From: a virus
Virus record (IMG/VR): IMGVR_UViG_3300042691_019260
Coordinates: 1-39,537 of that record
Strand: one strand, 5' to 3'
DNA: 39,537 bases
The notes under the pieces are model-generated. The model ran no database searches and was not told where the DNA came from. It saw only the letters and a list, made by a program, of their open reading frames with translations. Within the stretch, counting starts at the first letter, position 1; every line of letters begins with the position of its first letter. Made by a program: the position numbers and the translations under genes. Of the stretch, positions 1 to 39,537 are shown piece after piece.

Positions 1-1
1 T

Positions 2-64
2 GAAGGATTTAGGCAGACCTCCAGAGTGATGTTTCGTGCGAAAATGGTACAAACTGTAGTTTGA
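2..64 (+). CDS. 3' end of an upstream gene (partial)
   Basis: A frame open from the left edge runs 20 codons to a TGA at 62-64 and ends in ...FRAKMVQTVV. Its position before a scaffold-capsid pair would suit the end of a portal or other head protein, but nothing in 20 residues proves identity. About 90 bases of AT-rich, gene-free sequence separate it from the next start. The frame could also be open by chance. Confidence 0.3.
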   Translation, partial: EGFRQTSRVMFRAKMVQTVV

Positions 65-156
65 ACTTGCTTACGCCTAAAAATAAAAGATTTTGCCAAC
101 AGTTCTGGGACTATAAAACCCTGCTATAACAATATAGGACTTTAGACCTTTCTCTA

Positions 157-1170
157 ATGAATACAGAAAATCAATCCGACCTTGGGACGGAATCAAATAA
201 CCCCACGACAAACGAAGGCACACCCTCAGCCTTTGACCAATCAAAACTTGCCGATATTATTGGCAAGACCTTCCTAGGAGGTGAGGAAGTAGCGGAGGAT
301 TCGGACTCCCAGAAACAGACCGAGACGGAGGGTCAAGCGACCTCCGAAGAAGATAGTGAAGTTCTTTCACAGGAAACCAATACAGAAAGCGAGCAAGAAC
401 AGTCAGAAGACTCCGAGGAAACCGAAGAAACCAAGTCTGAAGATGATGAACTTGAGCGTGGACTGCCAAAGGGTGTAAAGAAACGCATTGATAAACTCTC
501 TGCCAAACGGAGAGAAGCGGAAGCAGAAGTGGAAAGATTACGGACTGAAGTTGAGCGATTGTCGCAAGAGGCTGAAAAGCCAGCACAAACTCCTAAGTCC
601 GATAACCCGTACACCAACCTTAAGACTATTGACGAAGTCAGCCGTGAGGCTGAACAAGCCAAGCAAATCAGACGCTGGTGCGAAATGAACCCCGATGGTG
701 CAACTGTAACTGATAAAGATGGTAATGAGACGGATTACTCCGCTGAAGATATTCGCAGAATCAAGATTAAAGCCCTTGACGCTCTGGAAGAACATCTGCC
801 AGCCCGAGCCAGATACATCGAGCAATACGCTCAGATTGAACAAGTGGCTCACAAGGAGTACCCTTGGTGGAAAGACAAGAGTTCTAGCGAACGGCAGATT
901 GCCGATTCCTTCCTCAAGCACTTCCCCGAGATTACCAGATTCCCAGATTACAAGATGGTGCTAGGCGATTACATCAGAGGCGTGAAGACCAGAGAGTCTT
1001 CAAAGCGTTCTGGTACACCCGTCAAGACAGCACCTGCTCAGCCAAAGCGTACAGCAACCCCTGCCTATGTCCCTCCACAAGAGGCTAAGGTTCGTGATGC
1101 CCAAAAGCGTTTTGGTGCTACTGGTAACCGAGATGACCTTCAATCTATTATCGCTAACCGATTCCTGTAA
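157..1170 (+). CDS. scaffold-like head assembly protein
   Basis: This 337-residue protein has an extremely acidic, low-complexity N-terminal third (residues about 1-110, rich in E, D, S, T and Q). A charged coiled coil follows (about 110-145, with repeated EVERL heptads), then a more basic C-terminal half containing Pro/Lys-rich stretches. It lies directly before the major capsid gene, where tailed phages usually encode the scaffold that templates procapsid assembly and is then removed. No prohead-protease motif is visible, so the scaffold role rests on composition and position. The ATG at 157 is preceded by AT-rich sequence without a Shine-Dalgarno. A host-takeover or packaged acidic protein is a less likely alternative. 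Confidence 0.6.
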   Translation: MNTENQSDLGTESNNPTTNEGTPSAFDQSKLADIIGKTFLGGEEVAEDSDSQKQTETEGQATSEEDSEVLSQETNTESEQEQSEDSEETEETKSEDDELERGLPKGVKKRIDKLSAKRREAEAEVERLRTEVERLSQEAEKPAQTPKSDNPYTNLKTIDEVSREAEQAKQIRRWCEMNPDGATVTDKDGNETDYSAEDIRRIKIKALDALEEHLPARARYIEQYAQIEQVAHKEYPWWKDKSSSERQIADSFLKHFPEITRFPDYKMVLGDYIRGVKTRESSKRSGTPVKTAPAQPKRTATPAYVPPQEAKVRDAQKRFGATGNRDDLQSIIANRFL

Positions 1171-1190
1171 TCTAAAACCTATATAATACT

Positions 1191-2219
1191 ATGGCAAATC
1201 TCACAGAACCTTCCTTCTCATCTGGTAAGAGAGAAGAACTCGCTGACCTCATCTCGCTGGTCGATGCTAAGGATACTCCTTTCACATCGATGGCTAAGAA
1301 GGGCTCAAAACCTGGCAATACCCTTTTCAGATGGCAGGCTGACCGCCTTCCGACTCCCAAGACAACTGGTACAGTCGATGGCACGGATGTCACCACCTAC
1401 GAAAACTATGTCAAGGATGGAGCCCAAGTCTATCGTGCTGAACTCAGCAACTACATCCAAATCTTCCGCAGAGCCGTCCGTGTGTCGCCTCTGACACAGG
1501 ACATCTCCACAGTCGCTGGTGTCCGTGACGAACTCGCCAACAATGTCGCCAAGGGCATCCAAGCCCTCAAGCGTGATATGGAGTCCACTTTCTGCGGTAC
1601 GCAGGGAGCCCAACTGGACAACGGCACAGTTCCGTACATCACCCGTGGTCTCGACAAGTGGCTCGCTCCTTCGGGCTCTGTTGACACAGTCCTGCCTTAC
1701 GACACCCAGTTCGCTACCCCTGCCGCCAACCGCTCGTCTGTTGGCACAGCCAATCTGACTGAAGTGACTGTCCAGAATGTCCTCACAGGCATCTACACAC
1801 AGACTGGTCAGTATCGTGACTTCGACCTCCTTTGCGGCTCTGCCCTCAAGAGAGCGTTCACGAACCTCGCCTACACCTCAACCCAAGGCACAGGCACAGC
1901 CCCGATGACAGCCATCCGCACCCTCAACAGAGAGTCTGACTCCCAGTCCTACATCTCCTCTGTCGATGTGTTTGAAGGCGACTTCGGTAAACTCCGTCTG
2001 CACCCTTCGCACTTCCTCAGAGTGTCGGCTGGCGTTGGCTCAACCTTCGCTGGTTATGTCATCCCGTTCGACCAAGTTGAAGTTCGCTATGGCGGCAATG
2101 TCGCTGGTGTGACTGCTCTGCCCAACGCTGGTGGTGGTGAGGCTCGCCTCATCGAAGCCGTTGCTGGACTCTGCGTCTACAACCCGCTCGCCTTCGGGGT
2201 CTTCGACTTCGCCTCCTAA
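1191..2219 (+). CDS. major capsid protein, SU10/DUF5309 type
   Basis: This 342-residue protein should form the icosahedral shell. It resembles the DUF5309 (SU10 major capsid) family as I know it: an N-terminal segment with DLISLVDAKDTPFTSM, then the basic, aromatic KPGNTLFRWQADRL region, a central helical part around residues 100-135 (ELANNVAKGIQALKRDME), and a C-terminal beta region. The length fits that family. Codon use is strongly biased to C-ending codons compared with nearby genes, as expected for a highly expressed virion protein. It follows the scaffold-like gene by 20 bases. The ATG is preceded by an AT-rich TATATAATACT leader with no Shine-Dalgarno. The family call is from recognition, not from a search. 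Confidence 0.85.
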   Translation: MANLTEPSFSSGKREELADLISLVDAKDTPFTSMAKKGSKPGNTLFRWQADRLPTPKTTGTVDGTDVTTYENYVKDGAQVYRAELSNYIQIFRRAVRVSPLTQDISTVAGVRDELANNVAKGIQALKRDMESTFCGTQGAQLDNGTVPYITRGLDKWLAPSGSVDTVLPYDTQFATPAANRSSVGTANLTEVTVQNVLTGIYTQTGQYRDFDLLCGSALKRAFTNLAYTSTQGTGTAPMTAIRTLNRESDSQSYISSVDVFEGDFGKLRLHPSHFLRVSAGVGSTFAGYVIPFDQVEVRYGGNVAGVTALPNAGGGEARLIEAVAGLCVYNPLAFGVFDFAS

Positions 2220-2226
2220 TTAACGG

Positions 2227-2592
2227 ATGTCAGACTTTATACGGAGTCTGGCTGAGGTGGTTCCTCCGCATCTTCAAAAGAGGGTGACGGAGGAACTCGT
2301 CCGTGGCTGGAGACAGGAAGAGGTTAAGGCTAGGGCTGTTGCGAAACAGGCTGGGCATTTTGACCGCTTCAATGAAAACAAAGCCATAGAAGGTGTCGGA
2401 CAGAAAATCGCATCTATTCCTGTTCAAGCGTGGCATTACTGGGGTCAACGCCTTGGTTATGACTGCTGGGAGGACAAGACATTTATGCGTGAATTCTTAC
2501 GAGACAACCCAGAAACCGCTGTAAAGAACTACGCTAAAAAGGCTTGCGTTAACGGAGCCATATTCACCGCTGACGGATACATTACCAGATGA
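2227..2592 (+). CDS. hypothetical virion-region protein
   Basis: I do not recognise this 121-residue protein. It appears soluble and mostly helical, with a charged N-terminal half (EELVRGWRQEEVKARAVAKQ) and a Trp/Tyr-rich centre (QAWHYWGQRLGYDCW). It has no membrane segment or signal peptide. It starts eight bases after the capsid gene and its TGA overlaps the next ATG (ATGA), so the two are probably translationally coupled. Position between capsid and connector-like genes suggests a head-completion or minor virion role, but this is inference only. Confidence 0.6.
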   Translation: MSDFIRSLAEVVPPHLQKRVTEELVRGWRQEEVKARAVAKQAGHFDRFNENKAIEGVGQKIASIPVQAWHYWGQRLGYDCWEDKTFMREFLRDNPETAVKNYAKKACVNGAIFTADGYITR

Positions 2593-3356
2593 GAACTACA
2601 GATTTCAGCCAAGTGCTGTTTGATGCACTTCAATACTCTGGTAATGACCGCCACAACATCACGGACGAAACATTTTCCCAGTTCCGTGACTTCGCCAACG
2701 CTAGAATGCGTGAGGCTTGGGAATCCAACAACTGGTTTGAGGTCTGCCGTCTGGACGACTTCACCACAACACAAGACGCTAGCGGCACGAACTACTTCGT
2801 TCCTTCCGCTTCCGCATCTGAAATCTTAGGGGTCTGGAACAAGAACCCGCAGGATACCTCTACGGCTGTCCAAATCGATTATCAGATTTACAATACTGGT
2901 TCTGAAATCAGAATCATTCTGCCTAGCATCCTTGCTACAGGCACATATCAGTACAGGCTTAAATGCCCTGCTCTTACTGGCGACCCCTATATCGCTACAA
3001 TCCCGTACTATCAAGGTAGCCAAATCTACTTTGACTCTGGCTCTGGCACAGGCTCTAAGACCCCTGTCGCTGGCAGACCTCACTACGGCAATTTTTATAC
3101 CTGCCTAGCCACATCAACCACGGCTGGTCAGAATCCTAACACACACCCCACTCTCTGGGCAAAAATCGAAATACCCTACATCTTTGGCTCATTCCTCGCT
3201 TGGGGCTCTGCGGCTAACTGGTATGTCTCCGAAACAATGATTAACGAGGCTACAGTCATCGAAGGTAAGGCTACGCAGGTGCTTGAGCAAGAATACGACA
3301 AGTTCCTCCGTCAGCAGGGTCAATTCGGTAAAATCAATATGAGAAACACCTACTAA
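2589..3356 (+). CDS. head-tail connector / tail tubular A-like protein
   Basis: This 255-residue protein has a helical N-terminus (about residues 1-55, ITDETFSQFRDFANARMREAW). A beta-rich middle follows (about 60-190, with Gly/Ser/Thr-rich turns), and the C-terminus is helical again (about 205-245, EATVIEGKATQVLEQEYDKFLRQQ). A helical frame around a beta insertion, encoded between the capsid and the nozzle-like protein, fits adaptor or tail tubular A proteins of podoviruses, which join the portal to the tail tube. The ATG lies in an ATGA overlap with the preceding gene. No diagnostic motif confirms the family. Confidence 0.5.
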   Translation: MRTTDFSQVLFDALQYSGNDRHNITDETFSQFRDFANARMREAWESNNWFEVCRLDDFTTTQDASGTNYFVPSASASEILGVWNKNPQDTSTAVQIDYQIYNTGSEIRIILPSILATGTYQYRLKCPALTGDPYIATIPYYQGSQIYFDSGSGTGSKTPVAGRPHYGNFYTCLATSTTAGQNPNTHPTLWAKIEIPYIFGSFLAWGSAANWYVSETMINEATVIEGKATQVLEQEYDKFLRQQGQFGKINMRNTY

Positions 3357-3359
3357 TTT

Positions 3360-3659
3360 ATGTCAATAATCTCCGTATCATCCCCGTTCCTTAAGTCGTT
3401 TACGCACTCGACTACCAATGTCAATACATCTATTGTCACATTGCTGTCTGCGGCTCAAGCCCACGAAAAGCGTATCAGCATCATCATCCAGAACCAGTCC
3501 TCTACTGCTACTGTGACTGTTATCCTGTCTGCTACCGATACGACTGGCATCATTCTCCAGCCAGCGACTTTCTTCAATATTGATAACTATAACGGCACAG
3601 TCCGTGTTGTGGCTTCTGCGGCTACCACCCCTGTGCATCTCGCATATGCGGTTGTGTAA
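3360..3659 (+). CDS. small beta-sandwich virion protein
   Basis: This 99-residue protein is almost entirely beta-prone (IIIQNQSSTATVTVILSA... TVRVVASA... HLAYAVV), with many Thr, Ser, Val and Ile and no Cys. Short proteins of this pattern occur among phage structural genes as decoration, stopper or tail-attachment proteins. Nothing here decides between those roles. The start follows the previous stop by three bases in a TAATTTATG context without a ribosome binding site. Its stop is TAATG, overlapping the ATG of a possible 27-codon ORF. Confidence 0.55.
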   Translation: MSIISVSSPFLKSFTHSTTNVNTSIVTLLSAAQAHEKRISIIIQNQSSTATVTVILSATDTTGIILQPATFFNIDNYNGTVRVVASAATTPVHLAYAVV

Positions 3660-3742
3660 TGAGACGCTTCGACTTCTATTACAACATCTCTAACGAACCC
3701 GTATGTCTGTCTTCCTTAGCCCAAATTTACCTGCAAATGTAG
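3659..3742 (+). CDS. possible 27-residue peptide
   Basis: The ATG overlaps the preceding stop (TAATG). The frame reads MRRFDFYYNISNEPVC... for 27 codons and overlaps the fibre gene start at 3703 in another frame. The overlapping start mimics real couplings nearby, but length and overlap make chance likely. It may act only as a coupling leader for the fibre gene. Confidence 0.2.
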   Translation: MRRFDFYYNISNEPVCLSSLAQIYLQM

Positions 3743-4560
3743 TTGAGATTGGGAACGAGATTTCCCAAGCCAAAATCAACGAAATCAACGCTGGTACGCT
3801 GGCGACCCAAACTTGGGTCACTTCTGGTTTTGCTCCTAAAGCGAGCCCTACCTTTACAGGCACAGTCACGATTCCTGCTGGGGCTAGCATCAGCGGATAT
3901 CTAACTATTGCTCAAGCGAATAGCGTTTTTTTAACCATTGGAACTGCGGCTAGCACTTACCAGACAATTTCTGGAATGAGTAATTATGCTACGCAGTCAT
4001 ATGTGACTTCTCAAGGTTATATTGGTGATGCTCCCAGCGATGGTTCTGAGTATGTCCGTAAGAATGCGGCTTGGGCTGTGGCTACAGGTGGTGGTGGTGG
4101 CTCTGTGGCTTGGGGTTCTATAACTGGCACAGTCACAAGCCAAACAGACCTTACTACATATATCTCTGGTCTTGGATATCAGACAGCATCTGATGTTTCA
4201 ACTTACGCTACGGCTAATTTTTATCCGTTATCAACGAACCCAGCAGGATATTTAACATCAGTTCCACCTGTTGCAAAAACAGTCACAACATATACATCTG
4301 GAGGAAATCTTTCAACTAGCGATGTTGGAAACATTGCGTTTCTTGCTAGCGGTGGTATGGGGTTCAGTATGACTGTTCTTGATGATTCATCCGCTGGTTG
4401 GTCAAACGGAAACGAAATAACTATAGTTGTTGATACCCTTAGTTCTTATTCTGTTCAAGGAGGTATGGGTGTTACTATAAATGGAAGTTCTTTTGCAACT
4501 ATAACTTCATATGTTACAAATCTCGTAAAGGTATCCGCTAACACTTGGTATATTTCATAA
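3703..4560 (+). CDS. tail fibre-like protein
   Basis: This 285-residue protein carries signatures of trimeric tail fibres. These are the ASPTFTGTVTIP segment (about residues 48-59), repeated short motifs of the type YVTSQGYI / YLTIAQANSVFLTI / YATANFYPL (about 65-175), and a Gly-rich hinge (about 128-134). The C-terminal ~95 residues form a separate beta-rich domain, probably the tip or trimerisation domain. From about 4200 the DNA is clearly more AT-rich than the 5' part, suggesting exchange of the tip-coding segment. It lies among structural genes. A short side fibre or collar protein are alternatives. Confidence 0.7.
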   Translation: MSVFLSPNLPANVVEIGNEISQAKINEINAGTLATQTWVTSGFAPKASPTFTGTVTIPAGASISGYLTIAQANSVFLTIGTAASTYQTISGMSNYATQSYVTSQGYIGDAPSDGSEYVRKNAAWAVATGGGGGSVAWGSITGTVTSQTDLTTYISGLGYQTASDVSTYATANFYPLSTNPAGYLTSVPPVAKTVTTYTSGGNLSTSDVGNIAFLASGGMGFSMTVLDDSSAGWSNGNEITIVVDTLSSYSVQGGMGVTINGSSFATITSYVTNLVKVSANTWYIS

Positions 4561-4561
4561 T

Positions 4562-4699
4562 ATGTTTGAATTTCTTTTATATCTCATTTCTGGCTCTATC
4601 CTCTTTATTGCTGGCTTCTATGCTGGCGTGAAGAATGCCGAATCCAAGAAAGTTGTCTGGGGCAAGGAAGTCCTCCGCAAACTTAAATCTAAGGATTAA
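4562..4699 (+). CDS. 45-residue single-membrane-span protein
   Basis: The ORF starts at an ATG one base after the fibre stop and encodes 45 residues. A hydrophobic segment at about residues 3-22 (FLLYLISGSILFIAGFYAG) is followed by a basic tail ending KLKSKD. The TAA overlaps the next ATG (TAATGG), a typical coupled arrangement in this block. A small bitopic membrane protein with a positive cytoplasmic tail could be a lysis accessory or a tail-assembly factor. The right half of the window encodes another 45-residue protein of the same plan at 38259-38396. Function is unknown. Confidence 0.6.
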   Translation: MFEFLLYLISGSILFIAGFYAGVKNAESKKVVWGKEVLRKLKSKD

Positions 4700-6333
4700 T
4701 GGCTGACCAAGGAACATATCTTCGTGATGGCGACAAGGGATTCATTGGCTTAAATAGTCGTGATAATCCGTCCTCGTTGCCAGAGGGATATGTTTCTGAG
4801 TCAATCAACTATCGCTTAGATAGAGGCGTTGCTACCCCTAGACGGGGGCTTCAGCGTAAAACCATTGGTGGTATTGTTGGGCAAGATATCTACGGAACTT
4901 GCACCTATATTGACGCTAACGGGCAAGAAATCATAGTCCTAGTTACTACAGATAAACTGTGGTATTATAACCCACAGACTGAGATTCTGTCTCTGCCAAT
5001 CTCATTCCCTGTTGGAGAAACTATCACTACCAGCGATGGCTGTGATGTCATCCAAGCAATTGACAGGGTTTTTATCACTAGAGGGTACAGCAAGCGTCCT
5101 CTTATGTGGGATATGGCGACAACCATAATTGCGTTGCCGTCTCCGACTGGAACAGGACATGAATTTCCTAACTGCTCTCAGTTGCTCTACTATGGCAACA
5201 GATTGATTGCACAAGGAAAACATATTAGCACAGGCGTTGCGGCTAGAAACAGAGATACAGTCTGCGTCAGCAATTATCTTGAATACGCCCATTGGGACTT
5301 GCTTGATGCGTTTACCTTTAATAACGGAGGTAACGATGAGGTGGTTGCTATTGCTCCTTGGACGCTGAATGAGTTCACTGTCTTTATGCGTCACAGCGTG
5401 TTCTATGTGAACTTAGGCGTTGGTCGCTATGTGACTGGTGATGCCCTGTCTACTGACTGCTTTATCAAAACGCTGGTTACGGATGTCGGGTGCTTAGCCA
5501 AGCGTAGCGTAGTGCAAGCCAATGGAGGCATAATCTTCTTGTCTGATAACGGGGTGTACGCAATGAATCCAACGCAGGTCGGCTCTAACGAGGCGATGCG
5601 TTTGTTGACCTCAGCCCAGCCAATCTCAGCCCCTATTAACGATGTCATTAAGCGAATCAATAGAACTTACGCTTATCGTTCTGTGGCTGTTTATTGGGAT
5701 AATCGTTATTACCTCGCTGTCCCTCTTGATAACTCTGACAAGAACAATGCCGTTCTTATTTACAACTTCATCCTTAATGCTTGGGAGTCTGTTGACACTT
5801 ACCCTGCTGGGATAGATGTATTTAATTTTATTGTAGCCAAGAAAGACAACATCAGACGGCTCTTCATTGTTGACTCAAACGAGGGTGTATTCTTGACCGA
5901 AGAACTCGACTACGATGAATACGGCTCTCAGATAGGTAAGCCTAAACTGAACGACCCTGCATTTAAACTTGATACGGAAGGGGCAAGACTTGAGGCTTTG
6001 GCGTTTACTCCAATAACCATTGACTCGTCACTTAAGACAAGAAGATATACATTCGGCTCGTTTAACGACAAGCGATTCAGTTCAGCCGAAATAGATTTCG
6101 ATTTCCAGATTGGCTCAGAAATTGCAACCTATGTAGATGTCTCAAATGAGGATTCCTATGCCTTGATTGACGACTACACTTCACCTACCAACAATGACGA
6201 GACTAGAAGAACACCAATCAGAAAATTTGGCACTGGACTTCGTTTTCAGTTCGTAGGAAACTTCCGACCCTTCATTCGCTCTGTCTATGCTTATGCTAGC
6301 CAAAAGAGCAAAAACTTAATCTCAAAGAAATAA
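4699..6333 (+). CDS. tail nozzle / stabilisation-like beta-propeller protein
   Basis: This 544-residue soluble protein is built of repeated beta-strand units. Examples are YGTCTYIDANGQEIIVLVT, ATTIIALP, YYLAVPLDN and RRLFIVDSN, with recurring W and Y at strand ends. Its opening, with GLNSRDNPSSLPEGYVSES and then NYRLDRGVATPRRG, is a pattern I associate with large phage tail proteins of the P22 gp10 / T7 gp12 type, which form the tail nozzle and hold packaged DNA in. Size and position after the connector and fibre genes agree. Family assignment is from overall pattern, not from an alignment. The ATG overlaps the stop of the 45-residue gene. Confidence 0.55.
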   Translation: MADQGTYLRDGDKGFIGLNSRDNPSSLPEGYVSESINYRLDRGVATPRRGLQRKTIGGIVGQDIYGTCTYIDANGQEIIVLVTTDKLWYYNPQTEILSLPISFPVGETITTSDGCDVIQAIDRVFITRGYSKRPLMWDMATTIIALPSPTGTGHEFPNCSQLLYYGNRLIAQGKHISTGVAARNRDTVCVSNYLEYAHWDLLDAFTFNNGGNDEVVAIAPWTLNEFTVFMRHSVFYVNLGVGRYVTGDALSTDCFIKTLVTDVGCLAKRSVVQANGGIIFLSDNGVYAMNPTQVGSNEAMRLLTSAQPISAPINDVIKRINRTYAYRSVAVYWDNRYYLAVPLDNSDKNNAVLIYNFILNAWESVDTYPAGIDVFNFIVAKKDNIRRLFIVDSNEGVFLTEELDYDEYGSQIGKPKLNDPAFKLDTEGARLEALAFTPITIDSSLKTRRYTFGSFNDKRFSSAEIDFDFQIGSEIATYVDVSNEDSYALIDDYTSPTNNDETRRTPIRKFGTGLRFQFVGNFRPFIRSVYAYASQKSKNLISKK

Positions 6334-6334
6334 T

Positions 6335-7342
6335 ATGCCACAAATTAACTCTGGTAAAAGCCCTCCGTGGGTTTCTGGCGAAATCGTCACAGCCGCTGGT
6401 CTTAACGGAATGATTGATTCTGCTACACTTGACCCGTCAGCGATTACTGCTCAATCTAACCTTGCCACGCTTACCAATGACGAGTATACACTTGTTGTTG
6501 ATACGGCTGGTGCGTTAAAGAAAACGCAATTAAAAAACATTAACGAAGCAGGTGTAGTTACCAACAAAATACTTGGTTTAACTCTTGGAGCCCCACTTAC
6601 CATACAGCCACTAGGTAATGGTATTAATGAAAATAGTTTAATTCTTAATGGTGGTTCTAGCGGTGGTGTTGGTGTGACGGATGGAACGATTGAATTAAAT
6701 GCAGGAGATATTGTATTAAGAGCCCAATCTCCAACTGGTTTGCAAAACAGCAGAATAAGTTTTATTTCTACACAAGGTGTGTTGTTCAATACGCCTTCTA
6801 TTGAGTTTGGTGGTTATTCAAGATTCACAACAAATGATGCTGTTAGATTGCCACAAGGAACAACTTCTCAGCGTCCTGTTGTACCATCAAGCGGGGATTT
6901 AAGATTCAATACTACTACATCAAGATTAGAGTTTCATAATGGTAGCGGTTGGAATTCTATTGTTGAAGGAACCCTTGCAACAGGATTGTATGGGTTGTAC
7001 GAAATTTTTGTTCAAAACTTCCAATCAAGCACAAATATTACTAATGTAACTTCATCGTTTTCAAAGCCTAGCAATGAAATCTGGGAGTTTGAAGTAGACT
7101 ATTATCCTACATACGATTCTGGAGATTATACATATATCTTTAAGGCTGGTGGTTCAAGATGGTGGTATACCAGATTTAATGGAGTTGGAAAACCTGCTAT
7201 GCTTACTGCAAAATGGGTTGTTCAAGCAGGTACTTCTCTTACATCAGAAACAATAACTTTTGATTCTCAAATTGGTGGTGGTTCACCAAAAGAATTAAAC
7301 AGAGAGGTTAGAATCTATAAATATAAACCTGCTTCTGCTTGA
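6335..7342 (+). CDS. second tail fibre / receptor-binding candidate
   Basis: This 335-residue protein begins with PPWVSGEIVTAAGLNGMID, an N-terminal pattern common in phage fibre and spike proteins that attach to the tail. A beta-helix-like stretch follows (about residues 75-170, Gly/Asn/Ile-rich), then a segment with RLPQGTTSQRPVVPSSGDLRFNTTTSRLEFHNGSGW (about 173-208), which resembles the head-binding or chaperone-proximal linker of fibres. The last ~115 residues form an aromatic beta domain (YYPTYDSGDYTYIFKAGG) likely to contact the receptor. The 3' half of the gene is strikingly AT-rich. Coupling to its neighbours is tight: two bases upstream and an overlap downstream. Confidence 0.65.
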   Translation: MPQINSGKSPPWVSGEIVTAAGLNGMIDSATLDPSAITAQSNLATLTNDEYTLVVDTAGALKKTQLKNINEAGVVTNKILGLTLGAPLTIQPLGNGINENSLILNGGSSGGVGVTDGTIELNAGDIVLRAQSPTGLQNSRISFISTQGVLFNTPSIEFGGYSRFTTNDAVRLPQGTTSQRPVVPSSGDLRFNTTTSRLEFHNGSGWNSIVEGTLATGLYGLYEIFVQNFQSSTNITNVTSSFSKPSNEIWEFEVDYYPTYDSGDYTYIFKAGGSRWWYTRFNGVGKPAMLTAKWVVQAGTSLTSETITFDSQIGGGSPKELNREVRIYKYKPASA

Positions 7343-7767
7343 TGATATTTGACAAACAAATGGCTTTCATCCTTGCCCGCAGAGAAGCGGGTAAGCGTGT
7401 TTGCTTTGGGTTTGACGAAATCGAGTTAAGAACCTACCTCCGTTGGGCTTCCTATTTTGGATATCTCTTTGAGGTCTGGGAAAGCAACGAACTTACAGGA
7501 CTTGGCGTTGCCTATCCTGTAAAGAACAATACACCTACAGAGGATGACCTATGCAAGTTCTCTGAAGTAGTTGACTTTAAATTAGAAGGGATGCACCCTC
7601 TGTGCATTATGGACTGGATGGCTACAACGCCAGAAGCCCGTAGAACTCTTGTTACCGACTTCAAGAGAAGGTTCCCAAACTGGGAGAATCAGAAAAAAGT
7701 CGGGATGCAGAACGGCAAATTCCGTGAACTGCCAAATAAATACATCAACCTTTTAAATACTATATAA
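7339..7767 (+). CDS. hypothetical protein in a T7 gp13-like position
   Basis: I do not recognise this 142-residue soluble protein with confidence. It mixes helices and strands (ILARREAGKRVCFGFDEIELRTYLRWASYFGYLF... GVAYPVKN) and ends with the basic segment RRTLVTDFKRRFPNWENQKK. The C-terminal pattern RFPNW...NGK...LPNKYINLL recalls small proteins next to ejection proteins in T7-like genomes, some of which have a degenerate acetyltransferase fold. The GVAYPV strand would suit such a fold, but no acetyl-CoA loop (Q/RxxGxG/A) is visible. The start overlaps the previous stop (a TGATG arrangement). Confidence 0.4.
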   Translation: MMIFDKQMAFILARREAGKRVCFGFDEIELRTYLRWASYFGYLFEVWESNELTGLGVAYPVKNNTPTEDDLCKFSEVVDFKLEGMHPLCIMDWMATTPEARRTLVTDFKRRFPNWENQKKVGMQNGKFRELPNKYINLLNTI

Positions 7768-7769
7768 CA

Positions 7770-8723
7770 ATGGGAAAAGTTAAAGCACCAGCACCCCGCT
7801 CCTATATGGATGAAATGCAGTCTGCGTTAAACGCACAGGCTGGCATCCAAGGGAACTTAATCAATCTTGAGAGGCAGTACACCCCTCAATGGCAACAACT
7901 GCAACAGCAGAACCTTATGGGGGCTATGGGCAACATCAATGCCCTTTACGGACAGGCTATCCCTCAATCTGAACTCTTACAGAACCAAATGCTGGCTTCG
8001 CAGGGTCGAGTCTATGCTGGGCTTGGGGCTGAGGCTAGAAACGCCTACAATGCCACGCTAGACCCCACTACGGCTGGTCTGTACAATACTATGGCTTCAC
8101 AGGCGGCTACTGGGCTTGCTAGTGGGCGTAACCTTAGCGACCAAGAAACCCGTCTGGCTCAAGGCTCTGCTCGGGCGGCTATGGCGGCTAGGGGTATGCA
8201 AATGGGCAACCAAGCGATTGCGGCTGAAGTTCTGAACTCATATAACCTTGCCAACGCCAGAGAAGATAGAGCCAGACAGTTCGCTACCAATATGTATGGT
8301 CTTGGGACTCAGAACGCTACACAGGCTATGTCGATGTATGGTCAGCCTCTTATGAATCAACTTGGTGCTGTTTCTGCAAGCGGAATGATAGGTCAAGCGG
8401 GTACTTACAATGCTGGACTTGGTGCTAAACTCTTCCAGCCAGAATCTCAGTACAACGCTGGATTAATTACCGCCAATAGACAAGAACAGATGCAAGCGGC
8501 TATTGCTAACCAGCAAGCACAGACTGGTATGATTAGCGGAGTTCTGTCTGCGGCTGGAATGGCGGCTGGTGGATTCCTTTCAAATCCTGGGTTATTTGCT
8601 GGAGCAAAAACAGCCGCAACTGGAGGTTCTCTTGCAAGTGGATTAAGCACAGCACAATCAACCTATGGAGGTCTTCTTGGCTCAAGGTCTGGAACTCCTT
8701 ACTCTGGCTATAGCCCACGATAA
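7770..8723 (+). CDS. internal virion / DNA-ejection protein (small)
   Basis: This 317-residue protein is rich in Ala, Gln, Met, Gly and Asn. It has long helical repeats (QWQQLQQQNLMGAMG, NQMLASQGRVYAGLG, LAQGSARAAMAARGMQ) and a C-terminal hydrophobic Ala/Gly segment at about residues 250-285 that could insert in a membrane. This composition and its place before two larger helical proteins match the first of the ejected core proteins of podoviruses (T7 gp14 type), which form a channel for DNA entry. The start is two bases after the previous stop, in the AT-rich context CTATATAACAATG. Confidence 0.6.
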   Translation: MGKVKAPAPRSYMDEMQSALNAQAGIQGNLINLERQYTPQWQQLQQQNLMGAMGNINALYGQAIPQSELLQNQMLASQGRVYAGLGAEARNAYNATLDPTTAGLYNTMASQAATGLASGRNLSDQETRLAQGSARAAMAARGMQMGNQAIAAEVLNSYNLANAREDRARQFATNMYGLGTQNATQAMSMYGQPLMNQLGAVSASGMIGQAGTYNAGLGAKLFQPESQYNAGLITANRQEQMQAAIANQQAQTGMISGVLSAAGMAAGGFLSNPGLFAGAKTAATGGSLASGLSTAQSTYGGLLGSRSGTPYSGYSPR

Positions 8724-8726
8724 TTT

Positions 8727-11081
8727 ATGGCAATGTTTCAACAATACCAGAGCGGGATTCAGCCCGTTACTGGAATGTCAGAGGCTGGTGCAAACATCGG
8801 CAGGATGTATGAAAGTGGTTTGTCTAACCTTGGAAAAGGTTTGGCTGAAGGCATCAAGGCGTACAACGATAACTCGGCAAAGAACGAACTTGCTAACGCC
8901 AAGATTCAGAGCCTTAGCCAAGATGTCGCCAACAAGATAGCGATGTACAGCCAAGACCCAGAAATCGCTCAGTCTGGAGTTCTTGAAGGTCTTATGCAAA
9001 CTGCGGCTACATTGCAGGATGCTCCAACCAAGGGGTTAAGCCAGCGACTTGGACTTGTCCACGATGCTGAGGCTAAACTGGCTGGCTTTGGTCAGCAACT
9101 GCAAGAATGGTCGTTCCTGCGTGGTCGCCAAATTGAGCGTGGTATCTCTGATGCCCTTCGCAAGTTTGCTGGTACTGTTACAACAACAGAAAGCATCGAT
9201 GTAAATGACCCGATGTTTAATGTTAATCCTAACGAGACTATCACACAGACTAAGGATAGACTCTTTAAGATTCTTGGAGAAGTCAAGAAACTCAATCCTA
9301 ATGCTCAAATCAACAATGATGAGTTTTATTCTCGCTGGCTGTCTAAGGCTGAGCAAGAAGTTGCAAACGCCAAAGACATCGACCCTAGAATTATCTCTGC
9401 TCAGTTAGAGGCGATTCAAGCGGAGAAGAGCATCCAGAAACAAAACAGATTAGCACAGGGAATGACTGCCACGGACATTCCGTCTGGTGAGGCTCTTAAC
9501 CTATATCTGCCTCCAGAAATGCAGGAACCACAGATGAACACAGTCAAGGATTATGAGGCTATGATGGCTAGACCTTCAGAGGCTCCTGTTAAGGCTGAAA
9601 AACAAAAACAAGATGCTTTAGAAAAAACTGCAAATGCTGAATTTGAAAAAAGCAGAATGCTAAGAATTGAGAGAGATAAGGCTGAACTTGATGCTATCAA
9701 TAAGCAAATCGAAGCAGTTAGGGCTTCTGATGCTGAAGGAAATAGGCGTAGGACTGGATTTATTACTGGAGCAGGTAAGGCTACTGAAACGGGTGCTAAG
9801 GCTACTGCGTCTTGGTATGCCAATAGACAGACAAGAAATGCTATCCAAGACTGGATGAGACAAACAAATATTGATACAAGCAAGATGACGGATGAGCAAC
9901 TGGAAGCATATATGCGTACTCAATATCGTGAGGCTAACACCTTTATGATACAGGCATTAACAGAACTGTCTCACCCTCTTAGCCTTGATTTTGCCTCTAC
10001 TCTTGCTTCTGAAACTGGAGCGGCTGTAAAGGGTAAGCGGTCTGCTACATTTACCGCTAGAGAAGAAGCGGCATTTAACAAGATTGCTAATAATTTTACA
10101 ACTGCTTTTAAACTTAATCCTACTAACATTTCAAGTCTTGAAGAACGAAAGAAGGTTCTTGAAAGGAATGTTTCAGATGCCAGCAAGCAAAAGTTCCTTG
10201 TTGATAACAAACCAAAAACACCTGTTCAAGAAGCAAAGCCAGTCCCAACTATTGCAGTTGGTGATGTAGTTGTTGGAACTCAAGAAAGAGCAAGACCATT
10301 AACAGTCTCTGAAAAGAAATCACAGGTGCAGGATTTCCTTACGCAGAGATTTGGTGCAATTGACCCAACTGACCCGACTGGCAAGCGTAGGATTCCAGTT
10401 CAAGGATTTGACCAGTTCTTTGCTAAGGCTGTTCCAGAATCTGAAATCAGAGAGTTCACAACTGAGGGTGGCACTCGCCTGTTGCAAATTAACGGCAAAT
10501 GGGAGCAGGTTAAGGCTCCAGAACGCCCTAGCATCCAAGATGTCCGCAAGGAAAGAATTGGAGTGTTTGGTCAGCAGACAGCCGATGGTCGCCTTGTTCC
10601 TACAGAGTTTGTTGAAGGTTCTGGAATTTACCTTGGTGGTCTCTATCGTGGTACTGACGCAGGTGCTGATAAGTTTACCGATGAAATCACTCAATTAATT
10701 GATGCCAGAAGAGGCGTTAAGAGATTGCAGGAAATCAACGACAAGTTCGGTGAGGCGTTGTCGCTTAAGGATTCTGGTGAGGCGGCTGTTGAAGTTATGA
10801 ATCTTAAGGCGGCTCTTCGTACTGATATCATCGGAGTCGGCACAGTTTCCAACTTTGAACAAGCGTTAATTGATAAGGTCATTAAAGACCCAACAGAGTT
10901 CCTATCTATGGAACCTAGAGACAGAGCCATTCTTCTTGCCCTTGCCAATCGCATTGACAGAAGAATTAAGAACATATCATCATCTAGAGGCTTGACAGTT
11001 CAGATTAGAGATACAGGTAATAAGGAATCTAGATACGATGACCTTCGTCAACGCTATCTCAGAGAAAAAGGATTACTCTAA
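8727..11081 (+). CDS. internal virion / DNA-ejection protein (784 residues)
   Basis: This long, mainly helical and highly charged protein of 784 residues contains coiled-coil stretches (about residues 285-335, DALEKTANAEFEKSRMLRIERDKAELDAIN). It has a Gly/Ala-rich N-terminal region and no membrane span or enzyme motif that I can see. Its length, helicity and position between the gp14-like protein and the giant polyvalent protein fit the middle ejection protein (T7 gp15 type) that forms part of the periplasmic tunnel. The stop and the next ATG share a base (TAATGG), so translation is likely coupled to the giant gene. Confidence 0.55.
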   Translation: MAMFQQYQSGIQPVTGMSEAGANIGRMYESGLSNLGKGLAEGIKAYNDNSAKNELANAKIQSLSQDVANKIAMYSQDPEIAQSGVLEGLMQTAATLQDAPTKGLSQRLGLVHDAEAKLAGFGQQLQEWSFLRGRQIERGISDALRKFAGTVTTTESIDVNDPMFNVNPNETITQTKDRLFKILGEVKKLNPNAQINNDEFYSRWLSKAEQEVANAKDIDPRIISAQLEAIQAEKSIQKQNRLAQGMTATDIPSGEALNLYLPPEMQEPQMNTVKDYEAMMARPSEAPVKAEKQKQDALEKTANAEFEKSRMLRIERDKAELDAINKQIEAVRASDAEGNRRRTGFITGAGKATETGAKATASWYANRQTRNAIQDWMRQTNIDTSKMTDEQLEAYMRTQYREANTFMIQALTELSHPLSLDFASTLASETGAAVKGKRSATFTAREEAAFNKIANNFTTAFKLNPTNISSLEERKKVLERNVSDASKQKFLVDNKPKTPVQEAKPVPTIAVGDVVVGTQERARPLTVSEKKSQVQDFLTQRFGAIDPTDPTGKRRIPVQGFDQFFAKAVPESEIREFTTEGGTRLLQINGKWEQVKAPERPSIQDVRKERIGVFGQQTADGRLVPTEFVEGSGIYLGGLYRGTDAGADKFTDEITQLIDARRGVKRLQEINDKFGEALSLKDSGEAAVEVMNLKAALRTDIIGVGTVSNFEQALIDKVIKDPTEFLSMEPRDRAILLALANRIDRRIKNISSSRGLTVQIRDTGNKESRYDDLRQRYLREKGLL

Positions 11082-14000
11082 TGGCTGAACTATACGACCA
11101 AAAAAAGATATACGCTAAATTACCAACTGCACAGCCAACCGAAGGGGTTGATGGCGAGTTGGAGGCTTTGCTGGCAGAGTTGCCACCAGAGGAGCGTGAG
11201 GCGGCTAGACAGCAGATAACAGCCGCCCCAACTGGGGATGATATCTACAGGGCGATGCAGGAAAAGAACGCAAAAGGTGAAGTGTTCAATATGAATCTTG
11301 ACCAGTATCGGTTATACAAGGCTCACATAAAAAACAAGGAAACGGATATTATCGATACTATGGGTCAAGCCGCTGGTGCTGTGTTTGACGAGATTATGAA
11401 GGCTGGTGGGTCAATTGCTGATGACCCTACTGGTGCTTTGGCTAAATTTACACCATCGTTAATCGAGGCTTTTACACAGGGAACTAGAAGTTTGTATGGT
11501 ATGGCGGCTCAGTCGCAAGACCCTACTAGCGTTTTCTTCAGAGTTAAGAATGCCCTTTCAGCCAACGGAGATGATGAGCAAGCAGAGTTCCAGCAGTTTA
11601 TGGATGCACAAGCGTTCAATGTGCATTCTATGCGTCTTGCTACTGGGCAGGATACAATACTGATGGATAAGGATATCATCAACCCAGAGATGACGCAGGT
11701 TATGTCCTATATTGCAGACCCTACATTGTTTGTGCCTTTTGGTAATATTGCCGCTAAAGGTGCTAGACTTGTTGGAATGGGAGAGGGCTTAGCAAAGGCT
11801 TCTGCTAGAGCCTCAGAAATTCAGCGTAAGGTTCTGGGTGGTGCTATCAAGTGGGGCGTTGGAGCCCCTATTGAGTTCTTGGGTACTGCCACAAGAAACA
11901 CAATTGACTTTGGATTAGAAAAGGCTGGCACGGCATTTGAAACTGTAACTGGGATGCCAGCGGCTGAAGCCAGAACAACGGCTCAGATGTATGGATGGTA
12001 TTCCGCTTCAGCGGCTCTTGAGGGACGAACTGTTGGATTGCCTCTTGTTGGTAACATCGCTGGGGCTATGGTTGGCTCTACAACAGCCAGAGGAGTTGGC
12101 GAAACTCTGTCGATGATTGGAGAGCAGATTAGCAAACAATCTGCACAAGGGCGGGGCGTTTTGTCGTATGCTGGACAGGCTCTGCGTGATGCTGACAAGG
12201 CTGGAGTTCCGCTTTCTAAACACGCTAGGGCTCTTCTTAATGTCTTAGATAAGGTTGACCCATTGTTCGTTTATTCCGCTGACTTGGCTAAAGGTGCTGG
12301 CGAAGGTATGGCTATCGGTGCTGGTCTTGGTTACCTTTCCGCTGGAGAAGAAGGTGCGGCTAGCGGTGCTGGTGCTGGTCTTGCCTTAGGTACTGTTGGT
12401 GCTGGACTTGGTGCTGTTGTTGCTGATGTTGGCAACGCTAGATTATACGACAGAATTGCTGTTCAGCGTAATCTAGTCATTGAGGCTCTCAAGAAGATTG
12501 ACCCAGATAAGGCTTCTGCGTTTGAGGCTTTCGCCAAGACCGCTGAGTTATCTGGCAACAGGGATTTAATCGCCCAAGTTGACGGCATTATTACTGGAAT
12601 TGATGTGTTGGCTCCAAACGCAAAGTTTGTTGCTAGAAGTGAAGTTGAGCATATGGCTTGGCTGTTAAGCCAAAAAATAGACCCTACAACTGGTCGTCTC
12701 ATTGAACCTTTGGCGTTATTTCCAGACTTTGGTGCAAATAGAGCGGAAAGAGCAAAGGCTCTCTCGTTCCTATCAACGCTTGGAAATAGATTTGATGGCG
12801 ACAGCAAAAAGTTAATAGCGTATATGCAGGGTCTTCCGCAAGACCACGCTATGCGTAAGCAGTTCTTCAGACTTAGTGCTGAACAGAAGCAAGCCGTTTT
12901 CTTGGCTATAGATAAGGCTAACACGCCAGAACTTCAAAATATTTTCGGAGGAAAAAAGGCGTACGAGTTCTATGGAAACTTAAACTATGCTGAGGCTAAT
13001 GTAGCCCGTGTGAATGCTATGTTTGATTCTGGAAACAAGACCAGAGCAAACGAGATGATTCGTCAGTTCCTTAAGGACGAGACTGTCAATGGACAACTCA
13101 GCGAGCGTGGAAAGTTGCTTAAGGATAAGTTGGCTACAGAAGGTTATTTTGACAAGGACGGCAATATGCGTCCGTCTAGGCTTAAGGATGTCGAGATGAC
13201 ATCTAAACAGTACAATAATGCCAAGGGATTCGTCTTCAGAAGAGACTCAACTGGACAGGTTGAAATCCACATAAACCTTAACCAGTTCGGCAAAGAAACA
13301 GCACCGCACGAACTATTCCACGCTATTATGATGGATTCTGTTATGAAGCCAGACTTCATCGACAGACTTGGTCAAAACTTGCTTGGTAAGTTCGATGCAA
13401 ACGGAAAGATGATTGAGAAGCCCTCCGTCAGTTCATCTCAAGTAAAGCAGTTCTTCCAGCGTTATATTGATGCCTTGCACGGCAAGAATAGCCCAGAAGC
13501 AAAAAACGAAGCCCAGCGTCTTGAGATGGCAATGAAGGAGTATGAGTCAAGAGGCTCTACCAACAAGATTTCCTTGGACACAAGGGATACGCTTGAGGGT
13601 CTTCTTGAGGAATTTGGCTCCTATTACTTTGGTGCGTTTATCAATGACAAGCCAGTAGACTTCTTGTTTAGAGGTGGCGAACTTGGTGCTATGCGTGAAA
13701 TTATGGGCAATGCCAAGCAGGGCTTCCTTGACTTCTGGCGTTCTAAGATAAAGGGCATCAATCCAGACTTTAACTTCGACCCTGCTACAAACAAGTACAT
13801 CTTCCAAGCGTTTGAAAAGGACGGCATCAGAACGAAGAACAAGGCTCTTGACCTGTTTATGCGGGACTTCGTTAGGGCTACGGCTATGGCGAATAGACAG
13901 GGCAGTTTTGATATTGGTCGCCTGTCTCCAGAGGCTAGAGAAACATTTATCCGCAACAACGGAATCCGTGGACTTTCGGTTACTAGAGACTCCAATGGCA

Positions 14001-17000
14001 ACCTAGTTCGCTCTCCTCAGCGTAAGGTCGTCCAAGAACAAGTTCGTATCGGAAAGGAAATCTACAAGATTCTTTCTGGACTCGACCCAAAGTATCGACA
14101 AGGACTTGTTGTTGATGGCGAAGGTAATTTGTCTGGTCGTCTGTCACCAGAAGCGATGGAGGCTATGGTTCAGTCTGGACTCATCGATAGGGCTTGGGTG
14201 GACAAGATTCAGAACGCCTACAATATCTTAGACGGCAATGGCTCTAATGTAATCAACTTTGGCTATCTTGGTCGCACGGCACAAATAGGAGATTATGCAT
14301 GGCCTCGTCTCGTTGGTTCAGATGTTCCGTTCAAGAATCGTGCGGCTGTACTTCTGGATGTTGACTTCAAGGTCGGCAAGGACGGCAAGATGTACGCCCT
14401 GTTCCACACGCTTGATAAGGCTGTTATTGACGGCAGAGCGGATGTCCTGTGGAGCGATTCAGCCATTCGTCAACTCTGGAACAACGACAGAGCGGCAATG
14501 GAGGCTGACTTCTTCAGATACCTCAGCAACGCTTCTAAGGCTTCATCCGATAAGACCAGAGTTGAGTCTTCAATCTTATTGGAAGATGGCACAGGCAAGG
14601 GTGCGATGCGTAGAAATGTTCTGCACCAAATGCTCGGTATAGTTAAGGCAGATGGAGAAACCTATCTTAACAAACCTATTGCTGAGATTCCATACGGCAT
14701 CAGACACAGCGTTACTACCTTCAACGTGGACGGCATTTCTAATATGCGAGTCTCTTCTGGTAGTCGCTGGGATGTGGTTCCTCAGAATGCCTTCAGAGAC
14801 TTGTCTAGAAATTTCCAGCCGTCTGAAATGAGCAGGGAGCAAACTCCAAATGGGTCAATCATTAGCCACCCTCTTGGTTATAGATTCACGGAGCGTAACG
14901 GAAAGGTTCACGCTTTTGACGAAAACGGAAACAGAATTGGCTCATACGACGACATCTATAAGGCTTCAGAAGCGGCTAAGAAACATAAAGAAAGCAACAC
15001 GGCTGGCATCATTGAATCCATCAACAAGACAACCTCTGAGCAGGTGAAGCGTGGTGCTATGTTCCAAGTCCTTGAGCGTAGCCAGCGTGATATGGCTATC
15101 AGAGACGGGGATGTGTTTGGAGTGCCTCAGATGCGGGCTTTCATAAGTGGAATCGAGAACATCATTAGGCAATCAAGAGAAGAGTATGTTCTTGATAAGG
15201 CAGAGGTAGAGATGGTCGAAGGCTCAGATGCTTTCTACCAAAGATTGCTTCAAAAAAATCTAGAATTGCTGGCTCAACATTATAACAATGTTTCTAGATA
15301 CGACCAAGTTCTTGCTAATTTTGAAAGAATAAAACAAGAGACTGAGGAGGCATCCGCTCTTAATTCTTTAGCGTATAGAAGAGGAGAAATTTCAGCAAAA
15401 GAATATACGGAAAGAGGTGAGCAATTGACTCAAATTTTTAAAACTGCATTAAAAGAAAAAAATGCGGCTGACCCAGACATCTTCTCTGTCACAGAAGACA
15501 GAATTGCAAGACAACAGTTAACTCTGTTACAAACATTTCTTTCAACATACGCTGAGGGCGAATGGAAACAGCAATTAATTAACGGACAAGTTCCTAAACT
15601 TAGTGAAATAGGAATCAATGAGTTGAATCGTTTTGCAAAAAAACATATTGAGTCTTATAAAAACGACAGCACTACTGGTCTTCCAGAGGTAATTTCTTCT
15701 ATATACTCTGACGAATACAATCAGCAATTCCAGACTGGAGTTCCGTTTGTTACTATCGCTACGCACGGGACTAGTAGTGTGGACTTGATGTTAGGGCGTG
15801 ATTTTAGACAAGATAAACTTGGCTCTAAACACGCAATTTTCTCATCACAAAATGGAGTGTTCTTTGCTGGTCAACAATCAACATCAGTTACATATTCCAA
15901 GAAAACATCTTCTGGTGGAATAACTCTTGAAGACTTGGCACAAAGACATTCTAAAGAATTTAAAGACGCATTTGATGCTTTAAGATTCCATACAGAAATG
16001 ACCCTTGATGAAATATTGACGATGTTAATTGTCAATGAAAGAGGGACAGCATATGATGCATCTAAGAAGTTCTTTATAAAAACAAAAGATGGTTATGCTA
16101 TAGATACAGCACTTGAGTATGTATTTATGCAAGTTACTGGATTAAATTTCAGAAGCGAAGAAGTAACGAAAAAGATTGAAGATACAGTTCTCTCTTATAC
16201 TGGGAAGACATTGTCTGAACTTAAAGAGTATACTGCAAACCAAAAAGATAATGAAGTTGGAAAGGGAAGAGCATTAAGGACAGCATTAAGACAAGTAAGG
16301 AGAGAAATCTTGCGTGATGTGTTTGAATACGGCTCTTCTTCTAGCCTTGAAATGTTTGCTGGTATTGGAAAAGACAAGAAAACCAATGCTCCTAAACTGT
16401 CAGTATATGAGGCTGAAAAAGAAGGAGGTGGTCTCGGATACAGTATGGCAAAGATTATCTCATCAAACTTTACTATGCTTGATATGTTAAGAAAAGACAT
16501 CGGTTTTGATGCTGGTGCATTTGAAATTTCTGGAGAAATGAAGGATGCTTGGAGTCCTCATTATGAAGGCGTAAGAAATTCAATTGATGCAAATAGTGAG
16601 AGAATAAAGAACGAATTTAAAAATGTACCGATGGAACTTCGTGCGGCTATCCGTATGGACAATCCCTTGGTTGTTGAAGGAAGAAAAGACTACAGCGAAT
16701 ATCACTTAAAGGACATTATGAAGCCAGCGATGGATGCTGGTCACGATGGCGTTATCTTCCGCAATATGCGTGATGGAGGTAAGTTTGACAATATTTATGT
16801 AGTCTTCAAGAACCATATGGACAGCAAGATTATGACTCTTGATACTACCTTCGATGAGCAAGGAGTTCCTAGAGGTAATGATGCCAACGGAAACAAGGTC
16901 AGATACGGAAAGGAACTTGGTCTTCGCCACCAGCCATCAGAGGGTGATGCTGGAGGAGGCAGAGTCTATGACCAAAACAGCAATCAATTTAAGTTTGGGT

Positions 17001-20000
17001 TCATCGGCAAATGGGCTGAAGAAAACCAAGACAAAATCAAGGACAAGAACATACAGTTTGTTAAGCGTAAAGATGGTTCGTATAGAATCACGATGACAGA
17101 TAATTCTGGTAAAACCCAGAAGGTCGGACAAATCACGGCTATGATTGACGAATCGTCTGTAGTTGCAGGAGAAGGTGTTGCTGAACTTTCTTCTAATATA
17201 GACCCTAAGTTCAGAGGTCAGAAGTTGGCTAACGTCCTTTACAGCGAAATGGCTGAGCGTCTTCGCTCTATGGGGATAAAGTATGTTGATGGAACTATTG
17301 TAAATAAGGAAGGGGTTCCTGTGCAAGTTCGCAACACAGTCATTGGTCAAACATACTACAAGGGAAACAATAAACCAGCGTTTATAGAAGATGCCGCAAA
17401 GAAGATACAGGCTCTTCAGTCTGTTTATCCATCTAAAGGCGTTGGAGTATATAATGAACTCGACCCAAAAGCCCGCTATCAGCCAGCAGAAGGCGGTAGA
17501 ACCTATACTAAAAAGCAAAAGAACGGAGAGTTCATCGGAAGATGGTCAGAAGAAGTTCCACACCTTAAGAAAGGACTTAAATTATTTTATGGTGAAATCA
17601 AGGGAGGGATGGGTCAAGAGGGTCTTACTTTAAGAGATAAACAAGGAGAGGTCGTTGCAAACATTCGATTTGAAAGATTTGGAGATGAGGTGTCTATTGA
17701 AAAATCCGAAGTTACTCCAGAGCATCAAGGCAAAGGATATGGATACCTTGTCTATAGTGAATTGCTTGAAAGGCTGAGAAGCGAAGGCGTTAAGACTGTT
17801 TCTGGAATGGTAATCGACAATGCCGAAAGACCAATAAAGATTAGAAAGCGTCTTATCGATGTTGAGAATCTTAGAATAGGAGAGAAAGATTCAAGAACTG
17901 AAATACTAGATAAAAGACTCGACCAAGAAGGAAATAAACAAATAGATGTAGAGTCTTATCTGCATCAAAAAGCCCGCTACCAACCTTCCGAATACCAAGG
18001 CGGGGACGACTATTGGAAGCCCAAGAAAAATATCTTTGAATACAAAGACCAAGAAGGTCTCCTTGTTCGTAGACCATTTGTTGGCAATGACGAGATTACT
18101 GGAGATAAGAATGCCAGAGGATATTTAAGCAATCCAGCAGATTATAATCTAGACTGGACTGACATTGGTCATTATCCACAAATTAGAAAAACCAAAGAGT
18201 TAAACAGATGGGAAATTGAAAATTCTGGACTTTGGGTTGATGACATTAACAAGGGAATTCTTACTAAGAATCCAGCGTCAACCTCTGATAACACAGGCTA
18301 TACGCATAGCGAATGGATGGAGACATATCAGTACGACGAAGATAAGCCCCCAGTCTATGGAAGATATGAAAAGCCAAGATATGATTCTAAAGGAAAATTA
18401 TTAGAGCGTGGCAAGTTTAGCATAACTTCTAGATACTCTGACCACTTCAGCAGTATGAGCGAAGTGTATGAATACAAGAACAAGATAGCAAAGAAACTTG
18501 GCGTTAACCCAGAAGATGTTGATGCGTTTTATTTTGGAGCAAACTCGGAACTTAAAAAACAATTAGGTTATGGTTCTAGGGACAACTTGCCTGTTAAGTT
18601 CCAGCCAGCGGAAGGCGAAACTGACTGGAATACAGCGAGGGCAATTAAAGCAAGAGAAAATCAACCAAGAGAATTATGGAGATATCCAGATACTAAAAAC
18701 TTTAGAAGTTGGGCAGAAAGACTTAAGTTTATTGGAAGCGAAGAAGACTCTAATAAGGCTTCAAATTACGACAAGGGTTTTGTCACTACTGTTTACAAAG
18801 GAGTTAATGTCCGCTCTTTTGATAGGTTTTCAGAAAGAAGTGTAGTTGATAGAAATGAGCGTTCATTAACGACAGACCCGAACTTCTTTATTGCCGATGA
18901 ATCTGCGGCTAAGAGATATGCTGGAGGCGGTCACACTGATATCAGCGGTCTCAATGAAGACGCACAAAAGGTTGCTAGCAGAGGCAACGCTGATATGTAT
19001 TATGTTAAGAGCAAAAACCCTGCAAATCTTCTTTCCGCACACAAGTTGGAACAAGCCAATCCTAAACTGTTTGAGGCTATAAAAGAGTTCTGGAACAAGA
19101 ACATCAAGGAACAAGGTCACGATGTATTAGACCCAAGAACATCCATTGATAGATTCTTGCTTGAGATAGCAACTGGCAATTGGTTGAGCCCGAAGAAGGA
19201 GCAAACAATGCTTAAGCCGTTTGGTGAATCTTGGAGAATGGATAACTGGATTGATTTCCACGAACACCTATTAAGAAAAGGATACGACAGTATTGTTATA
19301 CAAGATAACTCTGTTAGCAGAAAATCTCCAACTATTGTAATTCCTCAAGAAACAGCCAGCGTTAAAGCCTCTAGCAATTACGGAGACTTTTCAAAGACGG
19401 ATACTAGATATAACTTCCAGCCAGCGGAAAGAGATGCCGCTCTTGTTCAGAATGGATTTGAAAAATCTGAATTAAACAAGCGGTTGGTTGACTCTGGTCA
19501 TATCGTGCTTGGATTTGATGAGCGTGAGTTGGCTGGAAAGGCTGTCGTAATCAACAATCCAGACACAATGATGACTGGTACTCTTGAGACTCCTAGCGGC
19601 AGAATTCTTGCCGAAGGAGAAGGAGGTCTTAACTTTGTATCGAAGTTCGGAGATATCTGGGCTAACTCAAAGGAATCCAAGGCTAGAACAACAGCAAGAA
19701 ATCTAGAGAAAGCACAAAAAGAAAACGGAGGAGTTGCATATCTTTCGCTTACAAGAGGCTCATTTGAGAACGCTCTGAACTCGCATACAGGTGCTAAGGC
19801 TGGAATGGGAATACTTGAGTACTTTGTTGAGCAAGGCTATATCAGCCTTGAGGAATTCAGAAATGCACTCAAGGATTCTGGAAGAAAGTACGGAATAGAA
19901 TTCAACGCTACTCAATCAGCGAAGGCTATACAGGCTGAAATTGCCAGCAAGTTTTTTGGTGTCTCTGATTCTACATTTGAAAGAAGAGGAGATTTCGTAA

Positions 20001-20671
20001 AGGATGTCATCACTCATCTTGCGGAAAATGGAGAGTCTGGACATAAGAACATAGAAAAGATTTCAAACGCCCTTGGTGCTGACAGGCTTGGGAAAAAGAT
20101 TCAGTTTGCACCTACTGGTATTCGTGAGGCTATTGGTCTAATGCTTTCGGACAAGAGGGCTAATGTTGACCCTAGTTATGTCTATGCTTATATCGAGGTA
20201 ACAGGAAAGATATCGGTTGAGAAGACCGAGAATGGACATAAGAGTTACCCTTGGCATATCGTCCAGCGTGATGAAAATGGAAATAAGATTAGACCTAGGA
20301 TGCTTATTCCAGATAAGACAAACCACGTTACTGATGTATTCTTGAATAAGGAAAAGAAGGAAGTACCAAGAAAGGGAGGTGCTACAAAACTTGGTAGCAA
20401 TCAAGTCGGAGAAGCCTACGGATATGTAAAGGAAGCGTCATTGATTCCAGAAGGCAAAGAGCGTCTTAAGTGGCAACCCGCTGAAGGCTTCAGAGACTGG
20501 AAGGCTGAGCAGACAACTGCTGGCTCGCTCATCAAGAACTCTGCTGGCTTCGTCATCTCTAGGATTGGTAGCAAGTACAGGGTGTACAATCCGTACAAGG
20601 CTGTCATCGGGGTCTTCGACAGCGAGGAACAGGCTAAGCGTAGAGTCCAGCGTGAGGAGCCTAAGCGATGA
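11081..20671 (+). CDS. giant polyvalent virion protein: HExxH, 2x ART-like, 2x GNAT
   Basis: This 3196-residue protein is probably packaged and injected with the DNA. Residues 1-740 are helical, with a Gly/Ala-rich membrane-active-looking stretch at about 406-450. HELFH at 743-747 with E843/E844 downstream fits a zinc metallopeptidase. THGT (1561-1564), GVFFA (1592-1596) and the later HDGVIF (from 1888) plus IYVVF fit an ADP-ribosyltransferase. Two GNAT-like modules follow: IDPKFRGQKLA before about 2130, and TPEHQGKGYG before 2300. A second ART-like region (about 2512-2775) has YKGV, FFIADESAAKRYA and GYDSIVI. Regions about 1085-1240, 2305-2506 and 2784-3130 are unassigned. Such mixtures are known as phage polyvalent proteins, proposed to modify host targets at entry. 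The short motif QP(A/S)E separates many C-terminal modules. Confidence 0.8.
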   Translation: MAELYDQKKIYAKLPTAQPTEGVDGELEALLAELPPEEREAARQQITAAPTGDDIYRAMQEKNAKGEVFNMNLDQYRLYKAHIKNKETDIIDTMGQAAGAVFDEIMKAGGSIADDPTGALAKFTPSLIEAFTQGTRSLYGMAAQSQDPTSVFFRVKNALSANGDDEQAEFQQFMDAQAFNVHSMRLATGQDTILMDKDIINPEMTQVMSYIADPTLFVPFGNIAAKGARLVGMGEGLAKASARASEIQRKVLGGAIKWGVGAPIEFLGTATRNTIDFGLEKAGTAFETVTGMPAAEARTTAQMYGWYSASAALEGRTVGLPLVGNIAGAMVGSTTARGVGETLSMIGEQISKQSAQGRGVLSYAGQALRDADKAGVPLSKHARALLNVLDKVDPLFVYSADLAKGAGEGMAIGAGLGYLSAGEEGAASGAGAGLALGTVGAGLGAVVADVGNARLYDRIAVQRNLVIEALKKIDPDKASAFEAFAKTAELSGNRDLIAQVDGIITGIDVLAPNAKFVARSEVEHMAWLLSQKIDPTTGRLIEPLALFPDFGANRAERAKALSFLSTLGNRFDGDSKKLIAYMQGLPQDHAMRKQFFRLSAEQKQAVFLAIDKANTPELQNIFGGKKAYEFYGNLNYAEANVARVNAMFDSGNKTRANEMIRQFLKDETVNGQLSERGKLLKDKLATEGYFDKDGNMRPSRLKDVEMTSKQYNNAKGFVFRRDSTGQVEIHINLNQFGKETAPHELFHAIMMDSVMKPDFIDRLGQNLLGKFDANGKMIEKPSVSSSQVKQFFQRYIDALHGKNSPEAKNEAQRLEMAMKEYESRGSTNKISLDTRDTLEGLLEEFGSYYFGAFINDKPVDFLFRGGELGAMREIMGNAKQGFLDFWRSKIKGINPDFNFDPATNKYIFQAFEKDGIRTKNKALDLFMRDFVRATAMANRQGSFDIGRLSPEARETFIRNNGIRGLSVTRDSNGNLVRSPQRKVVQEQVRIGKEIYKILSGLDPKYRQGLVVDGEGNLSGRLSPEAMEAMVQSGLIDRAWVDKIQNAYNILDGNGSNVINFGYLGRTAQIGDYAWPRLVGSDVPFKNRAAVLLDVDFKVGKDGKMYALFHTLDKAVIDGRADVLWSDSAIRQLWNNDRAAMEADFFRYLSNASKASSDKTRVESSILLEDGTGKGAMRRNVLHQMLGIVKADGETYLNKPIAEIPYGIRHSVTTFNVDGISNMRVSSGSRWDVVPQNAFRDLSRNFQPSEMSREQTPNGSIISHPLGYRFTERNGKVHAFDENGNRIGSYDDIYKASEAAKKHKESNTAGIIESINKTTSEQVKRGAMFQVLERSQRDMAIRDGDVFGVPQMRAFISGIENIIRQSREEYVLDKAEVEMVEGSDAFYQRLLQKNLELLAQHYNNVSRYDQVLANFERIKQETEEASALNSLAYRRGEISAKEYTERGEQLTQIFKTALKEKNAADPDIFSVTEDRIARQQLTLLQTFLSTYAEGEWKQQLINGQVPKLSEIGINELNRFAKKHIESYKNDSTTGLPEVISSIYSDEYNQQFQTGVPFVTIATHGTSSVDLMLGRDFRQDKLGSKHAIFSSQNGVFFAGQQSTSVTYSKKTSSGGITLEDLAQRHSKEFKDAFDALRFHTEMTLDEILTMLIVNERGTAYDASKKFFIKTKDGYAIDTALEYVFMQVTGLNFRSEEVTKKIEDTVLSYTGKTLSELKEYTANQKDNEVGKGRALRTALRQVRREILRDVFEYGSSSSLEMFAGIGKDKKTNAPKLSVYEAEKEGGGLGYSMAKIISSNFTMLDMLRKDIGFDAGAFEISGEMKDAWSPHYEGVRNSIDANSERIKNEFKNVPMELRAAIRMDNPLVVEGRKDYSEYHLKDIMKPAMDAGHDGVIFRNMRDGGKFDNIYVVFKNHMDSKIMTLDTTFDEQGVPRGNDANGNKVRYGKELGLRHQPSEGDAGGGRVYDQNSNQFKFGFIGKWAEENQDKIKDKNIQFVKRKDGSYRITMTDNSGKTQKVGQITAMIDESSVVAGEGVAELSSNIDPKFRGQKLANVLYSEMAERLRSMGIKYVDGTIVNKEGVPVQVRNTVIGQTYYKGNNKPAFIEDAAKKIQALQSVYPSKGVGVYNELDPKARYQPAEGGRTYTKKQKNGEFIGRWSEEVPHLKKGLKLFYGEIKGGMGQEGLTLRDKQGEVVANIRFERFGDEVSIEKSEVTPEHQGKGYGYLVYSELLERLRSEGVKTVSGMVIDNAERPIKIRKRLIDVENLRIGEKDSRTEILDKRLDQEGNKQIDVESYLHQKARYQPSEYQGGDDYWKPKKNIFEYKDQEGLLVRRPFVGNDEITGDKNARGYLSNPADYNLDWTDIGHYPQIRKTKELNRWEIENSGLWVDDINKGILTKNPASTSDNTGYTHSEWMETYQYDEDKPPVYGRYEKPRYDSKGKLLERGKFSITSRYSDHFSSMSEVYEYKNKIAKKLGVNPEDVDAFYFGANSELKKQLGYGSRDNLPVKFQPAEGETDWNTARAIKARENQPRELWRYPDTKNFRSWAERLKFIGSEEDSNKASNYDKGFVTTVYKGVNVRSFDRFSERSVVDRNERSLTTDPNFFIADESAAKRYAGGGHTDISGLNEDAQKVASRGNADMYYVKSKNPANLLSAHKLEQANPKLFEAIKEFWNKNIKEQGHDVLDPRTSIDRFLLEIATGNWLSPKKEQTMLKPFGESWRMDNWIDFHEHLLRKGYDSIVIQDNSVSRKSPTIVIPQETASVKASSNYGDFSKTDTRYNFQPAERDAALVQNGFEKSELNKRLVDSGHIVLGFDERELAGKAVVINNPDTMMTGTLETPSGRILAEGEGGLNFVSKFGDIWANSKESKARTTARNLEKAQKENGGVAYLSLTRGSFENALNSHTGAKAGMGILEYFVEQGYISLEEFRNALKDSGRKYGIEFNATQSAKAIQAEIASKFFGVSDSTFERRGDFVKDVITHLAENGESGHKNIEKISNALGADRLGKKIQFAPTGIREAIGLMLSDKRANVDPSYVYAYIEVTGKISVEKTENGHKSYPWHIVQRDENGNKIRPRMLIPDKTNHVTDVFLNKEKKEVPRKGGATKLGSNQVGEAYGYVKEASLIPEGKERLKWQPAEGFRDWKAEQTTAGSLIKNSAGFVISRIGSKYRVYNPYKAVIGVFDSEEQAKRRVQREEPKR
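14813..20485 (+). repeat. seven-copy protein linker motif (aromatic/His)-Q-P-(A/S)-E
   Basis: Within the giant protein the pentapeptide recurs at residues 1245 (FQPSE), 1950 (HQPSE), 2133 (YQPAE), 2300 (YQPSE), 2507 (FQPAE), 2779 (FQPAE) and 3131 (WQPAE). It is usually preceded by a basic or Asn residue. Each copy lies at the edge of a recognisable or presumed module: before GNAT 1, between the GNATs, before and after the second ART-like region, and before the C-terminal domain. No copy was found in residues 1-1240. The DNA spelling varies between copies, so selection acts on the peptide. A structural linker, a processing site or a docking peptide are all possible. Confidence 0.85.
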
Positions 20672-20976
20672 ATGTCGATGACCCAACCCTCCAGTCTGTC
20701 GTGGAGGAGTTCAAGCGGACTGGCTGGGTGATGGCTATCCTAGGAATGCTTGGGATGATTGCCCGTCTGATACTGACCAACGAGAAGTTCGTCTGGGCTA
20801 TCTGGACTAGGAAGGCTATCGCTGGCGGTATCGTTGGTGTGCTGTGCTACTTTGGACTATACGAGGCTGACATCGCTCCGCTGTATCGTAGCGTAATCAT
20901 TGCTGTCGCTGGTAGCATTGCTCCAGAATTGTTTGACATCATCAGAAAAAAATTTATCAAAACAGTAAAAGAATAA
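20668..20976 (+). CDS. holin-like membrane protein (left copy)
   Basis: This 102-residue protein has three hydrophobic segments: about residues 19-37 (WVMAILGMLGMIARLIL), 48-64 (AIAGGIVGVLCYFGL) and 74-92 (SVIIAVAGSIAPELFDI). It ends with a basic tail (IRKKFIKTVKE). Size, topology and the basic C-terminus fit a holin of the LydA/Phage_holin_3_3 type, which opens the inner membrane at lysis. The ATG overlaps the stop of the giant gene (ATGA). The segment GMLGMIARLIL is mirrored by GMAGMVAKILL in the protein at 36928-37296, so the two are homologous. A membrane role in virion assembly cannot be excluded. Confidence 0.65.
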   Translation: MNVDDPTLQSVVEEFKRTGWVMAILGMLGMIARLILTNEKFVWAIWTRKAIAGGIVGVLCYFGLYEADIAPLYRSVIIAVAGSIAPELFDIIRKKFIKTVKE

Positions 20977-20977
20977 T

Positions 20978-21892
20978 ATGGCTGAAGAAAAAAAGAAACC
21001 AAGTCCAATTACATTTCGTGACAAAGAACACGAATGGCAAGTTCCAGAACTTTCTGATTTAGTACAAAAATACAGAGATTCATATAGAGGAATTCAATAT
21101 TACACAGCGAACCCTCACATAGTAGAGGACAGGGCAAAAGAATATTACGAAGACCTTGTTATAGGTAGGGTTCTTGACAGTGACCCTCTTATATTTAGAA
21201 GCGGGATACCAGACAATTTATTGTTTGATGATGAAGACAACTTAGATGAAGCATTAGTAAAAGATTACAATTCTCGTCTTGGTTCAAATGAAAAGAGAAT
21301 AAAAACAATAGATGAAATTAGCCCTGTTGATAGAAATTTCTTGCTTGCTGGTAGATTTAACCTTCTTAAACCCACAAATTACGAATCATTAAGAGACTTG
21401 GCATCTAGGTCTTATAATGAAAATGCTAAAAAAGAATATGAATCGTGGAACTATAAACCACAGTTTACAGCCGAAGGCAATCAATCATTTCAACCTTCAA
21501 GAGCAATGTTGTTGGCAGGAAAGGCTTATGACGCTCAAACAATAGACCCTACTTATCCTATATTCCTTCAAGTTTCAAATCCTTATAATCCTTGGGGGGT
21601 AGGCAACCCGTTAAGACAACAGTTCATAAGAGAGAATACATCATTGCCACCTGTTGAGTTTGACAACAAACTAGCAACATTGGATTATATAAATCAACCA
21701 CAGTCATTAACAGGAAGAGAACTTGATAAACATCGTCAGTTTTTAAGAACTTTAGCAATTAAAGATAACTATCCAGAATACAGTCATACTCAGTTAAAGC
21801 CAGATGTGCCAGCAAGTAATCCAAATCCTCAACCAGCATCTCAAGATGATGGGTCTTTCTTTTCAAAGATTTCTAGATTCTTTATAAAGTAA
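20978..21892 (+). CDS. unknown protein with possible remnant ART-like module
   Basis: This 304-residue soluble, acidic protein has a high content of Asn, Tyr and Lys. Residues about 170-205 contain FQPSRAMLLAGKAYDAQT and then PIFLQVSNPYNPW. The second part resembles the strand that precedes the NP motif in phage and plasmid ADP-ribosyltransferase-like domains. The first part recalls the QP(A/S)E linker of the neighbouring giant protein. No catalytic motif is complete, so activity is doubtful. The C-terminus is Pro/Asn-rich followed by FFSKISRFFIK, a possible amphipathic anchor. The gene is very AT-rich (18 G or C in the 60 bases from 21241). The start follows the previous stop by one base. 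Confidence 0.5.
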   Translation: MAEEKKKPSPITFRDKEHEWQVPELSDLVQKYRDSYRGIQYYTANPHIVEDRAKEYYEDLVIGRVLDSDPLIFRSGIPDNLLFDDEDNLDEALVKDYNSRLGSNEKRIKTIDEISPVDRNFLLAGRFNLLKPTNYESLRDLASRSYNENAKKEYESWNYKPQFTAEGNQSFQPSRAMLLAGKAYDAQTIDPTYPIFLQVSNPYNPWGVGNPLRQQFIRENTSLPPVEFDNKLATLDYINQPQSLTGRELDKHRQFLRTLAIKDNYPEYSHTQLKPDVPASNPNPQPASQDDGSFFSKISRFFIK

Positions 21893-21893
21893 T

Positions 21894-22793
21894 ATGGAGC
21901 CATATTCTTACAATAACTTTAGAACAGAGGCGTATCAAAAAGGTATGTGGGGAATTGATATCCCAGATACATCAAGTTATAGAATCTCCGTTGATTGGCT
22001 TAACGATGGAACACCGCCAGTCTACAAAGATATCCTTAGAACTGGTCAAATAAGAGGAATTGAAACATCAACAGGTGATGCTTACTTTGCAAAAGGAGCC
22101 CCAGCCACTCAATTCCTTGGAAATTCATTAGACAAAGGAAGGGCTAATGTAAGTAATGTTTTAATAGAAGCCAGCAAAAGATTTAACTTAGATAATAACA
22201 AACTCTATATGCCAAGCGGTACTGGTCATAATGGTTTAGAGTGGTCTAACAATGCACGATACGGACATTGGCAAGCGTTAACACCAAAAGCAAATCCTAC
22301 ATTTTTTGAAAGAGTAAATCCGTTGAATCAAACAGGTTTAAAGGTTACTGAGTTTCCATCAACTCCTTATTTTGCTGGTAACAGGGTTGGCTTTGAAGGA
22401 GGAGCCCCAAAAAGCAATGTTAAGTTTGATTACACTAAACCATTCTTTCAAACTGCTCCATTAACTCACGCTAAAAACTTAACTCATATAGCAAATACTT
22501 TAGTTGAACAACCAGAAGTTACTAGTGCCATTAGGGGTGCTGGAACATTTATGAACTATGCTGGCATTGTTCCTCTTGTCACATCTGAAGTTAGAAGACA
22601 GAAGGCAGACTTTGAGAATCCTGTAACTGGAGAAGTCTATAAGAAAGATGAAGTAACTACTGTTGACGGCAGGACATATTCTAATTCAGACCTAGAGACA
22701 ATCGCAAGATACCATCCAGACAACGCTGACCTGCATCCAGAAATTACTGATGCTATGCGTAGAAAGTTTAATCCTAAGTGGTTTGAGAAGTGA
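21894..22793 (+). CDS. hypothetical protein, AT-rich
   Basis: I do not recognise this 299-residue protein. It appears soluble, rich in Asn, aromatic residues and Pro, with a Gly-rich middle (MPSGTGHNGLEWSNNARYGHW). Its C-terminal part is more regular (GEVYKKDEVTTVDGRTYSNSDLETIARYHP) and ends with a basic FNPKWFEK. Its DNA shares the low GC of the preceding gene, so both may have entered together. It starts one base after that gene and its stop overlaps the GTG of the next one (GTGA). A virion or host-interaction protein seems plausible from the context. Confidence 0.5.
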   Translation: MEPYSYNNFRTEAYQKGMWGIDIPDTSSYRISVDWLNDGTPPVYKDILRTGQIRGIETSTGDAYFAKGAPATQFLGNSLDKGRANVSNVLIEASKRFNLDNNKLYMPSGTGHNGLEWSNNARYGHWQALTPKANPTFFERVNPLNQTGLKVTEFPSTPYFAGNRVGFEGGAPKSNVKFDYTKPFFQTAPLTHAKNLTHIANTLVEQPEVTSAIRGAGTFMNYAGIVPLVTSEVRRQKADFENPVTGEVYKKDEVTTVDGRTYSNSDLETIARYHPDNADLHPEITDAMRRKFNPKWFEK

Positions 22794-23506
22794 GCAATAG
22801 TTTCCAAATCATAGCAATCTTCTTTGCATTTGGATACTTGGTTGGTTGCGTAACTCCAGAGCAACCTAAGGTTATTACATTAACCAATGAGGAAAAAGAC
22901 AAGTACATTCAAAGGGTCGAGGAAATCGTCTCGGAGTCAGCCTCAGCAATCGTGGCTGTCGCTCCTTCCCTTCCTGCTGGAATACCTAGGGACATTATTG
23001 AATCGCAAGGAACAAGGCTCTCTGGGGTCGCCAAGCCGTCAGTCGAATCAGTCGGACGATACGCTCGGATGGTTAAAGAAAACGACTCCAAAGCCGTCAA
23101 GAAGGACAAAGAAGAGGCATTGAAGGTAGACGCTGAGACCGATACGCTTTACCAGATGGTCTTGGATAGGGAGGTAGAACTAGATGAAGCCAAGGCTGAG
23201 CGTGACTTGGCGATTGAGGAGAAGAAGCGTGAGTTCAAGGAGAAGGTTCTCTGGCTTCTTACCTGCGTGGGGCTTGCAGTATCAACAGGCGGCTTGCTTG
23301 TAATAGCCTTTACTCCGTGGAAGACTAGGGGGTTAATCCTTATCGGAGGAGGGTCGCTTGCGGTGATGTCAGTCTGGGTACTTGACAGCGACTGGTTCAA
23401 GTATATATTGATTAGCGTTTCCGTCTTGGCTGTCTTGGATTTGCTTTGGCTGACGCTACGCTGGCAGTTAAAAAGAAGTAAGGCACGGGTCGAACCCCAG
23501 ACCTAA
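22790..23506 (+). CDS. lipoprotein with C-terminal membrane segments, u-spanin-like (left copy)
   Basis: This 238-residue protein starts at a GTG overlapping the previous stop (GTGA). Residues 1-20 form a lipoprotein signal ending in the lipobox LVGC. A charged, probably coiled-coil region spans about 60-145 (TDTLYQMVLDREVELDEAKAERDLA). Three hydrophobic segments follow at about 150-172, 178-195 and 203-221, then a basic tail. A protein lipid-anchored in the outer membrane with its C-terminus in the inner membrane has the plan of unimolecular spanins such as T1 gp11, which fuse the two membranes at the end of lysis. Three C-terminal spans instead of one are unusual. A similar protein lies at 37519-38262. 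Confidence 0.55.
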   Translation: MSNSFQIIAIFFAFGYLVGCVTPEQPKVITLTNEEKDKYIQRVEEIVSESASAIVAVAPSLPAGIPRDIIESQGTRLSGVAKPSVESVGRYARMVKENDSKAVKKDKEEALKVDAETDTLYQMVLDREVELDEAKAERDLAIEEKKREFKEKVLWLLTCVGLAVSTGGLLVIAFTPWKTRGLILIGGGSLAVMSVWVLDSDWFKYILISVSVLAVLDLLWLTLRWQLKRSKARVEPQT

Positions 23507-23696
23507 TTCTGGCTCTGAACAACTTGCGTTGGATTAGGTTCTTGTCCAGAAGACGCTTGAGCAGTTTGTCGGTTGTGACTTGGGACTTCTTAAATAAAGC
23601 ACAGACCTGCTGGCGGGTGAGCCAGCCCTTTGGGATGATATCTAAGTCACCCTTCTGGGACAGGAACTGTAGTTCCTTGTACTTGCTTGGAGTCAT
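23412..23696 (-). CDS. winged-helix DNA-binding protein
   Basis: This 94-residue protein starts at the ATG at 23696, which shares a base with the metallophosphoesterase stop (TGATG). Residues about 18-70 form a winged helix-turn-helix: GWLTRQQVCALFKKSQVTTDKLLKRLLDKNLIQRK, then the wing VRPVPYFFL. The C-terminus is basic (PRQPRRKR). It is the last gene of the - strand operon and its 3' end overlaps the convergent lipoprotein gene by 95 bases, so the two transcripts are antisense there. A transcription regulator or a replication accessory protein are both possible. Confidence 0.6.
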   Translation of the reverse strand: MTPSKYKELQFLSQKGDLDIIPKGWLTRQQVCALFKKSQVTTDKLLKRLLDKNLIQRKLFRARIRSGVRPVPYFFLTASVASAKANPRQPRRKR

Positions 23697-24439
23697 CAGA
23701 TGTCTGTGTGAGAATAAATCCACTTCTTGCCTACCTTGTGGGCTTGCCAAATCTTCCAGTTGTTGCCCTCGATGTATCCATAGAGCCAGCCCGTAGCCCA
23801 CTTGCTAGTGGCGAATCTATTCTGGGCATATGACATTTCATCCTTGAGGCATAGGCAACCGCCCGTGAAGCCTACGCAACCGCCCCAGCGTTGAGCCGTG
23901 ACCATCTGCATAGAGTGAATGTGACCGATGATAACAGCACCACCCCTGTCGGCATAGTGGATAGCGTGTTCCTCTACGGCATTCTTGCCGCACTTGTAGC
24001 CGTGACAGGCACGGACTTTGCCTAGGGAGTACACGCCCTTGTCAGCGTGATATGGGATAATCTTCTTGCACCCATTGGCTCTGAGGCAGGTCAGAATCTC
24101 GTCTAGGATTTCTTGGATGAGTTCCTGCTTGCGTCCGATGTTGTTCTCGATGCCCTCGTACAATCTGTATTCGTGGTTGCCCATCAGCATCACAGTAGGT
24201 TTATAGTTCTCGATGAACCACTTGCCCCACTTGATGTCGTCCTTCAAAGACTGATTCTTTTCTTCAGCATCAGCGGACTTGCGGTACGGACGGATGTCGA
24301 AGCAGTCACCCCCGTGGATACGAACATCTGGTTTAAAGTCTTTGCAGAAAGCAAACAGGGCTTCAGCCGCCTTCTTGTCTACCTTGTCTCCGTGGTTATC
24401 GGAGGCATATACAAATTTGATTCTCTTAGGTTTGCTCAT
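23696..24439 (-). CDS. calcineurin-like metallophosphoesterase
   Basis: The start at 24439 is chosen because the protein then opens MSKPKRIKFVYASDNHGD and overlaps the upstream gene by only 14 bases. The 247-residue product has the motif order of calcineurin-like phosphoesterases: D14-x-H16, GGDCFD with D45, GNHE at 87-90, and later IIGHIHSMQ. These residues coordinate two metal ions for hydrolysis of phosphodiesters or phosphomonoesters. Phage members can act in nucleic-acid processing, but the substrate cannot be read here. It sits between a small unknown gene and a winged-helix gene in a tightly overlapping - strand operon. Confidence 0.8.
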   Translation of the reverse strand: MSKPKRIKFVYASDNHGDKVDKKAAEALFAFCKDFKPDVRIHGGDCFDIRPYRKSADAEEKNQSLKDDIKWGKWFIENYKPTVMLMGNHEYRLYEGIENNIGRKQELIQEILDEILTCLRANGCKKIIPYHADKGVYSLGKVRACHGYKCGKNAVEEHAIHYADRGGAVIIGHIHSMQMVTAQRWGGCVGFTGGCLCLKDEMSYAQNRFATSKWATGWLYGYIEGNNWKIWQAHKVGKKWIYSHTDI

Positions 24440-24629
24440 TGGAAATATCGAAGGTGTCGTTACGCAAGACCTTGAACTGGTCAGTACGCATATGACGGAT
24501 AACCCCGTCTTTCTCAAACACAATAGCAAAGATATCGTTAGACCAAGTACCCCCGTCACGAACATACATCAGCCAGCCATAGCCGATGTCGGTGCTGACT
24601 GGGATGGGGTTTCTGAATTCGTGAATCAC
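24426..24629 (-). CDS. small hypothetical protein (67 residues)
   Basis: The GTG start overlaps the upstream TGA (GTGA). The product is a beta-prone 67-residue protein (IPVSTDIGYGWLMYVRDGGTW... IFAIVFEKDGVIRHMRTDQFKVL) without a membrane span. It looks like a compact barrel or SH3-like fold, and the pattern of alternating strands suggests genuine coding. The 3' end overlaps the phosphoesterase start by 14 bases. Function is unknown. Confidence 0.55.
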   Translation of the reverse strand: MIHEFRNPIPVSTDIGYGWLMYVRDGGTWSNDIFAIVFEKDGVIRHMRTDQFKVLRNDTFDISNEQT

Positions 24630-24988
24630 GACTGCACCCCCTTGCGTAGGCGTTCAAGTTCATCAATCAAGGCGGCAACCTGCGTCTTCAAGCCATAGAC
24701 CTCGTTGTTGGCTTTCTGCCATTCACGAACCAGCCTGTCCTCGTTTTCCTTCTCCATCTGAAGGTCGGAGGTCAGCCGCTCGACCTCGGACTTGAGGCTA
24801 TCGCACTCGACTGCCAGCACGCTGTTCTCCGCTTGGCGGGCTTGGCACTCGTCCTTGAGGCGGGCGTAGTCGGCGTGCAGGACATACTCGCCTTCGGAAA
24901 ACTCCATCACTTTGGGTTCAATCATTTGGGCTTGGTAGGACGGCTCAACGCATTGAACCACGGGCTGGTATCGCTTCGGCTCGCTCAC
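24626..24988 (-). CDS. coiled-coil protein, duplicated segment (copy 1)
   Basis: This 120-residue protein has a GTG start overlapping the previous gene's TGA (GTGA). The N-terminal 35 residues are irregular. The rest is a continuous predicted coiled coil (LKDECQARQAENSVLAVEC, then EVERLTSDLQMEKENEDR). Residues 66 to 114 closely match a segment of the neighbouring 207-residue protein: ENEDRLVREWQKANNEV is identical in both. The two genes therefore arose in part by duplication. Long coils of this kind in phage early operons have no fixed role. Scaffolding or structural spacing are guesses. Confidence 0.6.
   Translation of the reverse strand: MSEPKRYQPVVQCVEPSYQAQMIEPKVMEFSEGEYVLHADYARLKDECQARQAENSVLAVECDSLKSEVERLTSDLQMEKENEDRLVREWQKANNEVYGLKTQVAALIDELERLRKGVQS
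24662..24768. repeat. 107-bp direct repeat, copy 1
   Basis: Aligned without gaps to 25252-25358, 92 of 107 positions agree by hand count. It includes the shared stretch from gccttctgcc/gctttctgcc into attcacgaac. The repeat lies inside the 120-residue coiled-coil gene and is read in the same frame in both genes. Most differences preserve the protein, indicating an old duplication under selection rather than a recent copy. Confidence 0.85.
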
Positions 24989-25232
24989 GACTGCTTGCCC
25001 TCCTTGGCGGCGTGCCAGCCATCGTCCAGTTTGTTAAGGTATGCCGATGAGATGCGGCTCTCGACAATGTAATTGATAAGGAAGGCGTGGAGTTCATCCC
25101 CTGCCTTGGTCAGCCGCTCGACCTCGGCTTCCATTTCTTCAATCTCTTTTGCACACCCATCAAGCATACTTTTGGTAGCGTCATAACGCAGGGCGATAGT
25201 AGCGTTGAGTTCCGTCAGCCGCTCGACCTCGG
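24771..25232. repeat. three exact copies of a 19-mer
   Basis: GTCAGCCGCTCGACCTCGG occurs at 24771-24789, 25109-25127 and 25214-25232. On the - strand it encodes the coiled-coil unit (P/S)EVERLT or AEVERLT. The copies are identical at third codon positions, which suggests recent gene conversion or internal recombination rather than protein-level selection alone. Confidence 0.9.
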
Positions 25233-25608
25233 CCTTGAGGCTGGTCTGGTTATCAATCAAGGCGGCGACCTGGGCCTTCAGCCCGTGGACCTCGTTGTTG
25301 GCCTTCTGCCATTCACGAACCAATCGGTCCTCATTCTCCTTCTCCAACTGTAGGTCGGCCCGGAGGCGGGCGTTCTCGGCCTTGACGTCGTCCAGCTCGA
25401 CGCCCATGCAGCCGATGGTGTCGGCGTCGGCATCCTTGCCGGCGTCGATCGCCGCTTGGTAGATGGCGACCTTGGCGATCATCTTCACGTCGGTCTTTAG
25501 GGCCGCGGCATAGGCGTCTCGCTGGGTTTCGGTGTGGGCCAGCTGCAGGCGCAGCCGGGTGACCTCGTCGTAGTCGTCGGGGTTCTGTTCGGGTGGTTGG
25601 GTTCTCAT
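24985..25608 (-). CDS. coiled-coil protein spanning the composition break (copy 2)
   Basis: The ATG at 25608 (MRTQPPEQ) is chosen because upstream codons overlap the small terminase gene, and it carries a C-rich TTTCCCACC leader like its right-hand neighbours. The 207 residues form a Pro-rich tip, then coiled coil throughout (RLRLQLAHTETQRDAYAAAL; VERLTELNATIALRYDATK). It holds two spellings of the 19-base repeat encoding EVERLT and one copy of the 107-base repeat. The N-terminal coding part is GC-rich like the right half, and the C-terminal part is moderate like the left. The frame is intact across this change, so the gene looks like a hybrid. Confidence 0.6.
   Translation of the reverse strand: MRTQPPEQNPDDYDEVTRLRLQLAHTETQRDAYAAALKTDVKMIAKVAIYQAAIDAGKDADADTIGCMGVELDDVKAENARLRADLQLEKENEDRLVREWQKANNEVHGLKAQVAALIDNQTSLKAEVERLTELNATIALRYDATKSMLDGCAKEIEEMEAEVERLTKAGDELHAFLINYIVESRISSAYLNKLDDGWHAAKEGKQS
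25252..25358. repeat. 107-bp direct repeat, copy 2, at the composition break
   Basis: This is the partner of 24662-24768. Differences here usually replace A or T by G or C, in line with the GC-rich sequence that begins just to the right. It lies inside the hybrid coiled-coil gene and is a natural place for a crossover between related phages. Confidence 0.85.
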
Positions 25609-25618
25609 GGTGGGAAAG

Positions 25619-26158
25619 TTATTTGTCGTCCGGGTCGATCTCGACGGCGCCGTCCATGGCCTTGAGGTCGTCGACGACCTGCCGCATGGAGTCGAGTTGC
25701 TTGCGTCCCTTCTCGACGACGTCGGCCAGCTCGGACAGGGACATCTCATGTTGGTCCTTCTTGCCGGCCTTGCCCAGTTGCAGGGCGGCGGCGACGGCCG
25801 ACAGGCCATGGCCGGACGCCTCGAGGGTCCAGCGTGCGGCCTGGAACCGGACCTGTGCCGGAGCGGCCGGGTCGGTCATCATGGATTGCATGACCTCCCA
25901 CGCCTTGGTGGCGCCGGCGGTCTTGATGTCCATGTCCCGCTTCAGCTCGATCGCCTCCCGGACCTTGTGGTTCTGCAGCAGGTGGCTGCCGTTGTCGGCG
26001 TAGCCGGCGGACTTGGCCGCCTGCAGGGCGTTGCCCCCGTTGGCGACGTAGGCGTCGACGAAGGCGAGCTGCTGCTGGTTGAGCGTGGACTGTTCGGTGT
26101 CGTGGCGGATGATGATCCCGCCCTTCCATTGGTCCTTATCGGTTTTGTTTTTTCGCAT
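25619..26158 (-). CDS. terS: terminase small subunit
   Basis: This 179-residue protein should recognise the packaging site and load the large terminase onto DNA. It shows the Terminase_2-type N-terminal pattern: LNQQQLAFVDAYVANGGNALQAAKSAGYADNGSHLL... KVREAIELKRD (about residues 26-76), a helix-turn-helix built around A-x-x-A-G-Y. A helical oligomerisation region follows, with an acidic C-terminal tail ending EIDPDDK that could contact the large subunit. No large terminase gene follows it, because the sequence changes character about 250 bases downstream. It overlaps the upstream double-HTH gene by 23 bases. Confidence 0.8.
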   Translation of the reverse strand: MRKNKTDKDQWKGGIIIRHDTEQSTLNQQQLAFVDAYVANGGNALQAAKSAGYADNGSHLLQNHKVREAIELKRDMDIKTAGATKAWEVMQSMMTDPAAPAQVRFQAARWTLEASGHGLSAVAAALQLGKAGKKDQHEMSLSELADVVEKGRKQLDSMRQVVDDLKAMDGAVEIDPDDK

Positions 26159-26582
26159 CGAGTATGGTTCGCTTGATCTGTTTCCAGTTGAAGTCGTTGT
26201 CCACGCACCACCGGTGGACGTTGGACACAGGCACGCCGAGCGTGGCGGCGGCCCGGGACATGGTACCGCCGGCCTTGCCTTCGGCCATGATGACGTCGCC
26301 CCACCCGGTCTTGTCGTAGGACGTGCCGACCATGCGGCGGCGCTGCTTGGTGAAGCTGATGCCGAGGATGATGGCCCACCGGCGGACAGTCGCCGGCGTG
26401 AAGCCGAGCTTGCGGGCGGCCTGGGGCAGGCACATGCCGGCTTCGGCGAGACGACGCATGTGCGGCCGGTACTCGTTGATGCGTGCGGCGGTAGACGGGA
26501 ACATGACCTTGCCCCGGAAGACGACGGCGCCTCTGTTCTGGAGTCGGATGATCGGCGACTCGATGACTTCGGGGTTGCTCAT
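26136..26582 (-). CDS. double helix-turn-helix DNA-binding protein
   Basis: The 148-residue protein contains two homeodomain-like helix-turn-helix units. One is at about residues 44-75 (RLAEAGMCLPQAARKLGFTPATVRRW), the other at about 97-127 (IMAEGKAGGTMSRAAATLGVPVSNVHRW). Both have the A-A-x-x-L-G-x-x-x-x-x-V-x-R-W pattern, so they probably arose by internal duplication. It precedes and overlaps the small terminase gene, so it may assist packaging-site recognition or regulate the late switch. The ATG lies in an ATGA overlap with the endolysin gene. Similarity to transposase-type HTHs is an alternative explanation, but no catalytic domain is present. Confidence 0.6.
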   Translation of the reverse strand: MSNPEVIESPIIRLQNRGAVVFRGKVMFPSTAARINEYRPHMRRLAEAGMCLPQAARKLGFTPATVRRWAIILGISFTKQRRRMVGTSYDKTGWGDVIMAEGKAGGTMSRAAATLGVPVSNVHRWCVDNDFNWKQIKRTILDAKKQNR

Positions 26583-27016
26583 TTGACCTTGTTGAGGCGG
26601 AACGCTTTCATGAACTTGGAGTCGGGGACGTTCTGCATGTTGTAGTTATACCGGGCGTAGCCGGCGACGCCAAGGTTCCACGCCAGCCACGTCTCGCCGA
26701 GGCTGGGCATGCGGCCGACCTTGTCTTGCAGCCGGCGGCGGGTATGGGCGAGCCAGACCTTGGCGTAGTCCCGGGCGATCACCGGGTCGGTCGCCTTGCT
26801 GTAGGGGTAGACCGGCAGGCCGAGCTTCTTCCGGACGGCCGAGCAGTCGGTCCAGCTGGCGTGCCAGAACTGGAACGGGCCGATCGCGCGACCTCCGTCG
26901 CCGGCAGGGGTGGCTGCTCCTCGGCCGGAGCTTTCGACTTGTTCGACGGCGTCAACCCATGTGTCGGGCATGGGTGCGAGTAGTGATGCGGCCATGGTTG
27001 CTAGTGTCGTGATCAT
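26579..27016 (-). CDS. lytic transglycosylase-type endolysin candidate
   Basis: This 145-residue protein has an N-terminal hydrophobic stretch (MITTLATMAASLLAPM), possibly a signal or signal-anchor, followed by AVEQVESSGRG with E28 in the place of the catalytic Glu of SLT/goose-lysozyme-type enzymes. Next comes AIGPFQFW (residues 44-51), the usual G-x-x-Q block, and later LAWNLGVAGYARYNYN, matching the third conserved region. It should cleave peptidoglycan glycan strands. The start has the CCCCAAC leader directly before ATG. It lies in the replication-packaging operon, not with the holins, so a virion or host-wall role is also possible. Confidence 0.7.
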   Translation of the reverse strand: MITTLATMAASLLAPMPDTWVDAVEQVESSGRGAATPAGDGGRAIGPFQFWHASWTDCSAVRKKLGLPVYPYSKATDPVIARDYAKVWLAHTRRRLQDKVGRMPSLGETWLAWNLGVAGYARYNYNMQNVPDSKFMKAFRLNKVK

Positions 27017-27037
27017 GTTGGGGACACCGACGCTTGC

Positions 27038-27235
27038 TTACTTCTTCTTCTTGGCAACGTTTTTCTTAACATCTTTCTTCGCCCTGGCCCTGCCCGTGCC
27101 GGACACAGGCAGGCCGCCGCTATCCCCGTACTTCTTAACACCATTCTGCACTATCAGCCGGCACCTCTCCCAGAGGGATAGGTTGTCCCGGCCGTCGTCC
27201 GCCTGCTTGAGGTAGTCGTGGATCTTGCGGTTCAT
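27038..27235 (-). CDS. small basic protein (65 residues)
   Basis: The start at 27235 is supported by an ATGA overlap with the end of the primase-helicase gene. An open frame continuing upstream is only a shadow of that gene. The product is helical at first (NRKIHDYLKQADDGRDNLSLWERCRLIVQNG) and ends in a Lys/Ala-rich tail (RARAKKDVKKNVAKKKK) suited to nucleic-acid binding. Coupling to the primase-helicase suggests a replication accessory role, but no family is recognised. Confidence 0.55.
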   Translation of the reverse strand: MNRKIHDYLKQADDGRDNLSLWERCRLIVQNGVKKYGDSGGLPVSGTGRARAKKDVKKNVAKKKK

Positions 27236-29499
27236 TTCGTCTTGAGGATTGTTCGGGTGTCCTTGTCGAACTGGTACTCGTCCCAGTCCGGCCCGTCGTA
27301 GGCACCGGCATTGATCTCGGCGCCGGCCTCGTCGCTGGCGATCGGACCGGACGGGACGTCGAGCCACTTCTTGTCCTTGCCACCCTTGGCGGCGGCGGCG
27401 ACGAGTGACTTGGCGAGGAGCATCTCCTCTACCATGTGAGAGAACTCGCCTGGGCCGATGGACCGGAGCAGGGCGGGCAGCTCGCCACGCCGGCGGTACA
27501 ATCCGGACTTGGCGTTCTTGCCTTCGGCCGAGTACGGATGGCCCTTGCGTGCGGCCAGCTTGACGGCGGCGAGCAGCCACTCCCGGCGCTCGACGAAGTT
27601 GACGTCGTTGAACTTGTCCTTGGCGGTGACGTCGACGAGCAGGCCCGACTCGGTACGCAACAGCGTACGCTCGCCGTCGTACATCTCCGGGTTGTTCGCC
27701 TTGATGACGGCCATCTTCCACATGTGTCCCTTCTTGGGTACCATGTTCAAGCCCTTCATGCGTCGGTCGTAATCGGAGCAATGCCAGATGCCTAGGACGT
27801 AGCGGAAGGCCGCCGGCAGGGCGGATGATCCGCGGATCGCGGCCTTCATCATCTCGGCGTTGCGGATGGGTTCGTCGCCCTGCTTGCGGATGTGGTGCGG
27901 CACGATGAGGGCGGCACCCAGCTCGCCGCAGACCTGGGAGGCGACACGGGCGAACTCATTGATGACGGTGGCGCTGTTCTCCTCGCCGTGCAGGACGCTG
28001 TTCAAGGTGTCGATGACGACGAGCTGCAGGTTGGGGATCTGCTTGAGCAGGGCGAAGAACTCGAGCCACTTGCGGGACGGCCTGGACTCCTGCGTGCGGG
28101 GATCCTTCTCGACGAGGGAGAACGATCCGCCGGAGTTGATGGTGGGCAGGATGACGAGGTCGTCACCGGCCTCACGCCGGCGGCTGCCGTCCGGGTCCAT
28201 GTCGGCGAGGCGGATGTGCAGCTCGTCCTTGTCGTCCTCGGTGGTGAGGATGACGACGGCACCCTTACGCATGACCGGCATGCCGCCCCATGTGTCGCCG
28301 TCACGCTTGGCCGCCACCTTGAGGGCTAGGTCCAGCATGAGGAAGGTTTTGCCGGCGCCGCCTTCGGCGACGAGCAGGCCGTGCTTCGACGCCAGCACCA
28401 GCTTGTCGACGAGGAACTGGCGGGACGGGCGGTCGCCCATGGACCACCGGTGAGCGGCCCAGACGGCCAAGCCCTGGCCCTGCTCGAGGATAGGCTTCTC
28501 CGGCTCGGGCATCGGGCCGTGGGTGGCGATGTCGTTACGCAGCAGGCCCTGCCACTCGGTGTTGAAGCGGGCCTCCGGCCAAGGCGGATCCATGTGGGCC
28601 TGCATCCACCCGTAGGTGGCAAGGCGGGCCTGCTCGAGGTCCATCTTGCCGATGCGGGCGGTGTGGATGTAATGCCCGGCGACGCCGTTGAAGGCGGACC
28701 ACCGGGTGATGGCTCCCTCGGAGCCGGCCTTGATGTCCTCGGTAAGCAGATCAGCGGCGGCCGGTCCGGCCGGCGTGGTCATGGGGTCGGCCGGCTTCTC
28801 GACGATGGCCCACTCGCTGGCCGGCATGAGCTGGGCGGCGATGCATGGGCTGGTGACGACGGCCTGCCATGCGAAGCTCTCGACGACGACCGGACGGCGG
28901 ACGCCGTTCTTGCCATGCACCGATCCGGCGAGGCGGATCGGCTGATGCGCGCGGCCGTAAGGGTTGCCGTCGACGCCCAGCCCGAACTGGATGTCGGCCC
29001 CGGCCTTGCGTGCGATGGCGTCGCGGATGGCTACGACCTCGGCAACGGTGACGTCGTTGACCTGCCAGTAGGCGTGCCGCTTGGCGGCCCCTTCCTCGGT
29101 GGTGCCGCCGGACAGCACGACCATGGCCGGCTGGCCGAAGTGCTGCACGACGAAGTCGAGCTTGGCCTGGGTGTCGCCGGTGTCGAAGTCGGCGCAGATG
29201 GTCTTGAAGACGTCGCAGTTCTCGGCGGTGCCACGCTCGTCCTTGAGGGTGCAAGGTACGATGAAGGTGGCGACGTCGTGCTGTCCCCACCGGGTGGCGT
29301 GGAAGATCACCGACGAGACGAAGCGTTCCCAGCCCAGCGTCGCCGGCTCGAGGATGATGTCCTCACGGAAGATGCCCTCGCGGGTGGTGCCTTTCTCGCC
29401 GATGCCCCGGAGGCAGACGTAGCCCTTGGCGTCCTTGCCGAAGAGCATCTCGAGGTGGGACTCGATGGCGTCGTGGTCGATGTGGATGATGTCGGTCAT
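27232..29499 (-). CDS. primase-helicase (AEP primase + RepA-like ATPase)
   Basis: This 755-residue protein probably primes and unwinds phage DNA. The N-terminal ~200 residues fit an archaeo-eukaryotic-type primase as in RepB-like proteins: D104-x-D106 in CADFDTGD, H142 in RHAYWQV, and RLAGSVHGKNG at 189-199. The middle holds a RecA-fold ATPase: Walker A GGAGKT at 380-385 (K384), then VVILTTEDDKDELHIR and Walker B LVVIDTLNS. The C-terminal ~170 residues are unassigned. It heads a tight group (the next gene overlaps by ATGA) and starts with the CCCCAAC leader. No separate polymerase is visible in the window, so the host enzyme or an off-window gene must supply elongation. Confidence 0.75.
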   Translation of the reverse strand: MTDIIHIDHDAIESHLEMLFGKDAKGYVCLRGIGEKGTTREGIFREDIILEPATLGWERFVSSVIFHATRWGQHDVATFIVPCTLKDERGTAENCDVFKTICADFDTGDTQAKLDFVVQHFGQPAMVVLSGGTTEEGAAKRHAYWQVNDVTVAEVVAIRDAIARKAGADIQFGLGVDGNPYGRAHQPIRLAGSVHGKNGVRRPVVVESFAWQAVVTSPCIAAQLMPASEWAIVEKPADPMTTPAGPAAADLLTEDIKAGSEGAITRWSAFNGVAGHYIHTARIGKMDLEQARLATYGWMQAHMDPPWPEARFNTEWQGLLRNDIATHGPMPEPEKPILEQGQGLAVWAAHRWSMGDRPSRQFLVDKLVLASKHGLLVAEGGAGKTFLMLDLALKVAAKRDGDTWGGMPVMRKGAVVILTTEDDKDELHIRLADMDPDGSRRREAGDDLVILPTINSGGSFSLVEKDPRTQESRPSRKWLEFFALLKQIPNLQLVVIDTLNSVLHGEENSATVINEFARVASQVCGELGAALIVPHHIRKQGDEPIRNAEMMKAAIRGSSALPAAFRYVLGIWHCSDYDRRMKGLNMVPKKGHMWKMAVIKANNPEMYDGERTLLRTESGLLVDVTAKDKFNDVNFVERREWLLAAVKLAARKGHPYSAEGKNAKSGLYRRRGELPALLRSIGPGEFSHMVEEMLLAKSLVAAAAKGGKDKKWLDVPSGPIASDEAGAEINAGAYDGPDWDEYQFDKDTRTILKTK

Positions 29500-29532
29500 G
29501 TTGGGGGATGTTAGTCCTGGGCGTTGGGCGTC

Positions 29533-30099
29533 CTAGGTCAACTCCACAATCTCGCCACGGGCGGCCGCATCCTCGGCGACGGCCCGGGCAACCTCGGCGT
29601 CGAACTGACGCAGCTCGTCCGGCGGGACGACGAAGCTCTGCCTCTCGGCGCCGCGGAAGTACTGCAGCCGGTCCGGTCTGATGACCTCGCCCCTGCCGGC
29701 CCAGCCCATGAAGGCGATGGCCCGGCCGTGGTAGTCGACGTGCATGAGGACGAAGATCTGGACGTCCTCCTTGGTGGTCATCACGCCGCCGATGAGGTAG
29801 GCCGGGATGAGCAGGTGAGGGTTGGGGTGGTGGCTGGCCTTGACCTCGATGGACTCCCCGTTGGGGGCGACGAAGTCGACCGACCCGGAGCGTGCCTCGA
29901 TGGTGTCGTCACGCTCCATGCCGAAGAGCCGGGCGAAGCCGATCTCCCCGAGCAGCCCGACCAGGTCGGTGACCTGGCCGGATTGCCGGCCGACCTTGCG
30001 GTCGCAGATGCCGGCCGCGCGCGACGCCTCATGGCGTGCGGCTGCTTCGGCTTCGGCGTGGACCATGACGTGTTCCGGAAGCTTGATGACGAGCTTCAC
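29533..30099 (-). CDS. PD-(D/E)XK nuclease-like protein
   Basis: This 188-residue protein has E52 in LLGEIGFARLFG, D75 in GSVDFVAPNG and E85-x-K87 in IEVKASHH. That order of E, D and ExK matches the PD-(D/E)XK nuclease core. The LIPAYLIGGV and IQIFVLMHVD-like strands after it complete the fold. Single-domain proteins of this type act as Holliday-junction resolvases or restriction-like nucleases; the sequence does not decide. The GTG start at 30099 overlaps the upstream TGA (GTGA). It lies between the Cas4-like nuclease cluster and the primase-helicase. Confidence 0.65.
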   Translation of the reverse strand: MKLVIKLPEHVMVHAEAEAAARHEASRAAGICDRKVGRQSGQVTDLVGLLGEIGFARLFGMERDDTIEARSGSVDFVAPNGESIEVKASHHPNPHLLIPAYLIGGVMTTKEDVQIFVLMHVDYHGRAIAFMGWAGRGEVIRPDRLQYFRGAERQSFVVPPDELRQFDAEVARAVAEDAAARGEIVELT

Positions 30100-30395
30100 A
30101 GGGAGTGGATAAAGATCGGGGTATGCGCCCCGACGTGGCTGCCGGTGACGTTGAAGTTCATGTGTTCGATGGCATCCTCCTCGGTCATGCCGTCGGCCAT
30201 CAGCACCCGGACGCAGGTGTTGTACTCGTAGACGACCCGGATGGGGCTGAAGTCGGTGATGCCCACGATGGCGGCGTCGAAGCCGTCGGCGGTGAGCGTC
30301 GACTCGTCCATCTCCTCGAGCCGTTCGGTCAGTTGTTTGCGGTTCTCTTTAGCCATCTGCTTGAGGTGGCTCTTCTCGGTTTTGTGGATCTTCAT
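30096..30395 (-). CDS. small conserved-looking protein (99 residues)
   Basis: The start at 30395 (MKIHKTEKSHLKQMAKENRKQ) is chosen for its CCCAACCCAAC leader directly before the ATG. Upstream codons in frame are Pro/Arg/Ser-rich shadow sequence. The N-terminal half is a charged helix. The C-terminal half (RVVYEYNTCVRVLMADGMTEEDAIEHMNFNVTGSHVG) has the look of a conserved small phage family, but I cannot name its function. Its stop overlaps the start of the nuclease gene that follows. Confidence 0.6.
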   Translation of the reverse strand: MKIHKTEKSHLKQMAKENRKQLTERLEEMDESTLTADGFDAAIVGITDFSPIRVVYEYNTCVRVLMADGMTEEDAIEHMNFNVTGSHVGAHTPIFIHSL

Positions 30396-30411
30396 GTTGG
30401 GTTGGGAAAGA

Positions 30412-31191
30412 TCAGCGCAGCCAGCCCGGGGTGATGTCGGTCGAGGGCTTGGCCGGCGTGGGTGTGCCGTGGCACCGCTTCTTGTAGTCGCAGAACTTGC
30501 ATTTGAAGTCGTCGGCCCCTCGGCCGGCCTTGCCAAGCTCCTCGGGGGTGCCGGACTTGACGATGCGGACGGCCCGGTCGATGTAGCCCTGGCAATCGCG
30601 GGCGTTGAACTTGACGATCTCGATCCAGACCTCGCCGGTGTCGCGGTTGATGGCCGTGAACAGGCACGACTCGAGGTCGTGGTAGCCCATGTAGATCTGG
30701 ACCTGGGCGTAGTAGGTGGGCTTGAAATCCTTCAGCCCGTTGCGCTTGAAGTCGGAGAAGGTCTTCGACCCGAGGGCCTTGTTCTCCCACAGCATAGGGT
30801 ACTTGACGCCGGCGATGGCCGGGCCGCCATGGATGACGCCGTCGAGGTGTCCCTTGAACTTGCCTTCGGCGTCGCTCATGCCGATCTGCCGGCCGTCCTC
30901 GGTGTGCGTCTGCAGGTCGAAGCCGGCGAGCTTCATGTACTGGGCCATGCGTTCCTCGCCGTCATGCCCCATGTCGAACATGCGGAGGGTGTTGCCACGG
31001 AAGCCGGCGCCTTCGTCCTTCGGCGTCATGTGGAACGAGTAGGCCAGCTGACGCTCGCACTCGCCGCCGATGGCGGAAGCTCCGAGGTACTGGCGCGGGA
31101 CCTGGGCGGCCACCTTGGCCTGCAGGGTTTCGTCCAAGATCGTGATGATCTGGGCGGTGATCGGGTCGGGTTGTGTTTCGGGTTTGAACAT
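30412..31191 (-). CDS. Cas4/RecB-like iron-sulfur exonuclease
   Basis: The ATG at 31191 (MFKPETQ) follows the helicase stop by two bases. The 259-residue product has the Cas4/RecB-type PD-(D/E)XK core: D117 in KGHLDG, E136-x-K138 in LWENKAL, and Q163-x3-Y167 in YAQVQIY. It also has four cysteines in the usual order for a 4Fe-4S cluster, C45 early and C231, C234 and C240 near the C-terminus (CKFCDYKKRC). Such proteins resect DNA ends and commonly accompany phage annealing proteins. Here it sits directly after an SF2 helicase and shares an operon with Sak4-like and DUF669-like proteins, so a recombination role is likely. Confidence 0.8.
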   Translation of the reverse strand: MFKPETQPDPITAQIITILDETLQAKVAAQVPRQYLGASAIGGECERQLAYSFHMTPKDEGAGFRGNTLRMFDMGHDGEERMAQYMKLAGFDLQTHTEDGRQIGMSDAEGKFKGHLDGVIHGGPAIAGVKYPMLWENKALGSKTFSDFKRNGLKDFKPTYYAQVQIYMGYHDLESCLFTAINRDTGEVWIEIVKFNARDCQGYIDRAVRIVKSGTPEELGKAGRGADDFKCKFCDYKKRCHGTPTPAKPSTDITPGWLR

Positions 31192-31195
31192 AAGG

Positions 31196-32863
31196 TCAGA
31201 TGCCAAGGACCTTGGCCTTGACGTGCTTCTCATGCCACTTCCATGTCAGCGCACAGGTCGCGCGGTACTTGGTCATGCCCATGGCGGAGATGGGGTCCAG
31301 CCCCAGCCGGACAAGCTGCATGTCGGACGGAGGCTCGGTCAGCCAGCGTTTGGATTTTCGGGAGGCATCCTTGTCGCCGTGTTCCCGGAGGTAGTCGTCG
31401 GCCGTGGCGATGGCCTGGAGCCGGTCGTCGGTCACGGCCAGCAGGGTGGCGCTGGTGTACCGCTCGTCGCCGCCGACGGCGTACTGCTTGCCGTTGTGCT
31501 GCACGACGCAGGCCCATGCGGTCATGGCCGATGCGATGGTGATGACGCCGTCCCAGAAGTTCTCCCACTTGAAGGGGGACATCTCGAGGATCTCGACCTC
31601 GGTCAGCTGGAAGTTCTCGAGGGCGCCACGTTCCTCGGCTTCCTTCTGCCGGCGGGCGACGCCGTCGAAGATATGGTCGCAGGCCGGGCAGATGGCGACG
31701 CCGAGCGGTACCTGCATGCCGCAGCTCGGGCATGGCTTGAGCTTGGCGGCCCCTTTGATCGGCTCGAGTACGACCTCGGTGTCGAGGCACCCGTGGGTGA
31801 GGATGGAGTAACCGAAGTCGAGGACGATGCAGTCGGACTTGACGACGCCGGGGTGCTTCTCCGGGTCGACCTTACGCAGGCCGCGTCCGATCATCTGGAT
31901 CATGGTACTCTTGTAGCTACACGGCCGGAGCAGCAGCACGCACGACACGGTCTGGCAGTCGTAGCCCTCGGTGAGGACGGCGACGTTGACCAGCACCTGG
32001 GTGCGGTCCTTCTCGAAGTCGGTCAGCGCGCGCTTGCGGGCGTTGTCGGACAGCCCGCCGTGGACGATGTCGGCCTTCACGCCGGCGTCGCAGAACGCCT
32101 GGGTCACATGCTCGGCGTGGTCAACGGTCGAGCAGAAGACGACGGTCTTCCGGGTGCCGGCCTTGTCCTTCCATTCGGCGATGACCTTGCTGGTCACGGC
32201 GTCCTTGTCCATGATGGCCTCGACCTGGGCCATGTCGAAGTCGGCGACGGTCTTGCGGACGTTCGCCAGCTCGGACCGCAGGCCGCAGTCGATGACGAAG
32301 ACGCGGGGGCGGACGAGGTTGCCGGCCTCGATCAGCTCCTTGATGGAGATGACGTCGGCGACGTTGTCGAAGACCTGCTTGAGGGCTTTCTTGTCGGCCC
32401 GCTGGGGGGTGGCGGTGACGCCGAGTACCTTGACCTTCGGGTTCAGTTCCTTGGCCCGGTCGAGGATCCGCAGGTAGGAGTCGGCGGCGACATGGTGGCA
32501 CTCGTCGATGACGACGAGGTCCATGGCCGGCATGGTGGCTAGGTTGTCCTCGCGGCACAGCGTCTGCACCATGGCGAAGGTGACGCCGTCGGACCACTTC
32601 TTGCGGTCGGCGGCGTAGATGTCCGACTGGGCGTCCGGGTCGAACCGCTTGTAGGTGGCGCGGTTCTGGGCGACCAGTTCGTCGCGGTGCTGGAGGACCA
32701 GCGAACGCATGGGGGTGCCGTCACGCTTGGCGAACTTGATCGCGGCCGAAAGCATGACGGTCTTGCCGGCGCCGGTAGGTGCGACGCCGAGGGTGTTGCC
32801 CTTGTCGGCAAGGGCATAGCATAGACGGTGGACGAAGTCCGCCTGTCGTGGTCGGAGCTTCAT
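31196..32863 (-). CDS. SF2 (DEAD/DEAH-type) helicase with zinc ribbon
   Basis: The ATG at 32863 gives 555 residues; a TTG two codons earlier is less likely. Motif I is PTGAGKT (29-35), motif II VIDECHH, motif III VTATP, and motif VI QMIGRGLRK, so this is an ATP-dependent superfamily 2 helicase or translocase. A CxxC pair (CPSC... CPAC) after the helicase core forms a zinc ribbon. A further ~150 residues follow that I cannot assign. It is likely to unwind or remodel DNA in replication-coupled recombination together with the Cas4-like nuclease downstream. The region before its start is full of inverted repeats. Confidence 0.8.
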   Translation of the reverse strand: MKLRPRQADFVHRLCYALADKGNTLGVAPTGAGKTVMLSAAIKFAKRDGTPMRSLVLQHRDELVAQNRATYKRFDPDAQSDIYAADRKKWSDGVTFAMVQTLCREDNLATMPAMDLVVIDECHHVAADSYLRILDRAKELNPKVKVLGVTATPQRADKKALKQVFDNVADVISIKELIEAGNLVRPRVFVIDCGLRSELANVRKTVADFDMAQVEAIMDKDAVTSKVIAEWKDKAGTRKTVVFCSTVDHAEHVTQAFCDAGVKADIVHGGLSDNARKRALTDFEKDRTQVLVNVAVLTEGYDCQTVSCVLLLRPCSYKSTMIQMIGRGLRKVDPEKHPGVVKSDCIVLDFGYSILTHGCLDTEVVLEPIKGAAKLKPCPSCGMQVPLGVAICPACDHIFDGVARRQKEAEERGALENFQLTEVEILEMSPFKWENFWDGVITIASAMTAWACVVQHNGKQYAVGGDERYTSATLLAVTDDRLQAIATADDYLREHGDKDASRKSKRWLTEPPSDMQLVRLGLDPISAMGMTKYRATCALTWKWHEKHVKAKVLGI

Positions 32864-33240
32864 GACCAAAATACGATAGTGTCGATTTTGGTAATGCGCC
32901 GTTCGTGGCGCATTACTTCCCGCTCGGGAACATTAGGCGCCACTTGTGGCGTTTTAGGTCTGAATGTTCCCGCTCGGTAAAATGGAGCGGCGACCAGGCT
33001 ATGAAACCTTGCACCCGTAAGCGGTACGGGCGACTGGCGGCCGCTGAAAGAGGGGGGCGGGGAGAGAGGCAGCCCCAACAGCTGCATCATCCCTGCGAGC
33101 GTGGACGGAAGTGTCTGGACCGACGGCCAGGTTGTCGTCCCGCTCTCACCCTGTTTGTTAGAAAGAACAGACCAGCTCGACCTGCATGCCTTGCAACTTG
33201 ATGCTGACAACCGTGCATGAAATGTCAGCAACATTCTCAT
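32860..33240 (-). CDS. doubtful ORF across the inverted-repeat region
   Basis: A 126-codon frame starts at an ATG preceded by CCCAACCCACCG, a leader like those of real genes nearby. It ends in an ATGA overlap with the helicase start. Both points favour coding. Against it, the product is Ser/Pro-rich without a clear fold, and the frame runs through several hairpin-forming sequences. It may be a leader ORF, or not translated at all. Confidence 0.25.
   Translation of the reverse strand: MRMLLTFHARLSASSCKACRSSWSVLSNKQGESGTTTWPSVQTLPSTLAGMMQLLGLPLSPPPSFSGRQSPVPLTGARFHSLVAAPFYRAGTFRPKTPQVAPNVPEREVMRHERRITKIDTIVFWS
32866..32977. repeat. cluster of nested inverted repeats before the helicase gene
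   Basis: Four adjoining elements are visible. CCAAAAT/ATTTTGG arms flank 32866-32891, directly before the helicase ATG. TAATGCGCC/GGCGCATTA is a nine-base-pair stem with a six-base loop (32892-32915). TTCCCG-CT-CGGGAA lies at 32917-32930. CGGGAACATT/AATGTTCCCG (32925-32972) encloses a further CGCCAC-TT-GTGGCG stem (32938-32951). TTCCCGCTCGG occurs twice, at 32917 and 32967. No run of T follows any stem on either strand, so simple terminators are unlikely. An origin of replication, an operator array or a structured leader RNA would fit. Confidence 0.8.
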
Positions 33241-33279
33241 CGGTGGGTTGGGCAGGTCGAGGGTCTTGATGACGCCCCT
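32978..33279. other. rest of the gap, two further inverted repeats
   Basis: Apart from the doubtful 126-codon frame this stretch has no convincing gene. It holds CCCGTA-AGCGG-TACGGG at 33014-33030 and TGCTGACA/TGTCAGCA arms with a 13-base spacer at 33202-33230. A purine-rich stretch (gaaagaggggggcgggg) lies near 33045. I see no tRNA and no promoter I would defend. Confidence 0.6.
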
Positions 33280-33888
33280 TTAGAAGGGGGCGTTGCCGGC
33301 AGCCGGCGGCTTGATCACCCAGTTCGGGGCGTTGCCGACCGACGGAGCGGGAGCGGCGAAAGCCTGCGAGCGGGCTTCGGCCACGGCCTGCTGGCCGCCG
33401 ATCAGCTTCTGGTAATCCTTGAAGCCGGACTTGGAAGCCGGGTTCGGGGACAGCCACTCGGCGACCTTGTTCTTGTCGGCGTACGCCGGGTCGGTGTTCT
33501 TCTCGACCTTGACCTTGATGGCGACGCGCTGGCCGTCCATGCCGGTCATGATGGCGAGCGTATCCTTGCCGGCGAAGGCATTGTACGACGCCGGGTCAGA
33601 CGGCTTGAACCAGCCGGACGACTCGAAGATGCGGGTGATGGACGTGATGCCCATGCTGCGCCACTTCTCGCCGTTGCGGTCGTCCTTGATGTCGGGCAGC
33701 ATGTCGAAGACCTTGCGGCCCTCGTAGTCGCCGCCGACGATCGTGAGCGTCACCGGGTAGTAGGTGCCGCCGGACGACTTGGACTGCTTCGCCGCGCCAA
33801 CCGTGAGGATGGCCCAGGCGAGCGTGCCGTTGGGGATGAGTTCCGGAGCCGAACCGGCGCCGGAGTTGATGGAGAACGGGTTTTCCAT
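33280..33888 (-). CDS. DUF669-like ssDNA-binding/recombination accessory protein
   Basis: This 202-residue protein has a central beta-rich part with GTYYPVTLTIVGGDYEGRKVFDMLPD (about residues 41-66). That is the pattern of DUF669-type phage proteins usually encoded next to Sak4-like ATPases. A role as single-strand DNA binding or annealing partner is inferred from this pairing. The C-terminal ~60 residues are Ala/Pro/Asn-rich and disordered-looking, ending GNAPF without the acidic tip of bacterial SSBs. The ATG follows a C/A-rich leader (CACACACACC) without a Shine-Dalgarno. It lies 27 bases after the Sak4-like gene. Confidence 0.6.
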   Translation of the reverse strand: MENPFSINSGAGSAPELIPNGTLAWAILTVGAAKQSKSSGGTYYPVTLTIVGGDYEGRKVFDMLPDIKDDRNGEKWRSMGITSITRIFESSGWFKPSDPASYNAFAGKDTLAIMTGMDGQRVAIKVKVEKNTDPAYADKNKVAEWLSPNPASKSGFKDYQKLIGGQQAVAEARSQAFAAPAPSVGNAPNWVIKPPAAGNAPF

Positions 33889-33915
33889 GGTGTGTGTGTT
33901 TCTGGGTGGGTGAGA

Positions 33916-34767
33916 TTACTTGGCCGCCGGCAGGGTGGTGACGACGGAGGTGTCGACGCGCTTGCCGGTGTGGATCTTCTTGATGAGGGCGCCGAGGTCC
34001 GGGGCTTCCAGCAGCTCGAGGCGGCCGGAGCGGTCCTTGGCGGGGTAGCCCCACGGGTTCTGCTGCTGGCAGCAGAAGGCACGGTAGAGCTGACCGTCCT
34101 CGGTCTTGAAGTTCTGCAGGGTGATGACCTGATCGAAGATGCCCGGGAGTTCACGGCCGGTCTTGGAGCCTTCGACCTGCGGGTTCCAGCTGACACGCTT
34201 GAGGTCGTCGACCTCCTGGTCGAGGATGCCCGAGACGACGATGGACTTGGGGCAATGCTGCAGGTGGGTCAGCCAGCGGATCATCTCCTGCCCGAGCAGG
34301 CCGTAGGCACCGCGGGTGTCCGGCTTGCCGTCCTTATTGAACGTCTCCGGCTGGACCTTGGACCACTTGAAGCACTCGCGCGAGGCGACCGTGATGGAGT
34401 CGATGAAGATCGTCTCGTACTTGGTGAGGTCGATGGCGGCGAACGCCTTGGCGACCGCCTCATAGACCGGCTTGGAGTAGGCGCCGTTGGCGTCGGACGG
34501 GTCGAAGCCGCCGATGTACAGGGCAAGCGCGCGGGCGATCTCCCACGGGTACTTGTTGTACTCCTGGGCGACGGCGCGGACGTCGATCACGTCGCCGGCC
34601 CAGTCCTGGATGGCGAGGGTGCCGGCCTCGAGGTCCACGAAGAGGGTGGTCTTCGGGTCGAGGGTGCGGGCCTGCGTGGTCTTGCCCACGCCGGCGGGGC
34701 CGAACAGGGCGATGTTGACTTTGGGGACGAGCTTGAGGCGATCGTCAGCCTTGATGATTTTGATCAT
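33916..34767 (-). CDS. Sak4-like RecA-fold ATPase (AAA_24 type)
   Basis: This 283-residue protein has Walker A GPAGVGKTT (residues 23-31, K29), an acidic strand TLFVDLEAG, and Walker B ETIFIDSITV around residue 130. This is the compact RecA-like core of Sak4-type phage single-strand annealing ATPases. Lacking other RecA domains, it probably works with the DUF669-like protein encoded next. It is the second functional recombination protein after the HTH and the 148-residue genes in this operon. The start shows CCCCCAACACC-ATG, the leader shared by several genes of this half. Confidence 0.75.
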   Translation of the reverse strand: MIKIIKADDRLKLVPKVNIALFGPAGVGKTTQARTLDPKTTLFVDLEAGTLAIQDWAGDVIDVRAVAQEYNKYPWEIARALALYIGGFDPSDANGAYSKPVYEAVAKAFAAIDLTKYETIFIDSITVASRECFKWSKVQPETFNKDGKPDTRGAYGLLGQEMIRWLTHLQHCPKSIVVSGILDQEVDDLKRVSWNPQVEGSKTGRELPGIFDQVITLQNFKTEDGQLYRAFCCQQQNPWGYPAKDRSGRLELLEAPDLGALIKKIHTGKRVDTSVVTTLPAAK

Positions 34768-34782
34768 GGTGTTGGGGGAGAG

Positions 34783-35229
34783 TTAGGAGGCGAAGGTGAA
34801 CTTGGGGTCGGAGTACTTGACGGTCCGGGCGTCGATCAGCTTGTCGAGGAGCTTCTCGTCGCGGACGGCGTTGAACGCCTTCTCGGGGACCGTGAACTTG
34901 ATGGCGAAGAGACGCTCGACCTCGTCGTAAGGCATGGACTTGGCGATGGCCTTGAGCTTCTCGCTGTCCCAGTCGCGGCGGGCGGTGATCTCGCCGGTGA
35001 GCTTGATGCCTTCGACCTCGAAGGTCATCTGGCCGTGGTTCTTCTCCATGCCCTGGAGGTGGGAGGTCAGCATCGCGTTGAAGCGCGAGTGCAGTTCCTG
35101 CTGGATGACGTCCATCTGCTCCTTGGCGGAGTCGATGACGGTCTGGTGGACGACGACCGCCTCGCGGAGTTCCGCGATGGTCAGCTCGTTGACGGCTTTA
35201 GCAGCCGGCTTGGTCTTTTTGGGTTTCAT
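34783..35229 (-). CDS. hypothetical early protein (148 residues)
   Basis: The ATG at 35229 (MKPKKTKPAAK) is chosen since upstream frame is shadow of the HTH gene. It follows a CCCCCCACCGAC leader. The N-terminal half is a long charged helix (ELREAVVVHQTVIDSAKEQMDVIQQ). The C-terminal half is mixed, with YDEVERLFAIKFTVPEKAF and RTVKYSDPKFTF. The conserved-looking end suggests a family found beside phage recombinases, but I cannot name it. It overlaps the HTH gene by 32 bases and lies 15 bases before Sak4. Confidence 0.55.
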   Translation of the reverse strand: MKPKKTKPAAKAVNELTIAELREAVVVHQTVIDSAKEQMDVIQQELHSRFNAMLTSHLQGMEKNHGQMTFEVEGIKLTGEITARRDWDSEKLKAIAKSMPYDEVERLFAIKFTVPEKAFNAVRDEKLLDKLIDARTVKYSDPKFTFAS

Positions 35230-35488
35230 GTCGGTGGGGGGAAAGCTCCTTGCCGGCGTTGGGGGCCGAGCGGAGGACAAAGGTATTGAGGTCGAGCGGC
35301 CGGCGTTCGTGCTGCGCCAGCTCCATGAGCTGGACCAGACGCACGGCCGGGATGTTCTGACGCTCCATCCACTTCTCGATCGTCTTGACCGAGAGCTTGG
35401 TACCACGGGCTTCGAGCCGGCGATGCAGCTCGCCGCGACCACCGAAGTGGGCGACGAGTTTGCGAGTATCGATGCGGCTGGAGTTCAC
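35198..35488 (-). CDS. HTH regulator at the head of the leftward operon
   Basis: This 96-residue protein starts at GTG, with TCCCAAC directly before it. Residues about 13-50 (HFGGRGELHRRLEARGTKLSVKTIEKWMERQNIP) form a helix-turn-helix of the phage Cro/CI-like kind. RLVQLMELA and a short tail follow; there is no protease or dimerisation domain as in LexA-like repressors. It is the first gene of the replication operon and diverges from the integrase gene across 120 bases. It is therefore the best candidate for the switch controlling both. A full-length CI-type repressor is not visible in the window. Confidence 0.65.
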   Translation of the reverse strand: MNSSRIDTRKLVAHFGGRGELHRRLEARGTKLSVKTIEKWMERQNIPAVRLVQLMELAQHERRPLDLNTFVLRSAPNAGKELSPHRHETQKDQAGC

Positions 35489-35608
35489 GTTGGGACCAGT
35501 TGGATGAGTAGAGTTCTGCCTACTTCATGTCGGTCGTCAACGTCTAAAAAACATTTTTTCTGAAGCATTGACTATCCTCCAATATGTAGGGACTGTTACT
35601 GCCCCAAC
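35489..35608. promoter_or_regulatory. divergent control region between HTH regulator and integrase
   Basis: This 120-base AT-richer stretch separates divergent starts, so it should hold both promoters. AAAAAA-CA-TTTTTT at 35546-35559 is a perfect inverted repeat suited to a regulator site. TTGACT at 35568-35573 matches a -35 hexamer toward the integrase, but no good -10 lies 16-18 bases on. CCCCAAC directly precedes the integrase ATG. Confidence 0.45.
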
Positions 35609-36682
35609 ATGCCCAAGAAGAACAATGGTCCCCGGCTCGACCTTAACGAAGCCGGCATCTACGAGATCCGCTGGACGGAGAACCGCCGCAGCAAACGCAA
35701 GTCCACCGGCACGGCGAACCACGCCGAAGCCCAGGCCGCGCTAGGCCGGCACCTGCTCGGCATGAACGAGCAGCGCAAGCCCAGCCCGTGCAACGTCGCC
35801 GAGGTGCTGTCGACATATCAGTCCGAACATGTCGACCACAAGGTGATCGCCAAGGAGCGGCAGGAAGGATGCATCGACGTGCTTACCGCCGGCCTTGGCA
35901 AGCTCGACGTGCAGCAGCTGACGCCGTCGGTCATCATGGACTACCGCAAGCGCCGCAAGGCCGGCACGGTCAACGGTCACGTCGCCGGCGACAGCACGCT
36001 CCGCCGGGAACTGAACTGCCTCATCGCCGCCATCAATCATGCGGCCAGGCATCGCCGCATCGCGCAAGCCGACGTGCCGCACATCGCCCTGCCGGACGCC
36101 CCGCCGCCGAAGGACCTGTGGTTGAACGAGGTCCAGCTCGACGCCTTTGTCGCCGCCGCCTGCAAGCTATTCCCGGGCGAACGCATGTCCAGGCTTTACC
36201 GGTTCGTCGTGATCGCGTCGGAGACTGCGGCTCGCAAGACCAGCGTGCTGACGCTACGCTGGCAGCAGGTCGACCTCGCGGCCAGGCTGATCCACTACCA
36301 GAACGACGGCAACCAGCGGACCAAGAAACGCCGCGTGCCGGTGCCGATGTCGGACCTGCTGTTCGACGTGCTTACCCGTGCGTACGGCGAACGCACGCAG
36401 GACGAGTGGGTGCTGGATACTCCGTACTCCATCCAACACCATTTTGAGGCGCTGGTGAAAACGGTCGGAGCAGGCTTCGATGACGTCACGCCGCACACCC
36501 TGCGTCACACCTGGGCGACCCAGGCCGCGCGTGCCGGCGTGCCGCTGTTCGAGATCGCCGGCGTACTGGGCGACACCCTCGCGACGGTCATGCGCGTGTA
36601 CGCCCACCATTGCCCCGACCACCTTCGCGGTGCCGTGAACTTCCGCGCCGCACGAAACGCATCGCAAGAGCTATCGCGATAA
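35609..36682 (+). CDS. int: tyrosine recombinase / integrase
   Basis: This 357-residue protein would integrate and excise the phage genome. A basic N-terminal arm-binding part (about 1-50) and a SAM-like core-binding domain (about 60-150) precede the catalytic domain. There R209 lies in TAARKTSVLTLRW, H296-x2-R299-H300 in HTLRHTW, and the nucleophile Y331 in VMRVYAHH. The second conserved His/Trp, expected after G321 in the LGH position, is Asp322 (VLGDT). It is the only + strand gene in the right half. Its 3' end overlaps a convergent membrane-protein gene. No attachment-site core repeat could be recognised by eye. Confidence 0.85.
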   Translation: MPKKNNGPRLDLNEAGIYEIRWTENRRSKRKSTGTANHAEAQAALGRHLLGMNEQRKPSPCNVAEVLSTYQSEHVDHKVIAKERQEGCIDVLTAGLGKLDVQQLTPSVIMDYRKRRKAGTVNGHVAGDSTLRRELNCLIAAINHAARHRRIAQADVPHIALPDAPPPKDLWLNEVQLDAFVAAACKLFPGERMSRLYRFVVIASETAARKTSVLTLRWQQVDLAARLIHYQNDGNQRTKKRRVPVPMSDLLFDVLTRAYGERTQDEWVLDTPYSIQHHFEALVKTVGAGFDDVTPHTLRHTWATQAARAGVPLFEIAGVLGDTLATVMRVYAHHCPDHLRGAVNFRAARNASQELSR

Positions 36683-36950
36683 GGATCAAAGCCACGCTGA
36701 ACACGCCGACGATCTTCTCGGTGTCTTCAAAGCCGAGTCGTGCGTTCTCCAGCATGCCCTCGGCTTTTTTGTTGTCCGACTTGATGCTGTCCTCGGTGAT
36801 GAGGACGGCCATCGTCATGGGGTCGGTGAGGGCTTGGCGTATGTCCGACATGATCATCCAAAGTCTTACGCAGATGAGGGACGCCATGAGCAGGGTCCCT
36901 ACCATCGCCACCTCCAGGGCCGGCAGCTTACCTCTTTGCTCGTTTTCCAC
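36588..36950 (-). CDS. two-span membrane protein of the right lysis cluster
   Basis: This 120-residue protein starts at GTG (36950), overlapping the holin gene by 23 bases. Hydrophobic segments lie at about residues 13-34 (VAMVGTLLMASLICVRLWMIM) and 81-99 (VGVFSVALILIAIALAMRF), joined by a charged helical loop. The basic tail (RRGSSRHREGGRGNGG) lies in the part overlapping the integrase by 95 bases antisense. Its position directly after a holin suggests an antiholin or holin partner, but no family is recognised. Confidence 0.55.
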   Translation of the reverse strand: MENEQRGKLPALEVAMVGTLLMASLICVRLWMIMSDIRQALTDPMTMAVLITEDSIKSDNKKAEGMLENARLGFEDTEKIVGVFSVALILIAIALAMRFVRRGSSRHREGGRGNGGRTRA

Positions 36951-37296
36951 GGGTGGCTCCTTTCTTTACCTTCGCAACCTCGGCCTGGCCCTTGGCCTTC
37001 ACCCATTCGATGGCGAAGTCCACGATGTGGGTGGCTGCCGCCCCGGATACGCCCAGGCATGCGGTCTTCAACCCCTCGGCCATGCTGACCTCCTTCAGCC
37101 CCTGGCTGACCAGCCATGCCACGATGCCGGCGGCCAGGACGTGCCGGGCTGCCTTGCCCCAGGTCATGGTGTCGTCGTTGGACAGGAGGATCTTGGCGAC
37201 CATGCCGGCCATGCCGATCACGGCTGCCGTGAAGCCGCCCTGCCGCAGCTGGTCGAGCAGCGTCACGCTTCCGGTTGCTTCTTCTACGGGCTTCAT
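36928..37296 (-). CDS. holin-like membrane protein (right copy)
   Basis: The ATG at 37296 lies in an ATGA overlap with the metallopeptidase stop, which decides the start. The 122-residue product has hydrophobic segments around residues 23-40 (FTAAVIGMAGMVAKILL), 54-70 (VLAAGIVAWLVSQGL) and 80-100, then a Lys/Arg-rich tail (KVKKGATRGKRAKR). The first span, G(F/W)xxAxxGMxGMxA(K/R), and the spacing of later spans match the holin-like protein at 20668-20976. The two are homologous although their DNA differs in composition. It should open the inner membrane at lysis. Confidence 0.65.
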   Translation of the reverse strand: MKPVEEATGSVTLLDQLRQGGFTAAVIGMAGMVAKILLSNDDTMTWGKAARHVLAAGIVAWLVSQGLKEVSMAEGLKTACLGVSGAAATHIVDFAIEWVKAKGQAEVAKVKKGATRGKRAKR

Positions 37297-37538
37297 CGTT
37301 TCTTGCGGTAGCCCTGCTTCCACAGCACGGCGGTGATCTCCCTGGAGACGCGGTCAACCTTGACCTCGCTGGCCTTCCAGTCGGCCAGGTGAAGGGCTTC
37401 GTGTATATAGACGCGCAAGGTTTCCTGCTGGCCGACGATCCGCGGATCGATCTCGATGGTGTTCGTCTCCTTGCAGGCCAGGCCGCCGGTGTTGCCCGGT
37501 AGCTGGCGGACGATTACTTTAGGCGGGCGGCGTTTCAC
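37293..37538 (-). CDS. small HExxH metallopeptidase-like protein
   Basis: The 81-residue product starts at GTG. It contains VYIHEALHLADW around residues 43-54, a zinc-binding HExxH, with downstream acidic residues (SEVKVDREV-like helix) that could give the third ligand. N-terminal strands (KVIVRQLPGNTGGLACKETNTIEIDP) complete a minimal SprT/M78-like fold often seen as tiny phage proteins. Being encoded between lipoprotein and holin suggests action at the cell envelope, yet it lacks a signal peptide. It overlaps the lipoprotein gene by 20 bases and couples to the holin by ATGA. Confidence 0.6.
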   Translation of the reverse strand: MKRRPPKVIVRQLPGNTGGLACKETNTIEIDPRIVGQQETLRVYIHEALHLADWKASEVKVDRVSREITAVLWKQGYRKKR

Positions 37539-38262
37539 GGCGGAGTAGGCGCCAGGATTTTATTCCCATGACGACTGCGAGGTTTAGGGCCAGGAAGACC
37601 AGGGTGCCGAGCAGCACCCACTCGGATTTTTCCCCGCCGAAGAAGTCGATGAGCGGCCGGGCCGTGGCTGCGACCAGCACGCCGGCTCCGATGGTCAGAC
37701 CAGCGACCCACTTCTGGATGCCCAGGAAATGCCCAAAGAGCAGGGCCAGGATGCCGGCGCCGATCGCATAGGTACCGTACTCGGTCAGCTTGCGGGCCGA
37801 CTCCGCCAGGCTGGCAGCCTTGTCGGCCGCTTCCTTGTCGGCCCTGGCCTGCTTGGCTTGCGACTCGGCGATGGCGCGGGCGGCCTTCTCCGCGGCGACG
37901 TCCTTCTCGAGGGCGTCGGTCTTCTTATCCAGGGCGACCTTCTCGGCCCGGAGCTTTTCCAGGTCCTTGGGGTCGGGCTTGGCGATCCACGCCTTGAACT
38001 TCTCGACGTCCTTGGCGGTAGGCTCGCCGGCCAGGCTGGTCAGCCCCTGCGTCGCGGAGTCGTACAGGGACAGGGCTGCGGCCGGCGCTGACAGGCTGCT
38101 GCGGATGGCCTTGAGGATAGCCGCGTCCTCGATCACCTCGTCCTGCCACAGCTCGAGCAGGGCGGTCTGCTGGACCGCCGGCGGCGGAGGCAATGGCAAC
38201 GGCTTATCCTCCGGCGGTGTCGCGCAGCCGGCCAGCAGGAGGATGACCGCGGCCAGCCTCAC
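37519..38262 (-). CDS. lipoprotein with C-terminal membrane segments, u-spanin-like (right copy)
   Basis: The GTG start overlaps the upstream TGA (GTGA). MRLAAVILLLAGC is a lipoprotein signal with lipobox LAGC, followed by a Pro-rich linker. A long Ala/Lys/Glu coiled coil spans about 75-150 (EKLRAEKVALDKKTDALEKDV). Three hydrophobic segments lie at about 157-178, 185-205 and 214-234, with a basic tail. This is the plan of a unimolecular spanin with extra spans, as in the 238-residue protein at 22790-23506. The 247-residue length and neighbouring holin agree with a lysis function. A tethering lipoprotein without fusion activity is the main alternative. Confidence 0.55.
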   Translation of the reverse strand: MRLAAVILLLAGCATPPEDKPLPLPPPPAVQQTALLELWQDEVIEDAAILKAIRSSLSAPAAALSLYDSATQGLTSLAGEPTAKDVEKFKAWIAKPDPKDLEKLRAEKVALDKKTDALEKDVAAEKAARAIAESQAKQARADKEAADKAASLAESARKLTEYGTYAIGAGILALLFGHFLGIQKWVAGLTIGAGVLVAATARPLIDFFGGEKSEWVLLGTLVFLALNLAVVMGIKSWRLLRRETPPA

Positions 38263-38396
38263 TCGCCCTTGATTTCGTCGACGAGGGTCTTGGCCTTGGC
38301 TTCAACGTTCTGAAGCTTGGCGGCGTTGTTTCGATACGACAGGGCGCCGACCGCGACACCCAGGATGAACGAAAGGGCGGAGAAGATTAGGATCAT
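38259..38396 (-). CDS. 45-residue single-membrane-span protein
   Basis: ATG at 38396 opens MILIFSALSFILGVAVGALS, a membrane span, followed by a charged helical tail (KLQNVEAKAKTLVDEIKGE). The TGA overlaps the GTG of the lipoprotein gene (GTGA), so it is probably translated in series with it. Length, topology and cytosolic or periplasmic helix resemble the 45-residue protein at 4562-4699, but residue identity is low. It may be a small lysis component. Confidence 0.6.
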   Translation of the reverse strand: MILIFSALSFILGVAVGALSYRNNAAKLQNVEAKAKTLVDEIKGE

Positions 38397-38442
38397 TCCA
38401 TCATGATGTAAGCCAAAGCCGGCCAGTCAACCAGCTCGGGAC

Positions 38443-38826
38443 CTACTTCTTGTCGGTTTTCAAACGGGACCTTTTTGACACCCATTTAGAAACTTTTTCA
38501 AGCTGCTTTGGGGTGGCGTTGGACTTGATGGCGTTGGCGATATAGCTGATGACAGCGATGTTCCCGGGGACGTACCCCAGTCGAGGGTCAAGCCGGTCGA
38601 TCGACGGCGAGCTGTTGCGTCGCTTCTTGTCCTTGCCCTGCTTTAGCCGAAGGCCCAACACCGGGCATCGTTTAGGTATGCGGATATCGTCTTCGGTGAT
38701 GGAGAACGGGATGCCCGTCCTGCTGGCCCGCTGCTTTGCCAGCTGAAGGAGGACGCGGGCCGGATGCGCCGCCCTGTAGCCGCGTATCCATTCCGCCCTA
38801 TCCTCCCTTGTCTGTGCTATCGTCGT
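38443..38826 (-). CDS. HNH-type endonuclease frame without a standard start codon
   Basis: The frame from 38826 down to the stop at 38443 encodes about 127 residues with a complete-looking phage HNH/endonuclease-VII-like family pattern. This is a helical N-terminus (TREDRAEWIRGYRAAHP), GIPFSITEDDI, IPKRCPVLGL, and then SPSIDRLDPRLGYVPGNIAVIS followed by ANAIKSNATPKQL. The C-terminal part from a TTG at 38661 is too short to be whole. No ATG, GTG or TTG occurs between the TAA at 38829-38827 and the CP motif. That TAA ends the upstream gene in this same frame. Readthrough, a rare start such as ATA (38820), or a decayed start are possible. Confidence 0.65.
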   Translation of the reverse strand, partial: TTIAQTREDRAEWIRGYRAAHPARVLLQLAKQRASRTGIPFSITEDDIRIPKRCPVLGLRLKQGKDKKRRNSSPSIDRLDPRLGYVPGNIAVISYIANAIKSNATPKQLEKVSKWVSKRSRLKTDKK

Positions 38827-39162
38827 TTAGCGCCACTTGCCCGTCCGCAGGAGCAGGCCGATGACGCCGTAGTTTGCGAGGTCTGACCATGAGTCGTTGA
38901 CTGACTCATTGTTCGCTTCGCCGTCACCCTTCATCTCCTTTGTGAGGAGGTTCCGGATGCGGCTGACCTTGTCCTGGGTGCGTACCATCACGCCCAGTTC
39001 GCCGTTAAGGCTGATGTTGCTGCTCCCATAGTCCTGCTGCTTGCGATCCATGAGGAGGGCAAGCGGAAGGATGGCGCGGAGGTATTCCCGCCCCATCTCG
39101 GTCTTCAGACCAAGGTCGGAGTGCAGCTTGTCGGCCAGAACGTCGGTATCAATGTTGGGCAT
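38827..39162 (-). CDS. Nmad1/DUF1599-like protein
   Basis: The ATG at 39162 (MPNIDTDVLADKLHSDLGLK) gives 111 residues and avoids an upstream shadow extension. Central motifs DRKQQDYGSSNISLNGELGVMVRTQDKVSRIRNLL and ESVNDSWSDLANYGVIGLLL match the DUF1599 pattern as I know it. This is the family renamed nucleotide modification associated domain 1, with acidic residues E and D around a helical bundle similar to dUTPase/MazG-like folds. It may act on nucleotides. It is followed, in the same frame after its TAA, by the HNH-type frame. Confidence 0.65.
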   Translation of the reverse strand: MPNIDTDVLADKLHSDLGLKTEMGREYLRAILPLALLMDRKQQDYGSSNISLNGELGVMVRTQDKVSRIRNLLTKEMKGDGEANNESVNDSWSDLANYGVIGLLLRTGKWR

Positions 39163-39211
39163 TGTGCCTGGATAGTGGACCCATCCATGCCGCGCCGTCA
39201 ACAGGTTTCCC

Positions 39212-39537
39212 TTATTTCTCGCCGATAAACTCGTCACGGACGGAGTCCTGCCGCATGGCCTGGTTAACCATGAAGCCAAGGAACGGGTGCGCCAATGAAG
39301 CCCCACCCACGGCGGCAGGCTTGATGCCGGCGTTGTAGATCTGCTTCTTTGCGGCACGTTCGCCGGCTTCGCCATCCTGGGTAAGGCCGCCAACCGCAGC
39401 CAGGGTCTTGCCGGCAGCCTCCAGGCCAGGACCGACTGGGAATTGGCCGCGATTAACCAGCTTCGCGAGGTACTCGACCTTCGGGCCGAAGACGCCGGCG
39501 TACGACGCGGAGTCGAAGAGCTTGCGCCAGTCTTCCA
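39212..39537 (-). CDS. C-terminal end of a gene entering from the right (partial)
   Basis: An open frame enters from the right edge and ends with TAA at 39214-39212. The visible ~108 residues include KLVNRGQFPVGPGLEAAGKT, a Gly/Ala-rich middle (LAAVGGLTQDGEAGERAAKK), and an end resembling SLAHPFLGFMVNQAMRQDSV. It looks like the C-terminus of a larger soluble or virion-associated protein rather than an enzyme. As the last gene before the lysis cluster it may be the end of an internal virion protein of the right-hand phage, by analogy with the left half. This cannot be proved from the fragment. Confidence 0.5.
   Translation of the reverse strand, partial: EDWRKLFDSASYAGVFGPKVEYLAKLVNRGQFPVGPGLEAAGKTLAAVGGLTQDGEAGERAAKKQIYNAGIKPAAVGGASLAHPFLGFMVNQAMRQDSVRDEFIGEK

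Follow-up and report, generated by a model that had tools for sequence, protein, structure and literature searches.

The question addressed here is what function is served by the 416 bases (32864-33279) that separate the stop codon of a DUF669-like gene from the start of a helicase gene in the replication operon of an uncultured phage. The window analysed is a stretch of 39,537 nucleotides (IMG/VR record IMGVR_UViG_3300042691_019260, positions 1-39,537), and all coordinates refer to the whole of it. The original prediction, made from the sequence of the window, described a gene-free island of inverted repeats (32866-33230) and suggested a replication origin, a structured leader RNA or an autoregulatory operator array. 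The gap proves to contain a member of an RNA family that is strongly supported by covariation, is missing from Rfam 15 and is tied to the ssb-helicase junction of a widespread group of uncultured phages.

Organization of the locus and its flanking genes

The upstream gene (33280-33888, minus strand) encodes a probable single-strand DNA-binding protein, as judged from profile matches and a structural model. DUF669 gave weak matches in nine of 12 relatives, the AlphaFold model of the protein adopts an OB fold (pLDDT 80), and in the PDB this model is best matched by PrgE, which binds ssDNA (Z 11.3, rmsd 3.1 over 127 residues). The gene adjoins a Sak4-like gene, as does that of the DUF669 protein of HK620, a demonstrated SSB (PMC5928155). 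The downstream gene (31196-32863, minus strand) encodes a superfamily 2 DNA helicase (PHROG 16, ResIII and Helicase_C) and has no Shine-Dalgarno sequence. Cultured phages yielded no near relative of the region: neither DNA comparison nor the SSB-like protein revealed a homologue there, and their helicase relatives are less than 60% identical; in bacterial genomes the helicase relatives are mostly alphaproteobacterial.

Searching with both flanking proteins yielded about 120 loci; in many of them a helicase gene comes after the DUF669-like gene on the same strand, with a gap of roughly 150-580 nt between the two. Read on the operon strand, the gaps show a recurring core of about 106 nt, with a long hairpin (H1) and a TCTTT tail before it and variable cassettes after it.

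The window itself is of uneven composition. Positions 1-24800 (GC 0.36-0.54) carry structural genes on the plus strand, and positions 24850-39537 (GC 0.61-0.68) carry replication genes on the minus strand. The major head protein of the window is encoded by none of eight relatives of 38-47 kb, and the match to a 99.98% identical contig (L123) ends at 24848. The left 24.8 kb may be foreign, through either a chimeric assembly or a recent mosaic.

Inverted repeats, hairpin H1 and exchangeable cassettes

The predicted inverted repeats are present where they had been placed. They include a perfect 10-nt arm pair (32891-32900/32907-32916), an 18-nt arm pair (83%) enclosing another hairpin (32917-32934/32963-32980), further arm pairs at 32861-32872/32885-32896, 32986-32997/33034-33045 and 33199-33209/33223-33233, and two copies of TTCCCGCTCGG at 32917 and 32967. 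On either strand the region 32866-33230 has a more stable fold than any of 100 dinucleotide shuffles (z -3.9 and -4.1), and its part with the strongest palindromes of the gap (32866-32985) reaches z -6.9 when folded alone. The observation that a T-run terminator is lacking also held: no strong intrinsic terminator was detected, and the one weak site (33185-33167) compares with 1.0 expected by chance.

H1 (33170-33266, minus strand) is a long stem after the upstream stop codon, with arms 33252-33261/33176-33185 and an apical stem; relatives have a long hairpin of variable sequence at the same place. Between H1 and the core lies a single-stranded tail, TGTTCTTTCTAAC (33157-33169, minus strand), whose consensus G[T/A]TCTTTnAA follows H1 in most relatives. 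The GATCTTT-type motif was considered as a promoter or start signal and rejected, the other sites found in the right half of the window lying within coding sequence or at its margins.

Three cassettes follow the core on the minus strand: cassette A (32986-33045), a structured element common to L006; cassette B (32891-32980), comprising the 18-nt arms, the 10-nt hairpin and the doubled TTCCCGCTCGG that the original prediction had stressed; and cassette C (32865-32892), a hairpin ACCAAAATCGACACTATCGTATTTTGGT beside the helicase start, common to L006, L036 and L146/L265. Apart from this virus, just two near-identical contigs have the palindromes of cassette B, and the palindromes within 32866-33045 as a whole are swappable, lineage-specific cassettes that are exchanged or absent in relatives. 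Some reappear in other relatives in differing combinations, and essentially none occurs elsewhere in phage genomes (three of 431 BLAST matches lay outside the gap). The stressed structures are real palindromes, but the most conserved structure of the gap lies beside them, at 33048-33153. Since they are lineage-specific, the proposed DNA operator array is unsupported, and of the autoregulatory idea only a putative RNA-level version survives.

Other members of the family carry further elements in their gaps. In L005 a tRNA-Met (CAT) gene (6936-7008) occupies the cassette position between core RNA and helicase; ARAGORN found no tRNA or tmRNA in the window. Two cassettes that recur downstream of the core, one of two hairpins (a short hairpin, a GAAACTACAAC-like linker and a hairpin with a CUAC/GGCAC-like internal loop) and one of the form GGCCCTCT...ATGGTTTCTCTC, were seen among L018, L024, L029, L035, L036, L147 and L331 and look like further structured RNA families. 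A GC-rich element of about 100 nt (GCAGGGTGGTYGGGA...GTAGGCCGCCGCCG) is common to cassettes of L035, L036 and L265, and the L036 element had no match in Rfam. At the same junction a gene for a small helical protein is located between the DUF669-like gene and the core in L005 and L050, and before the helicase in L279, L281 and L285; a remnant of this gene (TGTTGCTGACATTT), and no more of it, seems to be kept inside H1 of the window.

The core is a conserved three-way junction RNA

The core (33048-33153, minus strand, which is the operon strand; about 106 nt) forms a three-way junction in which P1, P2/P3 and P4 meet. P1, the closing helix (33055-33151), pairs 33151-33147 with 33059-33055; 97% of its cells are paired and double changes occur in four of five pairs. 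P2 (33097-33145), likewise supported by covariation, pairs 33145-33136 with 33107-33103 and 33101-33097, and carries the hairpin P3 (33115-33130) with the loop CCGUCGGU (33126-33119), of which GUCGGU is near-invariant across the family. P4 (33060-33093) has a conserved UGA/CCUCUC internal loop and a UGUUGGG terminal loop (33080-33074), and its outer four pairs are 100% paired with double changes in all four. The minimum free energy fold of the window core agrees with the covariation structure. By single-sequence folding the core is unremarkable (z -1.6), and it is seen only by comparison.

The original prediction had named covarying base pairs in relatives as its check, and the core (33048-33153) passed it. 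In 20 close sequences 96.5% of the cells of the 30-pair junction are paired and 22 of the 30 pairs show changes on both sides (covariation score 0.585, against 0.243 in shuffled and at most 0.11 in slid controls). For 49 aligned copies the corresponding values were 93.5% of cells paired, compensatory changes in 26 of 30 pairs and a score of 0.65 (0.19 shuffled, 0.04-0.11 slid), in an alignment that was fitted to the structure and is biased towards it; RNAalifold applied to this fitted alignment predicted 27 pairs, 25 of them with double changes. Compensatory changes were still found in 26 of 30 pairs among 21 lineages of less than 85% identity. G-U cells are more frequent than A-C cells when the operon strand is read, 23 to 3 in the close set and 30 to 14 in the 21 lineages, and this identifies the operon strand as the sense strand of the RNA. 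On these alignments, 33153-33048 is a conserved structured RNA of the minus strand. Compensatory changes, the G-U bias and the same-strand position upstream of the helicase gene strongly support the structured leader or intercistronic RNA among the functions first suggested for the gap.

Two readings of the fold were discarded. In distant copies GUCGGUUCCAUUCCGGC in the P3 region resembles a T-arm, and a tRNA-like reading was ruled out by the intermediate and distant members L153, L286, L290 and L292, which keep the P3 stem without T-arm pairing. A kissing interaction between the P3 and P4 loops has no supporting covariation, and in copies of the L286 type P3 persists without the P4 loop. Truncated forms of the RNA, 62-72 nt long, were seen in L063, L065, L067, L068, L069 and L145, in which P1 and the GUCGGUU hairpin seem to be kept and the P4 arm to be absent.

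Distribution of the RNA family

A covariance model (R1) built from close relatives alone finds distant relatives outside its training set, each located just before a helicase of 54-58% identity. Tallied over several covariance-model searches, the core RNA is present in about 80 distinct IMG/VR contigs (E < 0.05), and in every contig checked it is situated between the DUF669-like OB-fold gene and the helicase gene, on the same strand. Pattern scans that used no protein or helicase information gave 16 new covariance-model matches at E<0.1, all 16 between a DUF669-like gene and a helicase gene. In each of ten relatives of 38-47 kb a single strong copy is present, and one of these has a further weak match (E 0.095). 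At the gathering score Rfam 15 has no match in the window and 14 relatives, and at relaxed E-values it gave nothing credible for the core regions, the weak matches to sX7, Atu_C3 and MIMT1_1 (E 0.7-8) being due to chance; the family is previously unlisted in the sense of its absence from Rfam 15. A search of 385 genomes of Alphaproteobacteria, the class of the best bacterial helicase match, with covariance model R2 revealed no prophage copy under strict filters and without a positive control.

An open frame through the RNA leads to the helicase start

The description of the gap (32864-33279 from stop to start) as gene-free has to be qualified, since a 126-codon open frame (33240-32860, minus strand) passes through the core and the cassettes to a TGA overlapping the helicase ATG (ATGA). 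In the close group with the helicase ATGA the frame ending in this TGA is open through core and cassettes in 33 of 33 sequences, the other two frames being open in 3/33 and 0/33; with five of five members found later it is open in all 38 close relatives, and inserted cassettes, the longest of about 320 nt, leave it open. Dinucleotide shuffling gave a summed log10 P of -9.5 for the openness of the frame over 17 arrangements, which share cassettes and are non-independent. Subclades differ in the frame in which they read the RNA, and their peptides accordingly differ too; what is kept, as far as sequence comparison tells, is a stop-free route to the helicase start. If so, selection would act on translatability and not on the peptide, which would be unusual. 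The distant RNA-bearing relatives, with a helicase ATGC, have no coupled frame, and stops are found in most.

The helicase start in RNA-bearing phages is without a Shine-Dalgarno sequence, whereas helicase relatives that lack the RNA mostly have AGTAAGGGGG-like ones; this contrast is weakened by the many other genes of this phage that are also without one.

Proposed function and alternative explanations

We consider it reasonably probable, from the conservation described above, that the gap contains a cis-acting structured mRNA element that sets helicase expression, in this clade via translational coupling. Coupling is the likely mode since the helicase gene has no Shine-Dalgarno sequence and its ATG overlaps the stop codon of the frame through the RNA. 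The core would be transcribed with the operon and fold into the three-way junction (P1; P2 capped by P3; P4), and would display the conserved loops of its two hairpins, CCGUCGGU and UGUUGGG. It would follow the 3'-end hairpin of the SSB-like gene, with helicase expression set separately from that of the upstream genes. Ribosomes would have to cross the RNA and reinitiate at the ATGA, and stabilisation of the fold by any factor would lower helicase synthesis, the most plausible candidate ligands being the helicase and the SSB-like product of the preceding gene. Given the OB fold of the upstream protein and the known phage SSBs that repress mRNAs, SSB-sensing by the core RNA would be an attractive mechanism. 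If the RNA controls helicase synthesis, it shows how phages may set the SSB/helicase ratio from one operon.

As expected of a cis-acting leader, synteny and strand upstream of one gene are fixed. The distance from core to ATG, however, varies from about 5 to 330 nt across relatives owing to inserted cassettes, which is odd for a translational operator. The distant relatives, which keep the RNA and lack the coupled frame, likewise speak against the proposal. We tentatively put forward, as a possibility only, a frame-indifferent module in which the folded RNA, set in a leader frame whose peptide is irrelevant, gates reinitiation at the helicase start lacking a Shine-Dalgarno sequence in response to SSB or another replication signal, and is followed by exchangeable RNA cassettes that keep the frame open.

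The variable distance also keeps alive two other RNA-based explanations. Cleavage of the operon transcript between H1 and P1 could release the core as an independent small RNA, with targets in trans in the host or the phage. The compact closed P1 helix with H1 just upstream, the U-containing tails after H1, the core and the cassettes, the conserved loops that fit a binding partner and the lack of a fixed position relative to the ATG all agree with this. We nevertheless regard it as rather unlikely: a trans-acting gene is expected to move and the core was never found away from the helicase gene in about 80 contigs, and the coupled frame of the close clade would be left unexplained. It is distinctly unlikely that the core is a put-like RNA, binding the transcribing polymerase so that it reaches the helicase genes despite the barriers that the hairpin and the cassettes form. 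There is a phage precedent in HK022 put (PMC9378689), the core has the sense orientation, hairpins with U-containing tails stand before and after it, and for such an RNA the distance to the ATG is irrelevant. Yet put comprises two stem-loops (about 70 nt) located close to early promoters and the core is a mid-operon three-way junction, no promoter-like site was found, the only terminator signal is at chance level, and covariance model R2 has no match in HK022.

Very unlikely, too, is a small protein-coding gene for which the structure is secondary, even though the frame is open in every close relative and a small coupled gene occupies that place in some of the relatives that lack the RNA. The frame products of L035/L052 and L050 end in C-x2-C...C-x2-C motifs, so a real product is possible in some members. 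However, neither frame nor peptide is the same in relatives, the RNA being read in different frames by subclade; the window product has no Pfam or PHROG match, the frame is stopped in most distant relatives, and the compensatory changes explain the conservation. A DNA element, namely a replication origin or an initiation hairpin recognised in single-stranded DNA, is highly improbable despite the replication genes on both sides and the fact that ssDNA hairpins can covary too, since the GC skew shows no inflection or sign change at 32.9-33.2 kb, the operon strand tolerates G-U more than A-C, no iterons or AT-rich unwinding region were seen in the gap, and the conserved features, including RNA-like internal loops and junction, follow the operon-strand RNA fold.

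Comparison with known systems

The proposed cis-acting element can be compared with the leaders of ribosomal-protein operons, which act by entrapment and translational coupling. In both cases a structured mRNA and coupled start codons would set expression, the ribosomal-protein leaders differing in that they serve cellular genes; we know of no sequence relation between them and the core RNA.

HK022 put is likewise a cis-acting folded RNA of a phage replication/early operon (PMC9378689). It is defined by its two stem-loops, an early promoter and the zinc-binding domain of the polymerase beta' subunit, and the core RNA departs from it in structure, in the absence of a promoter-like site and in covariance-model similarity.

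The T4/RB69 gene 32 operator resembles the core RNA in being a structured mRNA before the start codon of a phage replication gene, with an SSB as the natural ligand candidate (here by analogy), and the T4 pseudoknot also overlaps the upstream reading frame (PMC535899). The gp32 operator is a 28-nt pseudoknot with UUAAA repeats before the SSB's own gene (PMC535899), whereas the core RNA is a three-way junction located after the SSB-like gene and before the helicase gene, so the analogy is one of function only. M13 gp5, according to PMC535899, represses translation of gene 2 mRNA, which encodes a different replication protein, and is likened to the present case by function alone, as an SSB acting on another replication protein. 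Together with T4 gp32, a phage SSB that represses a replication gene via structured mRNA (PMC535899), it would be the closest functional analogue of the RNA described here.
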